From: Chelativorans sp. YIM 93263
GTDB taxonomy: Bacteria; Pseudomonadota; Alphaproteobacteria; Rhizobiales; Rhizobiaceae
Reading direction: 5' to 3'
Assembly (NCBI RefSeq): GCF_028767125.1
Contig: NZ_JAKCWP010000004.1
Span: 214,001 to 278,000 of the forward strand
Length of the DNA stretch: 64,000 nt
Each line of letters opens with the position of its first letter. Within the stretch, counting starts at the first letter, position 1. A program made the position numbers and the translations under genes. This document shows positions 1 to 64,000 of this stretch, one piece after another. The notes below the pieces were generated by a model, which saw only the letters and a program-made list of their open reading frames with translations, searched no databases and was not told the DNA's origin.

Positions 1-112
1 GGAGCATGTCGAGGTCCAGCTGCTCCGGCCACCAGTCTCGGTTCCTGTGGCCGCGGGCACCGCCGCCCATGAATGGGCATTGGCCCGTGTTATCGTCCGT
101 CTTTGCGTCCAT
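1..112 (-). CDS. katG: Catalase-peroxidase KatG, N-terminal 37 codons (gene runs off the left edge)
   Basis: The visible peptide opens [18 protein letters not shown] and continues with [17 protein letters not shown], the characteristic start of bacterial KatG (acidic leader, CP-F/V-M-H/G, then RDWWP-x-QLDL). KatG is a heme enzyme that disproportionates hydrogen peroxide and has peroxidase activity. The start ATG is at 112-110, preceded by a strong Shine-Dalgarno GGAGG at 122-118. It is divergent from oxyR, the usual peroxide-sensing arrangement. Only about 5 percent of the protein is in the window, so integrity of the gene cannot be judged. Confidence 0.85.
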
Positions 113-146
113 GTTGTCCTCCAATCAGCCGACAGCCGCTCGTTGC

Positions 147-159
147 TAGAATGATTCTA
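147..159. promoter_or_regulatory. ICE-like palindrome (possible Irr box) in the katG-oxyR intergenic region
   Basis: TAGAAT-G-ATTCTA is a perfect 13-bp inverted repeat followed by A, giving TAGAA-N3-TTCTAA. This resembles the iron-control element TTTAGAA-N3-TTCTAAA recognised by Irr in Rhizobiales. It lies 35 bp upstream of the katG start codon. KatG binds heme, so iron or heme control would be logical. The match is to the core only (the outer T and A are missing), and OxyR itself must also bind somewhere in this 110-bp gap. Confidence 0.4.
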
Positions 160-222
160 AGGTAAAAGAGCCAGCCGATAATTGCCAATTGTGTTTTCTG
201 TTTTCCTTGATAAGTTTCCCTT

Positions 223-1188
223 ATGACAAGACTAACGATCCGCCAGATGGAATATTTCGACAGTCTCGCCGAAACGCTCCACTTCGGGAGGGCAGCAGCA
301 CTTGCTGGAGTCACCCAACCTGCGCTGTCGGCGCAGATTGCAGAGATGGAGACGCGGCTCGGCTGCCGGCTCTTCGAGCGCGGCGACGGCGCGGTGGGGC
401 TTACCGGAGAGGGGCGCGCCCTTCGTCCTCGGGTCAAGCGCATCCTCGCCGAAATCCGCGACCTGGAAAGCGTGGCGAGACGAGGACAGCAGGTTCTGGA
501 AGGGCGCTTTCGCCTCGGCATCATCCCGACCGTCGCGCCTTATCTGCTGCCGAGCCTCCTGCCGGAGCTGAAACGCCATTTTCCTGCCCTGCAACTGGAG
601 CTGCACGAGGCGCGGACCGGGACTCTTCTCGAGGAGACCGCCAGCGGCCGTCTCGACGCTATGATTGCGGCCCTGCCGCTCGACGAGCCCGCGCTCGCTG
701 TCAAGGCGCTGTTCGAGGACCGGTTCCTGCTTGCAGTGTCCGAACATGATCCCGCTTTCCTGGCGCCACCCGTGCCGCCGGACAGCCCGGCACTGGAGCG
801 GTTGATGCTGCTTGAGGAAGGCCACTGCATGCGCGAGCAGGCGCTGGCCGTCTGCGGCAAGGTCAGGCCGGTGGCGATGGCGAGCTACGGCGCAACCAGC
901 CTGACGACGCTGATGCAAATGGTGGCGCATGGGCTAGGCGTGACGCTGATCCCGGAAATGGCCGCAGAATTCGCGCGCGCCATGCCCGACCTGAAGGTGG
1001 TGCCTTTTGCCGAGCCGGCTCCGGCGCGCACGATCTGTCTTGCCTGGAGAAAGAGCAGTGGCAGGCGGGAAGACTGCGCCGTACTAGCCAACACACTCGG
1101 CAAGCTTCATCCGGTGGTGCAGCCGAATGGACAGAACAACCTCAGGAGTTGGAAGGTAGACAATAAGCGCGTCGCGGCGAGCCCTTGA
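223..1188 (+). CDS. oxyR: Hydrogen peroxide-inducible regulator OxyR (LysR family)
   Basis: A 321-residue LysR-type regulator: winged HTH at about residues 5-63 (TLHFGRAAALAGVTQPALSAQI) and a periplasmic-binding-like effector domain at 90-300. The decisive feature is GHC-MREQALAV-C, with Cys202 and Cys211 nine residues apart, matching E. coli Cys199/Cys208 that form the peroxide-sensing disulfide. Divergent transcription from katG supports the call; oxidised OxyR would activate katG and repress or tune itself. The C-terminal tail (after about residue 300) is longer than in E. coli OxyR and looks unstructured. ATG at 223 has no strong ribosome binding site, but alignment with the family HTH starts within a few residues of it. 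Confidence 0.93.
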   Translation: MTRLTIRQMEYFDSLAETLHFGRAAALAGVTQPALSAQIAEMETRLGCRLFERGDGAVGLTGEGRALRPRVKRILAEIRDLESVARRGQQVLEGRFRLGIIPTVAPYLLPSLLPELKRHFPALQLELHEARTGTLLEETASGRLDAMIAALPLDEPALAVKALFEDRFLLAVSEHDPAFLAPPVPPDSPALERLMLLEEGHCMREQALAVCGKVRPVAMASYGATSLTTLMQMVAHGLGVTLIPEMAAEFARAMPDLKVVPFAEPAPARTICLAWRKSSGRREDCAVLANTLGKLHPVVQPNGQNNLRSWKVDNKRVAASP

Positions 1189-1236
1189 GTCAACGTCATC
1201 ACCGGCTCAGACGTCGGGACCGGGGTTGAGGATCAT

Positions 1237-1383
1237 TCAATCCCGGCCAAGTGCCTGCAGCACCTTCATATGCTCGATAAAGGCGCGCAGCTTCGGGAGC
1301 GCCTGCTTGCCGTTCGGACAGTAGAGGAACAGGCCCGGAGAGGTGGCGCGAAAGTCGTCGAGCACTGTGCTCAGGTGGGCCCT
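1237..1383 (-). pseudogene. Remnant of a LysR-family regulator, C-terminal end of the effector domain
   Basis: On the minus strand this stretch encodes HLSTVLDDFRATSPGLFLYC then PNGKQALPKLRAFIEHMKVL and QALGRD-stop. The pattern pG-LFLYyPn-k-qALPKLRAFIeh is the last 45 or so residues of many proteobacterial LysR effector domains. An in-frame TGA lies just before it and no start codon, HTH domain or ribosome binding site is present, so it cannot be a functional gene. Interpreted as the decayed 3' end of a deleted lysR, sitting directly upstream of the ArsR cluster. Confidence 0.6.
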
Positions 1384-1507
1384 GTGTCACATAAGGCATG
1401 ATGTTGTGCTCCGTGGAGTTGCAGGGCCTGATCCGTATTCCCGCTTGACTCACATATATCTCTAGGGTTATGGGCCAGATCTATAGCCAGAGAGTTATCG
1501 ATTTGCG

Positions 1508-1831
1508 ATGCCGCAGACCCATGACATCATTTTCAGAACGCTCGCCGATCCGACACGACGAGCCATCTTCGAGCGGTTGTGCCGCGACGGAGACCAGACG
1601 GTCAGTGCCCTGACGGCTCAGGCCGGGGTCTCGCAACCGGCCGTCTCGAAACATCTCGGGATCCTGAAGCGGGCCGGTCTGGTCCGCGACCGCCACGAAG
1701 GTCGCCAGACGCACTACAGCGCCGAAGTCGGCGCGCTTTCTCCACTGATTGAATGGACGAACCAGATGGGCGGATTTTGGGAAAACCGCTTCGACAACCT
1801 CGAAGATCTGCTCAACAGGATGGACCAATGA
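1508..1831 (+). CDS. ArsR-family transcriptional repressor
   Basis: A 107-residue winged-helix protein. LADPTRRAIFERLCRDGDQT (residues 12-31) and the recognition helix GVSQPAVSKHLGILKRAGLV (about 40-59) are classic ArsR/SmtB-type HTH elements, followed by a beta-wing (GRQTHYSA). No metal-binding cysteine cluster is visible, so this is the subgroup usually paired with an AHSA1/START-domain partner and not a metal sensor. Its TGA overlaps the ATG of the next gene (ATGA), so the two are translationally coupled. Likely autorepresses the cluster running to 3.5 kb. Confidence 0.88.
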   Translation: MPQTHDIIFRTLADPTRRAIFERLCRDGDQTVSALTAQAGVSQPAVSKHLGILKRAGLVRDRHEGRQTHYSAEVGALSPLIEWTNQMGGFWENRFDNLEDLLNRMDQ

Positions 1832-2238
1832 ACGAAAAGTCGACTGGAACGCGTTCCGTCATTGTCGAGCGTGAGATCCCCCATCCGCCGGAAAAGATCT
1901 GGCGCGCGCTCACGCAACCACACCTGATCGAGGAGTGGCTCATGAAGAATGACTTCAAGCCCGTGGTGGACCACCGCTTCAATCTCAGCGCCGACTGGGG
2001 CGCTGTGGACTGTCAGGTTCGGACAGCCGAGCCGAATGAAACGCTCTCCTACACGTGGGACACTAAGGACCTCCGGAGTGTCGTCACCTGGACGCTCACC
2101 CCGACAAGCACGGGGACGCTGCTGCGCATGGAGCAGGAAGGCTTCCGGCCGGACCAGGAGCCGTACTACCGGGGCGCCACGGTCGGGTGGCCGCGGTTCT
2201 TTGAAAATATGGAGCAAGTGTTGGCGCGGATGGACTGA
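1828..2238 (+). CDS. SRPBCC/AHSA1-family protein (START-like hydrophobic ligand-binding fold)
   Basis: 136 residues matching the AHSA1/CalC SRPBCC pattern: an N-terminal strand ending in VEREIPHPPEKIWRALTQ, helix PHLIEEWLM, a beta-rich middle and the C-terminal helix GWPRFFENMEQVLARMD. Proteins of this family bind hydrophobic or aromatic ligands in a deep cavity; in ArsR-linked pairs the ligand and enzymatic activity are mostly unknown. Start codon overlaps the stop of the ArsR gene by the ATGA arrangement, which strongly implies joint function. Soluble, no signal peptide. Confidence 0.85.
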   Translation: MNEKSTGTRSVIVEREIPHPPEKIWRALTQPHLIEEWLMKNDFKPVVDHRFNLSADWGAVDCQVRTAEPNETLSYTWDTKDLRSVVTWTLTPTSTGTLLRMEQEGFRPDQEPYYRGATVGWPRFFENMEQVLARMD

Positions 2239-2295
2239 ACCCTGCCCGTCACAATTCGCCCGCTCCGCTTCGGCTCGCCTTCAGAGGAGGTTTCA

Positions 2296-2526
2296 ATGAA
2301 CTGGAATACGTGGGTTCGACAGACCCACCGCTGGGTGTCGATCATTTTCACGGCGGTTGTCGCCGGCATCTTCATCAGCCTGGGTGTAGGTGTGGAGCCC
2401 GCGGAATGGGTATATCTCATGCCGCTGGCCCCGCTCGCCCTGCTCATGCTCAGCGGACTGTACATGTTCGCACTGCCATATGCCGCCAAGTGGCTCAGCG
2501 GGCGGCGCATCGGCGGAGAGGCTTGA
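2296..2526 (+). CDS. Small two-helix inner membrane protein of the ArsR cluster
   Basis: 76 residues with two clear membrane segments, about residues 14-32 (SIIFTAVVAGIFISLGVGV) and 40-61 (LMPLAPLALLMLSGLYMFAL), separated by a short acidic loop, and a basic C-terminal tail. A good ribosome binding site (GAGGAGG) precedes ATG 2296. It lies 57 bp after the AHSA1 gene and 4 bp before the DUF1801 gene, all on one strand. The function is not known to me. Confidence 0.7.
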   Translation: MNWNTWVRQTHRWVSIIFTAVVAGIFISLGVGVEPAEWVYLMPLAPLALLMLSGLYMFALPYAAKWLSGRRIGGEA

Positions 2527-2530
2527 ACCA

Positions 2531-2986
2531 ATGGCCGGCAAGACGCCCGAGAGATCGAAGGCCGCAAAGAAGCAGACCTCCGCCGAGCCGGTCCTTCTCT
2601 CGGGCGGCAACCCTCAGATCGCGAAGGGCTACGGCGACGCACCCGTACAGGCTTACATCGCGGCCATGCCGGGCTGGAAAAGTGAGGTCGGGCGCCGCCT
2701 CGATGCAACCATCGTTCGCACCGTCCCCGGCCTTCACAAAGCAGTTAAATGGAACTCACCTCTCTACGGCATCGAGGGCCAGGGCTGGTTTCTCGGCATC
2801 CATGTCTTCGCAAAATACGTGAAAGTGGCCTTCTTCCGCGGCGCGTCCTTGCGTCCCGTTCCGCCCGTTGGGTCAAAGCAGAAGGACGTCCGCTACTTCC
2901 ACATTCACGAGGACGGCCGGTTCGACGAAGCCCAGTTCGCCGATTGGGTGAAGCAGGCCAGCCAATTGCCGGGCGAAAAAATGTGA
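2531..2986 (+). CDS. DUF1801 domain protein (YdhG/YjbR-like fold)
   Basis: 151 residues. After a basic leader (KTPERSKAAKKQ) the DUF1801 core starts near residue 32 (PVQAYIAAMPGWKSEVGRRL) and contains the diagnostic KWNSPLYGIEGQGWFLGIH and a following KYVKVAFFRGASL. DUF1801 proteins are small cytosolic proteins commonly encoded beside ArsR/AHSA1 pairs; some relatives bind iron or DNA, but no activity is established for this subgroup. ATG at 2531 is 4 bp after the membrane protein stop, indicating an operon. Confidence 0.82.
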   Translation: MAGKTPERSKAAKKQTSAEPVLLSGGNPQIAKGYGDAPVQAYIAAMPGWKSEVGRRLDATIVRTVPGLHKAVKWNSPLYGIEGQGWFLGIHVFAKYVKVAFFRGASLRPVPPVGSKQKDVRYFHIHEDGRFDEAQFADWVKQASQLPGEKM

Positions 2987-3064
2987 CTAGCAGTGTGGGT
3001 GCCCGATAGCGCGAATGGACGCGGGCAGCGAGTGACCCCCATGTGAATGCGATCTACAGCGACC

Positions 3065-3514
3065 ATGAAGAAGGTGACGGCAACCATGCAAAAGAGCAAA
3101 AGCGGCCCGGTGGAAGAAAATGCCGGAGAGTCTCCCTCTCAACTGATCGACGCGAAAATCATGCAGCTGGGCGATTGGCGCGGCGAGACGCTTGCGCGGG
3201 TCCGCAGCCTCATCAAACAGGCCGACGCGCAAGTGGTCGAAGAGGTGAAATGGAGAAAACCGTCGAACATGTTGGGGGTTCCCGTGTGGGAGCACGCGGG
3301 AATCATCTGCACCGGCGAGACCTACAAGGATAAGGTGAAGCTGACCTTCGCCAAGGGCGCCTCGTTGGAAGACCCGTCAGGTCTCTTTAACTCCAGCCTC
3401 GAAGGCAACACCAGGCGTGCCATCGATTTTCGTGAGGGCGACGAGATCGATGAAGAAGCGCTGAAGGCGCTCATTAGCGCCGCCGTGGCACTGAACACAT
3501 CGAAGAATACATAA
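3065..3514 (+). CDS. Second DUF1801 domain protein
   Basis: 149 residues from ATG 3065. The core SQLIDAKIMQLGDWRGETLA / RVRSLIKQADAQVVEEVKWR, then GVPVWEHAGIICTGETYKDK and FAKGASLEDPSGLFNSSLEG, is the longer DUF1801 subtype and is clearly diverged from the preceding paralogue. Alternative starts exist at 3047 and 3086; 3086 has a GAAGG motif a short distance upstream and removes a poorly conserved leader, so the true start is uncertain. A 78-bp gap separates it from the previous gene, so it may be cotranscribed. Confidence 0.78.
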   Translation: MKKVTATMQKSKSGPVEENAGESPSQLIDAKIMQLGDWRGETLARVRSLIKQADAQVVEEVKWRKPSNMLGVPVWEHAGIICTGETYKDKVKLTFAKGASLEDPSGLFNSSLEGNTRRAIDFREGDEIDEEALKALISAAVALNTSKNT

Positions 3515-3586
3515 GCGGCATCAATGGCTGTTTGACGACCGATCGTTGGCGATGCCGGAAGCCAAAGTGCCACCGGGCGGATTGCA

Positions 3587-4429
3587 CTAACGCTCCCCAT
3601 TACCCAGGGAATAGAGATAGGCCACGATGTCCTGTGCATGCTCCTCCGTCACGCCCAATTGAGGCATGGCGGTGAGTGGGTCGATTCCCTGAGGATTGCG
3701 GATCCAGTGGACGAGGTTCTCGCGGCTGTTCGGCAGGACGCCCGCTATGTATTTGCGCTCGCTTATCCGGCGGAGCGGCGGGCCGACCCAGGCGTTCGGC
3801 CCGGTGATGCCTTCGATCGTGTGGCAGGCGATGCAGCCATACTGGCGAAGCGCAACCCTGCCCATTTCCGCATCGCCGGAGGTCTTGTCTGCCCCCTCGT
3901 TCTCCACCAATCCAGGCCGATCAGGCTCAATCTCTGCCAGCTCGTAATACTGGCTAGGTGAGAGGAGTGGCGCAGTGACCACAAAGGCGGCGATGTCCCA
4001 GATCTCCTCGTCTGTGAGCTTGAAGCTCCAGCCCGGCATGCCGGTCATTTTCACCCCGTGCTTCACGGTCCAGAAAATCTCGGCCGCCGACAACTCCAGG
4101 CCCACTTGCACGATGGCCGGCGGCACCGGGGTCATGCTAAGCGAAAAGGGCGCCGGCGCGACTCCGGGAGCGCCGTGGCACTGGACGCAGTGATCCTGAT
4201 AGAGTTGGAGGCCTGCATCGAACCGCTCGTCGCTCGACAGGTCCGGCACCTCCAAATCACGGGCGCGCACTGCCACGGAACGATTCATCACCGTCTGCAA
4301 CAGCCAATAGACGGGCGGGGTGTGCTGCTCCGTCGCGGCCACGTTGTAAAAGCCGCTGTAGACGAAAGCAGCCGTACCCGCGAAGCCCGCCACCATCAGG
4401 GTCAGGATAGTCCAAATTACCTTGATCAT
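3587..4429 (-). CDS. Membrane-anchored diheme cytochrome c
   Basis: 280 residues. A single N-terminal membrane segment (residues 4-26, uncleaved-looking signal anchor) leads into two class I cytochrome c domains in the periplasm, each with one heme motif: CVQCH at 81-85 and CIACH at 199-203. Candidate axial methionines lie in KMTGMPGW and in AMPQLGVT. The order resembles small electron-carrier diheme cytochromes that feed terminal oxidases or periplasmic dehydrogenases. A strong GGAGG ribosome binding site precedes ATG 4429. It stands alone, with no oxidase or dehydrogenase gene beside it, so its partner is unknown. Confidence 0.88.
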   Translation of the reverse strand: MIKVIWTILTLMVAGFAGTAAFVYSGFYNVAATEQHTPPVYWLLQTVMNRSVAVRARDLEVPDLSSDERFDAGLQLYQDHCVQCHGAPGVAPAPFSLSMTPVPPAIVQVGLELSAAEIFWTVKHGVKMTGMPGWSFKLTDEEIWDIAAFVVTAPLLSPSQYYELAEIEPDRPGLVENEGADKTSGDAEMGRVALRQYGCIACHTIEGITGPNAWVGPPLRRISERKYIAGVLPNSRENLVHWIRNPQGIDPLTAMPQLGVTEEHAQDIVAYLYSLGNGER

Positions 4430-5047
4430 CCCCCGCCTCCCGCACGGTCCGCCAGTGGGCGATCAGTCTGAAGAGCTTCCAGCCCGATCCACCGCGCCCA
4501 CATGCGCCGAAGGCGCCACGCATAGAGCGCTGGAGCAGCCTTGGAAAGACCGGAGACAGGGCCAAATGGAATGTTCCAATTCGACCGGTATGAACGGGAA
4601 AAATTCAAACGAATGCTTCGGCAAGTCCGCATCGTATCTGCCGGTGCGCGAAAAAAAGTGCACACATAGAACGTGAGAGGGACTGGCGGCCGGGATTTTG
4701 GCCAAGACCGCCTCCACGCGCGCGGTAGAATCGGTCGAGTATGAAATCGGCGACCATCGGGGCCATCATCGTTCTCCACGTGGCTGAAGATCCGAGGTTG
4801 GATGCAAGTTCAACTGAGGTATGCAGCCGGAAGTTCCCCGCCATCATTCCATGGATGTTCCCGTTATGCTGGTATGTGGAGAGACTCCTCGGGATCCATC
4901 TTCGCGGGTTGAATACCTGCCGCGCGGCGCGGCGGTTGTGCGCGCGGAAATGGAAAGTCCCGGGCGGATTGGTTGAGCCGTAAGATTCTCGCAGGATTTT
5001 CGAGTTCGGTGTACGCAAGCGGTGTGGAGGACTTGCGATCCAGGTCG
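4430..5047. other. 618-bp region without a convincing gene, upstream of the cytochrome c
   Basis: Open frames on both strands here lack family-like patterns and usable ribosome binding sites. The region is less GC-rich around 4560-4670. It contains an inverted repeat, TGGAA-TG-TTCCA at 4567-4578, about 140 bp upstream of the cytochrome c start, a possible operator. Otherwise I see nothing definable. Confidence 0.4.
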
Positions 5048-5767
5048 TTACCGTCCGTTCGATCCTGCAAACAAATCCACCACAGCGTCTTGTGCCACGA
5101 CGATGTGATATCGAAGCGCGTCAAGCAATGTCTTGCGGTCGTGCGCCTTGAGCGCTTCCAGAATTGGCTTGTGGGTTCCGGCGAGGCGATGCGGGTCGTC
5201 ATAAAGCTTGCCGATCAGCGTGATGCCGCAACGCATCTCGGCAGCGAGTTCGTCATATACCTTAAGCAGGCGTTTGTTGCCGCTTGCCTCGCAAAGCATG
5301 CGGTGAAAGCTGAAGTCTTCGAAGATCTGCTGCTCGATCGATCCTTCGTCGGCCAGCACGTACATGCGGGCTATCTGCGCTTCTAATTGCTCAATGTCGC
5401 GCGGTCCTATCTTTTCCACCGCGATCGATGCCGCGTGGAGTTCAAGGCCGATGCGCAACTCATAAATATCGTGCAGGTCCGCGGCTTCGAGCGTGCGCAC
5501 GGAAAAGCCACGGCGAGGATTGGAAACCACCAGCCCCTGGCTTTCCAAAAGACGCGCGGCTTCGCGGATGGGGGCGCGGCTTGTACCGAACTCGCGAGAA
5601 AGCTGCAACTCCGTCAGCCGTGTGCCCGGCTTCAAGCGGCCCGTCATGATCGCCTCTGTGATCTGCCGGGAAATCTGGGTGACAAGGTCGGTGGAGGCGA
5701 CTGCAGAGAACAGTCCGCTTACCGGACCCTGTCCGTCCTTCCGTGAAACTCCAGGTTCATCATCCAT
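5048..5767 (-). CDS. GntR-family regulator, FadR/FCD subfamily
   Basis: 239 residues. N-terminal winged HTH at about 30-95 (LVTQISRQITEAIMTGRLKP, GTRLTELQLSREFGTSRAPI, REAARLLESQGLV) followed by an all-helical FCD ligand-binding domain (FSFHRMLCEASGN; THKPILEALKAHD) whose conserved Asp/His residues normally hold a metal and bind an organic acid. Divergent from the aldolase/ABC operon and separated by a 297-bp gap holding a perfect FCD-type palindrome, so it most likely represses that operon and senses its substrate. Confidence 0.9.
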   Translation of the reverse strand: MDDEPGVSRKDGQGPVSGLFSAVASTDLVTQISRQITEAIMTGRLKPGTRLTELQLSREFGTSRAPIREAARLLESQGLVVSNPRRGFSVRTLEAADLHDIYELRIGLELHAASIAVEKIGPRDIEQLEAQIARMYVLADEGSIEQQIFEDFSFHRMLCEASGNKRLLKVYDELAAEMRCGITLIGKLYDDPHRLAGTHKPILEALKAHDRKTLLDALRYHIVVAQDAVVDLFAGSNGR

Positions 5768-5926
5768 TTCGGTCGTCCCCTTCGCCCTTTCCGAGGGTAG
5801 CCTTTACCGCGCGAGCAATCGCGACGCTGGCAGCCTTACACGCCGACTGGCATGCATCGGGCATCGGCTTGGTTGCACCCGGGCGAGCCATTCTAACGTT
5901 TTCTAACTGTCTCCGATTTTATGACG

Positions 5927-5938
5927 ATTGTCGACAAT
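5927..5938. promoter_or_regulatory. FCD-GntR operator candidate (ATTGTCGACAAT)
   Basis: ATTGTCGACAAT is a perfect 12-bp palindrome that fits the FadR-family half-site rule TNGT-N2-ACNA. It lies between the divergent gntR (start 5767) and aldolase (start 6065) genes and is the only clean palindrome noticed in that gap. Probably the site through which the adjacent GntR protein controls both directions. Confidence 0.6.
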
Positions 5939-6064
5939 TGACACGGGTGCCCGGGTATGGTTGCCTGTGTGCCGACGCATCGAAAAGGAGGGAGTGGCCG
6001 ACGATGCAGGGGCTGGCGCACTTGTTTGCGCCGCAGTGACACGAGTGCGTAGAGGGGACGCCTG

Positions 6065-6859
6065 ATGACTGTCCAGACCCGTCTTGCCGATATCGAGCAG
6101 GATGTAAGCTGTGAGTATCCACAGGGGCGTGAGCGCACTGAGCTAGCGGCCGCTTATCGGTTGATCGCCCATTACAATCTCGATGATAGCATTTTCACCC
6201 ACATCTCCAGCCGCGCGCCGCGCGAGGAGGGGGAGCATGCTTTTCTCATCAATCCCTTCGGTCTGCGATTCGATGAAGTAACTGCGTCGAGCCTCGTTAC
6301 CGTCGATGTCAGCGGCGACATCCTGCGCGACACCTACGGCGCGGGCATCAACAAGGCCGGTTTCACTATCCACAGCGCTGTGCATGCCGCGCGGCCGGAT
6401 GTGCATTGCGTACTTCATACACATACGGTGGCCGGCGTGGCCGTTTCCTCCGTGGAAGAGGGGATGCTGCCGCTTAATCAGTGGTCGCTTCAATTCTATA
6501 ACCGCATTGCCTTTCATGATTATGAGGGCATCGCGCTCGATCTTGACGAGCGCGAGCGGCTCGTTAACGATCTTGGCGACCGCGATGTGATGATCCTGCG
6601 CAATCACGGACTGCTCACTTGCGGACGCACCGTAGGCGAGGCTTTCGCCCTGATGTTTAATATGGAGCGCGCCTGCCGTGCGCAGCTTGCGATCATGTCT
6701 TCGGGAGGCACGCCGCGCAGGATCGATGATGCGCTCGCCGAGAAGACAGCCCGGCAATATGAAGGCTGGGACAAACACCACGCGGGGCATAAGCCCGACC
6801 CGCAATGGGAGGCCTTCCAGCGCCTCGCCATCAAGCATTATCCTGACCTCGTAAACTGA
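6065..6859 (+). CDS. Class II aldolase/adducin-family protein
   Basis: 264 residues with the class II aldolase fold. Zinc-ligand histidines are visible in CVLHTHTVAG (HxH, about 121-123) and in LRNHGLLTCG (about 189); the acidic residue expected for catalysis is replaced by the pattern SVEEGMLPLNQ after the HxH. The family includes L-fuculose-phosphate aldolase, L-ribulose-phosphate epimerase and many uncharacterised oxo-acid aldolases or decarboxylases. It is the first gene of the operon (ribosome binding site GAGGGGA before ATG 6065) and precedes an importer, suggesting it acts on the imported compound after hydrolysis. Confidence 0.85.
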   Translation: MTVQTRLADIEQDVSCEYPQGRERTELAAAYRLIAHYNLDDSIFTHISSRAPREEGEHAFLINPFGLRFDEVTASSLVTVDVSGDILRDTYGAGINKAGFTIHSAVHAARPDVHCVLHTHTVAGVAVSSVEEGMLPLNQWSLQFYNRIAFHDYEGIALDLDERERLVNDLGDRDVMILRNHGLLTCGRTVGEAFALMFNMERACRAQLAIMSSGGTPRRIDDALAEKTARQYEGWDKHHAGHKPDPQWEAFQRLAIKHYPDLVN

Positions 6860-6942
6860 CGAGGTAACGAAGTAGCAGCAAACCGACCCGGCGAAGAAGA
6901 AGGCGAACAGCCCGCGAGCCGGAAAAAAGGGGAACGACAACC

Positions 6943-8490
6943 ATGCTGAAACGACTCTCGACACTTGCCGCCGCCCTTCTGATCTCCACCGCGCTACATG
7001 CTGAGCCGGTGTCCGGCGGTCGCGCCAATGTGGTGATCCAGCCGGAGCCGCCGAGCCTGATGGTGGGCCTTATCCAGAACGGTCCGACCCAAATGGTCGC
7101 CGGCAACATCTATGAAGGTCTGTTGCGTTACGACAAGGATCTCGAACCCGAGCCGCAACTCGCCAAATCTTGGGAGATCTCCGAGGACGGGCTGACCTAC
7201 ACCTTCCATCTGCACGAGAACGTGAAATGGCATGATGGCGAGCCCTTCACCTCGGCCGACGTTGTTTTCTCGGCCGATGAGTTCCTCCGTGAGACGCATC
7301 CGCGCCTTCGCACATCGCTTGAACACGTGGAATCGATTACCGCGCCTGACGACCACACGGTGGTTTTCAAGCTGAAGCAGCCTTTCGGTCCATTCATCGG
7401 CATATTCGAGGTCGGCACCATGCCGATGATCCCGAAGCATATCTATGAAGGTACGGAGTACGAGAACAATCCGGCCAACAATACACCGATCGGTACCGGT
7501 CCGTTCAAGTTCGAGGAATGGGAGAGGGGCTCCCACATCCTGCTGACGAAGAATGAGGAGTATTACGAAGAGGGGCTGCCCTATCTTGATGAAATCTATT
7601 GGCACGTTATCCCCGATGCGGCTTCGCGTGCTGTGGCCTATGAAGCGGGCGTCGTGGACATCCTGCCTGGTGGTTCGGTCGAGAACTTCGACGTCCAACG
7701 CATTGCAGACATGGAGAATACCTGTATCACCGATGAGGGCTGGGAATATTTCGGGCCGCATTCGTGGATGTGGCTGAACAACCGCGAAGGTCCGACGGCT
7801 GACAAGCGCTTCCGCCAGGCCGTGATGTACGCGATGGACCGCAACTTCGCCAAAGATGCTCTATGGAACGGTCTCGGCAAGGTGGCAACTGGCCCTGTCT
7901 CCTCATCGACCCGTTTCTATTCGGACGATGTAAAGCAGTACGAGTACGATCCCGAACAGGCCAAGGCACTGCTCGAGGAAATGGGATACGATGGCGAGAC
8001 CGTTCGTCTCCTACCTCTGCCTTATGGTGAAACCTGGCAACGCTGGGCGGAAGCGGTGAAGCAGAACCTCGAGGAGGTTGGCATTAACGCTGAAATTGTC
8101 GCCACCGATGTTGCCGGCTGGAACCAGAAGCTCGCCGAGTGGGACTACGATATGGCTTTCACCTATCTCTACCAGTACGGCGATCCGGCCTTGGGCGTGG
8201 CCCGCAACTACATCTCCACGAACATTGCCAAGGGCTCACAGTGGAATAATGTGGAAGGCTACGAGAACCCGAAGGTGGATGAGCTGTTCGAGAAGGCGGC
8301 TGTCGCGGTAACCCAGGAAGAGCGTCAGGAGCTCTATAACGAGATCCAGCAGATCCTGGTTGAGGATGTGCCGGTAGCCTGGCTTCTGGAACTCGGCTTT
8401 CCCACCATCTACCGCTGCAACGTCAAGGACCTGGTTACGACCGCCATCGGCGTCAATGACGGATTCAAGAACGCTTACGTCGAAGAGTAG
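6943..8490 (+). CDS. Periplasmic binding protein of a dipeptide/oligopeptide-type ABC importer (SBP family 5)
   Basis: 515 residues with a signal peptide (residues 1-21, cleavage near ALHA-EP). The mature protein has the family 5 pattern: NIYEGLLRYDKDLEPEPQLA, then WEISEDGLTYTFHLHENVKW HDGEPFTSADVV, and GTGPFKFEEWERGS. Family members bind peptides, nickel, opines, glycosides or other amides. The ribosome binding site AAGGGGAA lies just upstream. It is followed by a 110-bp gap with a long hairpin before the permease genes. The substrate cannot be read from sequence; the downstream amidohydrolases favour an acylated or peptide-like compound. Confidence 0.92.
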   Translation: MLKRLSTLAAALLISTALHAEPVSGGRANVVIQPEPPSLMVGLIQNGPTQMVAGNIYEGLLRYDKDLEPEPQLAKSWEISEDGLTYTFHLHENVKWHDGEPFTSADVVFSADEFLRETHPRLRTSLEHVESITAPDDHTVVFKLKQPFGPFIGIFEVGTMPMIPKHIYEGTEYENNPANNTPIGTGPFKFEEWERGSHILLTKNEEYYEEGLPYLDEIYWHVIPDAASRAVAYEAGVVDILPGGSVENFDVQRIADMENTCITDEGWEYFGPHSWMWLNNREGPTADKRFRQAVMYAMDRNFAKDALWNGLGKVATGPVSSSTRFYSDDVKQYEYDPEQAKALLEEMGYDGETVRLLPLPYGETWQRWAEAVKQNLEEVGINAEIVATDVAGWNQKLAEWDYDMAFTYLYQYGDPALGVARNYISTNIAKGSQWNNVEGYENPKVDELFEKAAVAVTQEERQELYNEIQQILVEDVPVAWLLELGFPTIYRCNVKDLVTTAIGVNDGFKNAYVEE

Positions 8491-8520
8491 GGTGGTTTGA
8501 CCGTGCAATAAGTTGCACCA

Positions 8521-8554
8521 ATTCCAGCCTCTGCCTTCGGGCGGAGGCTGGAAT
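8521..8554 (+). other. Intra-operon hairpin after the binding-protein gene
   Basis: The 34-nt element has arms ATTCCAGCCTC and GAGGCTGGAAT that pair perfectly, extended by TGCC/GGCG and closed by a TTCG tetraloop, giving about 15 base pairs. No T-run follows, so it is not a standard terminator. Such hairpins downstream of binding-protein genes typically protect the 5' message from exonucleases or attenuate read-through into the permeases. Confidence 0.75.
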
Positions 8555-8600
8555 GGTAGCGGTATAAATCATTCGCAGCGAGGCTCCTGCCGGAGATCCC

Positions 8601-9569
8601 ATGCTACGTTTCATCCTGATGCGTCTCGGCAAGGCGGTGATCATTCTGATCGCCATCCTGATCCTGAATTTCTTTCTAATCCACGCCGCGCCCGGTGATC
8701 CGGCGGCGGTCATGGCGGGCGAGGCGGGTGCAGCCGACGAAAAGTTCATCGCCGATCTGCGTGAGCGCTTCGGGCTCGACAAACCTTTGCTCACCCAACT
8801 CGGGATTTATCTCGGAGGTGTGCTGCAGTTCGATCTCGGCTATTCCTACCGCCAGCAGATGCCGGTGGCGGATCTCATTCTTGATCGTCTGCCGGCGACG
8901 CTGCTCCTGACCATGACGGCTTTCGCCATTTCATTGTCGCTTGGAACGCTCGCCGGAGTCCTGGCTTCGGCGCGGGTTGGCAAATGGTCCGACACGCTGA
9001 TTTCCACAACGGCGCTGTTGTTCTACGCCACCCCGCTTTTTTGGGCTGCGCTGATGGCGGTGCTTCTGTTTTCCGTCGTGCTCAACTGGCTGCCGGGTTT
9101 CGGCTACGAGACGGTGGGCGCGAATTATACCGGGTTCAGACGCGTTCTCGACATAGGCCAGCATCTCATCCTGCCCGCGACCACGCTCGGCCTGTTTTTC
9201 ATGGCTGTCTATATGCGCATGACGCGAGCATCGATGCTGGAGGTAAGTCAGCTCGACTTCGTCAAGACGGCGCGTGCGAAGGGACTCAGACCAAGCGTTA
9301 TCCAGCGCCGTCACATCTTCCGCAACGCCATGCTGCCGGTGGTCACCCTGGCGGGCCTGCAGGCGGGTCAGCTTGTGGGCGGCGCGGTGCTCACCGAGAC
9401 AGTCTTTGCCTGGCCGGGGATCGGTCGGCTGATGTTCGAGGCGCTCGCCCAGCGCGACTATAACGTGCTGCTCGGGGTGTTCTTTGTCTCGGCTGCGATG
9501 GTGCTCTTGTTCAATCTCATCACGGACATTCTCTATCGGTTCGTGGATCCAAGAATCCGGGTGGGCTGA
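8601..9569 (+). CDS. ABC transporter permease, DppB type
   Basis: 322 residues, six membrane segments. It starts MLRFILMRLGKAVIILIAIL and carries the family mark at the N-terminus (NFFLIHAAPGDPA) plus the EAA cytoplasmic loop FVKTARAKGLRPSVIQRRHI about residue 220-240, which contacts the ATPase. The C-terminal end RFVDPRIRVG is typical of DppB/OppB. It pairs with the DppC-type permease that begins 2 bp after its stop codon. Confidence 0.92.
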   Translation: MLRFILMRLGKAVIILIAILILNFFLIHAAPGDPAAVMAGEAGAADEKFIADLRERFGLDKPLLTQLGIYLGGVLQFDLGYSYRQQMPVADLILDRLPATLLLTMTAFAISLSLGTLAGVLASARVGKWSDTLISTTALLFYATPLFWAALMAVLLFSVVLNWLPGFGYETVGANYTGFRRVLDIGQHLILPATTLGLFFMAVYMRMTRASMLEVSQLDFVKTARAKGLRPSVIQRRHIFRNAMLPVVTLAGLQAGQLVGGAVLTETVFAWPGIGRLMFEALAQRDYNVLLGVFFVSAAMVLLFNLITDILYRFVDPRIRVG

Positions 9570-9571
9570 CG

Positions 9572-10411
9572 ATGGCGGACTTCTGGAAACGTTTCTCTCG
9601 CAATCGCGGTGCCGTGATCGGAGCCGCCATACTGCTGATCGTCGTCATTGTGGCGCTTCTGGCGCCGATTCTCTTCCCGCAATCCCCCTGGCGCATGGTG
9701 CAGCGGCCCTTCCTTCCGCCCCTCACGATGGATCAGTATCCATTGGGAACGGATGCAGTCGGCAGAGATGTGTTGACGGGCCTTGCCCACGGCGCGCAGG
9801 TTTCGCTCCTGGTCGGGCTGATCTCAACCGTGGCGGCATTGCTGATCGGCATTCCCATCGGGGCGCTGGCGGGCTATTTTGGCGGTTGGCTGGACGATGC
9901 GCTGATGCGCTTTACCGAATTCTTCCAGACGGTCCCGAACTTCGCGCTTGCTATTGTTCTGGTGGCGATCTTCGAGCCGAGCATCTTCTCGATCGTAGCC
10001 GCGATTGCCATTGTCAGTTGGCCACCTGTCGCCCGTCTTGTCCGCGGCGAAGTGCTGTCCCTCAGGTCGCGGGAATATGTCGAAGCAGCCATTCTCGCCG
10101 GACAGAAGAACGGCACTATAATCGTTCGGCAGGTCCTTCCTAATACGCTCTCACCCATCATCGTGCTCGCTTCGCTTATGGTAGCGACCGCCATCCTGCT
10201 TGAATCTTCACTTTCCTTCCTTGGCCTGGGCGACCCCAATCTGATGTCATGGGGCTATATGATCGGGGCAGCGCGCACTGTCATTCGCCAGGCCTGGTGG
10301 CTCTCTTTCTTTCCCGGCGTTGCCATCTTGCTTACCGTGCTTGCGCTTAATCTGATCGGGGAGGGGTTGAACGATGCGCTTAATCCTCGCCTGGCGCGGA
10401 AGGGGAGATAG
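9572..10411 (+). CDS. ABC transporter permease, DppC type
   Basis: 279 residues. A short cytoplasmic N-terminus, first membrane segment at about 14-36, then the periplasmic domain with YPLGTDAVGRDVLTGLAHGA, the DppC signature, and five more segments. The EAA loop is EYVEAAILAGQKNGTIIVRQ followed by VLPNTLSPIIVLASL. Ends GLNDALNPRLARKGR as usual for the family. Located between the DppB-type permease and the ATPase with 2-bp gaps on each side, so strictly cotranscribed. Confidence 0.92.
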   Translation: MADFWKRFSRNRGAVIGAAILLIVVIVALLAPILFPQSPWRMVQRPFLPPLTMDQYPLGTDAVGRDVLTGLAHGAQVSLLVGLISTVAALLIGIPIGALAGYFGGWLDDALMRFTEFFQTVPNFALAIVLVAIFEPSIFSIVAAIAIVSWPPVARLVRGEVLSLRSREYVEAAILAGQKNGTIIVRQVLPNTLSPIIVLASLMVATAILLESSLSFLGLGDPNLMSWGYMIGAARTVIRQAWWLSFFPGVAILLTVLALNLIGEGLNDALNPRLARKGR

Positions 10412-10413
10412 CT

Positions 10414-12036
10414 ATGGGCGAGCCCGTTCTTAGTGTCGAAAACCTGCGTATCGCCCTGCCCGAGGGAGCAGACCGCCCCTTTGCTGTTGACGATGTGAGC
10501 TTCGAGCTTCGCGCTGGCGAAATCTTGTGCATTGTTGGAGAGTCCGGTTCCGGCAAATCCATGTCGGCCAACGCTGCGATGGGCCTGCTCCCGGATCTTG
10601 TGCGGCCGGTTGGCGGGAAAATTCTCTTCGACGGGTCCGATCTCCTGAGGCTGAGCGAAGCCCAGCTCATGGACCTGCGCGGACGGCGTATCGCGATGAT
10701 CTTCCAGGAACCCATGTCGGCGCTCAATCCGCTGTTGCGTGCCGGGGAGCAGATCGCGGAGGTTTTCGAGGCACACGACCTCCTCACCCCCAAGGAGCGC
10801 TCTGCCCGTGCGATGGAACTCCTGGAGGAGGTCGGGATTCCCGATCCGGAAAAAGCCGCGCGCGCCTATCCGTTCCAGCTTTCTGGCGGTCAGCGTCAGC
10901 GTGTCATGATCGCCATGGCGCTCGCGCTCGAACCCGAAATCCTTATAGCCGATGAGCCCACGACGGCTCTCGATGTCACGACCCAGGCGCAGATCCTGGA
11001 CCTGATCCGCAACCTTCAAGAAAAGCACAGTATGGCGGTGATGTTCATCACCCATGATTTCGGCGTCGTGGCCGAGATCGCAGATCGCGTCGCGGTGATG
11101 CAATACGGCAAGATCGTCGAGACAGGCTCGGTGGATGAGGTGCTTGATAACCCGCAGCATGATTATACGCGGAAGCTGATCGCGGCGATCCCCACCCTTG
11201 CCACGGATCGGGCGAGGGGAGATGTCGGCAAACAGCCGGTCCTGGAGGTCGATGGCCTCTGCAAGACCTATGTCACGGGCGGTAGCCTGTTTGGCCGCAA
11301 CCGCCGGGTGGTGAAGGCGGTGCAGAATGTCAGTTTCACGCTGGCCGAAGGTGAAACACTGGGGATTGTCGGCGAGTCGGGATCGGGCAAGTCGAGCGTC
11401 GGCCGCTGTCTCGTGCGGCTCCTGACGCCCGATGCGGGCATGGTGCGCCTCGGCGGTCATGATATGGCCACGCTCTCAGGCGAAGCACTGCGCGAGGCCC
11501 GCAAGTCGATCCAGATGATCTTTCAGGACCCTTACGCTTCGCTTAATCCGCGGTCCCGGGTCGGCCGCATTATCGCAGAGGGCCCGATGGCCCACGGCGT
11601 GCCGAAGGCGGAAGCCTACAGCAACGCCGAGCGTCTCCTGGATCTCGTCGGGCTCGACACGTCCGCAATCGATCGCTACCCGCATGAGTTCTCAGGCGGT
11701 CAGCGCCAGCGCATCGGCATTGCTCGCGCTTTGGCGCTTGAGCCGCGCGTCATCATTGCCGATGAGGCGGTATCTGCGCTCGACGTTTCCATTCAGGCGC
11801 AGGTGCTCGATTTGCTGGCGGATTTGAAGGAGAAACTCGATCTCGCGCTGCTGTTCATCACGCACGACCTGCGTGTCGCCGCCCAGATTTGTGACCGCAT
11901 CGCGGTGATGAAGGAGGGGGAAGTCGTCGAGATCGGACCGCCCCGGCAGATCTTCACCAACCCGCAGAATGTCTACACGCGCTCCCTTATCGAGGCCATT
12001 CCCGGCCGCGAGCGTGAGTTGGCGGCGGCGGAGTGA
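10414..12036 (+). CDS. Fused dipeptide-type ABC ATPase with two complete nucleotide-binding domains
   Basis: 540 residues. NBD1 (about 4-258) has Walker A GESGSGKS, signature LSGGQRQRV and Walker [16 protein letters not shown]2 (about 275-530) has [31 protein letters not shown] and [12 protein letters not shown]. Each domain is followed by the oligopeptide-type C-terminal extension. It therefore replaces the separate DppD and DppF proteins and can serve as the whole ATPase pair. In NBD2 Walker B the usual proline of DEP is alanine (DEAVSALD), common in DppF. Energises the importer encoded immediately upstream. Confidence 0.93.
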
Positions 12037-12067
12037 AGCTGACGCTCTGAAAACAGGACACTCAATC

Positions 12068-13372
12068 GTGAATAATACACTGACCCGGAAGATACTCGCA
12101 GCCGTCGAGGAGGGTTTCGAAGAACAGATCGCTTTCACCGAAGATCTCATCCGCTTTCCATCCCTGCGCTGCAAGGAGAAGCCGGCACAGGAATTTGTCC
12201 ACGGTGCGCTTGAAAAGCGCGGCTATGCTGTTTCCACGTTTCGCGTCGATGAGCACAAGATCAAGGATCATCCAGGTTTCTCGCCCGTTGCAGTCGACTA
12301 CTCCGAAACCGTCAATGTGGTGGCGACGCACGAGCCGCGCGAGGCAAAGGGACGCTCGCTGATTCTCAACGGCCATATGGACGTGGTGCCGGAGGGGCCG
12401 CACGAGATGTGGGAAGTCTCGCCGCCTTATGAGCCGAAGCGCGTCGGTGATTGGCTCTATGGCCGCGGCGGCGGTGACATGAAGGCCGGAATCGCGGCCA
12501 ACATCTTTGCGCTTGATGCGCTGCGTCGTATCGGTTTTCAGCCGGCAGCCAAGGTGCACATCCAAAGCGTGGTCGAAGAGGAATGTACCGGCAATGGCGC
12601 GCTCGCCTGTCTGGTCGAAGGCTACACGGCGGATGCCGCGATCATCCCCGAACCGGAAGACGAGATGCTGGTGCGTGCCAATTGCGGCGTACTCTGGTTC
12701 GAGATTCATGTGGCTGGCCATCCCGTTCATGTGCGGGAAGCAGGCACGGGCGCCAACGCCATCGAGGCGAGCTTCCGCGTGATTGAAAGCCTCAAGAAAC
12801 TCACCGAGAGCTGGAACGCCGAGAAGGCCAACTATCCCTATTTCGCGGATGTGGAGCACCCCATTAACTTTAACGTCGGCAAGATCGAGGGCGGCGACTG
12901 GGCATCCACCGTGGCCGCCTGGTCAAAGCTCTCTTGCCGGATCGCGATCTATCCGGGCGACGATCCGAAAGAGCGAGCGGCAGCGATCGAGTCACATCTG
13001 GCACGGGATTTGGCTGGCGATCCCTTCCTCGGCAACCGGCCGCCGCAGGTCTCCTGGAACGGATTCTTTGCCAAGGGCTATGTTCTGGACGAGGGAACCG
13101 ACGCGGAAACCGCGCTGGCGCAGGCACACCGCAATGCAACATCGAGCGATCTGAAAAGCTTTGTCACACCCGGCTACCTGGATGCGCGGGTCTTCGTCAT
13201 CTATGCCGGTATGCCGTGCCTGGTCTACGGCCCGATTACGGAGAACATTCATGGCTTCGACGAGCGTGTCAGCCTGTCGTCCATAAAGCGTGTAACAGGG
13301 GCGATCGCACTCTTCATCGCCGACTGGTGCGGCATCGAGCGGATCGCGGAGGAGGGGACAAGTGGATACTGA
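12068..13372 (+). CDS. M20-family deacylase (ArgE/DapE type)
   Basis: About 434 residues from a GTG start at 12068 (AGGA motif at 12053-12056 upstream; no ATG fits the conserved N-terminus). Metal-ligand motifs of clan MH are present: LNGHMDVVPEGPHEMW (His-x-Asp), GRGGGDMKAG (bridging Asp) and SVVEEECTGNG (catalytic Glu pair), with the dimerisation lid inserted at about 195-310. Enzymes of this group hydrolyse N-acyl amino acids and related amides in the cytoplasm with zinc or cobalt. It follows the importer ATPase by 31 bp and precedes another amidohydrolase, so it probably deacylates the imported substrate. Confidence 0.88.
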   Translation: MNNTLTRKILAAVEEGFEEQIAFTEDLIRFPSLRCKEKPAQEFVHGALEKRGYAVSTFRVDEHKIKDHPGFSPVAVDYSETVNVVATHEPREAKGRSLILNGHMDVVPEGPHEMWEVSPPYEPKRVGDWLYGRGGGDMKAGIAANIFALDALRRIGFQPAAKVHIQSVVEEECTGNGALACLVEGYTADAAIIPEPEDEMLVRANCGVLWFEIHVAGHPVHVREAGTGANAIEASFRVIESLKKLTESWNAEKANYPYFADVEHPINFNVGKIEGGDWASTVAAWSKLSCRIAIYPGDDPKERAAAIESHLARDLAGDPFLGNRPPQVSWNGFFAKGYVLDEGTDAETALAQAHRNATSSDLKSFVTPGYLDARVFVIYAGMPCLVYGPITENIHGFDERVSLSSIKRVTGAIALFIADWCGIERIAEEGTSGY

Positions 13373-13386
13373 TCAGCGAGAATGAC

Positions 13387-14430
13387 ATGAAAGCGATCTT
13401 CGACGAGCGGCAACTCAAGCATAATCCCGAGCGCTATTTCCGGCGCGGTGCCTATATTCCCCATCCTGAGCAGCCGCAACGCGCCATCCTCATTCGCGAC
13501 ATGCTCATAAAGAACGGGTTTCCGATTGAAAGACCGCGCGATCATGGCGAAGAGCCGATCAAAGCCGTGCACGATGCCGGCTATGTCGACTTCTGGAAGG
13601 ACGCCTACCGCCGCTGGCGGGCTGAAGCGGGCGACCAGGAGCCCATTCCCAACTGTCATCCGGGTCGCCGCGCGGGCCGACCTTCCTCTTCCATCTTCGG
13701 CCAGATCGGCTGGTATATCACTGATACATCAGTGCCGCTGACGGAAGGCACTTGGGACGCGGTGTATTGGTCGGCGCAGACGGCGGTCGAAACCGCCGAA
13801 CGGGTGAAGGAGGGTGAGCGCATCGTTTACGGCCTGTGCCGCCCGCCCGGTCATCATGCGTTGCACGATGCCGCGAACGGCTTTTGCTCTTTCAACAATG
13901 CGGCTATTGCCGCCGAATGTCTGCGCGGGAAATTCTCCAAGGTCGCAATTCTGGACATCGACACGCATACGGGCAATGGAACGCTCGATATTTTCTACGA
14001 GCGCGGTGATGTCTTTGTTTGCTCGCTACATACAAACCCCGACAATTACCCGACGTATTATCTCGGCTATGAGGACGAACGCGGAGCAGGGCAGGGCGAG
14101 GGCGCAACGCTCAATCTCTGTCTTGAGCCGGGTGCCCAAACGGAGACCATTCTGGCCCGTTTCCACGAGGGCCTTGAGGCCATCCGGAGTTTCGGGGCCG
14201 AAGCGCTCGTTATCTCGCTCGGCTTCGACATGGCGGCGGATGATCCTCTTTCTGAGGTCAAGCTGACGGGCGAGGCCTTTGCCACAATGGCACGCGAAAC
14301 CGTTGCCTTCGGCCTGCCGACTGCTCTGATCCAGGAAGGCGGATATCTCGGACCTTCGCTGGCGGACAATGCGGAGATCTACCTGACGACCGCGCGGCGC
14401 GCGCTGGCCGAAACACCGGAGGCGGTATGA
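13387..14430 (+). CDS. Histone deacetylase-fold amidohydrolase (acetylpolyamine amidohydrolase-like)
   Basis: 347 residues. The arginase/deacetylase core keeps RPPGHH (catalytic His156-His157), the zinc ligands Asp192 and His194 in DIDTHTGNGT, Asp281 in SLGFDMAADDP, and the transition-state tyrosine Tyr320 in QEGGY. Unlike most relatives, which read D-x-D-x-H-H-G-N-G-T, the second histidine is Thr195. Bacterial members deacetylate acetylpolyamines or similar N-acyl amines. It lies 14 bp after the M20 deacylase and ends the operon, so two amide hydrolases of unrelated folds are coupled to one importer. Confidence 0.87.
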   Translation: MKAIFDERQLKHNPERYFRRGAYIPHPEQPQRAILIRDMLIKNGFPIERPRDHGEEPIKAVHDAGYVDFWKDAYRRWRAEAGDQEPIPNCHPGRRAGRPSSSIFGQIGWYITDTSVPLTEGTWDAVYWSAQTAVETAERVKEGERIVYGLCRPPGHHALHDAANGFCSFNNAAIAAECLRGKFSKVAILDIDTHTGNGTLDIFYERGDVFVCSLHTNPDNYPTYYLGYEDERGAGQGEGATLNLCLEPGAQTETILARFHEGLEAIRSFGAEALVISLGFDMAADDPLSEVKLTGEAFATMARETVAFGLPTALIQEGGYLGPSLADNAEIYLTTARRALAETPEAV

Positions 14431-14493
14431 CCCCGGTTCGATGCGTGCATGTTTCTGGCCGGGTCCGCAAACCTGTATACGCGTCGGGGGAAG

Positions 14494-15213
14494 TCAGTCC
14501 CGTTTAAGCCACTCCTGCAGTTCGGCCTCGGCGCGCTCCAGGGCACTGTAGTTCAGGAGCTTGCGCAGGAAGGCGACGGCCACGGCGCGGGCCCGCAAAT
14601 TGATACCGTCGTCCTGGCCGATGGTGCCGGTCTGGTAAACCTCGAGCTTGTCGTATAGTTGCTGCAGGCGATTTTGCACGCTTCTGAGCGAGAGATTGCG
14701 ACGTTTCGCGATGGTTCGGTCCGTCAGACCCAACGCGATGTCCACGAGAATTTCGTACTCGGTGTCGGAAAAACCGCTCACCTGGCCGAGGCTTTTCTGC
14801 TGCACGCCACGCACCTCGCGATCGATGACGCACTGGTTCTCGATGAAGATCGAACGCAGCGCGAGCTTGAGCCGCTCGTCGGAGGCAGACTTCAGCACAT
14901 AACCGTAAGCCGCGCCGTCCGGCACGATGCGCGAGACGCCGCGCACATACGCCTCGTCGGAATAGTTGGACCAGAAGAGGATGCATGTCTCCGGCCGCTC
15001 CTTCCAGATCGTGCGGGCAGCCTCGATGCCGTTTCGCATGTTCATCTGCAGGTCCATGACGATGTGCGCGGAGCCGTGGGTGCGGGCAAGGGTTTCGCCG
15101 GCATTGCCGTCCTCCGCCTCGATCACCATCTCGCATTCCGGCAGCGCGGTAGAGACCGCCTCGTGCAGATAAGCGCGGTGCAGGGCATCGTCCTCGACGA
15201 TCAGTATCTTCAT
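14494..15213 (-). CDS. Response regulator, NarL/FixJ family (REC plus LuxR-type HTH)
   Basis: About 239 residues. The receiver domain (1-125) has the acidic pair EDD near the start, the phosphorylation Asp in AHIVMDLQMNMRNG, and the conserved Lys in YGYVLKSAS. The C-terminal LuxR HTH is at about 158-215 (SGFSDTEYEILVDIALGLTD RTIAKRRNLS, then RSVQNRLQQLYDKL). ATG 15213 is preceded by GGAG; a GTG lies 3 bp earlier. Cotranscribed with the histidine kinase 16 bp upstream. Its most obvious target is the divergent importer operon at 16.7 kb. Confidence 0.9.
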   Translation of the reverse strand: MKILIVEDDALHRAYLHEAVSTALPECEMVIEAEDGNAGETLARTHGSAHIVMDLQMNMRNGIEAARTIWKERPETCILFWSNYSDEAYVRGVSRIVPDGAAYGYVLKSASDERLKLALRSIFIENQCVIDREVRGVQQKSLGQVSGFSDTEYEILVDIALGLTDRTIAKRRNLSLRSVQNRLQQLYDKLEVYQTGTIGQDDGINLRARAVAVAFLRKLLNYSALERAEAELQEWLKRD

Positions 15214-15229
15214 CACACGGTCTCCGTCT

Positions 15230-16447
15230 TCAGGCCGTCAGCGGCACTTGCACACGGACGCAGGTACCGCTCTCACCCGGCCTCAACCCGGTAGAGAAGC
15301 GGGCCGAGATCAGCCGGGCGCGGGTGCGCATATTGTCTAGCCCGCCACCGGGGCGGTGGTGCGGGCACATTCCGTCACCATCGTCCTGGATGTCGAGAGC
15401 GATGTGTCCTTCACCTTGCCAAAGCCGCACGTTGATGGAGGCGGGCCGCGCGTGTCGCACGGCGTTGTTGATCGCTTCCTGGGCAATGCGGAAAAGTGCA
15501 ACGGCCACAGTGGGCTCCAGCCGTTCGCAAGCCCCTTCCGTTTCATCCACCAGCGCCCAGGCAATGGTGCCGCCGCTGTCCTGTACTGAGCGGTGCAGAT
15601 GGTTCTCCAGCGCCTGGGCGAGGCCAAAAAGCTGGAGCACGGAAGGTTTTGCCTGTTCGATGATCTGACGCAGGTCCTGCATGCAATGCTGCAGGCTGCG
15701 CGAGAGGGGCTCCAGCGCATCCGGCGTGATATCGCCGGTCTGCGAAAGGCGCTCGATGCGCCGCGCCAGGCGGGTGAGATCGGCGAGCGTCTGGTCGTGC
15801 AAATCCATGCCGATACGCTGGCGCTCCTGCTCGAGCGCTTCGGTGAGCTTCAGCGCCCCTTGGCGCAGTCCTTCTTCGCGGGCGCGCGCCTCCGCTTCGA
15901 CGATGGCCGAGCGCTGCGCCTGCTCGGCCGCCCTCAGCGCAAAGAAATAGGGCGACAGAAGGTCGGCAATGGCGCGCGCATGGTCCACATCCTCAATGGT
16001 GTAGATTCCGGCGCGCTGCGAAGAGCAGGAGAAGGCGCCGATAATCTCTCCACGCACCTTCATGGGCACATGCACGCGCCCTCTGAGAGATTGCTCGACG
16101 ATGGGCCCTTTGAAAGCGCCTTCGAAGTGGAAGCGTGGATCGGTGCAGGCATCGTCGGTCAGCAAGTAATCGACTTCGCCCCACAACAATGATCGGATCG
16201 GACTGTTGGATACCGGTGCTGATGTGAGCTCGCTCCACGCGGTATCCATGCCGGTCTCGTAGGCGGTGTGATACTTGCCGTCGACCATGAGGATGCATAC
16301 GTCGAGATGGTCGTGCGGCAGAATGTGAGCCACCTCGGCGGCCACGGCACGGATAGCGGAGCGGAAGTCCAACTGCCCCGCAAGAAGCCGCGAAATTTCA
16401 AGGTAATGATTGACGAGCACGGCAGGCGCCATTTGAAGCATTTCCAC
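15230..16447 (-). CDS. Soluble sensor histidine kinase, GAF plus HisKA_3/HATPase (NarX/NreB type)
   Basis: 405 residues without any membrane segment. A GAF-like sensory domain occupies about 15-175, a coiled linker 180-205, then the HisKA_3 box ERQRIGMDLHDQTLADL with phospho-acceptor His217, and an HATPase_c domain with N-box ALFRIAQEAINNAVRHA and G-box DIQDDGDGM and GGGLDNMRTRA. The GTG start at 16447 has GGGAGG 4 bp upstream; ATG 16441 is an alternative. A cytoplasmic sensor beside a sugar-type importer suggests it detects an intracellular metabolite. Confidence 0.9.
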   Translation of the reverse strand: MEMLQMAPAVLVNHYLEISRLLAGQLDFRSAIRAVAAEVAHILPHDHLDVCILMVDGKYHTAYETGMDTAWSELTSAPVSNSPIRSLLWGEVDYLLTDDACTDPRFHFEGAFKGPIVEQSLRGRVHVPMKVRGEIIGAFSCSSQRAGIYTIEDVDHARAIADLLSPYFFALRAAEQAQRSAIVEAEARAREEGLRQGALKLTEALEQERQRIGMDLHDQTLADLTRLARRIERLSQTGDITPDALEPLSRSLQHCMQDLRQIIEQAKPSVLQLFGLAQALENHLHRSVQDSGGTIAWALVDETEGACERLEPTVAVALFRIAQEAINNAVRHARPASINVRLWQGEGHIALDIQDDGDGMCPHHRPGGGLDNMRTRARLISARFSTGLRPGESGTCVRVQVPLTA

Positions 16448-16705
16448 TGTTCCTCCCGCAGCGCAGTGCGAAGCACCATACCGCCGCTATTCCAGTAAGC
16501 CCGCAGGGCTAATCCTCGTCTTGCGCGAACCCGCATCTTTGATGGGAAATCCCGCAAAAAACTTGCCTCTATGTTCCTGTACATGGCTCCCAGTCTATCG
16601 CATCCTGCCTTGGCCGAGTGGGGAAATCACAGTCGCGGCTTTTTGCGCCCTGTCGGCGGGAATGGGAGTGGTTCCGCTGCAGGGCGGGTTTTAAGGGAGG
16701 ATAAG

Positions 16706-17725
16706 ATGAAATTTCACAGGATGCTAACGTCATCGGCGGCAGCTTTGTGCGTTGCCATGCCCGTCTCGACCTTGGCAGACACGTCGGACAAGAGCATTGC
16801 GCTTTCCAACAACTATGCCGGCAATTCCTGGCGCCAGGCGATGCTGGAGAGCTGGGACAAGGTGACCGGCGCCGCCGTCGAGGAAGGCGTAGTGGCCGCT
16901 GCCGACGCCTTCACCACCGCCGAGAACCAGGCCACCGAGCAGGCCGCGCAGATCCAGAATATGATCCTGCAGGGGTATGATGCCATCGTGCTCAACGCCG
17001 CCTCGCCGACGGGTCTCAACGGCGCGGTGCGCGAGGCGTGCGACGCCGGCATCATCGTCGTATCCTTCGACGGCATCGTCACCGAGGAATGCGCTTGGCG
17101 CATCGCCGTCGATTTCCACGAGATGGGACGCAGCCAGATCGAGTATTTGGCTGATCGCATGTCCGATGGCGGCACACTGCTGGAGATCCGCGGCCTTGCC
17201 GGCGTCTTCGTCGATGATGAGATTTCCGGCGGTATCCACGCCGGTGTCGAGGAATACCCGGAGTTCGAGATCGCTGGCTCCGTGCATGGCGACTGGGCGC
17301 AGGATGTCTCCCAAAGGGCGGTGGCCGGCATTCTGCCGAGCCTGCCGGAGATCGACGCCGTGGTGACCCAGGGCGGTGACGGCTACGGCGCAGCGCAGGC
17401 CTTTGCCGCCTCCGGGCGCGATATGCCGGTCATTGTCATGGGCAATCGCCACGACGAGTTGACCTGGTGGAAGGAACAGAAGGACGCCAACGGTTACGAG
17501 ACCATGTCGGTCTCCATCGCGCCGGGCGTGTCCACGCTCGCCTTCTGGGTCGCCCAGCAGATCCTTGACGGCGAGGATGTGCCGAAGGATCTCGTGGTCC
17601 CGTTCCTGCGCATTGACCAGGACAATCTCGAAGAGAACCTGGCCAACACCCAGGAAGGCGGCGTCGCCAATGTCGAGTATACGCTCGAGGACGCCAAAGC
17701 CGTCATCGCCGAGGCGAAAGACTGA
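16706..17725 (+). CDS. Periplasmic binding protein of a ribose-type ABC importer (Peripla_BP_4)
   Basis: 339 residues with a signal peptide (cleavage near residue 24, STLA-DT). The mature protein has the two-lobed pattern: IALSNNYAGNSWRQAMLESW, EQAAQIQNMILQGYDAIVLN, GIIVVSFDGIV, and VVTQGGDGYGAAQAFAASGR, typical of RbsB-like proteins for sugars, sugar alcohols or autoinducer-2. AGGGAGG at 16694-16700 precedes ATG 16706. Divergent from the two-component system. Many aromatic residues near the hinge (NSWRQ, RHDELTWWKE) do not identify the ligand. Confidence 0.9.
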   Translation: MKFHRMLTSSAAALCVAMPVSTLADTSDKSIALSNNYAGNSWRQAMLESWDKVTGAAVEEGVVAAADAFTTAENQATEQAAQIQNMILQGYDAIVLNAASPTGLNGAVREACDAGIIVVSFDGIVTEECAWRIAVDFHEMGRSQIEYLADRMSDGGTLLEIRGLAGVFVDDEISGGIHAGVEEYPEFEIAGSVHGDWAQDVSQRAVAGILPSLPEIDAVVTQGGDGYGAAQAFAASGRDMPVIVMGNRHDELTWWKEQKDANGYETMSVSIAPGVSTLAFWVAQQILDGEDVPKDLVVPFLRIDQDNLEENLANTQEGGVANVEYTLEDAKAVIAEAKD

Positions 17726-17738
17726 TCTGGCCCTGTGG

Positions 17739-17769
17739 CCGCCGTGCGCCTGCTGGCGGCGCACGGCGG
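17739..17769 (+). other. Intra-operon hairpin after the ribose-type binding-protein gene
   Basis: CCGCCGTGCGCC (17739-17750) pairs perfectly with GGCGCACGGCGG (17758-17769) around a 7-nt loop. There is no T-run and translation resumes 31 bp later at the ATPase gene. Expected role: 3' stabiliser of the binding-protein message or partial terminator. Confidence 0.75.
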
Positions 17770-17800
17770 GCGGTTCTGACCCTCGGCTTCGCGAGCTTCC

Positions 17801-19264
17801 ATGAATACATCCACCGAAACCCAGAAGGATGCGGTGATAGCCGTTGAAGACGCGCGGATCAGCTTCGGCGCGGTCAAGGCGCTGAATGGTGCCCAACTGG
17901 CCATCATGCCGGGCGAATGCCTGGGCCTGGTCGGCCATAACGGCGCTGGCAAGTCGACCATCGTCAATGTCATCAATGGCGGCCTGACGCCGCATGCTGG
18001 GCGCATTTTCGCCGACGGCGCTATTCAGGAGCGCTACGGGATCAATGTGGCGCGCGCCCATGGCGTGCGCTGCGTCTTCCAGGAACTGTCGCTGTGCCCA
18101 AATCTCACCGTGATCGAAAACACGCGCATCCTGCACCGGGAACTGGGCGGTCCGGGCTGGCGCGCAAAGGCGCGTGAAGTTATCGGCCGCAGTCTTGACG
18201 CCGTTTTCCCCAACCATGGCATCGATCCGGCTGTCACGGTGGGCTCGCTGTCCATAGCAGAACGGCAGATGGTCGAGATCGCCATGGCGTTTTCCGACGC
18301 CGGGATCAAGCCGCGCCTGATAATCCTTGATGAGCCGACCTCGTCGCTCGACAGCGGATTGGCCGGGAAAATGCTTGACTATGTGCAGTCCTTTATCGCT
18401 GCCGGCGGCTCGGTCATCTTCATCTCCCACATCCTGCACGAGGTTCTGGCGGTCGCCGACCGTATCGTCGTCATGAAGGACGGCGGCGTGGCGGCGGAAC
18501 GCGCCTCCGGGGATTTCACCGAGAAGAGTCTGGTGGAAGCCATGGGCAGCGTGGTGAAGAACGAGACGCGCCAGCACAGCGGACGCGATCTCAATGCGGC
18601 CCCGGTCGTTCTTGAACAGCGCGACACGGGCCTTCCTTTCGCCGCGCGTGAAGGCGAGATTGTCGGGCTTGCAGGGCTGAGTGGCCACGGTCAGACGGAA
18701 ATGCTGCTGAGGCTCCACCGGCTGCGAAGCAGAAACTGGCTGCCGCAGCGTGACCCGGCGGTCACTTTCGTAGCCGGCGACAGGCGCCTCAATGGCATCT
18801 TTGAGCGCTGGAGCATATTGCGCAATCTCTCGGTCGCCGCTCTCGGCGATCTCGTGCATCGCGGTCTGGTCAACGAGCGCGCCGAGCGCAGCAAGGCCGA
18901 AGATTGGCGCGAGAGGATTGAGATCCGCACACAAAATCTCGATGGCGGAGTGCTGTCGCTTTCAGGCGGCAACCAGCAGAAGGTGCTCTTCGCCCGCGCC
19001 CTCTCCACGCGCGCGCCCGTCGTGCTGATGGATGATCCCATGCGCGGCGTCGATGTGGGCACCAAGCAGGAAGTTTATCGCATAATCCGCGAGGAGGCGG
19101 CCGCCGGCCGCACCTTCGTCTGGTATTCCACGGAAATGGAGGAGGTGTGCCTGTGCGATCGGGTGTTTGTGTTCCGCGAGGGCCGGATCGTGGCAGAACT
19201 GACGGGGGAGGAGGTGACGGAAGCGAACATTCTCGCGGCCTCGTTCGCCGGGCTGCCCGCATGA
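17801..19264 (+). CDS. Ribose-type ABC importer ATPase (RbsA-like, two NBDs)
   Basis: 487 residues. NBD1 carries Walker A GHNGAGKST, Q-loop FQELSLCPNLTVIEN, signature-like LSIAERQMVEIA and Walker B LIILDEPTSSLD. NBD2 has the degenerate first loop GLAGLSGHGQTEM usual for RbsA-type proteins, signature SLSGGNQQKVLFARAL, and VLMDDPMRGVDVGTK. The NBD2 sequence between about 255 and 300 is shorter than in E. coli RbsA. Its TGA overlaps the ATG of the first permease (ATGA). Confidence 0.92.
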   Translation: MNTSTETQKDAVIAVEDARISFGAVKALNGAQLAIMPGECLGLVGHNGAGKSTIVNVINGGLTPHAGRIFADGAIQERYGINVARAHGVRCVFQELSLCPNLTVIENTRILHRELGGPGWRAKAREVIGRSLDAVFPNHGIDPAVTVGSLSIAERQMVEIAMAFSDAGIKPRLIILDEPTSSLDSGLAGKMLDYVQSFIAAGGSVIFISHILHEVLAVADRIVVMKDGGVAAERASGDFTEKSLVEAMGSVVKNETRQHSGRDLNAAPVVLEQRDTGLPFAAREGEIVGLAGLSGHGQTEMLLRLHRLRSRNWLPQRDPAVTFVAGDRRLNGIFERWSILRNLSVAALGDLVHRGLVNERAERSKAEDWRERIEIRTQNLDGGVLSLSGGNQQKVLFARALSTRAPVVLMDDPMRGVDVGTKQEVYRIIREEAAAGRTFVWYSTEMEEVCLCDRVFVFREGRIVAELTGEEVTEANILAASFAGLPA

Positions 19265-20202
19265 ACCGCTACGTCTCGGTCGATACGCTGCGGCTCGCGC
19301 TGCCTGCGCTCTCGCTGGCGATCCTTCTGGTCGCCGTCTTCTGGCTGCAGCCCAGGGCCATGAGCTATACGGGGCTCAATCTGCTGTTCAATCTGGCGGT
19401 GCCGATCGCCTTGGCGACGCTGGCGCAGATGCTCATCATGGCGGTCAACGATCTGGATCTCTCCATAGGTGCCTTTGTCAGCTTCGTGGCCTGCGTAACG
19501 GCTACCTACCTCTACAGCACGCCCGTGGTCGGCATCCTCATCCTTGCGGCATCGGTCGGCGCCTATGCCGTGCTCGGCGTGATCATTCACCTGCGCAACC
19601 TGCCCGCCATCGTCGTCACGCTCGGCATGAGCTTCGTATGGGGCGGATTCGCGGTGTTGCTCCTGCCTTCTCCGGGCGGACAGGCACCGGAGTGGGCACG
19701 CTGGCTGATGACCGTGCGCCCGCCCTTTGTCCCGGTGGCCATTGTCGCCAGCATCGTGGCCGCGCTGCTGGCGCATCTCCTCGTCATGCGTTCCTCGCTC
19801 GGCGTTCTCATCCGTGGTGTGGGCGGCAATGCGCGTTCGGTGGAGCGGGCCGGCTGGTCGGTCATCGCAGCGCGGGCCGCGGCCTATGGACTTGCTGGTT
19901 TCTTCGCTGTGCTCGCTGGAATCGCCCTGGTGGGGCTCACCACCTCGGCCGACGCCGGCATTGCGCAGCGCTATACGCTTCTTTCCATTGCCGGGGTCAT
20001 CCTTGGCGGTGGTGAGTTCACCGGCGGGCGCATCTCGCCCATTGGTGCCGTCATCGGAGCGCTGACGCTCACGCTTGCCGGCTCCTTCCTATCCTTCCTG
20101 CGTCTGCCGTCCGATTGGCAGATCGGCGCACAGGGCGCGATCCTCATCATCGTGCTCGCCTTTCGGCTGCTGCTCAACCGCCTGGAGGCGCGGAACAAAT
20201 GA
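19261..20202 (+). CDS. Ribose-type ABC importer permease 1 (RbsC-like)
   Basis: 313 residues, 8-10 membrane segments, BPD_transp_2 family. Diagnostic pieces are LLFNLAVPIALATLAQMLIM AVNDLDLSIGAFVSF near the start, the cytoplasmic loop VLIRGVGGNARSVERAGWSV and GVILGGGEFTGGRISPIGAV near the end. ATG overlaps the ATPase stop, and its own TGA overlaps the next ATG, so the three genes are translationally coupled. Probably forms a heterodimeric channel with permease 2, as two different permeases are encoded. Confidence 0.92.
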   Translation: MNRYVSVDTLRLALPALSLAILLVAVFWLQPRAMSYTGLNLLFNLAVPIALATLAQMLIMAVNDLDLSIGAFVSFVACVTATYLYSTPVVGILILAASVGAYAVLGVIIHLRNLPAIVVTLGMSFVWGGFAVLLLPSPGGQAPEWARWLMTVRPPFVPVAIVASIVAALLAHLLVMRSSLGVLIRGVGGNARSVERAGWSVIAARAAAYGLAGFFAVLAGIALVGLTTSADAGIAQRYTLLSIAGVILGGGEFTGGRISPIGAVIGALTLTLAGSFLSFLRLPSDWQIGAQGAILIIVLAFRLLLNRLEARNK

Positions 20203-21149
20203 CCGCACTTCAAAGCCTTACGCAAAGACCCTGGATATGGTCTTTCCTCGCCACCGCCCTGGTGTGGTTCACCACCGTGCTCATGACCGGCACGGGCGGT
20301 GCGCTTGGCCTATCACACGCCGCCTTCACCTTCGCGGCCTTCTCCGTGATCGTCGGCACCGGGCAGATGTTCGTCATCACGCTGGGACCGGGCAACATCG
20401 ACCTCTCGATTCCTGCGACTATGACGCTGGCGGGCACCGTAGCGCTCAAGCTTATGGCCGTGGATAACGGCATGGTAGCGGCTGGGCTGCTCGCTGCCCT
20501 CGGCGTCGGGCTGGCTGTCGGAGTGGCAAACTACACGCTCATCAAGCTGCTGCGCATCCCACCCATCATCGCCACGCTCTCCATGAGCTTCATCGTCCAA
20601 TCCATAGCGATCTGGACCAATCGTGGCTTGCGCATTAAGCCACCGCAACTCCTGGCAGAGTTCACCACCTCCAGCACCTTTGGCGTTCCCAATACGGCGC
20701 TGGTGGCGCTGGCGGTCACTGTGGTCGCGTGGCTGCTTTTGGAACGCGCCGTTTATGGCCGCTGGATCACTGCAATCGGCCAATCCTTGGAGGCTGCGCG
20801 CATGGCTGGCGTGCCGGTAGAGGGCGCCCGCTTCGTGACCTATGTGCTGTGCGCAGTGCTGGCGGCCTTCGCCGGCTATCTGCTGGCCAGTTTCTCTGGT
20901 GGCGCGGCGCTCAATATGGGCGCGGAGTATCTGTTGATGTCGATTGCCGTCGTCGTCATCGGCGGCACCTCGGTCGCCGGCGGCGAGTCCAACGTGCCCG
21001 GCATCTGGGGCGCCTCGCTCTTCATGTTCCTGGTCGTGAGCATGCTCAACACCTACGGCTTCAGCGCCGGCGTCCGCATGATCATGACGGGCTTCATCAT
21101 CATCAGCGTCATCATGCTCGCCGGCGGCTGGCGGGCGAACGCGCGCTAG
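20199..21149 (+). CDS. Ribose-type ABC importer permease 2 (RbsC-like)
   Basis: 316 residues, BPD_transp_2 family. FVITLGPGNIDLSIPATMTL matches the conserved ND-DLS region of RbsC-type permeases; IGQSLEAARMAGVPVEGARF is the coupling helix, and AVVVIGGTSVAGGESNVPGI the conserved re-entrant region near the C-terminus. The start overlaps permease 1 by ATGA. Distinct enough from permease 1 to suggest an asymmetric transporter, not a recent duplication. Confidence 0.92.
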   Translation: MTALQSLTQRPWIWSFLATALVWFTTVLMTGTGGALGLSHAAFTFAAFSVIVGTGQMFVITLGPGNIDLSIPATMTLAGTVALKLMAVDNGMVAAGLLAALGVGLAVGVANYTLIKLLRIPPIIATLSMSFIVQSIAIWTNRGLRIKPPQLLAEFTTSSTFGVPNTALVALAVTVVAWLLLERAVYGRWITAIGQSLEAARMAGVPVEGARFVTYVLCAVLAAFAGYLLASFSGGAALNMGAEYLLMSIAVVVIGGTSVAGGESNVPGIWGASLFMFLVVSMLNTYGFSAGVRMIMTGFIIISVIMLAGGWRANAR

Positions 21150-21163
21150 AGCGGGACTCTTTT

Positions 21164-22078
<915 letters not shown>

Positions 22079-22113
22079 TAGTGCCGACTTGACGGTTAAT
22101 CCGTGCTGGCCCC

Positions 22114-23616
22114 TCAGCGCCCCGCCTGATAGTTCGGGCTTTCGCGGGTGATCGTCACGTCGTGCGGGTGGCTTTCCCGCAGGCCGGCGCCGGAAATGCG
22201 GATGAAGGTGGCCTTCTCCTGAAAGGTCGCCAGATCGGCCGCGCCGACATAGCCCATGGCCGCCTTCAGCCCGCCGGTCAACTGGTGCAGAACGCCGGAA
22301 GCCGGTCCCTTGTAGGGAACCTGCCCCTCAATGCCCTCCGGCACGAGCTTCAGCGTGTCGCGCACCTCCGCCTGGAAATAGCGGTCGGCAGAGCCGCGCG
22401 CCATCGCGCCGACGGAGCCCATGCCACGATAGGCTTTGAAGGAGCGGCCCTGGTAAAGATAAACCTCACCGGGGCTCTCATCCGTGCCGGCCAGCAGGGA
22501 GCCGACCATCACCGCGCCCGCACCGGCGGCAATCGCCTTTGCGAGGTCGCCGGAATATTTGATGCCGCCGTCGGCGATAATGGAAACGCCGGCTTTTTGG
22601 GCCTCTTCCGCTGCCGTCATGATGGCCGAAAGCTGCGGCATGCCGACACCCGCCACAACGCGCGTGGTGCAGATCGAGCCGGGTCCGATGCCGATCTTGA
22701 CGCAATCGGCGCCCGCATCGATGAGGGCCTTGGTGCCTTCCGCTGTAGCCACGTTGCCGGCGATGATGCGCACGGCATTGGAAAGCTTCTTGGCGCGGGT
22801 GACGGCGTCGAGGACGCGCTGGGAATGGCCGTGCGCGGTGTCGATGACGAGAAGATCGACGCCGGCATCGATGAGGCGCTCAGCACGCTCGAAACCGTCG
22901 TTGCCCACGCTCGTCGCCGCGGCAACGCGCAGACGGCCATGCGCATCCTTGGATGCGTGCGGGTTGAGTTGGGATTTCTCGATATCCTTGACTGTGATGA
23001 GGCCGACGCAGTTGCCGGCATCGTCGACTACCAGCAACTTTTCGATGCGGTGGTGATGCAGCAGACGCTTGGCTTCGTCCTGGCTGACGCCTTCTTTCAC
23101 TGTGATGAGGTTGTCGTGCGTCATCAACTCGCGCACCGGCTGCTGCGAATTGGAAGCAAATCGCACGTCACGATTCGTCAGAATGCCGACGAGACGACCG
23201 GTCATATGTCCACCTTGGCCGCCATTCTCGACCACCGGAATGCCGGAGATATGGTGCCGGTCCATCAGTGCATAGGCATCGGCCAGCTTCGCGTCCGGAC
23301 CGATGGTGACCGGGTTGACCACCATGCCGGACTCGAACTTCTTGACCTGACGGACTTCCTCGGCTTGCTCGGCCGGCGAGAGATTGCGGTGAACGACGCC
23401 GATGCCGCCGGCCTGCGCAACGGCGATGGCCAGACGCGACTCCGTCACCGTGTCCATGGCCGCCGAGAGGATCGGGATGTTGAGGTCGATGTCGCCGGCA
23501 ATCCGGGTGCTGACGTCGGTCTGGCCGGGCATAACCTCCGAATGCCCCGGCTGCAGGAGCACGTCGTCGAAAGTGAGCGCCTCGGCGCCGGTTGCGGTTT
23601 CGATGATTTTCGCCAT
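22114..23616 (-). CDS. guaB: Inosine-5'-monophosphate dehydrogenase
   Basis: 500 residues, full length. Oxidises IMP to XMP with NAD, the committed step of guanine nucleotide synthesis. Landmarks: N-terminal [18 protein letters not shown], two CBS domains at about 95-215 ([20 protein letters not shown]), the IMP loop [17 protein letters not shown] with the catalytic cysteine, and the flap [20 protein letters not shown], then [19 protein letters not shown]. No neighbour in the immediate purine pathway is in view; it ends 35 bp from the convergent lactonase gene. Confidence 0.97.
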
Positions 23617-23758
23617 GGGCCAACCCTTAAATAAGTGCGCTACCCTTCTCCGGCGGGAGAACGGATTTTCGACGGTGATTCCCTTTCAGGATTGGCGCTG
23701 GCTCGTACCACGTTCAGGGCCTGAAGAAAAGCGCGAATGCAAAGCGGCAGCGCAGCGC

Positions 23759-24550
23759 TTATGTCCGTATCCAGTCGATACATGCGGCCGGCAGGATCGT
23801 GCCGCTAACGATCATGGCGCCACCGCGATATAGCTCCATGGCGCGGCTGCGGTCCGGAAGGTCGATCGCCCATACCTGGTCTGATCGGTCGGACCACAGC
23901 AGTCGCCCGTCGACCTGCGCTACCACCTCCATGGCCTGCCCCGGCGAAACGCCAGGCCGAAACACCACGACGATGGCAGAGGTGTCGGCCGGTGGTATGG
24001 CGGCTGCCCCGCCCAGCAGAATCGCAAGGCCCGCCAGCATGGCCGGCGCAGCTCTGCGGGACCGGACTGCGCCCCCCGGCGGGCGGGCGAACCAGCCGGC
24101 GACGATGAAGGCAACACCGAAAACGAAGAACCACAGGAGATCCCAAAAGAGTGGATTGTCCGAAGCCATCCGGATGCGGTGGATGCCGAGAACCCAGTGT
24201 GAGACGATGCCGTCGATCACGTGCCAGGCGCCGAAGCCGATCAGCGCATTCGCAAACAGAAGCCGGTCGGCGCGCGGGCGGGCGAACTCCTCCCGCGAGC
24301 GCCAGAGCAGGAGGAGACCGGCGAGCACGACCACATACATCAGGACATGAAAGAAGCCGTCGGCCATGATTTGGAAGCGCAAGTCGCCGAAGCGTCCGCC
24401 CTCCAGCCCGGACAGTAGGTGATGCCACTGAAGCACCTGGTGCAGCAGGATGCCGTCAAAGAATCCGCCAATGGCAAAGCCCAGCATATATCCCGCCCAG
24501 TGAAAGGAGGGGGAAAGTCGCGTCGACGTGTCTGCTATCGTGCTGCTCAT
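23759..24550 (-). CDS. DUF2243 membrane protein with an extra C-terminal soluble domain
   Basis: 263 residues from ATG 24550. The first 165 residues match DUF2243: FAIGGFFDGILLHQVLQWHH and WHVIDGIVSHWVLGIHRIR, with four membrane segments and conserved histidines that could bind metal. A fifth segment at about 170-190 leads to a C-terminal domain with VVVFRPGVSPGQAMEVVAQV and MELYRGGAMIVSG, a small alpha/beta ferredoxin-like pattern probably exported to the periplasm. Typical DUF2243 proteins stop after the fourth segment. The function is unknown; the family often sits near cytochrome oxidase assembly genes, which are not seen here. Confidence 0.75.
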   Translation of the reverse strand: MSSTIADTSTRLSPSFHWAGYMLGFAIGGFFDGILLHQVLQWHHLLSGLEGGRFGDLRFQIMADGFFHVLMYVVVLAGLLLLWRSREEFARPRADRLLFANALIGFGAWHVIDGIVSHWVLGIHRIRMASDNPLFWDLLWFFVFGVAFIVAGWFARPPGGAVRSRRAAPAMLAGLAILLGGAAAIPPADTSAIVVVFRPGVSPGQAMEVVAQVDGRLLWSDRSDQVWAIDLPDRSRAMELYRGGAMIVSGTILPAACIDWIRT

Positions 24551-24705
24551 TTGGGGCCTCTTCGATGAGCCCCCAACAGGATGTGTGCGGCTTGGTTCCC
24601 GGGGGCAGGCGCAGCGAAGCCCTGCGCGACGGCTCCGGGCGTCTATCGTGGTCGCACAAGGGCGGGATGGGAGACTGGCGGCCAAAGCGTCGCCCTATCT
24701 CGAAG

Positions 24706-25887
24706 TCATGCCGAGAATGTTGCCATTGCTACGACTGCCTCGATCTCCGAGTCTTTGACGACTTTCTTTCGGTCTGCGAGATCCTTGAAAAGGCGGAACG
24801 ATTCCTCCAACGTCCCCTCGTCAAATGTATAACCCAGCTCTTTAAGCTTCTCCCGAAAGGCGCGGCGGCCTGAATGCTTACCCATCACCAGTGTGGACTT
24901 CGACACGCCAACCGATTCGGGAGTCATGATCTCGTAGGTTTGCGCGTTCTTCAACATTCCGTCCTGATGGATGCCGCTCTCGTGCGCGAAGGCGTTACGC
25001 CCGACGATCGCTTTGTTGTACTGCACCGGGAAGGAGGTGACCGCCGACACCAGCTGTGAGGCGTGCATCAGCATCGTGCTCTCGATGCCCGTCACGTACG
25101 GCATTGCGTCGCAACGGGTTCGGATCGCCATCACCACCTCTTCCAGAGAGGCGTTGCCAGCCCTCTCGCCGATCCCGTTGATGGTGCATTCGACCTGCCG
25201 GGCGCCGCCGGCGATGCCGGCCAGCGAATTGGCCACGGCCAAGCCGAGATCGTCGTGGCAATGCACCGAAAACACCGCCCTGTCCGAGTTCGGAACCCGC
25301 GAGCGCACAGTCTCGAACAGGCGCCGATACTCGTCGGGGGTGGCGTAGCCGACCGTGTCGGGGATGTTGATGGTAGTGGCTCCGGCTAAAATCGCGGCCT
25401 CCACACAGCGGCAGAGAAAATCGATCTCACTGCGGGTCCCATCCTCGCAGGACCACTCCACGTCGTCAGTGTAGCTGCGGGCATGTCGGACGCTGGCGGT
25501 CACGGCCTCAAGCACCTCGTGAGGCTCCATCCGGAGTTTGTGCTTTATGTGTAGCGGCGAAGTGGCGATGAAGGTATGGATGCGACCGCGCTTCGCCGGT
25601 TCAATTGCCTCGGCGCAACGATCGATGTCTGGGATATCGGCACGCGCCAGGCCGCAGATCACCGCACTTCTGGCACGTCGGGCGATCTCCCGCACTGCTG
25701 CGAAGTCGCCGTCGGAGGCGACTGGGAAGCCCGCTTCGATGACGTCAACGCCCATGTGGTCGAGGAGCTCGGCAACCTGCAGCTTCTCCTCGAGCGTCAT
25801 GGACGCGCCAGGGCACTGCTCGCCATCTCGTAGCGTTGTGTCGAAGATGACGACACGGTCTTCGGTCGAAATGGATTGCATGGTCAT
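24706..25887 (-). CDS. 2-isopropylmalate/homocitrate synthase-like enzyme lacking the regulatory domain
   Basis: 393 residues. The HMG-CoA-lyase-like TIM barrel is complete: FDTTLRDGEQCPGASM (metal-ligand Asp16), VEAGF-type DVIEAGFPVASDGDF, FSVHCHDDLG (metal-ligand His209 and His211), and INGIGERAGN (metal-ligand Asn). Subdomain I follows (AHESGIHQDGMLKN, LVMGKHSGRRAFREKLKELG). Genuine LeuA continues with a leucine-binding regulatory domain of about 120-150 residues; here the protein stops right after the linker (FKDLADRKKVVKDSEIEAVV). It should condense an acyl-CoA with a 2-oxo acid without feedback inhibition. It is last in a decarboxylase-GNAT-synthase series, which suggests a special, not housekeeping, role. 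Confidence 0.85.
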   Translation of the reverse strand: MTMQSISTEDRVVIFDTTLRDGEQCPGASMTLEEKLQVAELLDHMGVDVIEAGFPVASDGDFAAVREIARRARSAVICGLARADIPDIDRCAEAIEPAKRGRIHTFIATSPLHIKHKLRMEPHEVLEAVTASVRHARSYTDDVEWSCEDGTRSEIDFLCRCVEAAILAGATTINIPDTVGYATPDEYRRLFETVRSRVPNSDRAVFSVHCHDDLGLAVANSLAGIAGGARQVECTINGIGERAGNASLEEVVMAIRTRCDAMPYVTGIESTMLMHASQLVSAVTSFPVQYNKAIVGRNAFAHESGIHQDGMLKNAQTYEIMTPESVGVSKSTLVMGKHSGRRAFREKLKELGYTFDEGTLEESFRLFKDLADRKKVVKDSEIEAVVAMATFSA

Positions 25888-26137
25888 GATCGGAGGTTCC
25901 CTTCATACGCCGCTATTTCAACCGAGAATTCCCGCGCGCGGCTCGAGTCGACCCTGAAATGGGCAGGGCCATCGCAACATCTCAAGCACTGCGCCGCAGC
26001 GGCTGGTCAGCATCACGCTGGTCCCGAATTGGGCCATCTACAACGCTGGATGATGTGGTGGCTTCTATGCTTCCGAGCGTCCGCACGATCTCGACTGCCG
26101 TGGCATCAGCGCCGATGCCACGGCGTGCGATCGCCTT
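25888..26137. other. 250-bp gap between the GNAT and synthase genes, with an in-frame open tail
   Basis: On the minus strand, the frame of the GNAT gene remains open for 51 more codons after its TAG stop (26138), up to a TGA at 25982-25984. The peptide would read KAIARRGIGADATAVEIVRT LGSIEATTSSSVVDG and so on. There is no ATG and no ribosome binding site inside. It may be a relic of a longer protein or chance; the ribosome binding region of the synthase gene lies at the lower end. Confidence 0.3.
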
Positions 26138-26734
26138 CTAAACCTGTTGCGGCTCGCGTCTCACCGGATAGAACGGCGGTGACGAGCCGAATTGTACGAC
26201 ATCCAACACCTCGAACCCTAGAGTCTCGTACAGCCGGGCCGTACTTTCCCTCGTGGCCTCACCGTAGGCGACTGCCTTTGCGCGGTCGCATAAGGTAAGT
26301 GCTTGCCTGAACAGTTTGCCTCCCAGTCCCTTCCGCTGATGGAGCGGGTCGATCCCCAGGACCGTGAAGTACCAGAACGGATTGGTTGGATGGTAGTGAT
26401 GAAACTTCTCGAACATGTTGAGCACTTCGTCTCGCCGATGCCCGGTGGTGCTATCTCGTAGAAACGGGACAAGCTCATCCTCGTCATTGCGAGGAGCGTC
26501 CGAGGTGAGCCAGAGGAGGGCCCCCTTCAGGCCGTTATCGTAGTAGGCGCCTGACTGAAGTCGGTAGGCGTCCCCACAATAGTTTTTTATAAAACCGGGA
26601 AAATGTCGAAGATATTGCTCCGGCTCCGGATACATCCACCGAAGCAAAGGACACGTGGCAAACGCGACCGTCAATATGCCGTTCACAGCGGCTTCATCAG
26701 CAGCCGATACAATCTTGATACTTTCGCTATCCAT
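26138..26734 (-). CDS. GNAT-family N-acyltransferase
   Basis: 198 residues from ATG 26734, chosen because AAAGGGA precedes it at a good distance (an upstream in-frame start at 26758 would add eight residues). The acyl-CoA binding motif A is FTVLGIDPLHQRKGLGGKLF with the Q-R-K-G-L-G pyrophosphate loop, followed by motif B EATRESTARLYETLGFEVLD. The N-terminal half (FATCPLLRWMYPEPEQYLRH) matches the GNAT subgroup that acts on small-molecule amines. Base composition is lower in GC than the neighbours (for example around 26580). It sits between a decarboxylase and a 2-IPMS-like gene, so N-acylation of the decarboxylase product is a reasonable guess. Confidence 0.85.
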   Translation of the reverse strand: MDSESIKIVSAADEAAVNGILTVAFATCPLLRWMYPEPEQYLRHFPGFIKNYCGDAYRLQSGAYYDNGLKGALLWLTSDAPRNDEDELVPFLRDSTTGHRRDEVLNMFEKFHHYHPTNPFWYFTVLGIDPLHQRKGLGGKLFRQALTLCDRAKAVAYGEATRESTARLYETLGFEVLDVVQFGSSPPFYPVRREPQQV

Positions 26735-26907
26735 GATGTATTCCCTTTCTACGTCCAAAGAGATCGCCTCTTCTCCTGAAGCGGCGGATCGGTTTTCCCG
26801 GCGCGAGCGCTTCGGCTTCGACTCGGGTCAGACTCGGTCCGGCGACGCGTCGAAGTTTGGGTTTTCATTTTACAGGAGGGAGACTCCCACCGTGCTTGAG
26901 TCCCGGC

Positions 26908-28410
26908 TTACGTCGGCTTCGGCAGACTCAAGGCGTTCGGAGCGGTAAGTGCATCGACGAGCTTGTCGATCACTGCGCGCGTGACATGCGGCATCGTAAA
27001 GATATGCGCTCCAGTGCCCTCGCCGCTCAGTCCGAAGCGGGAGAAGACGCGCGGGCGCGGTCTCGTGAACCGCACGGCGAGCGAGCGCCGCGAGCGTTCA
27101 ACCCAAAAGCCGGGTATGCGCTCCACAACCGTTTCTAGACGCTGATGGGCATAGTCGGCGAGCCTGGCGCAGCGCGCCGCCGCGTGGGCCTGCACATCCG
27201 CCGGCGCAGTGTTGAGCGCATACCAGAGAATGAGCGGAGACAGACCGTTGCGGCTGCCGGCGAATGTGGAGTCGGGCGAGCCGATATAGTCCGGCCGCGA
27301 GGGAGGGCGTAGCCGGAATTTCTCCTTGCTCATATAGACCCCGCCGGGAAAAGGCGCGCCGAACCACTTGTGTGAGCTGGTGACGATGGAAGAGACGTAG
27401 GGCAGCCGGAAATCGAACAGCGGGCCGCGTTCGTCCGTCAGTCCCTTCTCGTGCGCCAACTCCAGATAGGGGAGATATCCCGCACCCAGCGCACCGTCGA
27501 CGTGGATCCAGTAGTCCTGTCGGCCGCCACCCTCTCCGAGCGAAAGTCCGTGCTTCTCGAAAACCCGGAGCAGCAAAGGCCAGACCGCCTGCGGGTCGTC
27601 GTAGGCACCTTTGAAGGTCGAGCCAATGTTCAGCACGATGATGGGCGGGTGACCTCGCGCGACGAAGAAATCCACCAGCTCCGCAAGCTGCTTCGGATCG
27701 ACGACCCCGTCCTGGCTTGCCACCGCTCGCGGCCAGTTGCCGTCCTCGGTGACCGGGCACAAGCCGGGGAAATTGCGGCTGCCCAGATCATAGAAGGTAG
27801 GCATGTTCAGGACGCTGGCGCATTTGGCGATCGAGTAGTGCGTGTCTTCCGAACAGAAGATCACCGGCTCCGGCGTGTCTCCTGTCGACCAAACCGTCTG
27901 GTGCAGCAGTGGCTTGCCCGAGAGATAGTCCCGCGCGTTCCATAGCGCGAACATGGTGCCCTCTGTGGCACCCATGCTGAGGACGTAGCCCCAGTAGGAC
28001 TCCGGTGTCAGCGGGTGACGCCCCTTGGCGCGCCAGAGCTGCGCGAATTGCGCTAGCACCTCGCGCTCATATTCCCGTGTGTGCACAGTCTTGCAGGCGG
28101 AGGAATAGGGATCACCCAGATTGTTGAGGTGCATGTTGAGGAACGGTGCGAGCGCCGAATAGTCAAAGACCGAATTGAACTGGTAGCCTAGAAAGTGCTC
28201 ACTGCGGCGCTGCAGGTTGGCGTGTAGCTTCTCCAGCCGCAGGAGCGGCAGGTCCGGATGGGCGACGACGGTGTTCTCATTCACATTAGGCGCGTGCACG
28301 GGCTTCTCCACAGCGAAAAGGACCAAGGTGCCCCGCGACATTGAACGGCGTGCCGTCGGCAGGCCATTAAATTCCGCCAGGGCGCGACGGACTCTAAAGA
28401 AGTGGATCAC
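26908..28410 (-). CDS. PLP-dependent amino acid decarboxylase, bacterial histidine decarboxylase type
   Basis: 500 residues (GTG start 28410; ATG 28341 is an alternative). The core from about residue 70 follows pyridoxal histidine decarboxylase: GYQFNSVFDYSAL, SYWGYVLSMGATEGTMFALW, SEDTHYSIAK (His191 stacks on PLP), VLNIGSTFKGAYDD, WIHVDGALGAG (Asp305 pairs with the pyridine nitrogen), SSHKWFGAPFPGG (Lys348, Schiff base) and AGSRNGLSPLILW. It is about 120 residues longer than Morganella Hdc (378), with a non-conserved N-terminal 65 residues and an insertion near 165-185. The substrate may be histidine or another amino acid. First gene of the leftward cluster and divergent from a LysR regulator. 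Confidence 0.85.
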   Translation of the reverse strand: MIHFFRVRRALAEFNGLPTARRSMSRGTLVLFAVEKPVHAPNVNENTVVAHPDLPLLRLEKLHANLQRRSEHFLGYQFNSVFDYSALAPFLNMHLNNLGDPYSSACKTVHTREYEREVLAQFAQLWRAKGRHPLTPESYWGYVLSMGATEGTMFALWNARDYLSGKPLLHQTVWSTGDTPEPVIFCSEDTHYSIAKCASVLNMPTFYDLGSRNFPGLCPVTEDGNWPRAVASQDGVVDPKQLAELVDFFVARGHPPIIVLNIGSTFKGAYDDPQAVWPLLLRVFEKHGLSLGEGGGRQDYWIHVDGALGAGYLPYLELAHEKGLTDERGPLFDFRLPYVSSIVTSSHKWFGAPFPGGVYMSKEKFRLRPPSRPDYIGSPDSTFAGSRNGLSPLILWYALNTAPADVQAHAAARCARLADYAHQRLETVVERIPGFWVERSRRSLAVRFTRPRPRVFSRFGLSGEGTGAHIFTMPHVTRAVIDKLVDALTAPNALSLPKPT

Positions 28411-28446
28411 CCCCCTCAGCGTCCTTGAGTACTGTCGGGTGAGATT

Positions 28447-28466
28447 TAGCTATTTGCAAATAAGCA
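28447..28466. promoter_or_regulatory. Operator copy 1 of the decarboxylase/LysR pair
   Basis: TAGC-TATTTGCAAATAAGCA contains the perfect palindrome ATTTGCAAAT and shares 15 of 20 positions with a second copy at 28945-28964. It lies about 37-56 bp upstream of the decarboxylase start codon, over the expected promoter. It includes a T-N11-A LysR-type motif. Confidence 0.55.
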
Positions 28467-28944
28467 CGCGACGAAAGCGCCAGACAGCCGAGTCAAAGGG
28501 TGTGACAGCACCGTTCTTAGATTTTGCGCAGTGGAAGCGGTGGCCACACGAAACCGCTCCTTGGCTGGTTCGGCGATCGGGCAGCGTCTTCCGGCATGCG
28601 GTAGCACTCGCTCTGGGAGACCCGCGCAGGTCTGCCTTCCGTCGCGCTCTTGGCCGCTTAACTGTTTGGATACCATCAAGCTGGATTTCGAGGAGTTTCC
28701 CCACCTCTACGCGAACGGCCTGTTGGTTGTTCTGGTTGGTAGCCCTAAGTCAGAAACCGAAAAGCCACTGGGGTATAAAGGGATTGTCGTTTCGGCCGCG
28801 TTCTCCACGGCTGGTAGCCTCAACTTATCAAGTAAAAGCGATACATGTTTTACGCAGGGTTCCATGCAAGAAGGTTTCGAAAACTTTAAACACCAGCGTT
28901 CAATTGCTGCCTTTTGTCTCTAGTTTTCGAGAATGGCATCGTTT

Positions 28945-28964
28945 TGCTTATTTGCGCATAAGCA
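28945..28964. promoter_or_regulatory. Operator copy 2 of the decarboxylase/LysR pair
   Basis: TGCTTAT-TTGCGC-ATAAGCA is an inverted repeat with perfect 7-bp arms. Same pattern as copy 1, TATTTGC-N2-ATAAGCA being shared. It lies 144 bp upstream of the lysR start. Probably where the adjacent LysR protein acts on its own promoter or loops to copy 1. Confidence 0.55.
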
Positions 28965-29107
28965 ACAGATGAACTCCAAAAGCCTTTGAACAATCAGCTT
29001 TGCTATGCGGACTCTGCATCATGCTCACCTATCACAAAATTCCGGATCCCGGAGCAGCTCGACTGCATTCGGACACGCAGGTCCACCAGAGAAAGTAATC
29101 TTCGCGC

Positions 29108-29998
29108 ATGCTGGACGATCCTATCCGCAAGCTGAGCCTCAACACGCTCAGGATTGTAGCCGATGTACTACGGATGCGCAGCCTCACACGTGTCGCCCAG
29201 TTATACGGAGTCTCCCAGCCGGCCGTATCGCTGCACATCCGTAAATTCGAGGATGCGACGGGTCTACAAGTTGTACGACGCGTCGGCAACGAGCTCTTGC
29301 CGTCCGTTCATTCCGAGCAGATTCTGAGCGCCTGCCAGGGCGTCCTGCGGTCTATCTCGCAACTGGACGATTATTCGCGATCGCGTGCAGACCGCCGGAA
29401 GCGGGTGGGAGTGGATCATGAACTTTTCGCGCGGCTTGAACGCAGTACGCAGGATCTGCCTCAGTTTATCGAAAAATACTTTCTCGTCGTTGACAGCTCC
29501 GACCGCCTCATCAAGCGCTTTGCCGAAGCGCATGTCGATGCTGTCGTCCGGCCCCTGTACACGCTCGAGGAAAGGCCGGAGCTGACTTTCGAAGTTCCAT
29601 TTTGCTGGATAGGTGAGGCTGCAGCCCTGTCGGCGTTCGGCGCGGACGCTAAAGTGCCGGTCATAATGCCCCCAAAGGAGACCCCGTATGGCTCGCTTGC
29701 CCGCACCTATCTCGCCCGCCAGGTCGAGAGCCACGATATTGTTGCCGAGACCGGCGACAGGGCAATGTTGCGTAGATTTCTCGAGCGTGGTGTCGGCTAT
29801 GCATACCTCCCTGAATTTGCAGCGTCCGCCTACTACGACGGGGTGGCTGCTAGCGATCTGCCACCGGTTCTACGCCGCAGGGGTGAAGGCAGTTTCGGCA
29901 TTTTCTACCACAAGAACGATTTTTCGTTTCCGGATGCAGAGGCGCTGCTTGGGAGATTTTACAATCTGGTGCGGGGAAATCAGCTTCTGAGTGCTTGA
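29108..29998 (+). CDS. LysR-family regulator of the decarboxylase cluster
   Basis: 296 residues. HTH at about 10-68: NTLRIVADVLRMRSLTRVAQ, LYGVSQPAVSLHIRKFEDAT, with the expected recognition helix. The effector domain runs from about 95 to 290; it is a diverged version with FCWIGEAAALSAFGADAKV and ERGVGYAYLPEFAASAYYDG. Divergent from the PLP decarboxylase and linked to it by two matching operator-like elements, so it most likely regulates the decarboxylase-GNAT-synthase genes. Confidence 0.88.
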   Translation: MLDDPIRKLSLNTLRIVADVLRMRSLTRVAQLYGVSQPAVSLHIRKFEDATGLQVVRRVGNELLPSVHSEQILSACQGVLRSISQLDDYSRSRADRRKRVGVDHELFARLERSTQDLPQFIEKYFLVVDSSDRLIKRFAEAHVDAVVRPLYTLEERPELTFEVPFCWIGEAAALSAFGADAKVPVIMPPKETPYGSLARTYLARQVESHDIVAETGDRAMLRRFLERGVGYAYLPEFAASAYYDGVAASDLPPVLRRRGEGSFGIFYHKNDFSFPDAEALLGRFYNLVRGNQLLSA

Positions 29999-30098
29999 GT
30001 CGAGCCTTCTCTGTCAGCCGGGCTCATCCCTTCGCGGAACAGTACCACCCTGATTCGCTTCGAAGGCGCCAGGCAATAAGCGGAAACAGCGCGGCGGA

Positions 30099-30311
30099 TC
30101 AGCCTGCGCGTACACCGTCCTTGTCGCGGGCTGCGTGTCTACCGTGCCGCGCAACACGGCACGGTGCACTGACAGCGTCCTCGCAGACCTTGACGTGGTC
30201 CGCCAGGGCGTCATTGGACAAGAGCGCGCTAATGGTCATGATGTCGCGTCCCTTGAATTTCTCCATGTGCTGAAGCTGCTGAAGCCGATCGAGAAGTTCG
30301 ACGCGGGTCAT
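30099..30311 (-). CDS. Small protein encoded downstream of minE
   Basis: 70 residues starting MTRVELLDRLQQLQHMEKFK, then GRDIMTISALLSNDALADHV. The start at 30311 has one of the best ribosome binding sites in the window (AAGGAGG, 30321-30315), 30 bp after the minE stop, so it is very likely the fourth gene of the min operon. The first 47 residues look like an amphipathic, foldable helical protein; the tail is Arg/His-rich and low-complexity. I do not recognise a family. Confidence 0.6.
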   Translation of the reverse strand: MTRVELLDRLQQLQHMEKFKGRDIMTISALLSNDALADHVKVCEDAVSAPCRVARHGRHAARDKDGVRAG

Positions 30312-30341
30312 GTCGCCTCCTTCAGGTTAATGGCTGATCGT

Positions 30342-30605
30342 TCAGGTCGCCCCCACACGCGCCTTGAGTGGAATCTCCACGTCGATTTCCAGCGTGGAAA
30401 CCTGGTCTCCGCGGTCCATCTTCACTTTGACCTTTTCGCCATCGACCTTCACGTGCTTGGCGATCACGGCAAGGATTTCTTCCCGTAAGCGAGCGACCAG
30501 ATCTGACTCACCCACCGATGCCCGTTCATGCGCGAGCAGGACTTGCAAACGATCACGTGCGGTGGGAGCCGAAGCCTGTTTTCTGAAAAGTCCGAAAAAA
30601 CTCAT
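30342..30605 (-). CDS. minE: Cell division topological specificity factor MinE
   Basis: 87 residues, [10 protein letters not shown] at the start (membrane-targeting helix), the MinD-stimulating segment [16 protein letters not shown], and the dimerisation domain [40 protein letters not shown]. MinE displaces MinC and stimulates MinD ATPase to drive pole-to-pole oscillation, keeping division at midcell. ATG 30605 overlaps the TGA of minD by the ATGA arrangement. Confidence 0.96.
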
Positions 30606-31417
30606 GCTGCCCTCCATCCGAAAAGTTTTCCGAGAAGGCTGCGCTTTTCGCCGGGAACGCTGATGGGCACGTCCTCGCCGGCAAGCCGGCGCGCTGCCTG
30701 GAGATAGGCCTGCGCCGGTGCGCTCTGGCTGTCCGCCAGGGTAACCGGTGTGCCGAGGTTGGAGGCGCGAAGGACATCCATGCTTTCGGGCACGATGCCG
30801 AGCAATGGAATAGACAGGATTTCAAGGACGTCTTCCACCTTCAGCATATCGCCACGCTCGGCCCGATTGGGATCGTAGCGGGTGAGGAGCAAATGCTTGT
30901 CTATGCTCTCGCCACGTTCGGCCTTGACCGTTTTCGCGTCGATAAGTCCGATGATGCGATCCGAGTCACGGACCGAAGAGACCTCGGGATTCGTGACGAC
31001 CACCGCTATGTCGGCGTGACGCATTGCCAGGGTCGCGCCGCGCTCGATCCCCGCGGGACTGTCGCAAATGACCCAATCGAAGTTTCTCTTCAGTGCACCG
31101 ATCACCTGCGCGACGCCCTGCGCCGTCAGATTGTCCTTGTCTCGTGTTTGCGAGGCCGGCAGCAGGTAGAGCGTATCCAGCCGCTTGTCCCGAATGAGGG
31201 CTTGCGGCAGCTTGGCGTCGCCTTGGATGACATTGACCAGGTCGTATACCACCCTGCGCTCGGCGCCCATGACAAGGTCGAGGTTGCGCAGACCGACGTC
31301 GAAATCGACAACCACCGTCTTTTCTTTTCGCTGCGCCAAAGCGGCGCCAAGAGCGGCTGCCGAAGTTGTCTTTCCGACGCCCCCCTTTCCCGATGTAACA
31401 ACAACTACCTTTCCCAT
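30602..31417 (-). CDS. minD: Septum site-determining ATPase MinD
   Basis: 271 residues. Deviant Walker [12 protein letters not shown] with the signature lysine at residue 11, switch I/II regions [20 protein letters not shown] and [15 protein letters not shown], and a C-terminal amphipathic membrane-targeting helix [19 protein letters not shown]-dependent membrane binding recruits MinC. A good GGAG ribosome binding site precedes ATG 31417. Second gene of minCDE. Confidence 0.97.
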
Positions 31418-31442
31418 TAGTGTCTCCTGTTGGCCCGCCGCC

Positions 31443-32195
31443 TCAATTAAGTGTGTTTGTCATGATCGAATCGCCTTCGAGCCAAAGATGAACCGCGCGC
31501 CCGCGAAGTTGTGGCTCGATGTCTTCGGCCGTCTTGTAGAGGCCGTCGATCGCAAGAAGTTCTGCTTCCAGCTTGCTGCAAAAAATGCGCGCCGATGAGT
31601 TGCCCATCGATCCCGCCATCGCCCGCCCGCGGAGTGTGCCGTAGACGTGGATTGAGCCACCGGCCACGACTTCCGCACCGGAGGCGACCGAGGCGACAAT
31701 GGTGACGTCGCCCTCGGGGAAGATCACCGATTGCCCGGAACGCACGGGTTGATCGATGATCAAAGAGGGAACCGGCCTGACCGGCTGTGATTCTGGCTGG
31801 CCGGCAGGGGCTGCAGGTTCGCTGTGATGTTCGTCCGCCGTTCCGACGGCCGCGTCCTCGGCTGGTTGTTCGAAATCGGGCGCCGGCTTGCCGCCTGACA
31901 TGGCCGGAGGCATATCGAAGCCCAGCAGGGATGATTTTGCGCCTTCAATCCCGATGATTCGCACGTTCCGCTTGCCAAGGTCGTCGATGAGTTCCTTCAA
32001 CTCCGGTCGACTGATCTCCAGACCTTGCACATCAAGCACGATGGGGCGCCTCAAGAAGAAACCCGCCGAGCGCTCGGCCAGGTCGTCGAGTTGCTGCAAC
32101 CAGCTTCCCAACGGAAGTTCCGGTGAGAGCACGAGCGCAAGAAAAGAGCGGCCTTTGAGGCGGATCGGTCGGCTGTCGGTTAGCACTTTGGTCAT
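31443..32195 (-). CDS. minC: Septum site-determining inhibitor MinC
   Basis: About 250 residues from ATG 32195 (a TTG at 32219 would add eight residues; neither has a strong ribosome binding site). The N-terminal FtsZ-interacting domain begins IRLKGRSFLALVLSPELPLG and includes PIVLDVQGLEISRPELKELI; a Pro/Ala/Glu-rich linker (about 105-150) joins the beta-helical C-terminal domain VRSGQSVIFPEGDVTIVASV, ASGAEVVAGGSIHVYGTLRG, RAMAG, which binds MinD. Lies at the promoter-proximal end of the operon, just downstream of a CtrA box. Confidence 0.95.
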   Translation of the reverse strand: MTKVLTDSRPIRLKGRSFLALVLSPELPLGSWLQQLDDLAERSAGFFLRRPIVLDVQGLEISRPELKELIDDLGKRNVRIIGIEGAKSSLLGFDMPPAMSGGKPAPDFEQPAEDAAVGTADEHHSEPAAPAGQPESQPVRPVPSLIIDQPVRSGQSVIFPEGDVTIVASVASGAEVVAGGSIHVYGTLRGRAMAGSMGNSSARIFCSKLEAELLAIDGLYKTAEDIEPQLRGRAVHLWLEGDSIMTNTLN

Positions 32196-32237
32196 CTTTG
32201 TTAACAGTTCGTTGCTCAAGGGTTATGCGAACCATGG

Positions 32238-32252
32238 TTAATGCATGGTTAA
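32238..32252. promoter_or_regulatory. CtrA box upstream of minC
   Basis: TTAA-TGCATGG-TTAA followed by C is an exact TTAA-N7-TTAAC match to the alphaproteobacterial CtrA consensus. Read on the other strand it contains two TTAACCAT repeats, the S. meliloti form of the half-site. It ends 33 bp before the possible TTG start and 57 bp before the ATG of minC, within the promoter range. CtrA is known to control min genes in S. meliloti. Confidence 0.8.
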
Positions 32253-32337
32253 CCTCTCGAGCTTTGGGAAAGGAAATGACAGAATATTAAATCCACCGAT
32301 TGGGAGGGGGCGTTGATCCCGGCCAATGGTCGGCCGT

Positions 32338-32799
32338 TTACCCCTCGATTCCCTCCCGCCCCACGACCGTCATCATGGTTCCGGTCATGGTCGCGATGAG
32401 TTTGGCTCCGCCTTCGCTGTCATAAGCGAAGGCTTGGCCGTCCGCGACCATTATGGTGCGGCCGGGTTTGGTGACGGAGCCACGGAAAATGAAGCGCTCG
32501 CCCTTGCCGGGGGCCAGCAGATTGACCTTGAACTCGATGGTGAGCACGCCGGCATCGGCCGGCATGAGCGAATAAGCGGCGTAGCCGCATGCCGAATCCA
32601 GCGCCATTGAGATGACGCCCGCATGGAGAAAGCCGTGCTGCTGGGTGAACTCCGGGGAATACGGCATCTCGATCTCGACCGTCCCCGGAGTGACGAGCGT
32701 CAACTCGGCGCCGATGGTGACCATCGCTTTCTGCCGCACAAAACTTGCGCGGACCCGCGCCTCGAAATCACCATCGGCAACCGGTCTGTCCGCCATCAT
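32338..32799 (-). CDS. PaaI-family hotdog thioesterase
   Basis: 153 residues (ATG 32799 or 32796). Hotdog fold with the PaaI-type active-site stretch FTQQHGFLHAGVISMALDSACGYAAYS, where His and the Asp after GVISMAL are expected to act, and VLTIEFKVNLLAPGKGERFI, the substrate-channel strand. Such enzymes hydrolyse aryl- or acyl-CoA thioesters as a detoxifying or salvage step. Lies 60 bp upstream of the methyltransferase gene end on the same strand and could be cotranscribed with it. Confidence 0.88.
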   Translation of the reverse strand: MMADRPVADGDFEARVRASFVRQKAMVTIGAELTLVTPGTVEIEMPYSPEFTQQHGFLHAGVISMALDSACGYAAYSLMPADAGVLTIEFKVNLLAPGKGERFIFRGSVTKPGRTIMVADGQAFAYDSEGGAKLIATMTGTMMTVVGREGIEG

Positions 32800-32859
32800 T
32801 CTCCTCAGACACTCTTCTGATTACGGGCTTGCGGGTTATCCGGCAATCACCCCATACGT

Positions 32860-34143
32860 TCACCCTCGTTTGAGGGTAGCAAAATAAAAACCGTCGGTCT
32901 GCGTACGCGCGGGCGTGAGCGTTATGCCCCACTTTTCAAGCCGCGCCATATCTTCATGCGCCGGAAAGTACCGCCGCCAGGTCGCGCGGTGGTCGGCGGG
33001 GGAAAAGTCAGGCATGCGCGCGGTCAGCGCCTCCGCCTGCGCAGTGTTTTCTTGGCGAAAGACCGAGCAAGTGATGTAGACGAGCCGCCCGCCGGGTCTC
33101 ACATATCGGGCTGCTGCGTCGAGGATGGCCCTCTGCTCGGTCATTCGGGCCTCGAGCTGCTGGGCCGTGAGCCGCCACTTGGCATCCGGACGCCGCCGCC
33201 ATGTGCCGGAGCCCGTGCAGGGTGCGTCGACAACCACGAGGTCCATCCGGCCTTCCAGCGGCGCAAGTGCTGCCTCGTTCGCCACCACCTGGACATTGCG
33301 GCAGCCGGCCCGCTTCAGCCGGTCGAAAATGGGGGCGAGGCGATGGCGGTCGGCGTCATAGGCGTGGATCTGGCCCTTGTTTTCCATCATCGCGGATATG
33401 GCGAGCGTTTTGCCGCCAGCCCCGGCACAGAAATCGAGTATCTGCTCGCCGGGGGCGGCACCCGTCAGTTCCGCGACCACCTGAGAGCCTTCATCCTGCA
33501 CCTCGAACCACCCCTTGCGGAAGGCGGGCTGGACCTGCACGTTCGGGTGACGCCCATTGCCCGCGACCGGCGGGATGCGCACGCCCGAGGAGGCAAGGGT
33601 GGCGGCTTGCGCGCCGGTGTGGGAGAGCGCGGTGAGCACCTTTTCCCGCGGCGCCTTGAGTCGGTTGGCGCGCATGTCCAGTGGGGGGCGCCCGGCAAGT
33701 GCGGTTCCTTCCTCGGCCCACGCCTCGCTAAAGGCTTCCCGCATGAGCGGCTCGCACCATTCCGGCACATTGGCGCTGATGGGACCGGTTCGGGCTTCCT
33801 CTAACCGGGTGTTAAGCGCCAAAAGTTCTTCCGCGGAAAGAAGGGGAGGGGCGAAGCGGTCGCCCGCGAGCGCCTTGTTCAGTTCTTCCGGCGTGCTCCC
33901 GGTTTCCAGAAGATGGCCGCCGATAGCCAAGCCGCGCGGCGTTTCCTCGCCATAGGCCAAGGCGGCGCCGCGCCGGTGGCGCAGGGCGTCGTAGACGAAG
34001 TTTCCTATCGCAGCCCGGTCGCCCGCACCAGCAAAACGGTGCGAAAGTCCCCAGTCCCGCATGGCATCCGAAGCGGGGCGATGGCGTGTTTCGATGTCGT
34101 GGAGAATGTCTATGGCTGCCGCCAGCCTGCCGCCGAGGCGCAT
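32860..34143 (-). CDS. RsmB/NOP-family RNA (cytosine-C5)-methyltransferase
   Basis: 427 residues. An N-terminal all-helical NusB-like/RsmB-like region (about 1-150), an RNA-binding PUA-less linker, then the SAM domain: LDFCAGAGGKTLAISAMMEN (motif I), DADRHRL, VVVDAPCTGSGTWRRRPD (motif IV, with Cys of PCT) and YITCSVFRQEN (motif VI, catalytic TCS cysteine). This two-cysteine arrangement defines m5C methyltransferases of rRNA or tRNA. Shorter at the N-terminus than E. coli RsmB, so the exact target base is not certain. Confidence 0.9.
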   Translation of the reverse strand: MRLGGRLAAAIDILHDIETRHRPASDAMRDWGLSHRFAGAGDRAAIGNFVYDALRHRRGAALAYGEETPRGLAIGGHLLETGSTPEELNKALAGDRFAPPLLSAEELLALNTRLEEARTGPISANVPEWCEPLMREAFSEAWAEEGTALAGRPPLDMRANRLKAPREKVLTALSHTGAQAATLASSGVRIPPVAGNGRHPNVQVQPAFRKGWFEVQDEGSQVVAELTGAAPGEQILDFCAGAGGKTLAISAMMENKGQIHAYDADRHRLAPIFDRLKRAGCRNVQVVANEAALAPLEGRMDLVVVDAPCTGSGTWRRRPDAKWRLTAQQLEARMTEQRAILDAAARYVRPGGRLVYITCSVFRQENTAQAEALTARMPDFSPADHRATWRRYFPAHEDMARLEKWGITLTPARTQTDGFYFATLKRG

Positions 34144-34244
34144 GGTGCTCTTCCTTTACCCGGTTAACCCGTCTCGACGTTTTGCTAGGACGGACAGAGC
34201 CGAGAAACAAGGCGTAAAGATTTTGAGCGCCGGCCTTCGCGGGA

Positions 34245-35249
34245 TCAGGGCGCGGCGAACGGGCGGGTCTTCTGCCCGATCGATCTTTCCAGTCGCTCAT
34301 GCGCCGCGAAATATTCGCGCCCGAGCTGCTCGACCAATGCCGCGGCGGGCACGACCTCCTCGACCGCGCCGATGCCCTGGCCGGAGCCCCAGATTTCCTT
34401 CCAGTTTTTCGGCCGGGAGCGATTGCTGCCGAAATCCATCGTGGAAGGGTCACCGGTAGGAAGATTGTCCGGGTCAAGGCCGACGGCGGCGATCGACGGT
34501 TTGAGATAGTTACCATGCACACCGCTGAAGAGGTCGGTGTAGACGATATCCGCCGCGTGGCTTTCGACAATCATTTGCTTATAGTCATGGACCGCATTGG
34601 CTTCTTCGGTAGCGATGAAGGCGGAGCCGATATAGGCAAGATCGGCGCCGGCGGCCTGGGCGGCCAGGATGCTGTCGCCGCGGCTGATTGCGCCGGAAAG
34701 CACCAGCGGTCCGTCGAACCAGGCGCGGATTTCCTGGACGAGCGCGAAGGGCGAGAGCGTGCCGGCATGGCCGCCCGCACCGGCGGCGACGGCGATCAGC
34801 CCGTCCGCGCCCTTCTCGATGGCCTTCCGGGCGAAGCGGTCGTTGATCACGTCATGAAGCGTGATGCCGCCGCAGGAATGCGCGGCCTCGTTCACCTCCG
34901 GGCGGGCGCCCAGCGACGTGATCCAGATCGGCACCTTCCAACGCATGCAGATTTCGATGTCGCGCTCGAGCCGGACGTTCGAACGATGCACGATCTGGTT
35001 GACGGCGAAGGGGGCGGCCGGGCTGTCTGGGTTTTCCTGATTGTGCCTGTCGAGCTCCTCCGTGATCCGCTTCAGCCAGCGCTCCAGTTCGACGGGATCT
35101 CCCTCCTTCTCACGCGCGTTCAAAGCGGGAAAGGAGCCGACGATGCCTGCCTTGCACTGGGCGATCACGAGGTCGGGATTGGAGACGATGAACATCGGCG
35201 CGCCGATGACCGGGATCCGGAGGTTCTGCAGGGCAGGTGGCAGGCTCAT
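34245..35249 (-). CDS. Nitronate monooxygenase (2-nitropropane dioxygenase family)
   Basis: 334 residues, TIM-barrel flavoprotein. Patterns: IPVIGAPMFIVSNPDLVIAQ (N-terminal FMN region), VPIWITSLGARPEVNEAAHS, IAVAAGAGGHAGTLSPFALV (FMN phosphate and catalytic His), LSGAISRGDSILAAQAAGADLAYIGSAF. Class I enzymes oxidise alkyl nitronates such as propionate-3-nitronate. A good ribosome binding site (CGAGGAG) precedes ATG 35249. Downstream of the GntR gene in the same direction with a 30-bp gap, so likely in its transcript. Confidence 0.9.
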   Translation of the reverse strand: MSLPPALQNLRIPVIGAPMFIVSNPDLVIAQCKAGIVGSFPALNAREKEGDPVELERWLKRITEELDRHNQENPDSPAAPFAVNQIVHRSNVRLERDIEICMRWKVPIWITSLGARPEVNEAAHSCGGITLHDVINDRFARKAIEKGADGLIAVAAGAGGHAGTLSPFALVQEIRAWFDGPLVLSGAISRGDSILAAQAAGADLAYIGSAFIATEEANAVHDYKQMIVESHAADIVYTDLFSGVHGNYLKPSIAAVGLDPDNLPTGDPSTMDFGSNRSRPKNWKEIWGSGQGIGAVEEVVPAAALVEQLGREYFAAHERLERSIGQKTRPFAAP

Positions 35250-35279
35250 GTTTGCTCCTCGTTCTGTGGGTGCGGCGCG

Positions 35280-35927
35280 TCAGGTCTCTTCTGTCTCGGA
35301 TATGGCCAGCCGGGTTTGAAGGGCGGCCTGGATGTGCGCCTTGCCCGCGCGCGCCGCCGCTTCAGTGTCTCGGGCCTTGATCGCGTCGATGATCTCGCGA
35401 TGCTCCTTCTCCGCCGTAGAGGTGCGACCGGGCTGCACGAAGGTGGTACGCGGCAGGAGCGCGATGGTCTCCTGAAGCTCCTCAACGGCCGCCTGCAGGT
35501 AACGGTTGCGCGCGGCATCATAAAGCCGAGCGTGAAAGTCGCGATTGCGCGCGGCGGCCTTGTGGGGATCGTCCGCGGCGCCGAGCTCACCGTTGATGCG
35601 TTCCAGATTGGCGATCTCGGCTTCCGTGGCATGCTGGGCGGCGAAGCGCGCCACGAGCGCCTCCATCTCCTGGCGCATGGCGTAAAGCTCGAAAATCTGT
35701 GACATCGACAGGACGGGCACCGCCAGGCCGCGGCCGGAGGCGGTCTCGAGCAGGCCCTTTTCCTGCAAGCGGCCGAGCGCCTCGCGCACCGGCGTACGGC
35801 TCACGCCGATTCGCTGTGCGACCTCCTCCTCGCGGAGCCTGTCTCCCGGCTTATAGACGCCGTCGCGAATGGCGGCGAGAATGGCACGGTAGGCATTCTG
35901 GCCCCGTGTGGATGAAGCGGAACGCAT
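35280..35927 (-). CDS. GntR-family regulator, FCD subfamily
   Basis: 215 residues. HTH at about 8-72: AYRAILAAIRDGVYKPGDRL, REEEVAQRIGVSRTPVREAL, GRLQEKGLL; FCD domain from about 80 with the metal-binding residues in RDFHARLYDAARN (Asp/His) and EHREIIDAIKARD (His). FCD regulators of this type bind TNGT-N2-ACNA palindromes and respond to organic acids. It is divergent from the AbrB-type permease and is the best candidate to act at the TTTGTATACAAA sites at 38.5, 46.5 and 50.1 kb. Confidence 0.9.
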   Translation of the reverse strand: MRSASSTRGQNAYRAILAAIRDGVYKPGDRLREEEVAQRIGVSRTPVREALGRLQEKGLLETASGRGLAVPVLSMSQIFELYAMRQEMEALVARFAAQHATEAEIANLERINGELGAADDPHKAAARNRDFHARLYDAARNRYLQAAVEELQETIALLPRTTFVQPGRTSTAEKEHREIIDAIKARDTEAAARAGKAHIQAALQTRLAISETEET

Positions 35928-36009
35928 TTATATTTTCAGTCCTCCCCCGGGTTGCACCGTCGTTACGGGTTCGCGATTGAAGAAGGGGCGCTTCACCGGA
36001 CGGCAGTAT

Positions 36010-36030
36010 GCAGATGTGCACAATATCTGC
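36010..36030. promoter_or_regulatory. Inverted repeat between gntR and the AbrB-type permease
   Basis: GCAGAT-GTGCACAAT-ATCTGC: perfect 6-bp arms around a 9-bp spacer, 64 bp upstream of the permease start in the divergent promoter region. Not the FCD consensus, so possibly bound by a different protein; significance uncertain. Confidence 0.35.
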
Positions 36031-36093
36031 TAGGCCGCAAAGATCAATCGCAAGGCCGGCCTCACCGGCATCTCGAAACGACAACCGGCTATC

Positions 36094-37155
36094 ATGCAGA
36101 ACCTGCTGTTTCTTTCGCGGACGATCATCATCGGAGCTCTCGGTGGGCTGATCGGATATTTGCTCGGCCTGCCGCTCGGGTGGCTGCTCGGCGCGATGCT
36201 CGCGACCGTTCCGCTCGCCGTCGCAGGCTTCGAGATGCGCTCTTCGTGGCGCCTGCGCTCCGTTATGGTGGCGGTGATCGGGGTCATGGTCGGTGGTGCC
36301 TTCACGCCGGACATTGTCGCCCAGGCCTCTCGTTGGGTCTACTCGTTGATCGGTATCGCGATTTACGGGGTCGTGATCACCTTCGTGGGTATCGGCTTTT
36401 GCCGTTACGTCGCCCGGCAGGGGCGGCTGACGGCCGCCTTTGCCGCCACGCCCGGAGGTCTGAGCGAGATGTTGGTAATCGGCCCGTCTCTGGGTGCGGA
36501 TGTGCGGTTCTTGAGTCTTGTTCACGGGATGCGGGTCATGATCATTCTGATGACGGTGCCCGCGGTGGTGACGCTCGTCGGGCTCGGTCCGGGTGAGGCT
36601 ATCGAGGTCGACCGCAGCCTGGATCTGAGCCTTGCGATGCCACTTCAAGACGCGGTCATTCTGCTGGGATGCGTGATCTTTGGGATAATCGGCGGGCGTC
36701 TGCTGCGCCTGCCGGCCGCCGACCTCTCCGGCCCGCTTCTCCTGAGCGCGGTCGCGCATCTGGCCGAGTGGACAACCTTTCACCCGCCACAGCTCATCGT
36801 CATCGCCGCGCAGGTCGTGATCGGTGTTTCGATCGCCAAGTTCTTCGCCGATATCACCTGGCGGCAATTGTTCGGCGGGCTGGTTCTGGGGGGCGGACTG
36901 ACGGTCACGACGCTGACGCTGGCTGCCCTGTTCGCCTATGGCTTCGAGCGGTTTCTGGGTATTCCCTTTTCCATGGCCTATCTCGCCCTCGTTCCGGGCG
37001 GCCTGCCGGAGATGAGTCTGGTATCCGTGTCTCTGGGCATCGACCCGGCCTTCGTCAGCGTGCATCATCTTTTCCGGATCGTTCTGGTGCTGACGCTCGC
37101 GCCCATTCTTATTCCACTCTGGGCGCGCGAGGAGATCACGCCGGTCGAGGAATGA
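36094..37155 (+). CDS. AbrB-family membrane protein (duplicated permease-like domain)
   Basis: 353 residues with about 10 membrane segments arranged as an internal duplication: GALGGLIGYLLGLPLGWLLG AMLATV in the first half and FFADITWRQLFGGLVLGGGL plus FSMAYLALVPGGLPEMSLVS in the second, parallel to ATPGGLSEMLVIG in the first. The paired PGGL-x-EM motifs are typical of the AbrB (Gneg_AbrB_dup) family, once called putative ammonia monooxygenase and now thought to be transporters. Encoded beside organic-acid catabolic genes, it may be a second importer or an exporter of this regulon. Confidence 0.85.
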   Translation: MQNLLFLSRTIIIGALGGLIGYLLGLPLGWLLGAMLATVPLAVAGFEMRSSWRLRSVMVAVIGVMVGGAFTPDIVAQASRWVYSLIGIAIYGVVITFVGIGFCRYVARQGRLTAAFAATPGGLSEMLVIGPSLGADVRFLSLVHGMRVMIILMTVPAVVTLVGLGPGEAIEVDRSLDLSLAMPLQDAVILLGCVIFGIIGGRLLRLPAADLSGPLLLSAVAHLAEWTTFHPPQLIVIAAQVVIGVSIAKFFADITWRQLFGGLVLGGGLTVTTLTLAALFAYGFERFLGIPFSMAYLALVPGGLPEMSLVSVSLGIDPAFVSVHHLFRIVLVLTLAPILIPLWAREEITPVEE

Positions 37156-37247
37156 ACGCCGCTTCGTCGATGGGTTGCCCGTCGGCGAACCCCCTCCTCT
37201 GGAATGAGCGATGGCCGGTCCCCGCGCCTGGGCTTACATCAGTCCCG

Positions 37248-37439
37248 ATGCTTTATCTCGACCAAAAACCAAAGCTTTCGGGACCGAATACAACGTCCAT
37301 TCTGGCAAGATTGCGCGCGTCTGGCTCCGCCGTGAGCGACTGGATCGACCGCGTACGCTTGTACCAGACCTTCGCGCTATATGCGCAGACGCATCCGCTT
37401 CCGCCAAAAGCGCTGCGCCGACTGGGCTTGACGGGCTGA
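37248..37439 (+). CDS. Possible small basic protein (63 residues)
   Basis: Reads MLYLDQKPKLSGPNTTSILA then RLRASGSAVSDWIDRVRLYQ and TFALYAQTHPLPPKALRRLG. The C-terminal half, a helix ending in LPPKALRRLGLTG, resembles the end of DUF1127-type small proteins (arginine-rich, ending in R-D/R-I/L-G-L), but the match is loose. No clear ribosome binding site precedes ATG 37248. It fills part of a 366-bp gap between the permease and lysR; the rest of that gap holds no recognisable feature. Confidence 0.35.
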   Translation: MLYLDQKPKLSGPNTTSILARLRASGSAVSDWIDRVRLYQTFALYAQTHPLPPKALRRLGLTG

Positions 37440-37521
37440 GCCGGGCGGTATCTGACCGGCTCGCACACAGAGCGCCTTTCCGCGTTATAGTGGCATCGAA
37501 AGACAAGCGAGTCGCTTTACG

Positions 37522-38433
37522 ATGTCACAATTCGATCCCGTTACGGGACGGCTGGTTCTGGCGCTGGCGCGCGATGGCTCAATCGCCAAGGCCGCCGAGC
37601 GCGAACACATAGCGCCCTCCGCCATCAGTCGGCGTATCGCCGATCTGGAGGCGAATGCGGGCGTGGTTCTGTTCGACCGCTCGGCAACCGGCGTATCGCT
37701 GACCGCGGCCGGCGCAGCCTATGCGGAGGGTTGCCGGCGCATTTTCCGTGAGATTGCCGATCTCGAAACCAGCATGGCGGAGTTCGCTACGGGCCGCAGT
37801 GGTCAATTGCGCATTGCCGCATCGAGCTCCGCCTTGTCCGGGCGTCTCCCGGAGCTCCTGGCGGATTATGCCAAGCAACATCCCAAGGTACAGCTTGATA
37901 TTCGCGAGGCCGTCGCGCGCGCGGCGCTGGCCACCCTTGAAGACGCGCAGGTCGATCTTGCCATTCTCGCGGACAATTACGACTTCGCCCGCTTCGACAT
38001 CCTGCCTTTCGAGGATGATCACGTCTGGATCGTCGCCTCGCCTGAACACCCCATCGCAGGGCGCATCGCGGAGCGGGAACCACTGACGTTCGATGATGTG
38101 CTTCATTATGAGATCGTCGGAGTTCATCACACCGGCGCGCTCGACCGGCTTTTGCACGATGCGGCGCGGAAAGCCGGCCGCACGCTTGGCGAGCGGGTCA
38201 ACGTCGAAAGCTTTCCATCGCTTGTGCGCATGGTGGAGGCGGGGTTCGGAATCGGCTTTCTCCGCAACTCCTCCATACACCTGCTGGCGGGAACGGATCT
38301 TCTCTATACACAGCTTCAGGAGGATTGGGCGAAGCGGCAGCTGGTGGTCGCCACGCGCAAGACTGCGCCGCAAGCAGCCTCGGTGAAGGCTTTCATCAAG
38401 CTTGCCTCGGAGACCTACCGCCCGATCCCGTGA
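37522..38433 (+). CDS. LysR-family regulator
   Basis: 303 residues. HTH at about 5-62 (RLVLALARDGSIAKAAEREH IAPSAISRRIADLEANAGVV), effector domain from 90: GQLRIAASSSALSGRLPELL, DIREAVARAALATLEDAQVD LAILADNYD, MVEAGFGIGFLRNSS. Encoded upstream of and in the same direction as the Ldh-dehydrogenase-RraA genes, which start 110 bp later, so a local regulator is likely, in addition to the GntR-type site in the same gap. Confidence 0.9.
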   Translation: MSQFDPVTGRLVLALARDGSIAKAAEREHIAPSAISRRIADLEANAGVVLFDRSATGVSLTAAGAAYAEGCRRIFREIADLETSMAEFATGRSGQLRIAASSSALSGRLPELLADYAKQHPKVQLDIREAVARAALATLEDAQVDLAILADNYDFARFDILPFEDDHVWIVASPEHPIAGRIAEREPLTFDDVLHYEIVGVHHTGALDRLLHDAARKAGRTLGERVNVESFPSLVRMVEAGFGIGFLRNSSIHLLAGTDLLYTQLQEDWAKRQLVVATRKTAPQAASVKAFIKLASETYRPIP

Positions 38434-38470
38434 GGAGGTGAATGCTGCTATCCCATACGTGATCTCGTTC

Positions 38471-38498
38471 AGGAGGCATCGCTTGCAAATCGCCTCCT
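38471..38498 (+). other. Hairpin after lysR
   Basis: AGGAGGC (38471-38477) pairs with GCCTCCT (38492-38498) over a 14-nt loop. It has no T-run, and lies between lysR and the Ldh operon promoter; may weaken read-through. Confidence 0.4.
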
Positions 38499-38513
38499 TC
38501 TGTGATGAATACT

Positions 38514-38525
38514 TTTGCATACAAA
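38514..38525. promoter_or_regulatory. FCD-GntR operator candidate A (TTTGCATACAAA)
   Basis: TTTGCATACAAA differs by one base from the perfect palindrome TTTGTATACAAA found at 50112. It lies 19 bp upstream of the Ldh-family start codon, a position suited to repression. One of three strong matches in front of organic-acid operons in this region. Confidence 0.6.
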
Positions 38526-38543
38526 TTTGGGAGAAGCACGTCG

Positions 38544-39599
38544 ATGACCGAGGTCCTGACCGTCGACCATCGCCGGCTTGAGGAACTCGCTGCATCCATG
38601 CTTGCCATGCAAGATGTGCCGGAGGCGGATGCCGAGCGCATTGCCGCGTGTCTGGTGCTCGCCGATTTGCGCGGCTTGCCCTCCCACGGGATTGCTCGGC
38701 TGCCGGTCTATGCCGAGCGTCTGCGTAGGGGGCTGGTGAAGCCCCGCCCCAATCTGAATCTGGATGAGCCGACGCCGGTCTGTGCACGGCTCGACGGGGA
38801 TGATGGCTTCGGCTTCGTCATCGCAACAAGGGCGATGGATGAGGCCATGGAACGGGCGCAGACCTATGGGATCGGCATGATTTCGGCCTTCCGCTCGACC
38901 CATTTCGGGATGGCCGCGTGCTATCTGCTGCAGGCCGTGGAGAAGGGTTTTGCAGCTTTCATCTTTACCAATGCTTCGCCCGCCATGCCGGTGTGGGGCG
39001 GGCGCGAGCCCTTTCTGGGCACGAGCCCCTTTGCCTTCGCGGCGCCGGGAACGGACAAGGTACCGTCGATCGTCCTCGACATGGCGACCTCGGTGGTCGC
39101 GCGAGGAAAGATACGGCGGGCAGCGGCGAAAGGCGAGCCGATCCCGGAAGGCTGGGCGCTCGACAAGGAGGGGAATCCGACGACCGACGCCCGGGCCGCT
39201 TATGAAGGCATCGTGCTGCCGCTTGCGGGGCCCAAGGGCTCCGGCCTTTCACTGATGATGGAGGTGATGGGCGGCGTGATGAGCGGTGCGGCTTTTGCAG
39301 GACGCGTCGGCAACCAGTACAAGGATTTCGACGCGCCGCAGAATGTCGGTCACACGTTTGTCGCCATCCGGCCGGATGTTTTTGTGGGACAGGATTATGC
39401 CGCGCGCATGGAAGAACTCGTCCGGCGGGCAAAATCCTCGACGCCCATTGACGCCGCGCAGCCCGTGCTCATGCCTGGCGAGCCGGAGGCGCTGCGCGAG
39501 GCGGAGAACCGCCGGAAAGGAGTGGAGATGCCGGCAGATGTGGCCGAGGCGCTCCGGCAGGAAGCATCCCGCCTCGGCATCCGGATCGACGATTTTTGA
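38544..39599 (+). CDS. Ldh-family (malate/L-lactate/ureidoglycolate dehydrogenase) oxidoreductase
   Basis: 351 residues from ATG 38544 (GGGAGAA just upstream; an earlier in-frame ATG at 38502 lies before the operator and lacks a ribosome binding site). Family patterns: LRGLPSHGIARLPVYAERL (substrate-binding His/Arg), SAFRSTHFGMAACYLLQAV (catalytic His), ASPAMPVWGGREPFLGTSPF AFAAPG, and VLDMATSVVARGKI. These are NAD(P)-dependent 2-hydroxyacid dehydrogenases with a fold unrelated to classical LDH. First gene of a three-gene operon with two other organic-acid enzymes. Confidence 0.9.
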   Translation: MTEVLTVDHRRLEELAASMLAMQDVPEADAERIAACLVLADLRGLPSHGIARLPVYAERLRRGLVKPRPNLNLDEPTPVCARLDGDDGFGFVIATRAMDEAMERAQTYGIGMISAFRSTHFGMAACYLLQAVEKGFAAFIFTNASPAMPVWGGREPFLGTSPFAFAAPGTDKVPSIVLDMATSVVARGKIRRAAAKGEPIPEGWALDKEGNPTTDARAAYEGIVLPLAGPKGSGLSLMMEVMGGVMSGAAFAGRVGNQYKDFDAPQNVGHTFVAIRPDVFVGQDYAARMEELVRRAKSSTPIDAAQPVLMPGEPEALREAENRRKGVEMPADVAEALRQEASRLGIRIDDF

Positions 39600-39608
39600 C
39601 GCAGGGAG

Positions 39609-40589
39609 GTGCGATTGCTGCGCGTTGCGATACTAGACGATTATCAGAATGTTGCCCGGTCGCTGGCGAACTGGTCTCAATTGGGGCCGGACTACGAAGT
39701 GACCGTCTTCACGGAGAATCTTTCCACGGAAGACGCAGCAGCCGAGGCGCTTGCGGAATTCGACGTGCTCTGTCTGATGCGCGAGCGCATGCCGCTTTCC
39801 GCCAGTCTGATCGCGCGCCTGCCCAAGCTGAAGCTCGTCAATGTCACCGGCGCGCGGGTGCGCGTGATCGATTTCGATGCCGCGACGGCGCGCGGCATTA
39901 CAGTCTGCCACACCTTCGCCGGCGAGTCGCGCCATGCCACGCCGGAACTGGCCTGGGGGCTGATTATCGCCTGTGCACGCCATATCCCGGACGAGCACAG
40001 GCATGTACGGGAAGGCCAGTGGCAGCAGACCATCGGCACCACGCTGGGCGGGAAGACGCTTGGGCTCGTCGGCCTGGGAAAGCTCGGCAGCCGGATGGCG
40101 GCCATTGGCCAGGCGTTCGAGATGAATGTGATCGCCTGGAGCCAGAACCTCACCGACGAGCGCGCGGCGGAGGCGGGCGTGCGCCGCGTCGATAAGGAGA
40201 CGCTCTTTTCGAGCGCGGACGTCGTTTCGCTGCATCTGGTTCTCTCCGAGCGCTCGCGCCACACGGTGAGCGCACGTGAGCTAGGCTTGATGAAGCCCGG
40301 CGCCATTCTGGTGAACACTTCGCGTGGGCCGCTCATCGACGAAGAGGCGCTTGTGAAAGCGCTTGAGGAGCGGCGTATCCGTGCGGGGCTCGACGTCTTC
40401 GACACCGAGCCGCTTTCGGCTGACCACCCGCTGCGCTCGGCGCCGAACACGGTGCTCTCGCCGCATCTGGGCTATGTCACTGAAGGCGCGTACGAGCGCT
40501 TTTACAAGGATACTGTCGAAAACATTCTGGCCTGGCAGGCGGGGGAACCCGTGCGCGTGTTGGCTGCGCCGAAATCACAGGAGGGATAG
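39609..40589 (+). CDS. D-2-hydroxyacid dehydrogenase
   Basis: 326 residues if GTG 39609 is the start; TTG 39615 fits better with the GGGAGG ribosome binding site and would remove two residues. NAD-binding motif GLVGLGKLGSRMAAIG (about 155-170), and the catalytic triad of the family in NTSRGPLIDEE (Arg), DVFDTEPL (Glu) and LSPHLGYVTEGAYERF (His). It starts 9 bp after the Ldh gene. The pair of dehydrogenases with opposite stereochemical preference could interconvert hydroxy-acid enantiomers or act on successive intermediates. Confidence 0.9.
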   Translation: MRLLRVAILDDYQNVARSLANWSQLGPDYEVTVFTENLSTEDAAAEALAEFDVLCLMRERMPLSASLIARLPKLKLVNVTGARVRVIDFDAATARGITVCHTFAGESRHATPELAWGLIIACARHIPDEHRHVREGQWQQTIGTTLGGKTLGLVGLGKLGSRMAAIGQAFEMNVIAWSQNLTDERAAEAGVRRVDKETLFSSADVVSLHLVLSERSRHTVSARELGLMKPGAILVNTSRGPLIDEEALVKALEERRIRAGLDVFDTEPLSADHPLRSAPNTVLSPHLGYVTEGAYERFYKDTVENILAWQAGEPVRVLAAPKSQEG

Positions 40590-40590
40590 A

Positions 40591-41079
40591 ATGGCCGTAC
40601 TCAAGACCGCTGATCTGATCGACGATCACGACGAGAAACTGCGCTTTTGCAATCACCCGCTAGTCCTGTTCGGTGGGTCAGGCGGCTTCCATGGTCCGGT
40701 CGTGACGGTAAAGTGTTTCGAGGACAATGCGCTCTTGCGCAGCGTTCTGGAGGAACCCGGCGAGGGACGGGCGCTGGTAGTCGATGGCGGCGGTTCCACG
40801 CGCTGCGCGGTGGTGGGCGACAAAATCGCCAAGCTCGCGCAGGATAATGGCTGGGCTGGCGTGGTCATCAACGGCGCGATCCGCGACAGCGAAGAGATCG
40901 ACGAGATGGATTTCGCTATTTTCGCGCTTGCGACTTCGCCGAAAAAGAGCGCCAAGCAGAAGACCGGCGCGCGCGATGTTCCGGTCACTTTCGGGGACCT
41001 CACCTTCGAGCCCGGCCACTACCTTTATGCCGACGCGGACGGCATTCTGGTCGCCGATGGGCCGGTGCACGGGGGATAG
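40591..41079 (+). CDS. RraA-family protein (possible HMG/CHA-type oxo-acid aldolase)
   Basis: 162 residues. RraA fold with VVTVKCFEDNALLRSVLEEP, GRALVVDGGGSTRCAVVGDK and GWAGVVINGAIRDSEEI; the loop Gly-x20-Arg-Asp that binds metal and the pyruvoyl group in class II pyruvate aldolases is present (VVDGGG... GAIRDS). In E. coli the same fold inhibits RNase E, while in catabolic loci it cleaves 4-hydroxy-4-methyl-2-oxoglutarate or 4-carboxy-4-hydroxy-2-oxoadipate. The context favours an aldolase here. ATG is 1 bp after the dehydrogenase stop, with GGAGGGAT upstream. Confidence 0.85.
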   Translation: MAVLKTADLIDDHDEKLRFCNHPLVLFGGSGGFHGPVVTVKCFEDNALLRSVLEEPGEGRALVVDGGGSTRCAVVGDKIAKLAQDNGWAGVVINGAIRDSEEIDEMDFAIFALATSPKKSAKQKTGARDVPVTFGDLTFEPGHYLYADADGILVADGPVHGG

Positions 41080-41165
41080 GTTGTAGCGGGCGTTTGCGGA
41101 AAAGCCCTTTGTCGTCGCCACCCCGAACGCTCCCTCCGGTCGAACGGTTGAGGAGAGTGCGACGA

Positions 41166-42227
41166 TTACCCCGCCAGCGCTTCCACGACCTTTTGCGCAA
41201 ATGCGCGGGTGCCAAGCCGGCCGCCCAGGTCGGCGGTGCGCGTTTGCGCGTTTGAAAGCGCCTTGTCCACTGCAGCCTCGATCTCGGATGCGGCGGCGGT
41301 GAACTTATCCTTTCCGGTGCGCTCGCCGTACCAGCTAAGAAGCATCGCAGCGGAAAGGATCATCGAAGACGGGTTTGCCCTGTCCTGCCCGGCGATGTCC
41401 GGCGCTGAACCATGTTGGGCCTGCGCGGCGGCATGATCGTCTCCCGCGTTAAGAGAGCCGGCGAGGCCGAGGCTTCCTGAAAGCTCTGAGGCAAGATCGG
41501 ATAGAGTATCGCCATAGAAATTCGTCGTGCAGATGACGTCGTAGCGGGACGCATCGCGCACGAGCAGTGCGGCCATGGCGTCGATCAGAACATCCTCAAT
41601 CTCTACGTCCGGGAACTCTTTGGCCACCTCCCGCACCATCTTCAGAAAGAGGCCGTCGGTCATTTGAAAGGCATTCGCCTTGTGCACGGCAGTCACCTTC
41701 CTGCGCCGCTTGCGCGCCAGCTCGAAGGAGCGGCGGGCGATCCGCTCACAGGCCGCCGCCGTTATCTTGCGCATGGAAAGTGCGACACCCTCGACCGGCA
41801 TGAATTCGCCGGGCCCCTCCGCCATGTTCCGGTCCGGATACATGCCCTCGGTGTTCTCGCGCATGATGACAAGATCCATGTCCGTGCCGCGATGCGGCAG
41901 GTCGGGCCGTGTTCGGGCAGGGCGGATATTGGCATAAAGGTCAAGTCTGGTGCGGAACGCGGCGGAAAAATTGATGCCGCCTTCCTCGGGCGGTGGATAT
42001 TCGAGATTGGACATGGGACCGAGGAGGACGCCGTCCATCTGACGAGCGAGCGGCAGGATGTCATCCGGAAGGCTCGTGCCATGCTTCTTTAAGCTCGCAA
42101 GGCCCACCTCCCGATGGGTGTACTCGAGGCCGAGGGCGAAGCGGTGGTCGGCCGCTTTCAGAACGGCGAGACTTGCCTCCATGATTTCCGGCCCGATCCC
42201 GTCTCCGGGCAAAACAAGAACTTTCAT
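41166..42227 (-). CDS. Isocitrate/isopropylmalate dehydrogenase-family enzyme (tartrate/D-malate DH-like)
   Basis: 353 residues. VLPGDGIGPEIMEASLAVLK at the N-terminus, GGINFSAAFRTRLDLYANIR PARTRPDL, MDLVIMRENTEGMYPDR (substrate loop), KVTAVHKANAFQMTDG with catalytic Lys, and metal-ligand Asp residues in YDVICTTNFYGDTLSDLASE. These enzymes oxidatively decarboxylate beta-alkyl 2-hydroxy acids such as isopropylmalate, isocitrate or tartrate. The adenine-binding region (SAPDIAGQDRANPSSMILSA) follows the family. Its ATG overlaps the TAA of the prpF-like gene (TAATG). Last gene of the tct operon. Confidence 0.9.
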   Translation of the reverse strand: MKVLVLPGDGIGPEIMEASLAVLKAADHRFALGLEYTHREVGLASLKKHGTSLPDDILPLARQMDGVLLGPMSNLEYPPPEEGGINFSAAFRTRLDLYANIRPARTRPDLPHRGTDMDLVIMRENTEGMYPDRNMAEGPGEFMPVEGVALSMRKITAAACERIARRSFELARKRRRKVTAVHKANAFQMTDGLFLKMVREVAKEFPDVEIEDVLIDAMAALLVRDASRYDVICTTNFYGDTLSDLASELSGSLGLAGSLNAGDDHAAAQAQHGSAPDIAGQDRANPSSMILSAAMLLSWYGERTGKDKFTAAASEIEAAVDKALSNAQTRTADLGGRLGTRAFAQKVVEALAG

Positions 42228-43321
42228 TATTTCACCTCGAACAGCGAGGAGGGGACATACACTTCGCCGGCCATGAGCTTGCGCGCAGTGCGGATGACGC
42301 CGCCGCTGTGGATATGCATCGTCTTTCCCGAACCCGTAGTTTTCAGGGTCACCTCGAGTTTGCCTACCGGATGCTCGACGAGCAGAAGCCGGTCATCGCC
42401 CGGCGGGCGAATGGCCAGTTCGTCGGCGACCGATCCTTCCAGCATGGCGCAACTCGCCACGCCGATGCCGCCGGTCACGGCAAGCGCGGTATGGGCCTTG
42501 TGCGGCACGAAATAGCGTGCGGCGATATGGCCTTGTTCCCGCGGGGCGGCAAGGATGGCCACCTTCGGCACGACCTTGCCAGTGACGTCCCCCAGACCCA
42601 TCCGCTCGCCGGCGATTTTGCGCATTCTTTCGATCTGGGCAAAGAACTCCCTGTCGGCATCGAGCTCAGCCGCGCTTTCATAACCGGTCTTTCCGATATC
42701 GCTAGCGCGCAGGATCATCATGGGTACTGCCACGTCGATCAGCGTCACCGGAACATTCTCGATGTGTTCGACAGTCTCGCCCGTGGGCAGCAGCTTGTCC
42801 GTTTTCGAGCCAACGATGTCCATAAAGTTGAGCCGGATGGGCGCCGCCGTGCCGGGGACGCCGTCGATGGCCGCGTCTCCCTGGTAGATCACCTCATCTT
42901 CCGTGGTCTGGACCACCGCCTCGATGCGGCTTTGCGTGTTGATGTTGTAGATGACGACAGATGTGGCGCCATCCTTGCGCGCCACCATGCCGGTCTCCAG
43001 CGCGAAGGGGCCTACGCCTGACAGAATGTTGCCGCAGGATGGCGCCGTGTCGACCACGGCCTTGTCGACCGAGATCTGCGCGAAAAGGAAGTCGACATCC
43101 ACGCCCTCGCGCTTCGACGGCGCAACCATCGCGACTTTAGAGGTCAGCGTGTCGGCGCCGCCAAGGCCGTCGATCTGGCGGGCGTCGGGCGAGCCCATGG
43201 CCGCGAGCAGGATTCGGTCCCGCAGGGCCGGATCTTCCGGCAGATCCGTCATGCGGAAATAGGGCCCCTTGGACGTCCCGCCGCGCATCAGGATGCACGG
43301 GATGGCAGTCTGACTGTGCAT
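42227..43321 (-). CDS. PrpF-family tautomerase/isomerase (4-oxalomesaconate tautomerase-like)
   Basis: 364 residues from ATG 43321 (AGGAGA upstream). PrpF pattern: IPCILMRGGTSKGPYFRMTD LPEDPALRDRILLAAMGSPD, QIDGLGGADTLTSKVAMVAP, TAPSCGNILSGVGPFALETG (conserved Cys in PSCGN) and HIHSGGVIRTARKLMAGEVY. Members move a double bond in aconitate-like tricarboxylates: PrpF isomerises 2-methylaconitate, GalD tautomerises 4-oxalomesaconate. Between the TctA-type transporter and the IDH-family enzyme, so it presumably acts on the imported C6-C7 acid. Confidence 0.9.
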   Translation of the reverse strand: MHSQTAIPCILMRGGTSKGPYFRMTDLPEDPALRDRILLAAMGSPDARQIDGLGGADTLTSKVAMVAPSKREGVDVDFLFAQISVDKAVVDTAPSCGNILSGVGPFALETGMVARKDGATSVVIYNINTQSRIEAVVQTTEDEVIYQGDAAIDGVPGTAAPIRLNFMDIVGSKTDKLLPTGETVEHIENVPVTLIDVAVPMMILRASDIGKTGYESAAELDADREFFAQIERMRKIAGERMGLGDVTGKVVPKVAILAAPREQGHIAARYFVPHKAHTALAVTGGIGVASCAMLEGSVADELAIRPPGDDRLLLVEHPVGKLEVTLKTTGSGKTMHIHSGGVIRTARKLMAGEVYVPSSLFEVK

Positions 43322-43329
43322 TTCGTCTC

Positions 43330-45315
43330 CTATCGGAAAGGCCAGGGCAGGTTGAAGAACTCCTGCAGGAGGCCGGCTGGCATGACCAGGTTCAGGGCGT
43401 TTGCCAGCGTCATCATGAAGACCGCCGCGATGGCGGTAAGAATGAGTGTCCGTATCCAGCTTGCCTGCGCCACGAACCGCAGAAACAAGACGAAGAAGAC
43501 GAGAAGGCCGGCAAAGTAGCCGACGAGCGCGACGAGGCCGATAAAGCCGACGAGCCACGCGATAACGGTCCAGGCTCCGCCCCGGATGTCCTTTTCCCGC
43601 GCTGTGGCCTCAGTGTCGAAGTTCGCGGTCGAATCCAGCTTGCCCAGGGCGAGCGGTACCATAGCTACAAGAGTGGTCAGAATGCCGATGATGCCCACCG
43701 AGGTCGGGAACACGCCGCCAAGCATGGTGAGGCCAAGGCTCTCTGTAAGGGTGAACGCGAACACGGCGATCATCAGCCCGCCGAAGAGAAGCTGCGGCCA
43801 GATATGGGAGGCCTGTGCGAGATCGGAGGCGCCCTCGGTCGCGACACCGCCCGAACTGCCGTCCGCTTTCTTCCGCGCGCCCAGCCAGACTGAGATGAGC
43901 GTCAGCGCGAGGATGGCGAGCACGATCGGCCGGTTGAGAAAGGCCCAGCCGGAGAACTGAACGGCCTGGTAGAGGTAGCGCTCGGCCTGTGTCGCCAGCA
44001 CGAAGCCTATGAGAAACGCCGGGCGCGGCCAGCCGAAACGCTTCATGTAAATGCCGATGAGGCCAACGACCAGCAGCGCAATGAGATCGTAGAGGGATCG
44101 TGTCGCCTGGAACGCGGCAAAGGAGATCACCATGATCATGAACGGCGCGACGAGCGCGTAGCGGATGACCGTGAGCCGCGCAATTCCGGGGGCGGCCACG
44201 ATACAAAGAACCGTGCCGAGGACGTTGGCCAGGGCAAGCGACCAGATGATCGTATAGGTCAGATCGAGATTGCGGCCGGCCATCGCGGGGCCGGGTTGAA
44301 CGCCGAGCAGAATAAGCCCGGCGAGAAAGACAGCCATCGAACCCGAGCCGGGTATGCCGAAGAGCAGCGTGGGAACAAGACCGCCGCCTTCCTTGGCGTT
44401 GTTCGCGGATTCAGGCGCGATGACGCCACGAATGTCGCCCTTGCCGAATTGCGAGCGATCCTTCGATGTCTGCACGACGTGGCCGTATGCGATCCAGTCG
44501 ACGACCGAGCCGCCAAGGCCGGGAATTGCCCCGATGGCGGCACCGAGGGTCGAGCAGCGTACGGCCAGCCACTTGTAGGTCCAGGTGTCCTTAAGGCCGT
44601 CGATCCAGCCTTTGCCCAGCTTCGACGTCCCGGCAACGCTTGATTGCCCGCGCAGAAGATCAACGATTTCAGGGACGGCGAAAAGGCCAAGCGCGATGAT
44701 GACCAGCGGCAGACCGTCCATGAGATAGAGAGTACCGAACTCCATCCGGTATTCGCCGGTTGCCGGTGCGGCTCCGATCATGCCGAAGACGAGGCCAAGC
44801 GCTGCCGTTGCGAGACCCTTGGTCAGGTTGCCGCCCGACAGGACGCCGACGATCGAAAGCCCGAACACGGTGAGCGCAAACAGCTCCGGTGAGCTGAAGC
44901 TCAGGATCAGCGGACGGGCGATGATCACAAAGCCGGTCAGGATGACAGCGCCGAGCAGCCCGCCGAGAAGCGAGGCGGAAAAGGCGGCGGAAAGCGCTCG
45001 CGCCGCCTGTCCTTTCTTGGAAAGGGGGAAACCGTCGAGAACCGTCGCCTGGGAGGCCGTAGACCCGGGAATGCCCATGAGGACTGAGGCGAAAGTGTCT
45101 GACGTGGGAATAACCGCGACCAGCCCGATCAGCATGGCCAGTGCCGAGGTGGTGTCCATGCCGTAGATGAAGGGGAGCAGCAGTGAAAGCCCCACTATCC
45201 CGCCCAGCCCCGGCAGAATGCCGACGGCCAGCCCAAGCACCACGCCAAGGGCCATAAACCCCATATGCCCTAGCGTTAATAGATTCATAAAGGCTTCGAA
45301 CAGGGCGTCGAGCAT
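43330..45315 (-). CDS. Tripartite tricarboxylate transporter: TctA fused to a TctB-like domain
   Basis: 661 residues. Residues 1-490 are TctA: GHMGFMALGVVLGLAVGILP GLGGIVGLSLL, then the conserved IPTSDTFASVLMGIPGSTAS QATVLDG, and the repeat AIGAIPGLGGSVVDWIAYGH and LLFGIPGSGSMAVFLAGLIL, giving two inverted hairpin motifs. After a linker rich in Gly/Ala (about 490-512) a domain with four membrane segments (LLFGGLMIAVFAFTLTESLG onward, LVGFIGLVALVGYFAGLLVF FVLFLRFVA) has the TctB pattern. No separate tctB lies nearby, so the small subunit is fused. Works with the binding protein encoded just upstream. Confidence 0.92.
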   Translation of the reverse strand: MLDALFEAFMNLLTLGHMGFMALGVVLGLAVGILPGLGGIVGLSLLLPFIYGMDTTSALAMLIGLVAVIPTSDTFASVLMGIPGSTASQATVLDGFPLSKKGQAARALSAAFSASLLGGLLGAVILTGFVIIARPLILSFSSPELFALTVFGLSIVGVLSGGNLTKGLATAALGLVFGMIGAAPATGEYRMEFGTLYLMDGLPLVIIALGLFAVPEIVDLLRGQSSVAGTSKLGKGWIDGLKDTWTYKWLAVRCSTLGAAIGAIPGLGGSVVDWIAYGHVVQTSKDRSQFGKGDIRGVIAPESANNAKEGGGLVPTLLFGIPGSGSMAVFLAGLILLGVQPGPAMAGRNLDLTYTIIWSLALANVLGTVLCIVAAPGIARLTVIRYALVAPFMIMVISFAAFQATRSLYDLIALLVVGLIGIYMKRFGWPRPAFLIGFVLATQAERYLYQAVQFSGWAFLNRPIVLAILALTLISVWLGARKKADGSSGGVATEGASDLAQASHIWPQLLFGGLMIAVFAFTLTESLGLTMLGGVFPTSVGIIGILTTLVAMVPLALGKLDSTANFDTEATAREKDIRGGAWTVIAWLVGFIGLVALVGYFAGLLVFFVLFLRFVAQASWIRTLILTAIAAVFMMTLANALNLVMPAGLLQEFFNLPWPFR

Positions 45316-45354
45316 AACGGTTTACCTGTTTTCCGGGATAGCCGAGCGGTGGCA

Positions 45355-45388
45355 GCCGGACGCCGCGGCGCGTGCCAGGGCGTCCGGC
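45355..45388 (-). other. Intra-operon hairpin after tctC
   Basis: GCCGGACGCC and GGCGTCCGGC (45355-45364 and 45379-45388) form a perfect 10-bp stem with a 14-nt loop, 8 bp beyond the tctC stop. No T-run. Same position relative to a binding-protein gene as the hairpins at 8521, 17739 and 55734. Confidence 0.75.
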
Positions 45389-45395
45389 AGACGCA

Positions 45396-46499
45396 CTATT
45401 CGAGCGTCACGTTGTAGTTTTCGCTGAGGTAATTACGCACCCAGTCGCGCGCTTCGGGATCGATCGAGGTGGCCACCCGGTAGAGCCCCTCGACGTCGTC
45501 GCCCACAGCCTGCGTGTATTCGCCAAGCACGTCGCCCTTGGCTTCCTGCATCTCCGGGTCGGCAACTGCATCGACGAAGGCCTGGCGATAGGTGTCGATG
45601 ATCTCCTGCGGCGTGCCTTCCGGCAGCATCGCCGGCTTCTGCGCGGCAAACCCCGAGCCGAAGAACGACTTATAAGCGTCGAACGCAACGCCGGAGGGCT
45701 CTTCCCCGTGCATCATCTCGTAGGCTTCCACGAAATGCGGCAGGTCGGGGAAGGTAGGATCGCGCTGGATGTTGCCCTCACCATCGAGCGAGCCCCAGGA
45801 GAACAGCGGCACCGCATCACCGGCTTCAACGAGCGGCGTGACGTTCGTCAGATAGGCCGACGAGGTCTGGTAGTCGATCGTGGCTTCGCCGCGCTCGAAG
45901 GCGAGGCGGCCGTCGCCGCGGCCGGTCATCCCGAAGACATAGCGGACGTTGAGGCCCATTACATGGAAGGCGAGCATCGGCACGAGATCGAGGGACGTGG
46001 CGCCCTGGCTGGCATAGACTAGCTCTTCCTCGGAAAGCTGCCCCAGCTCGGAGGCATCGCTCACGCCGAAGGATGCTGGGATGTAGACCACGCCGCCGGT
46101 CGGCGTGACGAGCACCGGGTTGAGATTTGCATAGTTGTAGCGGACGCGGCTGTCGCCCAGAAGGAACGGGAACTGGGTCGAACCGGAGGTACCGAGCAGC
46201 GCGAGGCCGTCTGGCTGCGCTCTCGCCACGAACTCGTTGGTGCCGGTGATCGATCCGCCGCCGGGAACGTTACGCACCACGACATTCGGCTGGCCGGGCA
46301 GATGCTTTGACAGGAAGGGTGCATAAAAACGCGCCCACACATCCGATCCGCCTCCCTCGGAAAATGGAATCCACCATTCGATCGTCTCGCCGGAAAAGTC
46401 TACGCCGTTTTGCGCGCGCGCGCCGGCAAGCCCCATGGTCGAAAACGCGGCAGCCGAAGCACCGGCTGCGAGAAACTGACGGCGGTTGAACTTTAACAT
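45396..46499 (-). CDS. Tripartite tricarboxylate transporter binding protein (TctC/Bug family)
   Basis: 367 residues. The N-terminus MLKFNRRQFLAAGASAAAFS resembles a Tat signal (NRRQFLAAG) with cleavage near GARA-QN. The mature part has the TctC frame: ETIEWWIPFSEGGGSDVWAR (carboxylate loop), VVVRNVPGGGSITGTNEF, and a C-terminal helix region ending TSIDPEARDWVRNYLSENY. Slightly longer than typical Bug proteins (about 300-325 mature), the extra being in the middle. Preceded by GGGAGG and by a FCD-type operator 33 bp upstream of the start. Confidence 0.9.
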   Translation of the reverse strand: MLKFNRRQFLAAGASAAAFSTMGLAGARAQNGVDFSGETIEWWIPFSEGGGSDVWARFYAPFLSKHLPGQPNVVVRNVPGGGSITGTNEFVARAQPDGLALLGTSGSTQFPFLLGDSRVRYNYANLNPVLVTPTGGVVYIPASFGVSDASELGQLSEEELVYASQGATSLDLVPMLAFHVMGLNVRYVFGMTGRGDGRLAFERGEATIDYQTSSAYLTNVTPLVEAGDAVPLFSWGSLDGEGNIQRDPTFPDLPHFVEAYEMMHGEEPSGVAFDAYKSFFGSGFAAQKPAMLPEGTPQEIIDTYRQAFVDAVADPEMQEAKGDVLGEYTQAVGDDVEGLYRVATSIDPEARDWVRNYLSENYNVTLE

Positions 46500-46531
46500 A
46501 GCTGTGATCCTCCCTGGTCTCTAGTCTCTTG

Positions 46532-46543
46532 AATGTATACAAA
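46532..46543. promoter_or_regulatory. FCD-GntR operator candidate B (AATGTATACAAA)
   Basis: AATGTATACAAA carries the core TGTATACA of the perfect palindrome at 50112 and fits TNGT-N2-ACNA on one side. It lies 33-44 bp upstream of the tctC start codon, overlapping the expected promoter. Confidence 0.6.
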
Positions 46544-46627
46544 CGTGCACACTGAGCGCAGGTACAAGCCGGTGGCCGCCACCCTTGTCTGGCAGACGAC
46601 CACGCGGTCAACTCTATCTTTGCCTGC

Positions 46628-46640
46628 CATATTTAATATG
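46628..46640. promoter_or_regulatory. Palindrome upstream of the second LysR gene
   Basis: CATATT-T-AATATG is a perfect 13-bp inverted repeat 33 bp upstream of the lysR start at 46673. It may be the LysR autoregulatory site; it lies on the lysR side of the tctC-lysR intergenic region, opposite the FCD-type site. Confidence 0.45.
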
Positions 46641-46672
46641 TAAAATGATGAATCGGAGGATATTGATGCAAA

Positions 46673-47566
46673 ATGGACATCAATTGCGATATCATTGATT
46701 TGCGAGCCTTCATCGCGGTCATGGAATTGGGACATTTCCGAAGGGCGGCGGATAGCCTCGCGCTCTCACAGCCTGCGTTGTCCCGGCGTATTCAGAAGCT
46801 CGAGGAGACGATAGGCGCGAAGCTTTTTGCGCGCACTACCCGCCACGTGGAGCCCACCGCTGTCGGGCGGGAGTTGCTCCCCCTGGTGCGGCGATTGATC
46901 GATGAGTTTGATCAATCGCTGTTTTCGTTCCGAGATATCGGGCAGAGACGTGCCGGGCTGATCACCATGGCCTGTCTGCCGACTGCGGCCTTCTACTTTC
47001 TTCCCGCCGTGATCAAGCGCTTCAAGCTTGAATACCCGAACATCCGCTTCCGGATCATGGATCTGAGCGCCAATGACGGACTAAGCGCTGTTTCGCGTGG
47101 CGAGGTAGAGTTCGGCATTAATCTCATCGGTGCTTCGAGTGTCAATCTGGACTTCACACCGTTGCGGGAGGACCCTTTCGTGCTCGCCGCTCATAGAGAT
47201 CATCCGCTGGCCAGGCTGGAAAAGGTCCGCTGGAACGATCTGGAAAACCACTCGCTGATCACTGTCGGGCGCACGAGCGGCAACCGCACGCTGCTCGATA
47301 CGGCTCTCGCAAGCGCCGGAATGCACATGCATTGGACCTACGAGACGACGCATCTTTCGACCTCCCTGGGACTAGTGGAGGCGGGCGTCGGCGTTTCCGT
47401 TCTGCCGCGCATGGCAACGCCGCTCGAAGATCATCCGATTATTGTCGTGCGGCCGATTACGGCTCCGCAGGTGTCGCGGACGATCGGGATTGTTCGCCGG
47501 CGAGGCAGCACCCTTTCGCCGAGTGCGCAGCGCTTCGTCGATATGCTGATCGGCGAGTGGCAGTAG
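46673..47566 (+). CDS. LysR-family regulator between the tct and tcu operons
   Basis: 297 residues. HTH at about 8-66 (LRAFIAVMELGHFRRAADSL ALSQPALSRRIQKLEETIGA); effector domain from 92: GLITMACLPTAAFYFLPAVI, IRFRIMDLSANDGLSAVSRG EVEFGINLIG, LVEAGVGVSVLPRMA. Divergent from the tct-prpF-IDH operon and convergent with tcuAB (gap 11 bp). Position is that of TcuR, the LysR activator of tricarballylate genes in Salmonella. The GGAGGA motif precedes ATG 46673. Confidence 0.9.
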   Translation: MDINCDIIDLRAFIAVMELGHFRRAADSLALSQPALSRRIQKLEETIGAKLFARTTRHVEPTAVGRELLPLVRRLIDEFDQSLFSFRDIGQRRAGLITMACLPTAAFYFLPAVIKRFKLEYPNIRFRIMDLSANDGLSAVSRGEVEFGINLIGASSVNLDFTPLREDPFVLAAHRDHPLARLEKVRWNDLENHSLITVGRTSGNRTLLDTALASAGMHMHWTYETTHLSTSLGLVEAGVGVSVLPRMATPLEDHPIIVVRPITAPQVSRTIGIVRRRGSTLSPSAQRFVDMLIGEWQ

Positions 47567-47577
47567 CGCTCGGACGC

Positions 47578-48669
47578 CTAAATCCCGAAACGCCGCTCCA
47601 TGGCGTAGTGTACGAGTGCACCGAACCGGTAGAGCCCGTGCACGAACTTACTGTAGGGCAGCGTGAGGAAAAGCGCGAAGACGAAGCCGAGATGCAGTGC
47701 CAGGAGAAGGCCCATGGCCGGCGTGACCCGCAGCAGCATCAGGAGAAGTCCGGACACGCCCGTCAGGAACAGCATTACGGTAAACGCCGTATCCATTCCC
47801 AACCGTGATGTATCGACCAGATCCGGGTCGCGTGCGAACTTTGCTTTCAAGAGGCCAATGGGACCGATGGCAAGGCCGATACCACCCGCTGTGCCCAGGA
47901 GCTTAGGCAACTGGTACCACGCGTAAGGTGCCGGCATATCCATGAAATAATGTAGGAGCGTTCCCGACGTCGTCGCCGCGAAGCACAGGAGAAAGCCGTA
48001 GAACGTCAGGTGGTGATAGATGCGGCGGTTGTCCGTCGGCCGTTCGTTTTCATTGTAGCAGCCCACCCCGCCGCCATCGAGATAGCGCAGCGACCCCGCA
48101 TCCTTCATCGCCTGCCAGAGCGACGGAGCGTCATTGGCGCTCCGGCCTGACGCGCCAATATCTTTCCAGAAGGCGCGATAGCCCATGGTGAGCGCGAATA
48201 AGGCGAAAAGCGCGGCGGCACCGAAGATCGTCACCATGGTGGTATGCGGCATCACCCGGTAGAAATTGCCCGTTTCGGCGAAGAGCACACCCGGCTCGTG
48301 CCAGAGCGCGAAGCCGAGGATGAACGCGGCAATGCTGAGCGCAGTGACCAGTGCGATGGCCAGTCCGTTGCGGTCGAACATGGGCTGGAGAAAGGCCGGC
48401 CAGGCGTAACTGCGGTAAGAGTCGTTGCGCACCTGGGCCAGGACTTTCGGGACGTTGACGTCGAATTCATGCGGCGGAGCGAACTGGCAGTCCACATAGC
48501 ACGCGCCGCAGCCGTGGCAGAGATTGGCCAGATAGTTGAGATCGCCGGATGAAAAGGCCCGCCGCATCTCCATCGCGGGGAAGACGGCGCACAATCCCTC
48601 GCAATAACGGCAGGAATTGCAAATGGTCATCAGCCTTTCGGCTTCGGTAATATGGCTAGTGGCCTGCAT
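47578..48669 (-). CDS. tcuB: TcuB: iron-sulfur/heme membrane protein for tricarballylate dehydrogenase
   Basis: 363 residues. N-terminal ferredoxin-like part with two cysteine clusters (MTICNSCRYCEGLCAVFPAM and LANLCHGCGACYVDCQ) for 4Fe-4S centres, then about six membrane segments (VTALSIAAFILGFALW; VTIFGAAALFALFALTMGYR; LTFYGFLLCFAATTSGTLLH) with histidines suitable for heme b. TcuB reoxidises FADH2 in TcuA and passes electrons to the quinone pool. It starts 14 bp inside the tcuA 3' end, so the two are coupled. Close in length to Salmonella TcuB/CitB. Confidence 0.92.
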   Translation of the reverse strand: MQATSHITEAERLMTICNSCRYCEGLCAVFPAMEMRRAFSSGDLNYLANLCHGCGACYVDCQFAPPHEFDVNVPKVLAQVRNDSYRSYAWPAFLQPMFDRNGLAIALVTALSIAAFILGFALWHEPGVLFAETGNFYRVMPHTTMVTIFGAAALFALFALTMGYRAFWKDIGASGRSANDAPSLWQAMKDAGSLRYLDGGGVGCYNENERPTDNRRIYHHLTFYGFLLCFAATTSGTLLHYFMDMPAPYAWYQLPKLLGTAGGIGLAIGPIGLLKAKFARDPDLVDTSRLGMDTAFTVMLFLTGVSGLLLMLLRVTPAMGLLLALHLGFVFALFLTLPYSKFVHGLYRFGALVHYAMERRFGI

Positions 48670-50068
48670 GTCTGGCTGCCTCTTCTCCCGCGATACGTCC
48701 GAACACGCTGCCGATCGTCATGCCCACGCCGGCGGCATAGCCCTGGCCGAGCACGTTTCCGGCCATGATCTCGCCGGCGGCGAAGAGATTTTCCGCACCA
48801 CCCCCCTTGGCCATCTGCATGCGAGAATGGCGGTCGATCCGCGTCCCAAGATAGGTGAAGGTGATCCCCGGGCGAACGGGGTATGCGTAGAATGGCGGCG
48901 CCTCGATCCGCCGCGCCCAGTGCGACTTGGGCGGGGTCAGCCCTTCCGTGTGGCAATCGTCAAAGACCGTGTGATCGAATGTGCCCTCGTGCACCGAGGC
49001 GTTGAAGCCGTTGACCGTGTCGCTGAGCGCCTCCGGTGAAAGCTCCAGCTTCTGAGCCAGTTCGCCGATGCTCTCGGCCTGTATGGGTGGGTAAAGGGAG
49101 GGCATGAACATCTCAATCGACCGCGCATCGAAAATGATGTAGGCGATCTGGTCGGGCTGTGCGGCCACGAGCCGCCCCCATATCGCATAGCGCTTCGGCC
49201 AGAAATCCTCACCCTCGTCATAGAAGCGCTCGGCGTTCTTGTTGACGACAATACCGAAGACTACGCAGTCAAGGCGCGTGATGATGCCGCCGTCGAATTT
49301 GGGCGCGCGCGCGTCGATGGCAACGGCGTGGCACTGCGTCGGATCACCCACCGGCTGGACGCCCTTGTCCAGCAGAAGCCTGAGAATGTCGCCACGATTG
49401 TAGGGCGTGCCGCGGATGAGGAAATTGTCGGCTGGTTCGCCCCAGTATTCCTTCAGCCAGTCGATATTCGCCTCGAAGCCGCCTGCCGCGACCACGTAGG
49501 ATTTTGCCTCGACGACCACCTCCTGATCGAAAATACGCGCCGTCGCCGACCGGCAGTGCCCTCCGACGAGATCGAAATCGGTCACCGGCGCCTCGTAGTG
49601 GATTTCCACGCCAAGTTTCTCGGCGGTCAGATAAAGCGCGTTGAGCATGGCGCGCCCGCCGCCGAGAAAAAAGGAGTTCGTGCGACCAAGACTGAGCGTG
49701 CCGCCAAGCGAGGGCTGGAAGCGCACGCCCTGGCGCGTGATCCAGCCGAGCATCGCTTTTGACTCCGCGATCATGTGTTTGGCGAGCGCCTCGTCGGTGT
49801 GGCCCTGGGTGACACGGGAAAGGTCTTCCCAGAACTCGTCTTCCGTATAGGGCCCCGTCAGGAAATCCGTCGCTTCGTCGTGGGCGCAGCGCATGTTGCG
49901 GGTGTGGCGCGTGTTGCCACCCCGATAGAACTTCGGCGCCTTCTCCAGCACCATGACGCTCGCGCCTTCCCACCGCGCTGCAATCGCTGCGCACAGCGCC
50001 GCATTGCCGCCGCCGACGACAAGCACATCCACTTCCTTGCGCTCACGCGCCTGATCACCTTCGCGCAT
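48656..50068 (-). CDS. tcuA: TcuA: FAD-dependent tricarballylate dehydrogenase
   Basis: 470 residues. FAD-binding Rossmann motif VDVLVVGGGNAALCAAIAAR at 13-32, then KFYRGGNTRHTRNMRCAHDE, SYVVAAGGFEANIDWLKEYW, KFDGGIITRLDCVVFGIVVN, and the C-terminal AGEIMAGNVLGQGYAAGVGM TIGS. These match TcuA of the fumarate-reductase-like family, which oxidises tricarballylate to cis-aconitate. A fourth carboxylate or methylated substrate cannot be excluded. A perfect FCD-type operator lies 44 bp upstream of ATG 50068, separating control of tcuAB from that of the AbgB operon. Confidence 0.92.
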   Translation of the reverse strand: MREGDQARERKEVDVLVVGGGNAALCAAIAARWEGASVMVLEKAPKFYRGGNTRHTRNMRCAHDEATDFLTGPYTEDEFWEDLSRVTQGHTDEALAKHMIAESKAMLGWITRQGVRFQPSLGGTLSLGRTNSFFLGGGRAMLNALYLTAEKLGVEIHYEAPVTDFDLVGGHCRSATARIFDQEVVVEAKSYVVAAGGFEANIDWLKEYWGEPADNFLIRGTPYNRGDILRLLLDKGVQPVGDPTQCHAVAIDARAPKFDGGIITRLDCVVFGIVVNKNAERFYDEGEDFWPKRYAIWGRLVAAQPDQIAYIIFDARSIEMFMPSLYPPIQAESIGELAQKLELSPEALSDTVNGFNASVHEGTFDHTVFDDCHTEGLTPPKSHWARRIEAPPFYAYPVRPGITFTYLGTRIDRHSRMQMAKGGGAENLFAAGEIMAGNVLGQGYAAGVGMTIGSVFGRIAGEEAARHAGH

Positions 50069-50111
50069 TGTCTCACATGGTCTTTTGATTGTGACAGCGT
50101 TCTACATACAT

Positions 50112-50123
50112 TTGTATACAAAG
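50112..50123. promoter_or_regulatory. FCD-GntR operator candidate C (TTTGTATACAAA)
   Basis: TTTGTATACAAA is a perfect 12-bp palindrome meeting the FadR-family TNGT-N2-ACNA rule, centred about 50 bp upstream of the tcuA start codon. It is the reference copy for the related sites at 38514 and 46532. Confidence 0.7.
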
Positions 50124-50364
50124 TGATGCAATGCGCGAACGGGAGATTTTCTCTATGAGGGAGGCAATCGCGACCGAACGCAAACACCTGTGCTTCGCTC
50201 CGCCCAAGCATCAAGAGGTCGCGAGGAGCTTCGGCTGATCACCGACATTCGAGATCAGCGCAGACTTCCCCATGTTCGTCACATTGAGGCTTGCCGTTGG
50301 TATTCGAGCCGGAGCGGTCCCCAAGCGCAACAACGCTTGGGGACACCCGATGTTTTCTTGCCCG

Positions 50365-51792
50365 CTAAAGCGTCTCCGGCCGCTTCTGGATCGGTGCAGA
50401 GACATCCGCGGGAATAGGGCACTCGTGGGGGGTCTGCTCGGTGCGCTTGCGGAGATCCTCCTTGGCGCTCTCGAGAAGCTGCCGATCCTGCAGCAGGTCG
50501 ACGGCGGTCCCGGCCATGACTTTCGCCGCATAGACAAGACCCTTATGCGCCGGACCGGCTTTGCCCTGAGCAGTGATCTGCCATGAGTGGCCTGGCGTGC
50601 CGATGGCATGGGTCGCTACCCGTGCCTGCACAGTGGGCGTTACCCAACTTACATCCCCGACATCCGTAGAGCCGAGCATGGCTTCGCCTTCGGTCTCCAG
50701 CGGCACGATGAAATCGCATAGCGGGAGGTTCTCGCGAACCGGCACGCCGACGCGGCGGTAATCATTAGAGATGTCCTCCGCGCTCAGAGTATCCTGAATC
50801 TCCTTTGCAAAGGCGCGGTCTAATTCGTTGAATTCAACCGGCCCGAGACGGTGCATGTTCGCATACATTGCCTCCTCGAGCGGCGTGTTTCCGAGGAGGT
50901 TGGAAACTGCGCTGATCACTTTAATGTCGAGACTGGTTTCCGTCATCATCGCCGCGCCTTGCGCGACTTTGATAACCCGCTCATTCAGCGCCTTCATGCC
51001 GACAATGTCGCGTGAGCGGATTGCGTAACGCACCTTCGCCTTTGCCTGCACCACGTTCGGAGCGATTCCGCCACTGTCTAGCATCGCATAATGGATGCGC
51101 GAGTCGGCCGGCACATGCTCGCGCAGATAATTGACGCCGACATTCATCAGTTCGACCGCATCGAGCGCGCTGCGGCCGAGATGCGGTGCAGCCGCCGCAT
51201 GGGAAGCACGTCCGGTGAAGGTGAAGTCGATCCGCGTGTTGGCGAGGCTCTTCGCATCATCGACGCGCGTGATGGATGCGGGATGCCAGGTAATCGCGGC
51301 ATCGACATCTTCAAACAGACCCTCGCGCACCATGAACGCCTTGGCGGCACCGCCTTCTTCCGCCGGGCAACCATAATAGCGCACCGTACCGGGCAATCCA
51401 TTCTCGGCCAGGTAGTTCTTGAAGGCTGTTGCCGCCAGAAGCGCGGCCGAACCCAGCATATTGTGACCGCAGCCATGGCCATAGCCATTACCGGGCAGGG
51501 GACAGGGTTCGGCAATTCCGGCCTTCTGACTTAGTCCGGGTAGCGCGTCGTACTCTCCGAGGAACGCGATGATTGGTCCGCCCTGTCCGGCCTCGCCGAC
51601 CAAAGCTGTCGGAATTCCCGCCGCCTCGTCAGTGATCTTGAAGCCTTCGACATCCAGCATTTTTCGATGTTCGGCGGCGGAACGAAACTCTGTATAAGCG
51701 ATCTCCGGCATTTCCCACACCCGGTCGCTCAGTGCCTCGTAGGCTTCGCGCCGCTCGTCCACCAGGTCCCAAATACGCGCGGTGTTTTGCAT
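50365..51792 (-). CDS. M20D-family amidohydrolase, AbgB-like (p-aminobenzoyl-glutamate hydrolase subunit B type)
   Basis: 475 residues. Amidohydrolase motifs AFLGEYDALPGLSQKAG, NGYGHGCGHNMLGSAALLAA (metal-ligand Cys/His), YYGCPAEEGGAAKAFMVREG (catalytic Glu-Glu) and FTGRASHAAAAPHLGRSALD, typical of M20D/AbgB. AbgB of E. coli works as a heterodimer with AbgA to release p-aminobenzoate from its glutamate conjugate; no abgA is present here, so it may act alone on another acyl-amino acid. Last gene of the dipeptide ABC operon, 35 bp after the ATPase gene. Confidence 0.88.
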   Translation of the reverse strand: MQNTARIWDLVDERREAYEALSDRVWEMPEIAYTEFRSAAEHRKMLDVEGFKITDEAAGIPTALVGEAGQGGPIIAFLGEYDALPGLSQKAGIAEPCPLPGNGYGHGCGHNMLGSAALLAATAFKNYLAENGLPGTVRYYGCPAEEGGAAKAFMVREGLFEDVDAAITWHPASITRVDDAKSLANTRIDFTFTGRASHAAAAPHLGRSALDAVELMNVGVNYLREHVPADSRIHYAMLDSGGIAPNVVQAKAKVRYAIRSRDIVGMKALNERVIKVAQGAAMMTETSLDIKVISAVSNLLGNTPLEEAMYANMHRLGPVEFNELDRAFAKEIQDTLSAEDISNDYRRVGVPVRENLPLCDFIVPLETEGEAMLGSTDVGDVSWVTPTVQARVATHAIGTPGHSWQITAQGKAGPAHKGLVYAAKVMAGTAVDLLQDRQLLESAKEDLRKRTEQTPHECPIPADVSAPIQKRPETL

Positions 51793-51827
51793 GTCTGCCT
51801 CTCGGATTATTTAGACGGGTTTGCGGA

Positions 51828-52835
51828 TCAGGCCTGCTCGTTCAGGTGGCAAGCGGAAAAACGGCCGGGCGCGATCTCCGTGAGACGCGGGCGTTCGGTG
51901 CTGCAGCGCGCGAAGGCATGCGGGCAGCGCGGATGGAAATGACAGCCCGCGGGCGGATTGAGCGGGGAGGGGATTTCGCCCTTGATGGTCGAGTAGGTCC
52001 TGCGCTTTACCTCGAAGGTCGGAAGTTCGGCCAGAAGGGCTTGCGTGTAAGGATGGTTAGGTTCGGCGAAGAGTGCTTGCGCATCTCCCATCTCGACCAC
52101 GCGGCCGAGATACATCACCGCGATGCGGTCCGATATGTGCTCCACCACGCCGAGATCATGGCTGATGAAAAGGTAGGTGAGATCGAGTTCCTCGCGCAGG
52201 CGCATGAACAGATTGAGGATTTGGGCCTGGATGGAGACATCGAGGGCGGCGACCGACTCGTCGCAGACGATGAAAGATGGGTTCACCGCAAGCGCGCGCG
52301 CAATACCGATACGCGCGCGCTGGCCTCCGGAGAACTGATGCGGGTAGCGCTTGCGCATGGCCGGATCGAGACCGACTCGTTCCAACGTTTCGTCCACGTA
52401 TGAGTCGACGTCTTTCCGAGGCACGACTTTGTGGACGCGCGGTGCCTCGCCCACGATCTCACCGACGCGAAGACGTGGGTTGAGGGATGACATCGGATCC
52501 TGGAACACCAGCTGGATTTGCAGTGCCGCACGGCGGGCGGCGTCTCCCTTCAAAGAGGCGATGTCCTCACCGTAAAACCGGATGCTTCCCTCGCTTGGCG
52601 TAGTCAGGCCGGCGACCATGCGCCCCAGGGTGGATTTTCCGCATCCGGATTCGCCGACGAGACCCAGCACTTCACCCTTCTGGACCGCAAGATCCACTCC
52701 ATCCACGGCGTGAACGATCTGCTCCTCGATGGAAGAGCCGAAGAAACGCGCCGCCTTTTCGGCAGTGTCGAGTTCCTTCACAAAGCGCTTCGAAACCCCT
52801 TTCATCTGGAGGATAGGGGCGTTGTTCTCGGCCAT
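51828..52835 (-). CDS. Dipeptide-type ABC ATPase (DppF/OppF-like)
   Basis: 335 residues from ATG 52835 (an open frame extends further upstream but overlaps the preceding gene). Walker [14 protein letters not shown]-loop [12 protein letters not shown], signature [15 protein letters not shown], Walker [15 protein letters not shown], then the oligopeptide-type C-terminal region with three cysteines ([14 protein letters not shown]) that binds an iron-sulfur cluster in some family members. Pairs with the DppD-type ATPase that ends 4 bp upstream of its start. Here the two NBDs are separate, unlike in the operon at 6-14 kb. Confidence 0.92.
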
Positions 52836-52839
52836 TCCT

Positions 52840-53808
52840 TTATCCTTCGATATATGGATGCACGCAGCGCACATGCCGTCCCGGCAGCGGCGTTCCCAGC
52901 GTCTGCGCCCGACGGCACGCATCGTCTGCGCGCGGACAACGCGGCCGGAAGCTGCACCCTTCAGGCAAGTTAAGCAGAGACGGCGCCATCCCCTTGATCT
53001 GTTGCAGCAACGAGCGATGCGGCTTTCCGTGTGGTACCGACTCGATGAGCCCGCGTGTGTATGGGTGCAGCGGGTTGGCGATAATTTCGGAGGTTGGGCC
53101 TTCCTCGACAATGCGGCCCGCATACATCACTGCCAGCCGGTCGGCGAGGCCGGAAACGACGGCCAGGTCATGCGTAATCCAGATGAGCGCCGTTCCGGTC
53201 TCGGCGCAAAGCTTCTGTACTTCCGCCAGGATCTGCGCCTGAATGGTCACATCGAGTGCCGTCGTCGGCTCGTCGGCGATGATAAGATCGGGTTCGTGCA
53301 GTAGCGCGATGGCGATTGCCACACGTTGGCGCATACCGCCGGAGAATTGATGCGGGTAGGAGGCAAGCCGCTCGTCCGGCGCCGATATGCCGACGCGAAG
53401 CAGCGCCTCCCGGCACCGCGTCAGCGCCTCGGTACGCGAAACGTCCGCATGCGCCAGAACAGTCTCGACCATTTGGGTTTCGATCTTCAGGACCGGGTTG
53501 AGCGTCATCATCGGATCCTGAAAGATCATGGCGATGCGCTTACCACGGAGCCCACGTATCGCCTCCTCTCCGCCCGCAACAAGATCCGCGCCGTCAAAAA
53601 CGATCTCGCCGGAAACCACTTTGCCGGGCGGGTCGACAAGTCCCAAAAGCGAAAAGCCGGTTACCGATTTTCCGGAGCCGGATTCGCCAACGAGCCCGAG
53701 GATTTCGCCGCGCTCCACGGAGAAGGTTACGCCGTCGACTGCCTTGGCAATGCCGTCGCGGGTGAAGAAATGCGTCTTGAGATCGCGAACGTCGAGGAGT
53801 GCCGTCAT
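52840..53808 (-). CDS. Dipeptide-type ABC ATPase (DppD/OppD-like)
   Basis: 322 residues. Walker [14 protein letters not shown]-loop [12 protein letters not shown], signature [15 protein letters not shown], Walker [14 protein letters not shown]-loop WITHDLAVV, and the C-terminal cysteine-rich stretch [15 protein letters not shown]. Its ATG overlaps the TGA of the DppC-type permease (ATGA). Confidence 0.92.
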
Positions 53809-54731
53809 TTCTGCAGCCGCGGGTTGAGGACGTCGCGCATGCGATCACCCATCAGATTGATGGCAACGATGGTGACGACCAGTGCGATACCGGGAAAGAC
53901 ACTCACCCAATACCGGCCTGACAGGAGGTAGTCGTAGCCGTTGGCGATAAGGAGACCCAGCGAGGGCTCGGTGATGGGCACGCCGACGCCAAGAAAGGAC
54001 AGTGTGGCTTCGAGCGCAATGGCTTGCGCGATCTGCACCGTGCCCACCACAATCAGGGGTGGCACACAATTCGGCAGAAGATGCCGGAACATGATACGCC
54101 GATGCGACAGAGCCAGACAACGCGCCGCATCCATATAGTCCTTGCGGATTTCCACGATGGCCGAGGCGCGCACCGTGCGCGCATAATAGGCCCATTGCAC
54201 GATGATGAGCGCGAGGATCACCTTGTCCACACCGCGCCCCAAAAGCGCCAGCAGGATGAGCGCGATCAGGATTGCAGGGAAGGAAAGCTGCAGATCCACG
54301 ATACGCATGATGATCGAGTCGATCCGGCCGCCGAAATAGGCTGCCGTCATGCCAGCGACAATGCCGATGGCAATGGCGCACAGAAGGGAAACGGTGGCGA
54401 CGACGAGGCTTATGCGCAAGCCATAGACGATCGCCGACAGCATGTCGCGCCCCTGCGGATCTGTTCCTAGCCAGTACGTCATGCCGGAGAAACTGGCCTC
54501 ACCGGGCGCCAGGCCGCCATCCATGATGTCGAGCTGCGCGAGGTCGTAGGGATTCTGCGGCGTGATCCAGGGTGCCAGGATCGCAAGAAGCGCGATCAGC
54601 AGGAATATGGCAAGCCCGGCAACGGCAAGCCTGTCTTCGATGAAGGCCCGCGCGAACCTTCTGACGGGACTATCCTGCGCGACCCTCTTCGGATGGACTG
54701 GCTGCTCGACGGAGTCGGCGACTATCGTCAT
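53805..54731 (-). CDS. ABC transporter permease, DppC type
   Basis: 308 residues from ATG 54731, which overlaps the stop of the preceding permease (ATGA). A cytoplasmic N-terminus with RFARAFIEDRLAVAGLAIFL leads to six membrane segments. The DppC signature TYWLGTDPQGRDMLSAIVYG and the EAA loop DYMDAARCLALSHRRIMFRH LLPNCVPPLI are present, ending [12 protein letters not shown]. The long periplasmic loop before the signature (PYDLAQLDIMDGGLAPGEAS) is a common variation of peptide permeases. Confidence 0.92.
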   Translation of the reverse strand: MTIVADSVEQPVHPKRVAQDSPVRRFARAFIEDRLAVAGLAIFLLIALLAILAPWITPQNPYDLAQLDIMDGGLAPGEASFSGMTYWLGTDPQGRDMLSAIVYGLRISLVVATVSLLCAIAIGIVAGMTAAYFGGRIDSIIMRIVDLQLSFPAILIALILLALLGRGVDKVILALIIVQWAYYARTVRASAIVEIRKDYMDAARCLALSHRRIMFRHLLPNCVPPLIVVGTVQIAQAIALEATLSFLGVGVPITEPSLGLLIANGYDYLLSGRYWVSVFPGIALVVTIVAINLMGDRMRDVLNPRLQK

Positions 54732-55705
54732 CCCTTGACCTCCGAAAGCCGGACGCGCGGATCGAGCGCCGAATAGAGAATGTCGACGACGAGATTGATG
54801 CCAACGATGATGAACACGGTCAGCATCAGGTAAGCAACAATCACGGGGCGGTCGAGCAGATTGATCGAGTCGATCAAAAGCTTGCCCATGCCCGGCCACG
54901 CAAAGACGGTTTCCGTCACGATGGCGAAAGCGACCATCGAGCCGAGTTCCAGCCCCAGAATCGTGACGACCGGGATCATGATGTTCTTCAGGATGTGAAC
55001 GAACACGACACGTCGATGAGAAATGCCTTTCGCGCGGGCGAATTTCACGTAGTCCTGCAAGGCCACCTCGCGCGTGTTGGCGCGGGTCAGCCGGATCACC
55101 AGCGACATCTTGAAAAGCGCCAGATTGAGGGCGGGAAGCAGAAGGTGTTTCAGCCCGTCCAGCGTCAGAAAGCTCACCGGTATGCCCAAAACGTTCACGG
55201 TCTCGCCGCGGCCGCCGGCCGGCAGCCATCCGAGGAAAACCGCGAAAAACAGAATGAGGATCATTCCCTGCCAGAAGTTCGGGAGGGAGAAGCCGAGGAT
55301 TGAACCGGCCATCACCGAGCGGCCGCCGATGCTATCCGGTTTCAGCCCGGCATAGACACCCAGCGGCACGCCCACCGCTACAGAGATGAACAGGGCCACT
55401 AATGCCAGTTCCATGGTCGCGGGCAGGCGCTCCAGGACGATGTCCAGGGCCGGCCTTCCGTAGACGAACGATGTACCCAGATCGCCGTGGAAAACATTGC
55501 CGACGAAGACGAGAAACTGGTCCCACAGCGGCTTATCGAGGCCCAGCCGCTGCACTGTGGCCTGGATCTCTGCCTGGGTGGCGTCCGGACTGACCAGAAT
55601 GTCCACTGGATTGCCGATGGCGTAGACACCGAGAAAGACGAGGAACGCCATGGCCGTTACGGCGAGCAGGCTCTGTCCGAGCCGGCGTATCAGATAGACC
55701 AACAT
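54728..55705 (-). CDS. ABC transporter permease, DppB type
   Basis: 325 residues from ATG 55705, where GGGAG sits 7 bp upstream; an earlier start codon would add nine residues inside the hairpin-containing leader. MLVYLIRRLGQSLLAVTAMA FLVFLGVYAIG, the periplasmic domain, and the EAA loop DYVKFARAKGISHRRVVFVH ILKNIMIPVV are as in DppB/GsiC. C-terminus YSALDPRVRLSEVKG. First permease after the binding-protein gene. Confidence 0.92.
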   Translation of the reverse strand: MLVYLIRRLGQSLLAVTAMAFLVFLGVYAIGNPVDILVSPDATQAEIQATVQRLGLDKPLWDQFLVFVGNVFHGDLGTSFVYGRPALDIVLERLPATMELALVALFISVAVGVPLGVYAGLKPDSIGGRSVMAGSILGFSLPNFWQGMILILFFAVFLGWLPAGGRGETVNVLGIPVSFLTLDGLKHLLLPALNLALFKMSLVIRLTRANTREVALQDYVKFARAKGISHRRVVFVHILKNIMIPVVTILGLELGSMVAFAIVTETVFAWPGMGKLLIDSINLLDRPVIVAYLMLTVFIIVGINLVVDILYSALDPRVRLSEVKG

Positions 55706-55733
55706 GGGAATGCTCCCGAGTGCGCGCGGCAAA

Positions 55734-55759
55734 GCCGGCCGGGAGCATGCCCGACCGGC
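55734..55759 (-). other. Intra-operon hairpin after the binding-protein gene
   Basis: GCCGGCCGGG (55734-55743) and CCCGACCGGC (55750-55759) pair with one mismatch around a 6-nt loop. No T-run. It lies between the binding-protein stop and the DppB-type permease, as in the three other importer operons of the window. Confidence 0.65.
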
Positions 55760-55771
55760 GGCAGGAGATAA

Positions 55772-57388
55772 TCAGTCCTGCGCTTCGTCCGAAACGTCTT
55801 TCACTTCAAAGGCGAGGGTGTATTGATCGACGCGCGGCTCATAGTCGAGACCGGGCTTCATGGCCCATGCGGTGCGCTCGTAATGCAGGGGAATGATGCC
55901 ATGCTCGTCAAGCGCAATGCTTTCGGCTTTCTGGAGCAGTTGCGAGCGCTTGTCGTCATCGATGGTAACCATCGCTTCCTTCAGGATCGAGTCCAGTTCC
56001 GGGTTCGAATAACGTCCGGGATTGGTCACGCCCAAACCCGCGTCCGGATCATAGCTTGCCACCAGCGACTTGAGCGGCGAGGACATTTCACCGGAAGCTG
56101 CACCCCAGCCTGCCATATAGATCGGAAATTCCTGGTCGTTGCGCCGGGAAAAGAACTGGCTCGCCGTGCTGGCATCGACCTCGGTCTCAATGCCGATGCG
56201 TGTCAGCATCTGCGCGACCGCCTGCGCAACCTGCTCGTCATTGATGTAGCGGTCGTTGGGTGTACCCAGGACGATCTTGAAGCCGTCCTCGTAACCTGCC
56301 TCGGCAAGCAATGCTTGCGCGCGCTCGGGGTCGTAAGCATCGACCGCGCGTCCGGAGGTGCCGAACATGGGTGGTGGCAGAAGTTCACCCGCCGGCTCGG
56401 CGTAGCCGCCCATGATACGCTCGACAATCGCTTCGCGGTTGATTGCAAGCGAAATCGCCTCACGCACTTTCGCGTCGAGAAGCGGGTTCTCGCCGTTCGT
56501 GCCCTCGATCCCGGGGGCGTCGTGATCCTGATGGTACATGTGCAGGTAAATGATACGATTGGAAAGTGAATCCACCACCTTGAAGTTGGCGTCTTCAAGG
56601 CGTGGCAGATCCTGGATCGGCGGTGACTCGATCATATCGACATCGCCCGAAAGCAGCGCGGCCACGCGTGGCCCGGCGCTGGTGATCGGGCGCATCACGA
56701 TGCGTTCCCAATCCGGCGCTTCGCCCCAATAGTCTTCGTTGCGGGTCAGCACGATCTGGCTGCCACGGGTGAATTCGTCAAGCATGTAAGGGCCGGTACC
56801 CGCCGCGACATCCGGGGAGTTGAAATCGTTGGACGCGGGCAGCGTACCCATTCCCTCGCAGCCATCCTCTGTGAAGGTGACGGTGTCTTCCGCGCCGCTG
56901 GCATCGGCGGAGAGGATCGCCCAGGTCGAGCTTTCGACGGGAAGCAGGGGATTCGGGCCGTTCGTTTCGATGATCAGCGTGTGATCGTCCTCGGCCCTCA
57001 TATCCGTGACGGACTGCGTATAGATGCTGAAGGAAGACGGAGAATTCTCCACAAGCGGAATGCGGCAGACGCTGTAGATGACGTCGCGGGCCGTAAATGG
57101 CGTGCCATCGTGAAACTCCACGCCCTCACGCAGGCTATAGCGCCAGGTGGTATCGTCCAGCGCTTCCCATTTGGTAGCCAGCGAGGGCTCCAGTCCCTGC
57201 AGTGGATCCTGGGCGATCAGCGACTCGAAAATGTTGAGGCGCACCTGTGTGTTGGTTGCGAGATTGTGGAACTGAGGGTCCATGGAGGTGGGTTCCGAAC
57301 TCAGCCCAATCGTCAACTCCTGCGCCGCGGCGCCGTGAGCCGAGACTGCCAGGATGGCCGCCGCCAGCGTCGTCGTTCTTAGCGTCAT
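55772..57388 (-). CDS. Periplasmic binding protein of a dipeptide-type ABC importer (SBP family 5)
   Basis: 538 residues from ATG 57388, chosen for its signal peptide MTLRTTTLAAAILAVSAHGAAAQ and the GGGAGAG motif upstream. Mature domain: SEPTSMDPQFHNLATNTQVR LNIFESLIAQDPLQGLEPSL, WRYSLREGVEFHDGTPFTAR DVIYSV, GTGPYMLDEFTRGSQIVLTR. First gene of the leftward importer-AbgB operon, divergent from a LysR gene. The ligand is unknown; the linked AbgB- and ArgE-like hydrolases suggest an N-acyl amino acid or small peptide. Confidence 0.92.
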   Translation of the reverse strand: MTLRTTTLAAAILAVSAHGAAAQELTIGLSSEPTSMDPQFHNLATNTQVRLNIFESLIAQDPLQGLEPSLATKWEALDDTTWRYSLREGVEFHDGTPFTARDVIYSVCRIPLVENSPSSFSIYTQSVTDMRAEDDHTLIIETNGPNPLLPVESSTWAILSADASGAEDTVTFTEDGCEGMGTLPASNDFNSPDVAAGTGPYMLDEFTRGSQIVLTRNEDYWGEAPDWERIVMRPITSAGPRVAALLSGDVDMIESPPIQDLPRLEDANFKVVDSLSNRIIYLHMYHQDHDAPGIEGTNGENPLLDAKVREAISLAINREAIVERIMGGYAEPAGELLPPPMFGTSGRAVDAYDPERAQALLAEAGYEDGFKIVLGTPNDRYINDEQVAQAVAQMLTRIGIETEVDASTASQFFSRRNDQEFPIYMAGWGAASGEMSSPLKSLVASYDPDAGLGVTNPGRYSNPELDSILKEAMVTIDDDKRSQLLQKAESIALDEHGIIPLHYERTAWAMKPGLDYEPRVDQYTLAFEVKDVSDEAQD

Positions 57389-57504
57389 GATTTGCTCTCC
57401 CATTTTCGAGGTCATTTTCGTTCCCAGGGAGCAGAATGCTTCTGCCGGCACGTCCCCCTGTTGGCATCAACGTTATTATGCGCTATCCAAATTGAAAAGA
57501 GAAA

Positions 57505-57516
57505 AATGTATGCAAA
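57505..57516. promoter_or_regulatory. Weak FCD-type operator match D (AATGTATGCAAA)
   Basis: AATGTATGCAAA resembles sites A-C but has two departures from the perfect palindrome and overlaps the start codon of the divergent lysR gene (ATG 57510). It is 117 bp upstream of the binding-protein start. Reported because of its similarity, but it may be fortuitous. Confidence 0.3.
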
Positions 57517-58490
57517 ATTCTCATAGACAAGGAGCGAAGTCGGAGAACCGGGGCGGAGCAGGACAGGACCGCCGCACCGGCTTTACGTTGCGCGAACTGG
57601 AGGTGCTGCGGGCGCTGATCGAAACCGGCAAGTCCACCAGCGCCGCCCGCCGTCTCGGTCTGTCGCAGCCGGCGGTCAGCCGCTCCCTGGCTCAGCTCGA
57701 AGCGCAATTGGGACGCCAGCTGTTCGACCGTGTGAGCGGGCGGCTGATCCCGACTGCCGATGGTCTAGCCGTGAATGAGGAACTGAGTTCGATTTTTGCC
57801 TCGCTTGCACGCATTTCCGATCGTTCTGCCAGGCGTGCTGGAGGGCATTTCGGAACCTTCCGCATTGCCGCGCCGCCCACGATCGCGCACCGATTCCTGC
57901 CGCCTTGGGTTGCGCGCTTCACAAAGGCGAATCCGGAACTGGAAGTTCTTTTCGACGTGCTGTCGGGGGATGCTCTGATCACGGGCGTCGCCGAGGCCCG
58001 ATACGACATCGCAATGACCGACACCGTGCCTGCCCATGACGGCGTGCGTACGGATCTTCTCCTGGCGACGGAGGCGATCTGTGCCTTGCCGACGCGCCAC
58101 CGCCTGGCCGGGCAGAAGAGTATCCATGCGGAGGACCTGGAAGGTGAGCCTTTTGTTGCGCTGACGCGCCGGCATACGGGACGGATTGCGGTGGACCGGC
58201 TGTTCGAGCGGGCCGGGGTGGAGCGCAAGATCATGATAGAGGCGGCCACAGCCGTTTCGGCCACCGAGTTCGTCCGGGAAGGGCTCGGCGTGGCGCTCCT
58301 CAATCCGTTCCCGATCGTTCACCAGCTCGGCACCGGGATCGTTGTCCGCCCCTTTGCGCCGGCGGTGCCCTACAGGACGTTTTTCGTTTTTCCCTCGAGC
58401 GAGCCGCAAACCCCGGCCGTCATCGATTTCATGAACATGATTCGCTCGAGCATGGGCGGATCTATGCAGGCGGACCTGTCAGAGGAGTAA
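57510..58490 (+). CDS. LysR-family regulator of the dipeptide ABC/AbgB locus
   Basis: 326 residues from ATG 57510. After a 25-residue polar leader the HTH covers about 27-85 (FTLRELEVLRALIETGKSTS AARRLGLSQPAVSRSLAQLE AQLGRQLFDR). The effector domain includes GTFRIAAPPTIAHRFLPPWV, TKANPELEVLFDVLSGDALI and FVREGLGVALLNPFP, similar to opine- and amino-acid-responsive LysR proteins such as OccR/NocR. Divergent from the importer operon and 3 bp upstream of the ArgE-like gene, so it probably controls both. Confidence 0.9.
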   Translation: MQNSHRQGAKSENRGGAGQDRRTGFTLRELEVLRALIETGKSTSAARRLGLSQPAVSRSLAQLEAQLGRQLFDRVSGRLIPTADGLAVNEELSSIFASLARISDRSARRAGGHFGTFRIAAPPTIAHRFLPPWVARFTKANPELEVLFDVLSGDALITGVAEARYDIAMTDTVPAHDGVRTDLLLATEAICALPTRHRLAGQKSIHAEDLEGEPFVALTRRHTGRIAVDRLFERAGVERKIMIEAATAVSATEFVREGLGVALLNPFPIVHQLGTGIVVRPFAPAVPYRTFFVFPSSEPQTPAVIDFMNMIRSSMGGSMQADLSEE

Positions 58491-58493
58491 TGC

Positions 58494-59651
58494 ATGTCGT
58501 CCCCCTCCAGCACGGAAGTGCTTTCGCGTCTCGTTTCCTTCGATACGACGAGTCGAAACTCGAACCTGCCACTGATCGAGTTCGTCGAAGGTTATCTCAA
58601 TGACCACGGCGTTCCCAGTCAGCGCGTTTATGACGAGACAGGCCACAAGGCCAATCTCTGGGCGACTATCGGGCCGGAGGACCGGCCCGGCATCATTCTC
58701 TCCGGACATACCGACACCGTGCCCGTTGACGGTCAGGACTGGGCGAGCGACCCGTTCCGGCTGGAGGAGCGGGACGGTCTGCTCTACGGGCGCGGCACCT
58801 GCGACATGAAGGGATTTCTGGCATGCACGCTGGCGGCCGTGCCGAAGATGCTGCAGCAGGACCTGAAACGCCCCATTCACCTGGCCTTTTCCTATGACGA
58901 GGAGGTCGGCTGCATCGGCGTCATCCGCCTGCTGGAGTGGCTAAAGGAGGAGGCGGTACGCCCGGAATTCTGCATCGTGGGGGAACCGACGATGATGGAA
59001 GTCGTGACCGGCCACAAGGGGAAACGAGCGATGGATTGCCGCGTACGCGGCCTCCCGCGGCATTCTTCGCTGGCACCAGAAGGCGTCAATGCCGTCGATT
59101 ACGCGGCGATGCTTGTCCTGAAAATGCGCGAAATCGCTGAACGCCTCGCTTCCGAAGGCATGCGCGACGAAGCCTATGACATCCCCCACACCACGGCCCA
59201 TACGGGGGTCATATCCGGCGGGACAGCGCTTAACATCGTGCCGGAGTACTGTGAGGTACGGTGTGAATTCCGTGCTCTGCCGGGGGACGACGTCGACGGC
59301 CTTATCGAGGAATTGCGGGCCTATGCCCGTCATCTCGAGGCGGAAATGCAGGCCAAGGCCCCGGAAACCGGCATCGAAATAGACGTCTATGCGAGCCTGC
59401 AGGGAATGGAAACGCCGGTGGACTCGGATGTTACGCGGTTGGCCAAAACATTGGCGCGGGCCAATGGACACTCAAAGGTTGCATACGGGACGGAGGGTGG
59501 TCGGTTCGCCGATATGCTGAGCATTCCTACCATCGTTTGCGGGCCTGGCTCCATCAACCAGGCGCACAAGGCGGACGAATATATCGCGACGGCGCAACTG
59601 GCGAACTGTGATGGTTTTCTTGAGCGTCTGATCGGTTGGGCGAGCGAGTGA
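58494..59651 (+). CDS. Acetylornithine deacetylase-like M20 hydrolase (ArgE type)
   Basis: 385 residues, full length for ArgE. Zinc motif IILSGHTDTVPVDGQDW (His-x-Asp), GRGTCDMKGFLACTLAAVPK (bridging Asp), FSYDEEVGCIGVIRLL (catalytic Glu) and the lid region with GHKGKRAMDCRVRGLPRHSS; the C-terminal VAYGTEGGRFADMLSIPTIV CGPGSI holds the last metal His equivalent region. The usual GRxxHSS reads LPRHSS. Cotranscribed with lysR; in this setting it likely deacylates an imported N-acyl amino acid, not acetylornithine of arginine synthesis. Confidence 0.9.
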   Translation: MSSPSSTEVLSRLVSFDTTSRNSNLPLIEFVEGYLNDHGVPSQRVYDETGHKANLWATIGPEDRPGIILSGHTDTVPVDGQDWASDPFRLEERDGLLYGRGTCDMKGFLACTLAAVPKMLQQDLKRPIHLAFSYDEEVGCIGVIRLLEWLKEEAVRPEFCIVGEPTMMEVVTGHKGKRAMDCRVRGLPRHSSLAPEGVNAVDYAAMLVLKMREIAERLASEGMRDEAYDIPHTTAHTGVISGGTALNIVPEYCEVRCEFRALPGDDVDGLIEELRAYARHLEAEMQAKAPETGIEIDVYASLQGMETPVDSDVTRLAKTLARANGHSKVAYGTEGGRFADMLSIPTIVCGPGSINQAHKADEYIATAQLANCDGFLERLIGWASE

Positions 59652-59663
59652 GGACGGAAATAG

Positions 59664-59690
59664 CGACTGACAGTATTGTGCTGTCAGTCG
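59664..59690. terminator. Bidirectional hairpin between argE-like and wzy-like genes
   Basis: CGACTGACAG and CTGTCAGTCG form a perfect 10-bp stem with a 7-nt loop (59664-59673, 59681-59690) exactly between two convergent genes, overlapping the wzy-like stop codon. No long T-run is present on either side, so termination may be partly Rho-dependent. Confidence 0.6.
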
Positions 59691-60955
59691 TTGCACCGTG
59701 CAGCATGGAGAGGGGCGCGAATGCGGCTGCCATGCGGAATTCTGGCATAGAGCAGCGCCGGCCCCATGAACGCCGCCAGATGAATCCACGCGATCACGAT
59801 CTCGTTTGTGAAGTGGCTAATGGCCAGAATAGAAGGAACCGCAGACAGCATGTAGACGATCTGCATGGCCGTGTTTCCGCGAATGGCGGCAGTGTAGATC
59901 CAGCCCATAAGCCAACCCAGAGCGAGGAATTTCACAAACCCGAAATACCAGAAAGAGAGGAAGGCGTCGGCGAGTCCGGTCCAGGTGGATCCCGTGGTGG
60001 GTTGATACCCGCGCTCGAAATAAGGCGGGCCACCGATCATCAGGCCCTCCTTGAACGATTGGCCGACGAGCTGGGCAGGTACGTATGCAAATACGAGCGA
60101 ATTCCAATGCCCCATCCCGAAGTCCAGTGCCTTCGTACGTTCGATATTATCGATCACCATGACCGCATTGGTCATTTCCGGTCCACCTTCCTGGATGAGC
60201 GATTGCCATTTAGCCGAAAGGTCGATGTCGAGCACTGAGGACCACTCGCTTTCCTCGGTGTAGTAGGTCGCCGAGCGATATTCCCCCGCCCCGAGCATTC
60301 CCGCAAGGCTAAGCGCGAGCCCACCGATGACGGCCGGACGTGGCACTGCCCAGCCGCGCTGAAACCACAAGGCAAGCCCAATCAAGAGAAAGAACTCGGC
60401 GGTTTCACCCCGGCGGCCCGCAATGACAATCCGATCCAGATAAAAAAGGGACCCGAAGAGAATAATGACCAAAGCCAGCTTCGATGGATTTCGAACATAG
60501 CAAAGGAGTGCAATTGCGAAGCCGTATGTGAGCAGTTTGGCAAAGAAGAGATATGCCACCGCGGTGCCGGTCAGGAGCCCGCGCAGACGTTCTTCGTCGG
60601 GCAATTGGCTGAACCGATAGAAGAAGTAGGCGCCGATGAGCGACATTGCTCCGGCTGCGTGCAAAAGCCGACGTTCGCTGAAGGCGACATCTCGCATGCC
60701 TCGGCTGCGCTGGCCGACGGCCCATCCGACCCAGCACGCGCCAAGACAGGCAATGGCAAAGAACAGGGTTTTGTCGATGGCACCGGCAGGCAAAAACGGG
60801 TTGTTAATCACACCTGGGAGTTGCGGCAGGATGAATGACAGGAAGATCCCCGCCGCGAAGAACGGAAAGTGGTAAAATCGGCCGGACGCCAGCAGTCCGT
60901 GCAAAAGCATGAAGAGGGCGAGCCCGCCCAGAATGGAAAAAAGCAGCCAGGACAT
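59684..60955 (-). CDS. Multi-spanning membrane protein, O-antigen/exopolysaccharide polymerase-like (Wzy type)
   Basis: 423 residues with about ten membrane segments and one large periplasmic loop between roughly residues 220 and 330 (YRSATYYTEESEWSSVLDID to GYQPTTGSTWTGLADAFLSF), the topology of Wzy/O-antigen ligases. The loop holds GGPPYFERGY and an Arg-rich patch before it (IVIAGRRGETAEFF), common in polymerases that bind the lipid-linked repeat. Sequence identity of Wzy proteins is low, so the call rests on topology and on the Wzz-like gene 2.2 kb away. Confidence 0.65.
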   Translation of the reverse strand: MSWLLFSILGGLALFMLLHGLLASGRFYHFPFFAAGIFLSFILPQLPGVINNPFLPAGAIDKTLFFAIACLGACWVGWAVGQRSRGMRDVAFSERRLLHAAGAMSLIGAYFFYRFSQLPDEERLRGLLTGTAVAYLFFAKLLTYGFAIALLCYVRNPSKLALVIILFGSLFYLDRIVIAGRRGETAEFFLLIGLALWFQRGWAVPRPAVIGGLALSLAGMLGAGEYRSATYYTEESEWSSVLDIDLSAKWQSLIQEGGPEMTNAVMVIDNIERTKALDFGMGHWNSLVFAYVPAQLVGQSFKEGLMIGGPPYFERGYQPTTGSTWTGLADAFLSFWYFGFVKFLALGWLMGWIYTAAIRGNTAMQIVYMLSAVPSILAISHFTNEIVIAWIHLAAFMGPALLYARIPHGSRIRAPLHAARCND

Positions 60956-61323
60956 CGCACACCTTCCGCTGGCCGGGAAACTGTGCGTTGTGCGAGGCGA
61001 GGCTGCAATTCAGTCTTAGGGTGTAGGTCTTCGGCGCGCCGCTCTGGCCGGGGGATATTTCGACGAAGCCCGGGGTCGGAGGGATTTGGATCCTCCACCG
61101 GCCGGTGATCTAACACAAAAGTGTAATGCCGCTTAGCAAAAGGGATAATAACATAAATCTATTAGTGGAGGACATTGCCGATCGGAGATGTATTCAGTGG
61201 AGAAAAGGCCTTCGTAGGGAGGTGTAATCAGTCACCCCTTCCTCGAAATTGGCAAACGGGGCCAATATCCGGCGAACCAATTCCGGTGTAGGCTGTCGCC
61301 CTAGTCTGGCTTGGGTGAAGTGC
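60956..61323. other. 368-bp intergenic region between wzy-like and crp/fnr-like genes
   Basis: No gene recognised. A GGAGG/CCTCC inverted repeat (61078-61096) and the AT-rich stretch from about 61115 to 61175, with ACAC-AAAA-GTGT at about 61113-61125, mark a probable divergent promoter region. Confidence 0.4.
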
Positions 61324-62043
61324 ATGGCGTGTTACAGTGGATCGAAACCCGCTATTCTGGATAATCCCCTCTTTCGTAATTTTAGTCTAGACGACAGTGC
61401 GAAGGACTCCCTGAAGGACATCGGATTCGTTCTTCGGAAGTATCCGGCTCACAAAATGATAACCGAGCAGGGCCAGGAGGAGAGCCGGCTCTTTATTGTT
61501 CAGTCCGGCTGGGGTTGCACTCACAAGGACCTGCCGGACGGCGAGCGGCAAATAATCGATTTCACGCTTGCCGGCGACGTAGTCGGCTTTCGCAGCGGCA
61601 ACACTGATGCCCAAAGTTCCTTCACCGCGATTACGGAACTGACCGTTTACGAGGCCCGAGTGAAAGCTGCGATGAGCGCGATAGCGAAAAATGATGAGCT
61701 GGCGGAGCTCTTCTTCACCGCCGTTTCGCGGCAGAATGCAATCTTAACCGAGCATCTAGCCAACATCGGCCGGCGCAGCGCGCTGGTGCGAACGGGGCAT
61801 CTGCTGCAGGAACTCCGGGTGCGGACTGAACGGGCGGGCATGACCGACAAGGACGGCTATGATTGTCCTCTCACTCAGTATGATCTTGCCGATGCACTCG
61901 GACTTACAGCCATTCACGTGAACCGTATGCTGCGAGAACTGCGCGAATTTGGCTTTCTTTCGTTTCGGAAAGGAAAGGTGGAGTTCCTAGACCCGGTTGG
62001 CCTGATTGATTTCGCGCAATTCGAACGAAGTTACACAAGGTAG
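61324..62043 (+). CDS. Crp/Fnr-family transcriptional regulator
   Basis: 239 residues from ATG 61324. cNMP-binding-like beta-roll at about 15-130 (VLRKYPAHKMITEQGQEESR LFIVQSGWGCTHKDLPDGER, QIIDFTLAGDVVGF), dimerisation helix 130-155, and winged HTH with QYDLADALGLTAIHVNRMLR ELREFGFLSFRKGKV at about 187-225. The residues that bind cAMP in Crp and the cysteines that hold the cluster of Fnr are missing, so the signal is unknown. Divergent from the wzy-like gene and upstream of the LuxR-type regulator of the same locus. Confidence 0.88.
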   Translation: MACYSGSKPAILDNPLFRNFSLDDSAKDSLKDIGFVLRKYPAHKMITEQGQEESRLFIVQSGWGCTHKDLPDGERQIIDFTLAGDVVGFRSGNTDAQSSFTAITELTVYEARVKAAMSAIAKNDELAELFFTAVSRQNAILTEHLANIGRRSALVRTGHLLQELRVRTERAGMTDKDGYDCPLTQYDLADALGLTAIHVNRMLRELREFGFLSFRKGKVEFLDPVGLIDFAQFERSYTR

Positions 62044-62371
62044 AATCTATAATCCTCTACCAATGCGCGAATGAATGTATAAATTCGCATTTGAGGTTGC
62101 ATATGGTGAATTCACCGCGGAAATTTAGATTACTACAGTCAGAATAAAATACATTACTAGAAGCATAAAAACACTTCTTATTAAAGTTTGCTAATCGAGG
62201 TTAGCGCCAATCCGCACCAATTGCTTATAGTTAAAAGTGCGTATGAGCCAGTTCCCGTTGGTGGGAGGTTTAGGCCAACGGTGATCGCGGTCACAACGCC
62301 ATCTGTTTTGCTGTGCCTATAGGAATTCCCGCGTTTGGGTTTGGTTTTCCGAGTAACAGGGGGACGTTGAG
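62044..62371. other. 328-bp AT-rich regulatory region upstream of the LuxR-type gene
   Basis: Clearly AT-richer than the rest of the window between about 62050 and 62240. It contains a perfect 12-bp palindrome GGTGAATTCACC (62105-62116) and an inverted repeat GCGAAT-N10-ATTCGC (62067-62088), both plausible binding sites for the Crp/Fnr- or LuxR-type proteins encoded on either side. No gene was found. Confidence 0.5.
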
Positions 62372-63154
62372 ATGCACTCAACTACAAAATCGAATGGTGA
62401 AAGTGAAACGGTTGTGTTCCAACCGAATGCACTCACAACCGGATCTCGCACAAGTGGAGTCCGTGTCGGTTACGAACACGCCGCTGCGGAGAAAACTCTC
62501 CTTCTCCTGGATGCGCGAGCGCTGGACCGCGAATGTTTCGCACACAGTCTGCGCGCGCATGGAATGGACATGGAGGTTCTGCCTTGCCAATCCATCGAGG
62601 ATTGGCGTTCGCAGCAAGACCTTTACCCACCGCTTGGCGCCGTGGTCTTGAACATCGGCGGGCGCAAGATAAGCGATGCCGGACTGACCTCTGAGCTTAC
62701 CGATTTGACCTCGGAGTTTACGCAAATCCCGGTGGTGGTTCTGGCAGAAAACGATGAATTGAACCAGATCCTTATCGCTCTGGAATACGGCATTCGCGGC
62801 TATATACCCACCTCGGTGGGGATAGATGTCTGCGTCGAAGCCATCAATCTCGCAATGGCTGGCGGAACATTCGTTCCCGCAAGCAGCGTGATGGCCATGC
62901 GACGCTACATCGGTTCGGCATCGGAAGCCACGCGGCCAATGGCGGGCATGTTCACCCAGCGGCAAGAAGAAGTCGTGCGTGCGCTTCGCCGCGGCAAGGC
63001 GAACAAGATCATCGCATATGAGCTCAATCTTCGTGAAAGCACCGTCAAGGTGCATATTCGCAATATCATGAAGAAGCTCAAAGCGACAAACCGAACCGAG
63101 GTCGCTTACAAGATCAATCAGATGTTTCCGAGCGACACCCCGGTGCACGAATAG
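62372..63154 (+). CDS. LuxR/NarL-type regulator with a degenerate receiver domain
   Basis: 260 residues. A receiver-like domain at 41-160 (KTLLLLDARALDRECFAHSL) lacks the phosphorylation site: the expected Asp in the GAVVLNIGG strand is Asn94, the Thr/Ser of strand 4 is Ala125 and the conserved Lys is Thr147 (GYIPTS). The C-terminal LuxR HTH is intact at about 193-250 (FTQRQEEVVRALRRGKANKI IAYELNLRESTVKVHIRNIM KKLKATN). The first 40 residues are polar and unconserved. Probably a phosphorylation-independent regulator of the polysaccharide genes, as it lies 29 bp before the Wzz-like gene. Confidence 0.85.
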   Translation: MHSTTKSNGESETVVFQPNALTTGSRTSGVRVGYEHAAAEKTLLLLDARALDRECFAHSLRAHGMDMEVLPCQSIEDWRSQQDLYPPLGAVVLNIGGRKISDAGLTSELTDLTSEFTQIPVVVLAENDELNQILIALEYGIRGYIPTSVGIDVCVEAINLAMAGGTFVPASSVMAMRRYIGSASEATRPMAGMFTQRQEEVVRALRRGKANKIIAYELNLRESTVKVHIRNIMKKLKATNRTEVAYKINQMFPSDTPVHE

Positions 63155-63183
63155 AAGTTCCATTCTTTCGCTCTAGGGGGGTC

Positions 63184-64000
63184 ATGATGATCGTCTCGGA
63201 CATTCGTTCAAGCGAAACGGGCGCCGTTCTGCCCGGGTTGCTCGCGGTGCTCAGGAGGCGCCGGTACATCCTCCTCCTGTCGACTGCAGCCGGCTTTGCC
63301 ATCGGGCTGATTGGCTATGCAAACGCGCCGCAGAGCTATGTTTCCGAAGCCGTCCTGGCGCCGGACGTTAGGCGTGTGGAAGCCGTGCCGACGGAAATGG
63401 TCGTTTCGCCTCTGTCCCAGGACAGCCCCGTCCTGCGGACCGAACTCGACATGATCCAGTCGCGCTCAATGGCCGAAAAAGTCATTGCTCGACTGGAAAA
63501 CGAAGGCGTGGAAATCCAGGAAGAGGTTCCCACGCCGGGACTGGTCGCCACTCTCATGTCGGCGTTTGTCGGCCCGTTTCAGGCCGTAGCCGAGCCGGGC
63601 ATTCAAGAACTTATACGCGGCGATGAAAGGGGGAAAGCCGATCGCTTGCTCTCGGATCTGCGGGTCAGCAACGACGGCCGATCCTTCACGATATACGTGA
63701 CGTTCCGCGCGTCGGATCCCGACTATGCCGCGAAAGTCGCGAACGCCTATGCGGAGAGCTACCTCGATCACCAGATCGACGTGAAGCGTTCGGCCATGCG
63801 CCGCGCCAGCGACTGGCTTGGTGAGACGCTTGAGGGCCTTCGCGCGGAGCTCGCTTCGTCTGAAGAGGCCGTGGAGGCCTTTCGCCGCGAAGCCGGCCTC
63901 GTTGAAACCGAGGAGGGAAGCTTGCAGGCGCAGCGTGTCTCGGCTTTGAGCGCTGAGATGGTCTCCGCGCGCGCTGCAATCTCCGAAGCCCAAGCGCGTC
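63184..64000 (+). CDS. Wzz/GumC/ExoP-type polysaccharide chain-length determinant, N-terminal part (runs off the right edge)
   Basis: 272 codons are visible, open to the end of the window. ATG 63184 or 63187 follows a CTAGGGGGGT ribosome-binding stretch. Residues 28-45 form the first membrane segment (ILLLSTAAGFAIGLIGYA) after a basic RRRR; then the Wzz-type periplasmic domain: YVSEAVLAPD, VLRTELDMIQSRSMAEKVIA, DLRVSNDGRSFTIYVTFRAS DPDYAAKVANAYAESYLDHQ, and the start of a long coiled coil (about 215-272). The RASDPD-YAA-AN-Y motif is typical of tyrosine-autokinase co-polymerases. Whether a C-terminal kinase domain follows cannot be seen. Confidence 0.85.
   Translation, partial: MMIVSDIRSSETGAVLPGLLAVLRRRRYILLLSTAAGFAIGLIGYANAPQSYVSEAVLAPDVRRVEAVPTEMVVSPLSQDSPVLRTELDMIQSRSMAEKVIARLENEGVEIQEEVPTPGLVATLMSAFVGPFQAVAEPGIQELIRGDERGKADRLLSDLRVSNDGRSFTIYVTFRASDPDYAAKVANAYAESYLDHQIDVKRSAMRRASDWLGETLEGLRAELASSEEAVEAFRREAGLVETEEGSLQAQRVSALSAEMVSARAAISEAQAR

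Follow-up and report, generated by a model that had tools for sequence, protein, structure and literature searches.

The oxidation of tricarballylate to cis-aconitate by the products of tcuA and tcuB is described for the tcuRABC genes of Salmonella, and tcuA and tcuB are shared by the locus analyzed here. In the available text of the Salmonella reports (PMC10468695, PMC12994799), the regulator TcuR is of the LysR type and TcuC is the transporter, whereas the present locus has an FCD-GntR regulator and a Tct-type transporter. The tcu-linked FCD-GntR control proposed below is distinct from that by the LysR-type TcuR.

Several described regulators resemble the protein encoded at 35280-35927, as far as the accessible parts of the reports go. 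Atu1419 of Agrobacterium fabrum is an FCD protein of the VanR group and binds the 10-bp palindrome ATGTATACAT; its DNA contacts (R31, E34, R45, T46, R49) and zinc ligands (N137, H141, H192, H214) all have identical counterparts in our protein. Unlike the present case, Atu1419 serves hydroxycinnamic acid genes, its proposed effector is methylenetetrahydrofolate, and its tetramer loops DNA between palindromes 190 bp apart, whereas the units described here lie 10 bp apart (PMC7797058). NanR is likewise a GntR-type repressor, three dimers of which occupy three repeats; these are (GGTATA)3 repeats at sialic acid genes, in contrast to the GTATAC palindromes every 10 bp found here (PMC8012715). Palindromes of the form GT-N2-AC are one of the known spacings in the FadR subfamily, in which weaker extra boxes lie 7-12 nt from the site centre, unlike the rows at exactly 10 bp formed by the extra units described here (PMC4494728); the string "tricar" is absent from the main text of that survey. 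CitO of Enterococcus faecalis is also an FCD regulator, with citrate genes as targets and metal-dependent citrate binding, but it is an activator and comes from a Firmicute (PMC4746285).

Among the matches listed in a search of the open-access literature, no FCD regulator of tcu genes was described in a title or abstract. The string TTGTATACAA gave no apparent paper on a bacterial operator among the matches listed, and tricarballylate together with GntR gave unrelated content in the accessible parts of the matching papers.

Gene cluster and regulator

The window, meaning the whole 64-kb stretch of DNA that was analyzed, contains the following cluster.

35280..35927, minus strand: FCD-domain GntR regulator of 215 aa, the predicted operator binder (Pfam)
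36094..37155, plus strand: PF05145 (AbrB-family) gene, divergent from gntR (Pfam)
37522-38433: LysR regulator
38543..39599, plus strand: Ldh_2, malate/L-lactate dehydrogenase family (Pfam, 407 bits)
39609..40589, plus strand: D-2-hydroxyacid dehydrogenase (profile match)
40363..41079, plus strand: RraA-like aldolase open reading frame (domain over residues 82-230)
41166..42227, minus strand: isocitrate/isopropylmalate-dehydrogenase family protein (profile match)
42227..43558, minus strand: PrpF-family protein (4-oxalomesaconate tautomerase model, 492 bits, cut-off 440)
43330..45315, minus strand: TctA; its C-terminal part resembles TctB weakly, below the cut-off (profile match)
45396..46499, minus strand: TctC solute-binding protein (profile match)
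46673..47566, plus strand: LysR regulator, divergent from tctC (profile match)
47578..48669, minus strand: TcuB (NCBIfam TIGR02484, 418 bits against a cut-off of 247)
48656..50068, minus strand: TcuA, FAD-dependent tricarballylate dehydrogenase family (NCBIfam NF006130, 713 bits against a cut-off of 369)

The RraA-like frame probably starts later than given, because its domain covers residues 82-230, and 43330..45315 is probably a TctAB fusion. A PF05145 homologue also stands beside the GntR gene in several relatives. In two TcuA-like genes, a TAG noted in frame proved to be the terminal stop.

The 35280-35927 protein combines an N-terminal GntR winged helix (PF00392, 69.8 bits) with a C-terminal FCD domain (PF07729, 94.1 bits), both above the Pfam cut-off. 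In alignment with PDB 6z74, which is identified as Atu1419 because its residue numbers match those given in the available text of PMC7797058, R30, E33, R44, T45 and R48 are kept, and N128, H132, H176 and H198 align with the metal ligands N137, H141, H192 and H214. In a midpoint-rooted FastTree phylogeny, the protein falls within a 55-member clade that has a support of 0.89. A TcuA homologue lies within 1.5 kb in 38 of the 55, a count inflated because part of the clade's loci were fetched through TcuA. Here gntR is 12.7 kb from tcuA, on the opposite side of the cluster and thus not directly adjacent to it, and 17 of the 55 clade members also have no TcuA within 1.5 kb; adjacency is common in this group, not universal. 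By its position in the tree, the protein is the local member of what we name here the tcu-associated FCD regulator group.

Operator sites and their rarity

A common site upstream of three organic-acid operons had been claimed in the first-pass annotation, and a scan of the window with TTTGTATACAAA bore this out, returning exactly three matches at up to two mismatches: 50111 (none), 38514 (one) and 46532 (two). Shuffled windows gave 0.34 +/- 0.67 matches and reached three in 2 of 100 shuffles. The predicted operators, with a weaker candidate discussed later, are as follows.

38514..38525, plus strand: Ldh_2 operator TTTGCATACAAA; a GAATAC unit lies 10 bp further upstream (consensus and matrix scans)
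46532..46543, minus strand: operator AATGTATACAAA upstream of tctC (consensus and matrix scans; site in the same LysR-tctC spacer of genomes G001 and G039)
50101..50132, minus strand: operator array upstream of tcuA (32-bp model, 30.9 bits)
35993..36024, no strand assigned: weak candidate autoregulatory or AbrB-promoter site, GTATGC-N4-GTGCAC (32-bp model, 5.4 bits)

The exact tcuAB match placed earlier at 50112 is present and starts at 50111. All three sites had also been said to fit the rule TNGT-N2-ACNA; in a strict scan this was true of the 50112 core alone, and the other two break at one base each. The operator type of the FCD subfamily is TNGT-N(2-3)-ACNA; in the matrix from relatives, the G and C of GT/AC stand at 0.95. 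The sites lie 42 bases before the start codon of tcuA (50068), 32 before that of tctC (46499) and 17 before that of Ldh_2, given the ATG at 38543; the longest Ldh_2 frame begins with GTG at 38502, which would place the operator site inside it. A sigma-70 scan of 35900-50250 gave one promoter-like match against 3.0 expected, and none at the operator sites.

The whole-genome scan recovered all three sites. In the 4.25-Mb genome, TTTGTATACAAA is the sole exact copy, TTTGCATACAAA is the sole copy with one mismatch, and the tctC site is among 21 matches with two mismatches. The sequence TGTATACA occurs six times in the genome, twice within this cluster. A matrix built from other genomes, with the window excluded, ranks the three sites first to third in the window (tcuA 22.0, tctC 20.7 and Ldh_2 17.7 bits); random 4.25-Mb sequence reached these scores 0, 0 and 3 times in one replicate and 0, 0 and 0.7 times as the mean of three. 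The three window sites are real and more than chance would give.

At 17.6 bits or more the genome holds five sites, namely tcuA, tctC, C22:167838 (18.1 bits), Ldh_2 and C21:16255 (17.7 bits). The C22 match lies between an SDR gene and a gene for an NMT1-like binding protein, and the C21 match lies upstream of a FadL/TodX-type gene; both are close to what chance would yield, a random genome having 0.7-3 matches at 17.7 bits. A fourth operon, in which AATGTATGCAAA at 57505 precedes a gene for an ABC solute-binding protein, was considered and rejected as unsupported: this match ranks fourth in the window with 16.4 bits, about 2.7 such matches are expected per random genome, and the 11 other homologous loci retrieved contain no 12-mer above 10.8 bits.

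Conservation of the operator beside related regulators

De novo motif discovery in 17 divergent GntR-tcuA spacers of other genomes, again without the window, gave aTTGTATACAAt. The width-16 motif reached an LLR of 131.5 against 23.9-30.3 in eight shuffled sets; the search began from 40 random starts on the real spacers and from 15 on each control. In 29 held-out sites an extra unit appeared at exactly -10 and +10 bp, where the matches came to 3.41 of 6 at either position; the remaining offsets beyond 3 bp gave 0.7-2.2. The usual form of the operator is a row of GTATAC units every 10 bp, although the 32-bp model suits one of the training spacers, L248, poorly (-6.6). At the window sites the row is partly degenerate. 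The tcuA array has TTTGTATACAAA at its core (50111-50122) and partial GTATAC units 10 bp to either side, which match at 3 and 4 of the 6 bases, and its 30.9 bits were never reached in 4.25 Mb of random sequence; the tctC site scores at chance level with the same model.

The palindrome accompanies the regulator. Across 79 tcuA loci, a match with at most two mismatches to the first-pass consensus preceded tcuA in 9 of the 14 loci that have a divergent GntR and in 1 of the 51 that have no GntR (Fisher p 5.8e-7); the other 5 of the 14 exceed two mismatches. Where gntR stands on the same strand directly before tcuA, the site is upstream of gntR in five of six loci (L155, L156, L160, L083 and L164, the last by the 32-bp model only; none in L161). 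Among 30 loci fetched by GntR similarity alone, our own included, 16 have a TcuA-family match in about 3.6 kb. Since the palindrome upstream of tcuA follows the presence of the divergent GntR, comparative genomics supports the single predicted regulon of the first-pass annotation. Its choice of the 35280-35927 protein as regulator likewise gains support from the relatives beside tcuA and the palindrome in their spacers; because the same palindrome recurs beside this protein's relatives elsewhere, it is very likely its operator.

The genome encodes 21 FCD proteins, a further one of them in the window near 5102-5470, and the motif by itself cannot tell which is the binder, since the unrelated FCD protein Atu1419 binds nearly the same core (PMC7797058, available text). 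That another of them binds the three sites is nevertheless improbable. Spacers beside genes related to that of the 35280 protein were the source of the motif; of the paralogues, all 12 included in the tree fall outside the tcu-linked clade, and 8 were filtered out before it was built. About 3.4 kb around each of the 21 FCD genes holds no 12-mer of at least 9 bits (best 8.3); the 35280 gene, at 2.6-14 kb from its predicted sites, is no exception.

The sites before tctC and Ldh_2 are less widespread than that before tcuA. Genome G039, whose GntR matches at 78%, has the same genes rearranged into two blocks; sites precede tctC, prpF and a TcuA-like gene, another lies in the gntR-abrB spacer, and a weaker one precedes Ldh_2. 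This last site, GCTGTATACATA, has a GCATGC unit 10 bp upstream and lies 77 bp before the Ldh_2 match; at 12.4 bits it is below the scan threshold and was first spotted by eye. In G001, of the same genus, the tctC site is on another draft contig than the GntR-tcuA pair. A site precedes tctC in 3 of 20 tctC loci (own included; 20 of 30 fetched) and in 3 of 10 longer loci with TctC (L052, and by the 32-bp model L086 and L090); L097 has a weak one, and L037, whose TctC is 80% identical, has none before tctC. In the 11 Ldh_2 loci scanned (of 30 fetched), our own alone exceeded the threshold. The tcuA site is conserved broadly, and the other two occur in few genomes.

This distribution, with the chance-level score of the tctC site in the 32-bp model, would suit the view that the tcuAB site alone is functional and the other two matches are coincidental. 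We consider this unlikely: random genomes gave 0 and 0.7-3 matches at the 12-bp scores of 20.7 and 17.7 bits, both sites lie 17-32 bp from start codons in the same cluster, and counterparts stand before tctC in G001 and G039 and, as a weaker match, before Ldh_2 in G039.

The palindrome might instead belong to either LysR regulator (37522-38433, 46673-47566), given that a LysR-type TcuR accompanies tcuABC in Salmonella (PMC12994799, PMC10468695, available text); two of the three sites have a LysR gene as their neighbour, and the LysR-tctC pair with its site is kept in G001 and G039. However, among loci of other genomes with LysR homologues of at least 38% and no GntR match, L114, L115 and L157 lack the palindrome within 300 bp (4-5 mismatches), and many GntR-tcuA spacers carry it without such a LysR match in the locus. 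The G001 LysR locus (L178/L253) does have the palindrome, but G001 holds a GntR-tcuA pair on another contig. A different element, ACATATTAAA, nearer lysR, is common to the LysR-tctC spacers of the window and G001. Ownership of the palindrome by a LysR protein is highly improbable, and the LysR proteins may have separate sites.

The gntR-PF05145 spacer holds a weak autoregulatory candidate, 35993..36024, whose 5.4 bits are by themselves at chance level (52 per 4.25 Mb of random sequence); the gntR-abrB spacer of G039 has GTATGC-N4-GTGTAC at 12.3 bits.

Proposed regulation and its significance

From the computed sites, their rarity, the placement of the protein and the co-occurrence of regulator and motif, we infer with good confidence that the 35280-35927 protein binds the three operators as a dimer, the operator generally being a row of GTATAC units, and probably represses the three operons until a ligand arrives. 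The dimer would sit on palindromes resembling (A/T)TTGTATACAA(A/T), which precede the start codons of the Ldh_2-2HADH-RraA, tctC-tctAB-prpF-IDH and tcuAB operons by 17-42 bp. The ligand may be one of the pathway's tri- or dicarboxylates, for which tricarballylate, aconitate and a citrate-like acid are the candidates, and would be held at the FCD metal site. Because the units repeat every 10 bp, the same face of the DNA may accommodate several stacked dimers. The predicted regulatory switch is well supported and of a conventional kind.

A broader reading is put forward tentatively, as somewhat less probable than its opposite: a widespread FCD group, undescribed as far as our searches show and present in Alpha-, Beta- and Gammaproteobacteria and Oceanobacillus, would control tricarballylate/aconitate catabolism through GTATAC units tiled at a spacing of exactly one helical turn, with dimers binding cooperatively and the number of intact units grading control. 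Control would then be strong at tcuAB and weak at tctC.

The 10-bp phasing of the operator predicts cooperative binding by FCD proteins. A regulator and an operator are here assigned, as a prediction, to tcuAB-type genes outside Salmonella. The Tct transporter, the tautomerase-family enzyme, the dehydrogenases and the RraA-like aldolase would thereby be tied to one substrate class, which would narrow the search for the pathway.

Three predicted operator sites in the organic-acid gene cluster

The putative regulon covers the following features of the window, each assigned by family scan:

35280-35927, minus strand: FCD-GntR regulator, the candidate binder
cluster genes: Ldh_2, D-2-hydroxyacid dehydrogenase and RraA-like aldolase
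cluster gene: isocitrate/isopropylmalate-dehydrogenase-family enzyme
cluster gene: PrpF-family protein, scoring over the 4-oxalomesaconate tautomerase cut-off
cluster gene: TctA, whose end gives a weak TctB match
cluster gene: TctC
cluster genes: TcuA and TcuB, each over an NCBIfam cut-off

The first-pass annotation had placed a common operator before the Ldh_2, tctC and tcuAB operons. Scanning the window with TTTGTATACAAA at up to two mismatches recovered exactly these three sites, against 0.34 expected. The starts at 38514 and 46532 stood, and the third, placed at 50112, begins one base earlier, at 50111; the half-site rule applied to the three sites was overstated. In the 4.25-Mb genome, the exact sequence and the one-mismatch form each occur once, both within the same 12-kb stretch, and 21 further matches, including the tctC site, carry two mismatches. 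The core TGTATACA has six copies genome-wide, two of them in the 12-kb stretch with the three sites.

The motif in other genomes

Both the window GntR and TcuA were searched across 201 related genomes, and TcuA also in a named collection, where 586 matches were confirmed and the best 80 retained. Other genomes supplied 19 distinct divergent GntR-tcuA spacers (one identical copy dropped), and 17 were used after removal of two near-duplicates; the window was not part of this training set. An unsupervised palindromic search yielded aTTGTATACAAt, far over eight shuffled sets that were given fewer random starts. With this model, the three proposed sites rank 1, 2 and 3 in the window, and 1, 2 and joint 4 in the whole genome.

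One of the 80 tcuA loci was skipped, having no upstream sequence; the other 79 comprise 14 whose divergent GntR is no more than 500 bp away, 51 without GntR in the locus, and 14 set apart for other arrangements or weaker GntR hits. The first-pass consensus (up to two mismatches, within 300 bp of tcuA) was found in 9/14 divergent loci versus 1/51 without GntR (Fisher p 5.8e-7), and in four of those set apart. Where gntR lies directly before tcuA on the same strand, a site precedes gntR in five of six loci, one via the 32-bp model only.

The model of width 32, ttTGtATACatTTGTATACAAatGTATaCAaa, contains three GTATAC units at 10-bp spacing. At 29 sites outside training, an average of 3.41 of the 6 GTATAC bases matched at -10 and likewise at +10; the remaining offsets beyond 3 bp gave 0.7-2.2. 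Partial units flank the window tcuA site on either side (3/6 and 4/6), and the Ldh_2 and tctC sites each have one upstream unit (5/6 and 4/6, respectively). This array extends known behaviour, since Suvorova et al. describe GntR-family sites with weaker boxes at 7-12 nt from the centre (PMC4494728) and three NanR dimers are described on a three-repeat operator (PMC8012715).

Candidate regulators

GntR similarity alone brought in 30 loci, counting the window's own, and 16 of these have a TcuA-family match in a span of about 3.6 kb. A tree was built from 76 GntR/FCD sequences and rooted at its midpoint; in it the window protein falls inside a clade of 55 members with support of 0.89. TcuA lies within 1.5 kb in 38/55 members, a figure biased upward because part of the loci came through TcuA. 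Twelve of the genome's 20 other FCD proteins entered the tree, all outside this clade; eight were left out by a length or E-value filter. Another FCD protein of the genome could bind the same core; however, the motif tracks the candidate's group of regulators, and no match reaches 9 bits in the 3.4-kb surroundings of the 21 FCD genes, the candidate's included.

Two of the three sites are adjoined by LysR genes, one each. That a LysR protein owns the palindrome is nevertheless unlikely: it is absent from three LysR-homologue loci without GntR, and G001, a genome of the same genus whose LysR homologue has it, also has a GntR-tcuA pair. In the LysR-tctC spacer near the LysR gene, ACATATTAAA (tctC sense strand, 46632-46641) is shared with G001 (locus L253, 10134), with no exact counterpart in genome G039. 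This element may be a distinct one linked to LysR.

Sites outside tcuA

Judged from these comparisons, conservation of the sites outside tcuA is narrow. The GntR of G039 is 78% identical to that of the window, and the same genes form two collinear blocks, placed differently. Sites stand in front of its tctC, its prpF and a TcuA-like gene of 33-35% identity, a further one occupies the gntR-abrB spacer, and its Ldh_2 is preceded by the weaker GCTGTATACATA (12.4 bits). In the G001 draft, ATTGTATACAAA occurs in the LysR-tctC spacer, with the tctC match 45 bp downstream; the GntR-tcuA pair is on another contig. A full site stands about 60 bp before tctC in Photobacterium (L052), and arrays precede tctC in Franzmannia (L086) and Halomonas (L090). 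Seventeen of 20 scanned tctC loci had no site before tctC, including L190, with a 32-bp hit 1 kb off; none was found before tctC in L037, whose TctC is 80% identical. Among 11 Ldh_2 loci scanned, only the window's own passed the threshold.

Other motif matches were recorded. The fourth-best in the window was considered as a fourth operon and is not supported by relatives, the site not being kept in 11 homologous loci:

57505-57516: AATGTATGCAAA, followed after about 54 bp by an SBP_bac_5 gene in an ABC-transporter/M20-peptidase gene row

On other contigs of this genome, TGTGTATACAAT (L013 1501-1512; C22:167836) is flanked by an SDR gene and an NMT1-like binding-protein gene, with another FCD gene about 4 kb away, and ATTGCATACAAA (L011 1501-1512; C21:16255) has a FadL/TodX-type outer-membrane protein gene about 60 bp downstream. 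The window's other FCD-domain GntR gene (5102-5470) has no strong match to the motif around it. The GC content of 60001-64000 is 0.560, the lowest among sixteen 4-kb pieces (rest 0.583-0.639).

Proposed mechanism

Agrobacterium fabrum Atu1419, an FCD regulator, is described as binding ATGTATACAT and repressing (PMC7797058); by alignment, the window GntR retains the residues described there for metal binding (four) and DNA contact (five). The sites sit 17-42 bp before start codons, suggesting that the FCD-GntR protein would repress by blocking the promoter region; because a promoter scan placed no convincing promoter at the sites, we only infer this mode of repression. Small carboxylic acids are described as ligands of FadR-subfamily proteins (PMC4494728), and CitO as binding citrate with a divalent metal (PMC4746285). 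From the gene content, the ligand may be tricarballylate, aconitate or a citrate-like acid.

In a metagenome-assembled proteobacterium (L092, 1611-11074), homologues of tcuA, tcuB, tctC, tctA, rraA, prpF, the PF05145 gene and the 2-hydroxyacid dehydrogenase stand in a single row, an arrangement that supports their belonging to one pathway. The single regulon proposed in the first-pass annotation, with the FCD-GntR protein acting over the three operons, is supported as a comparative-genomic prediction.
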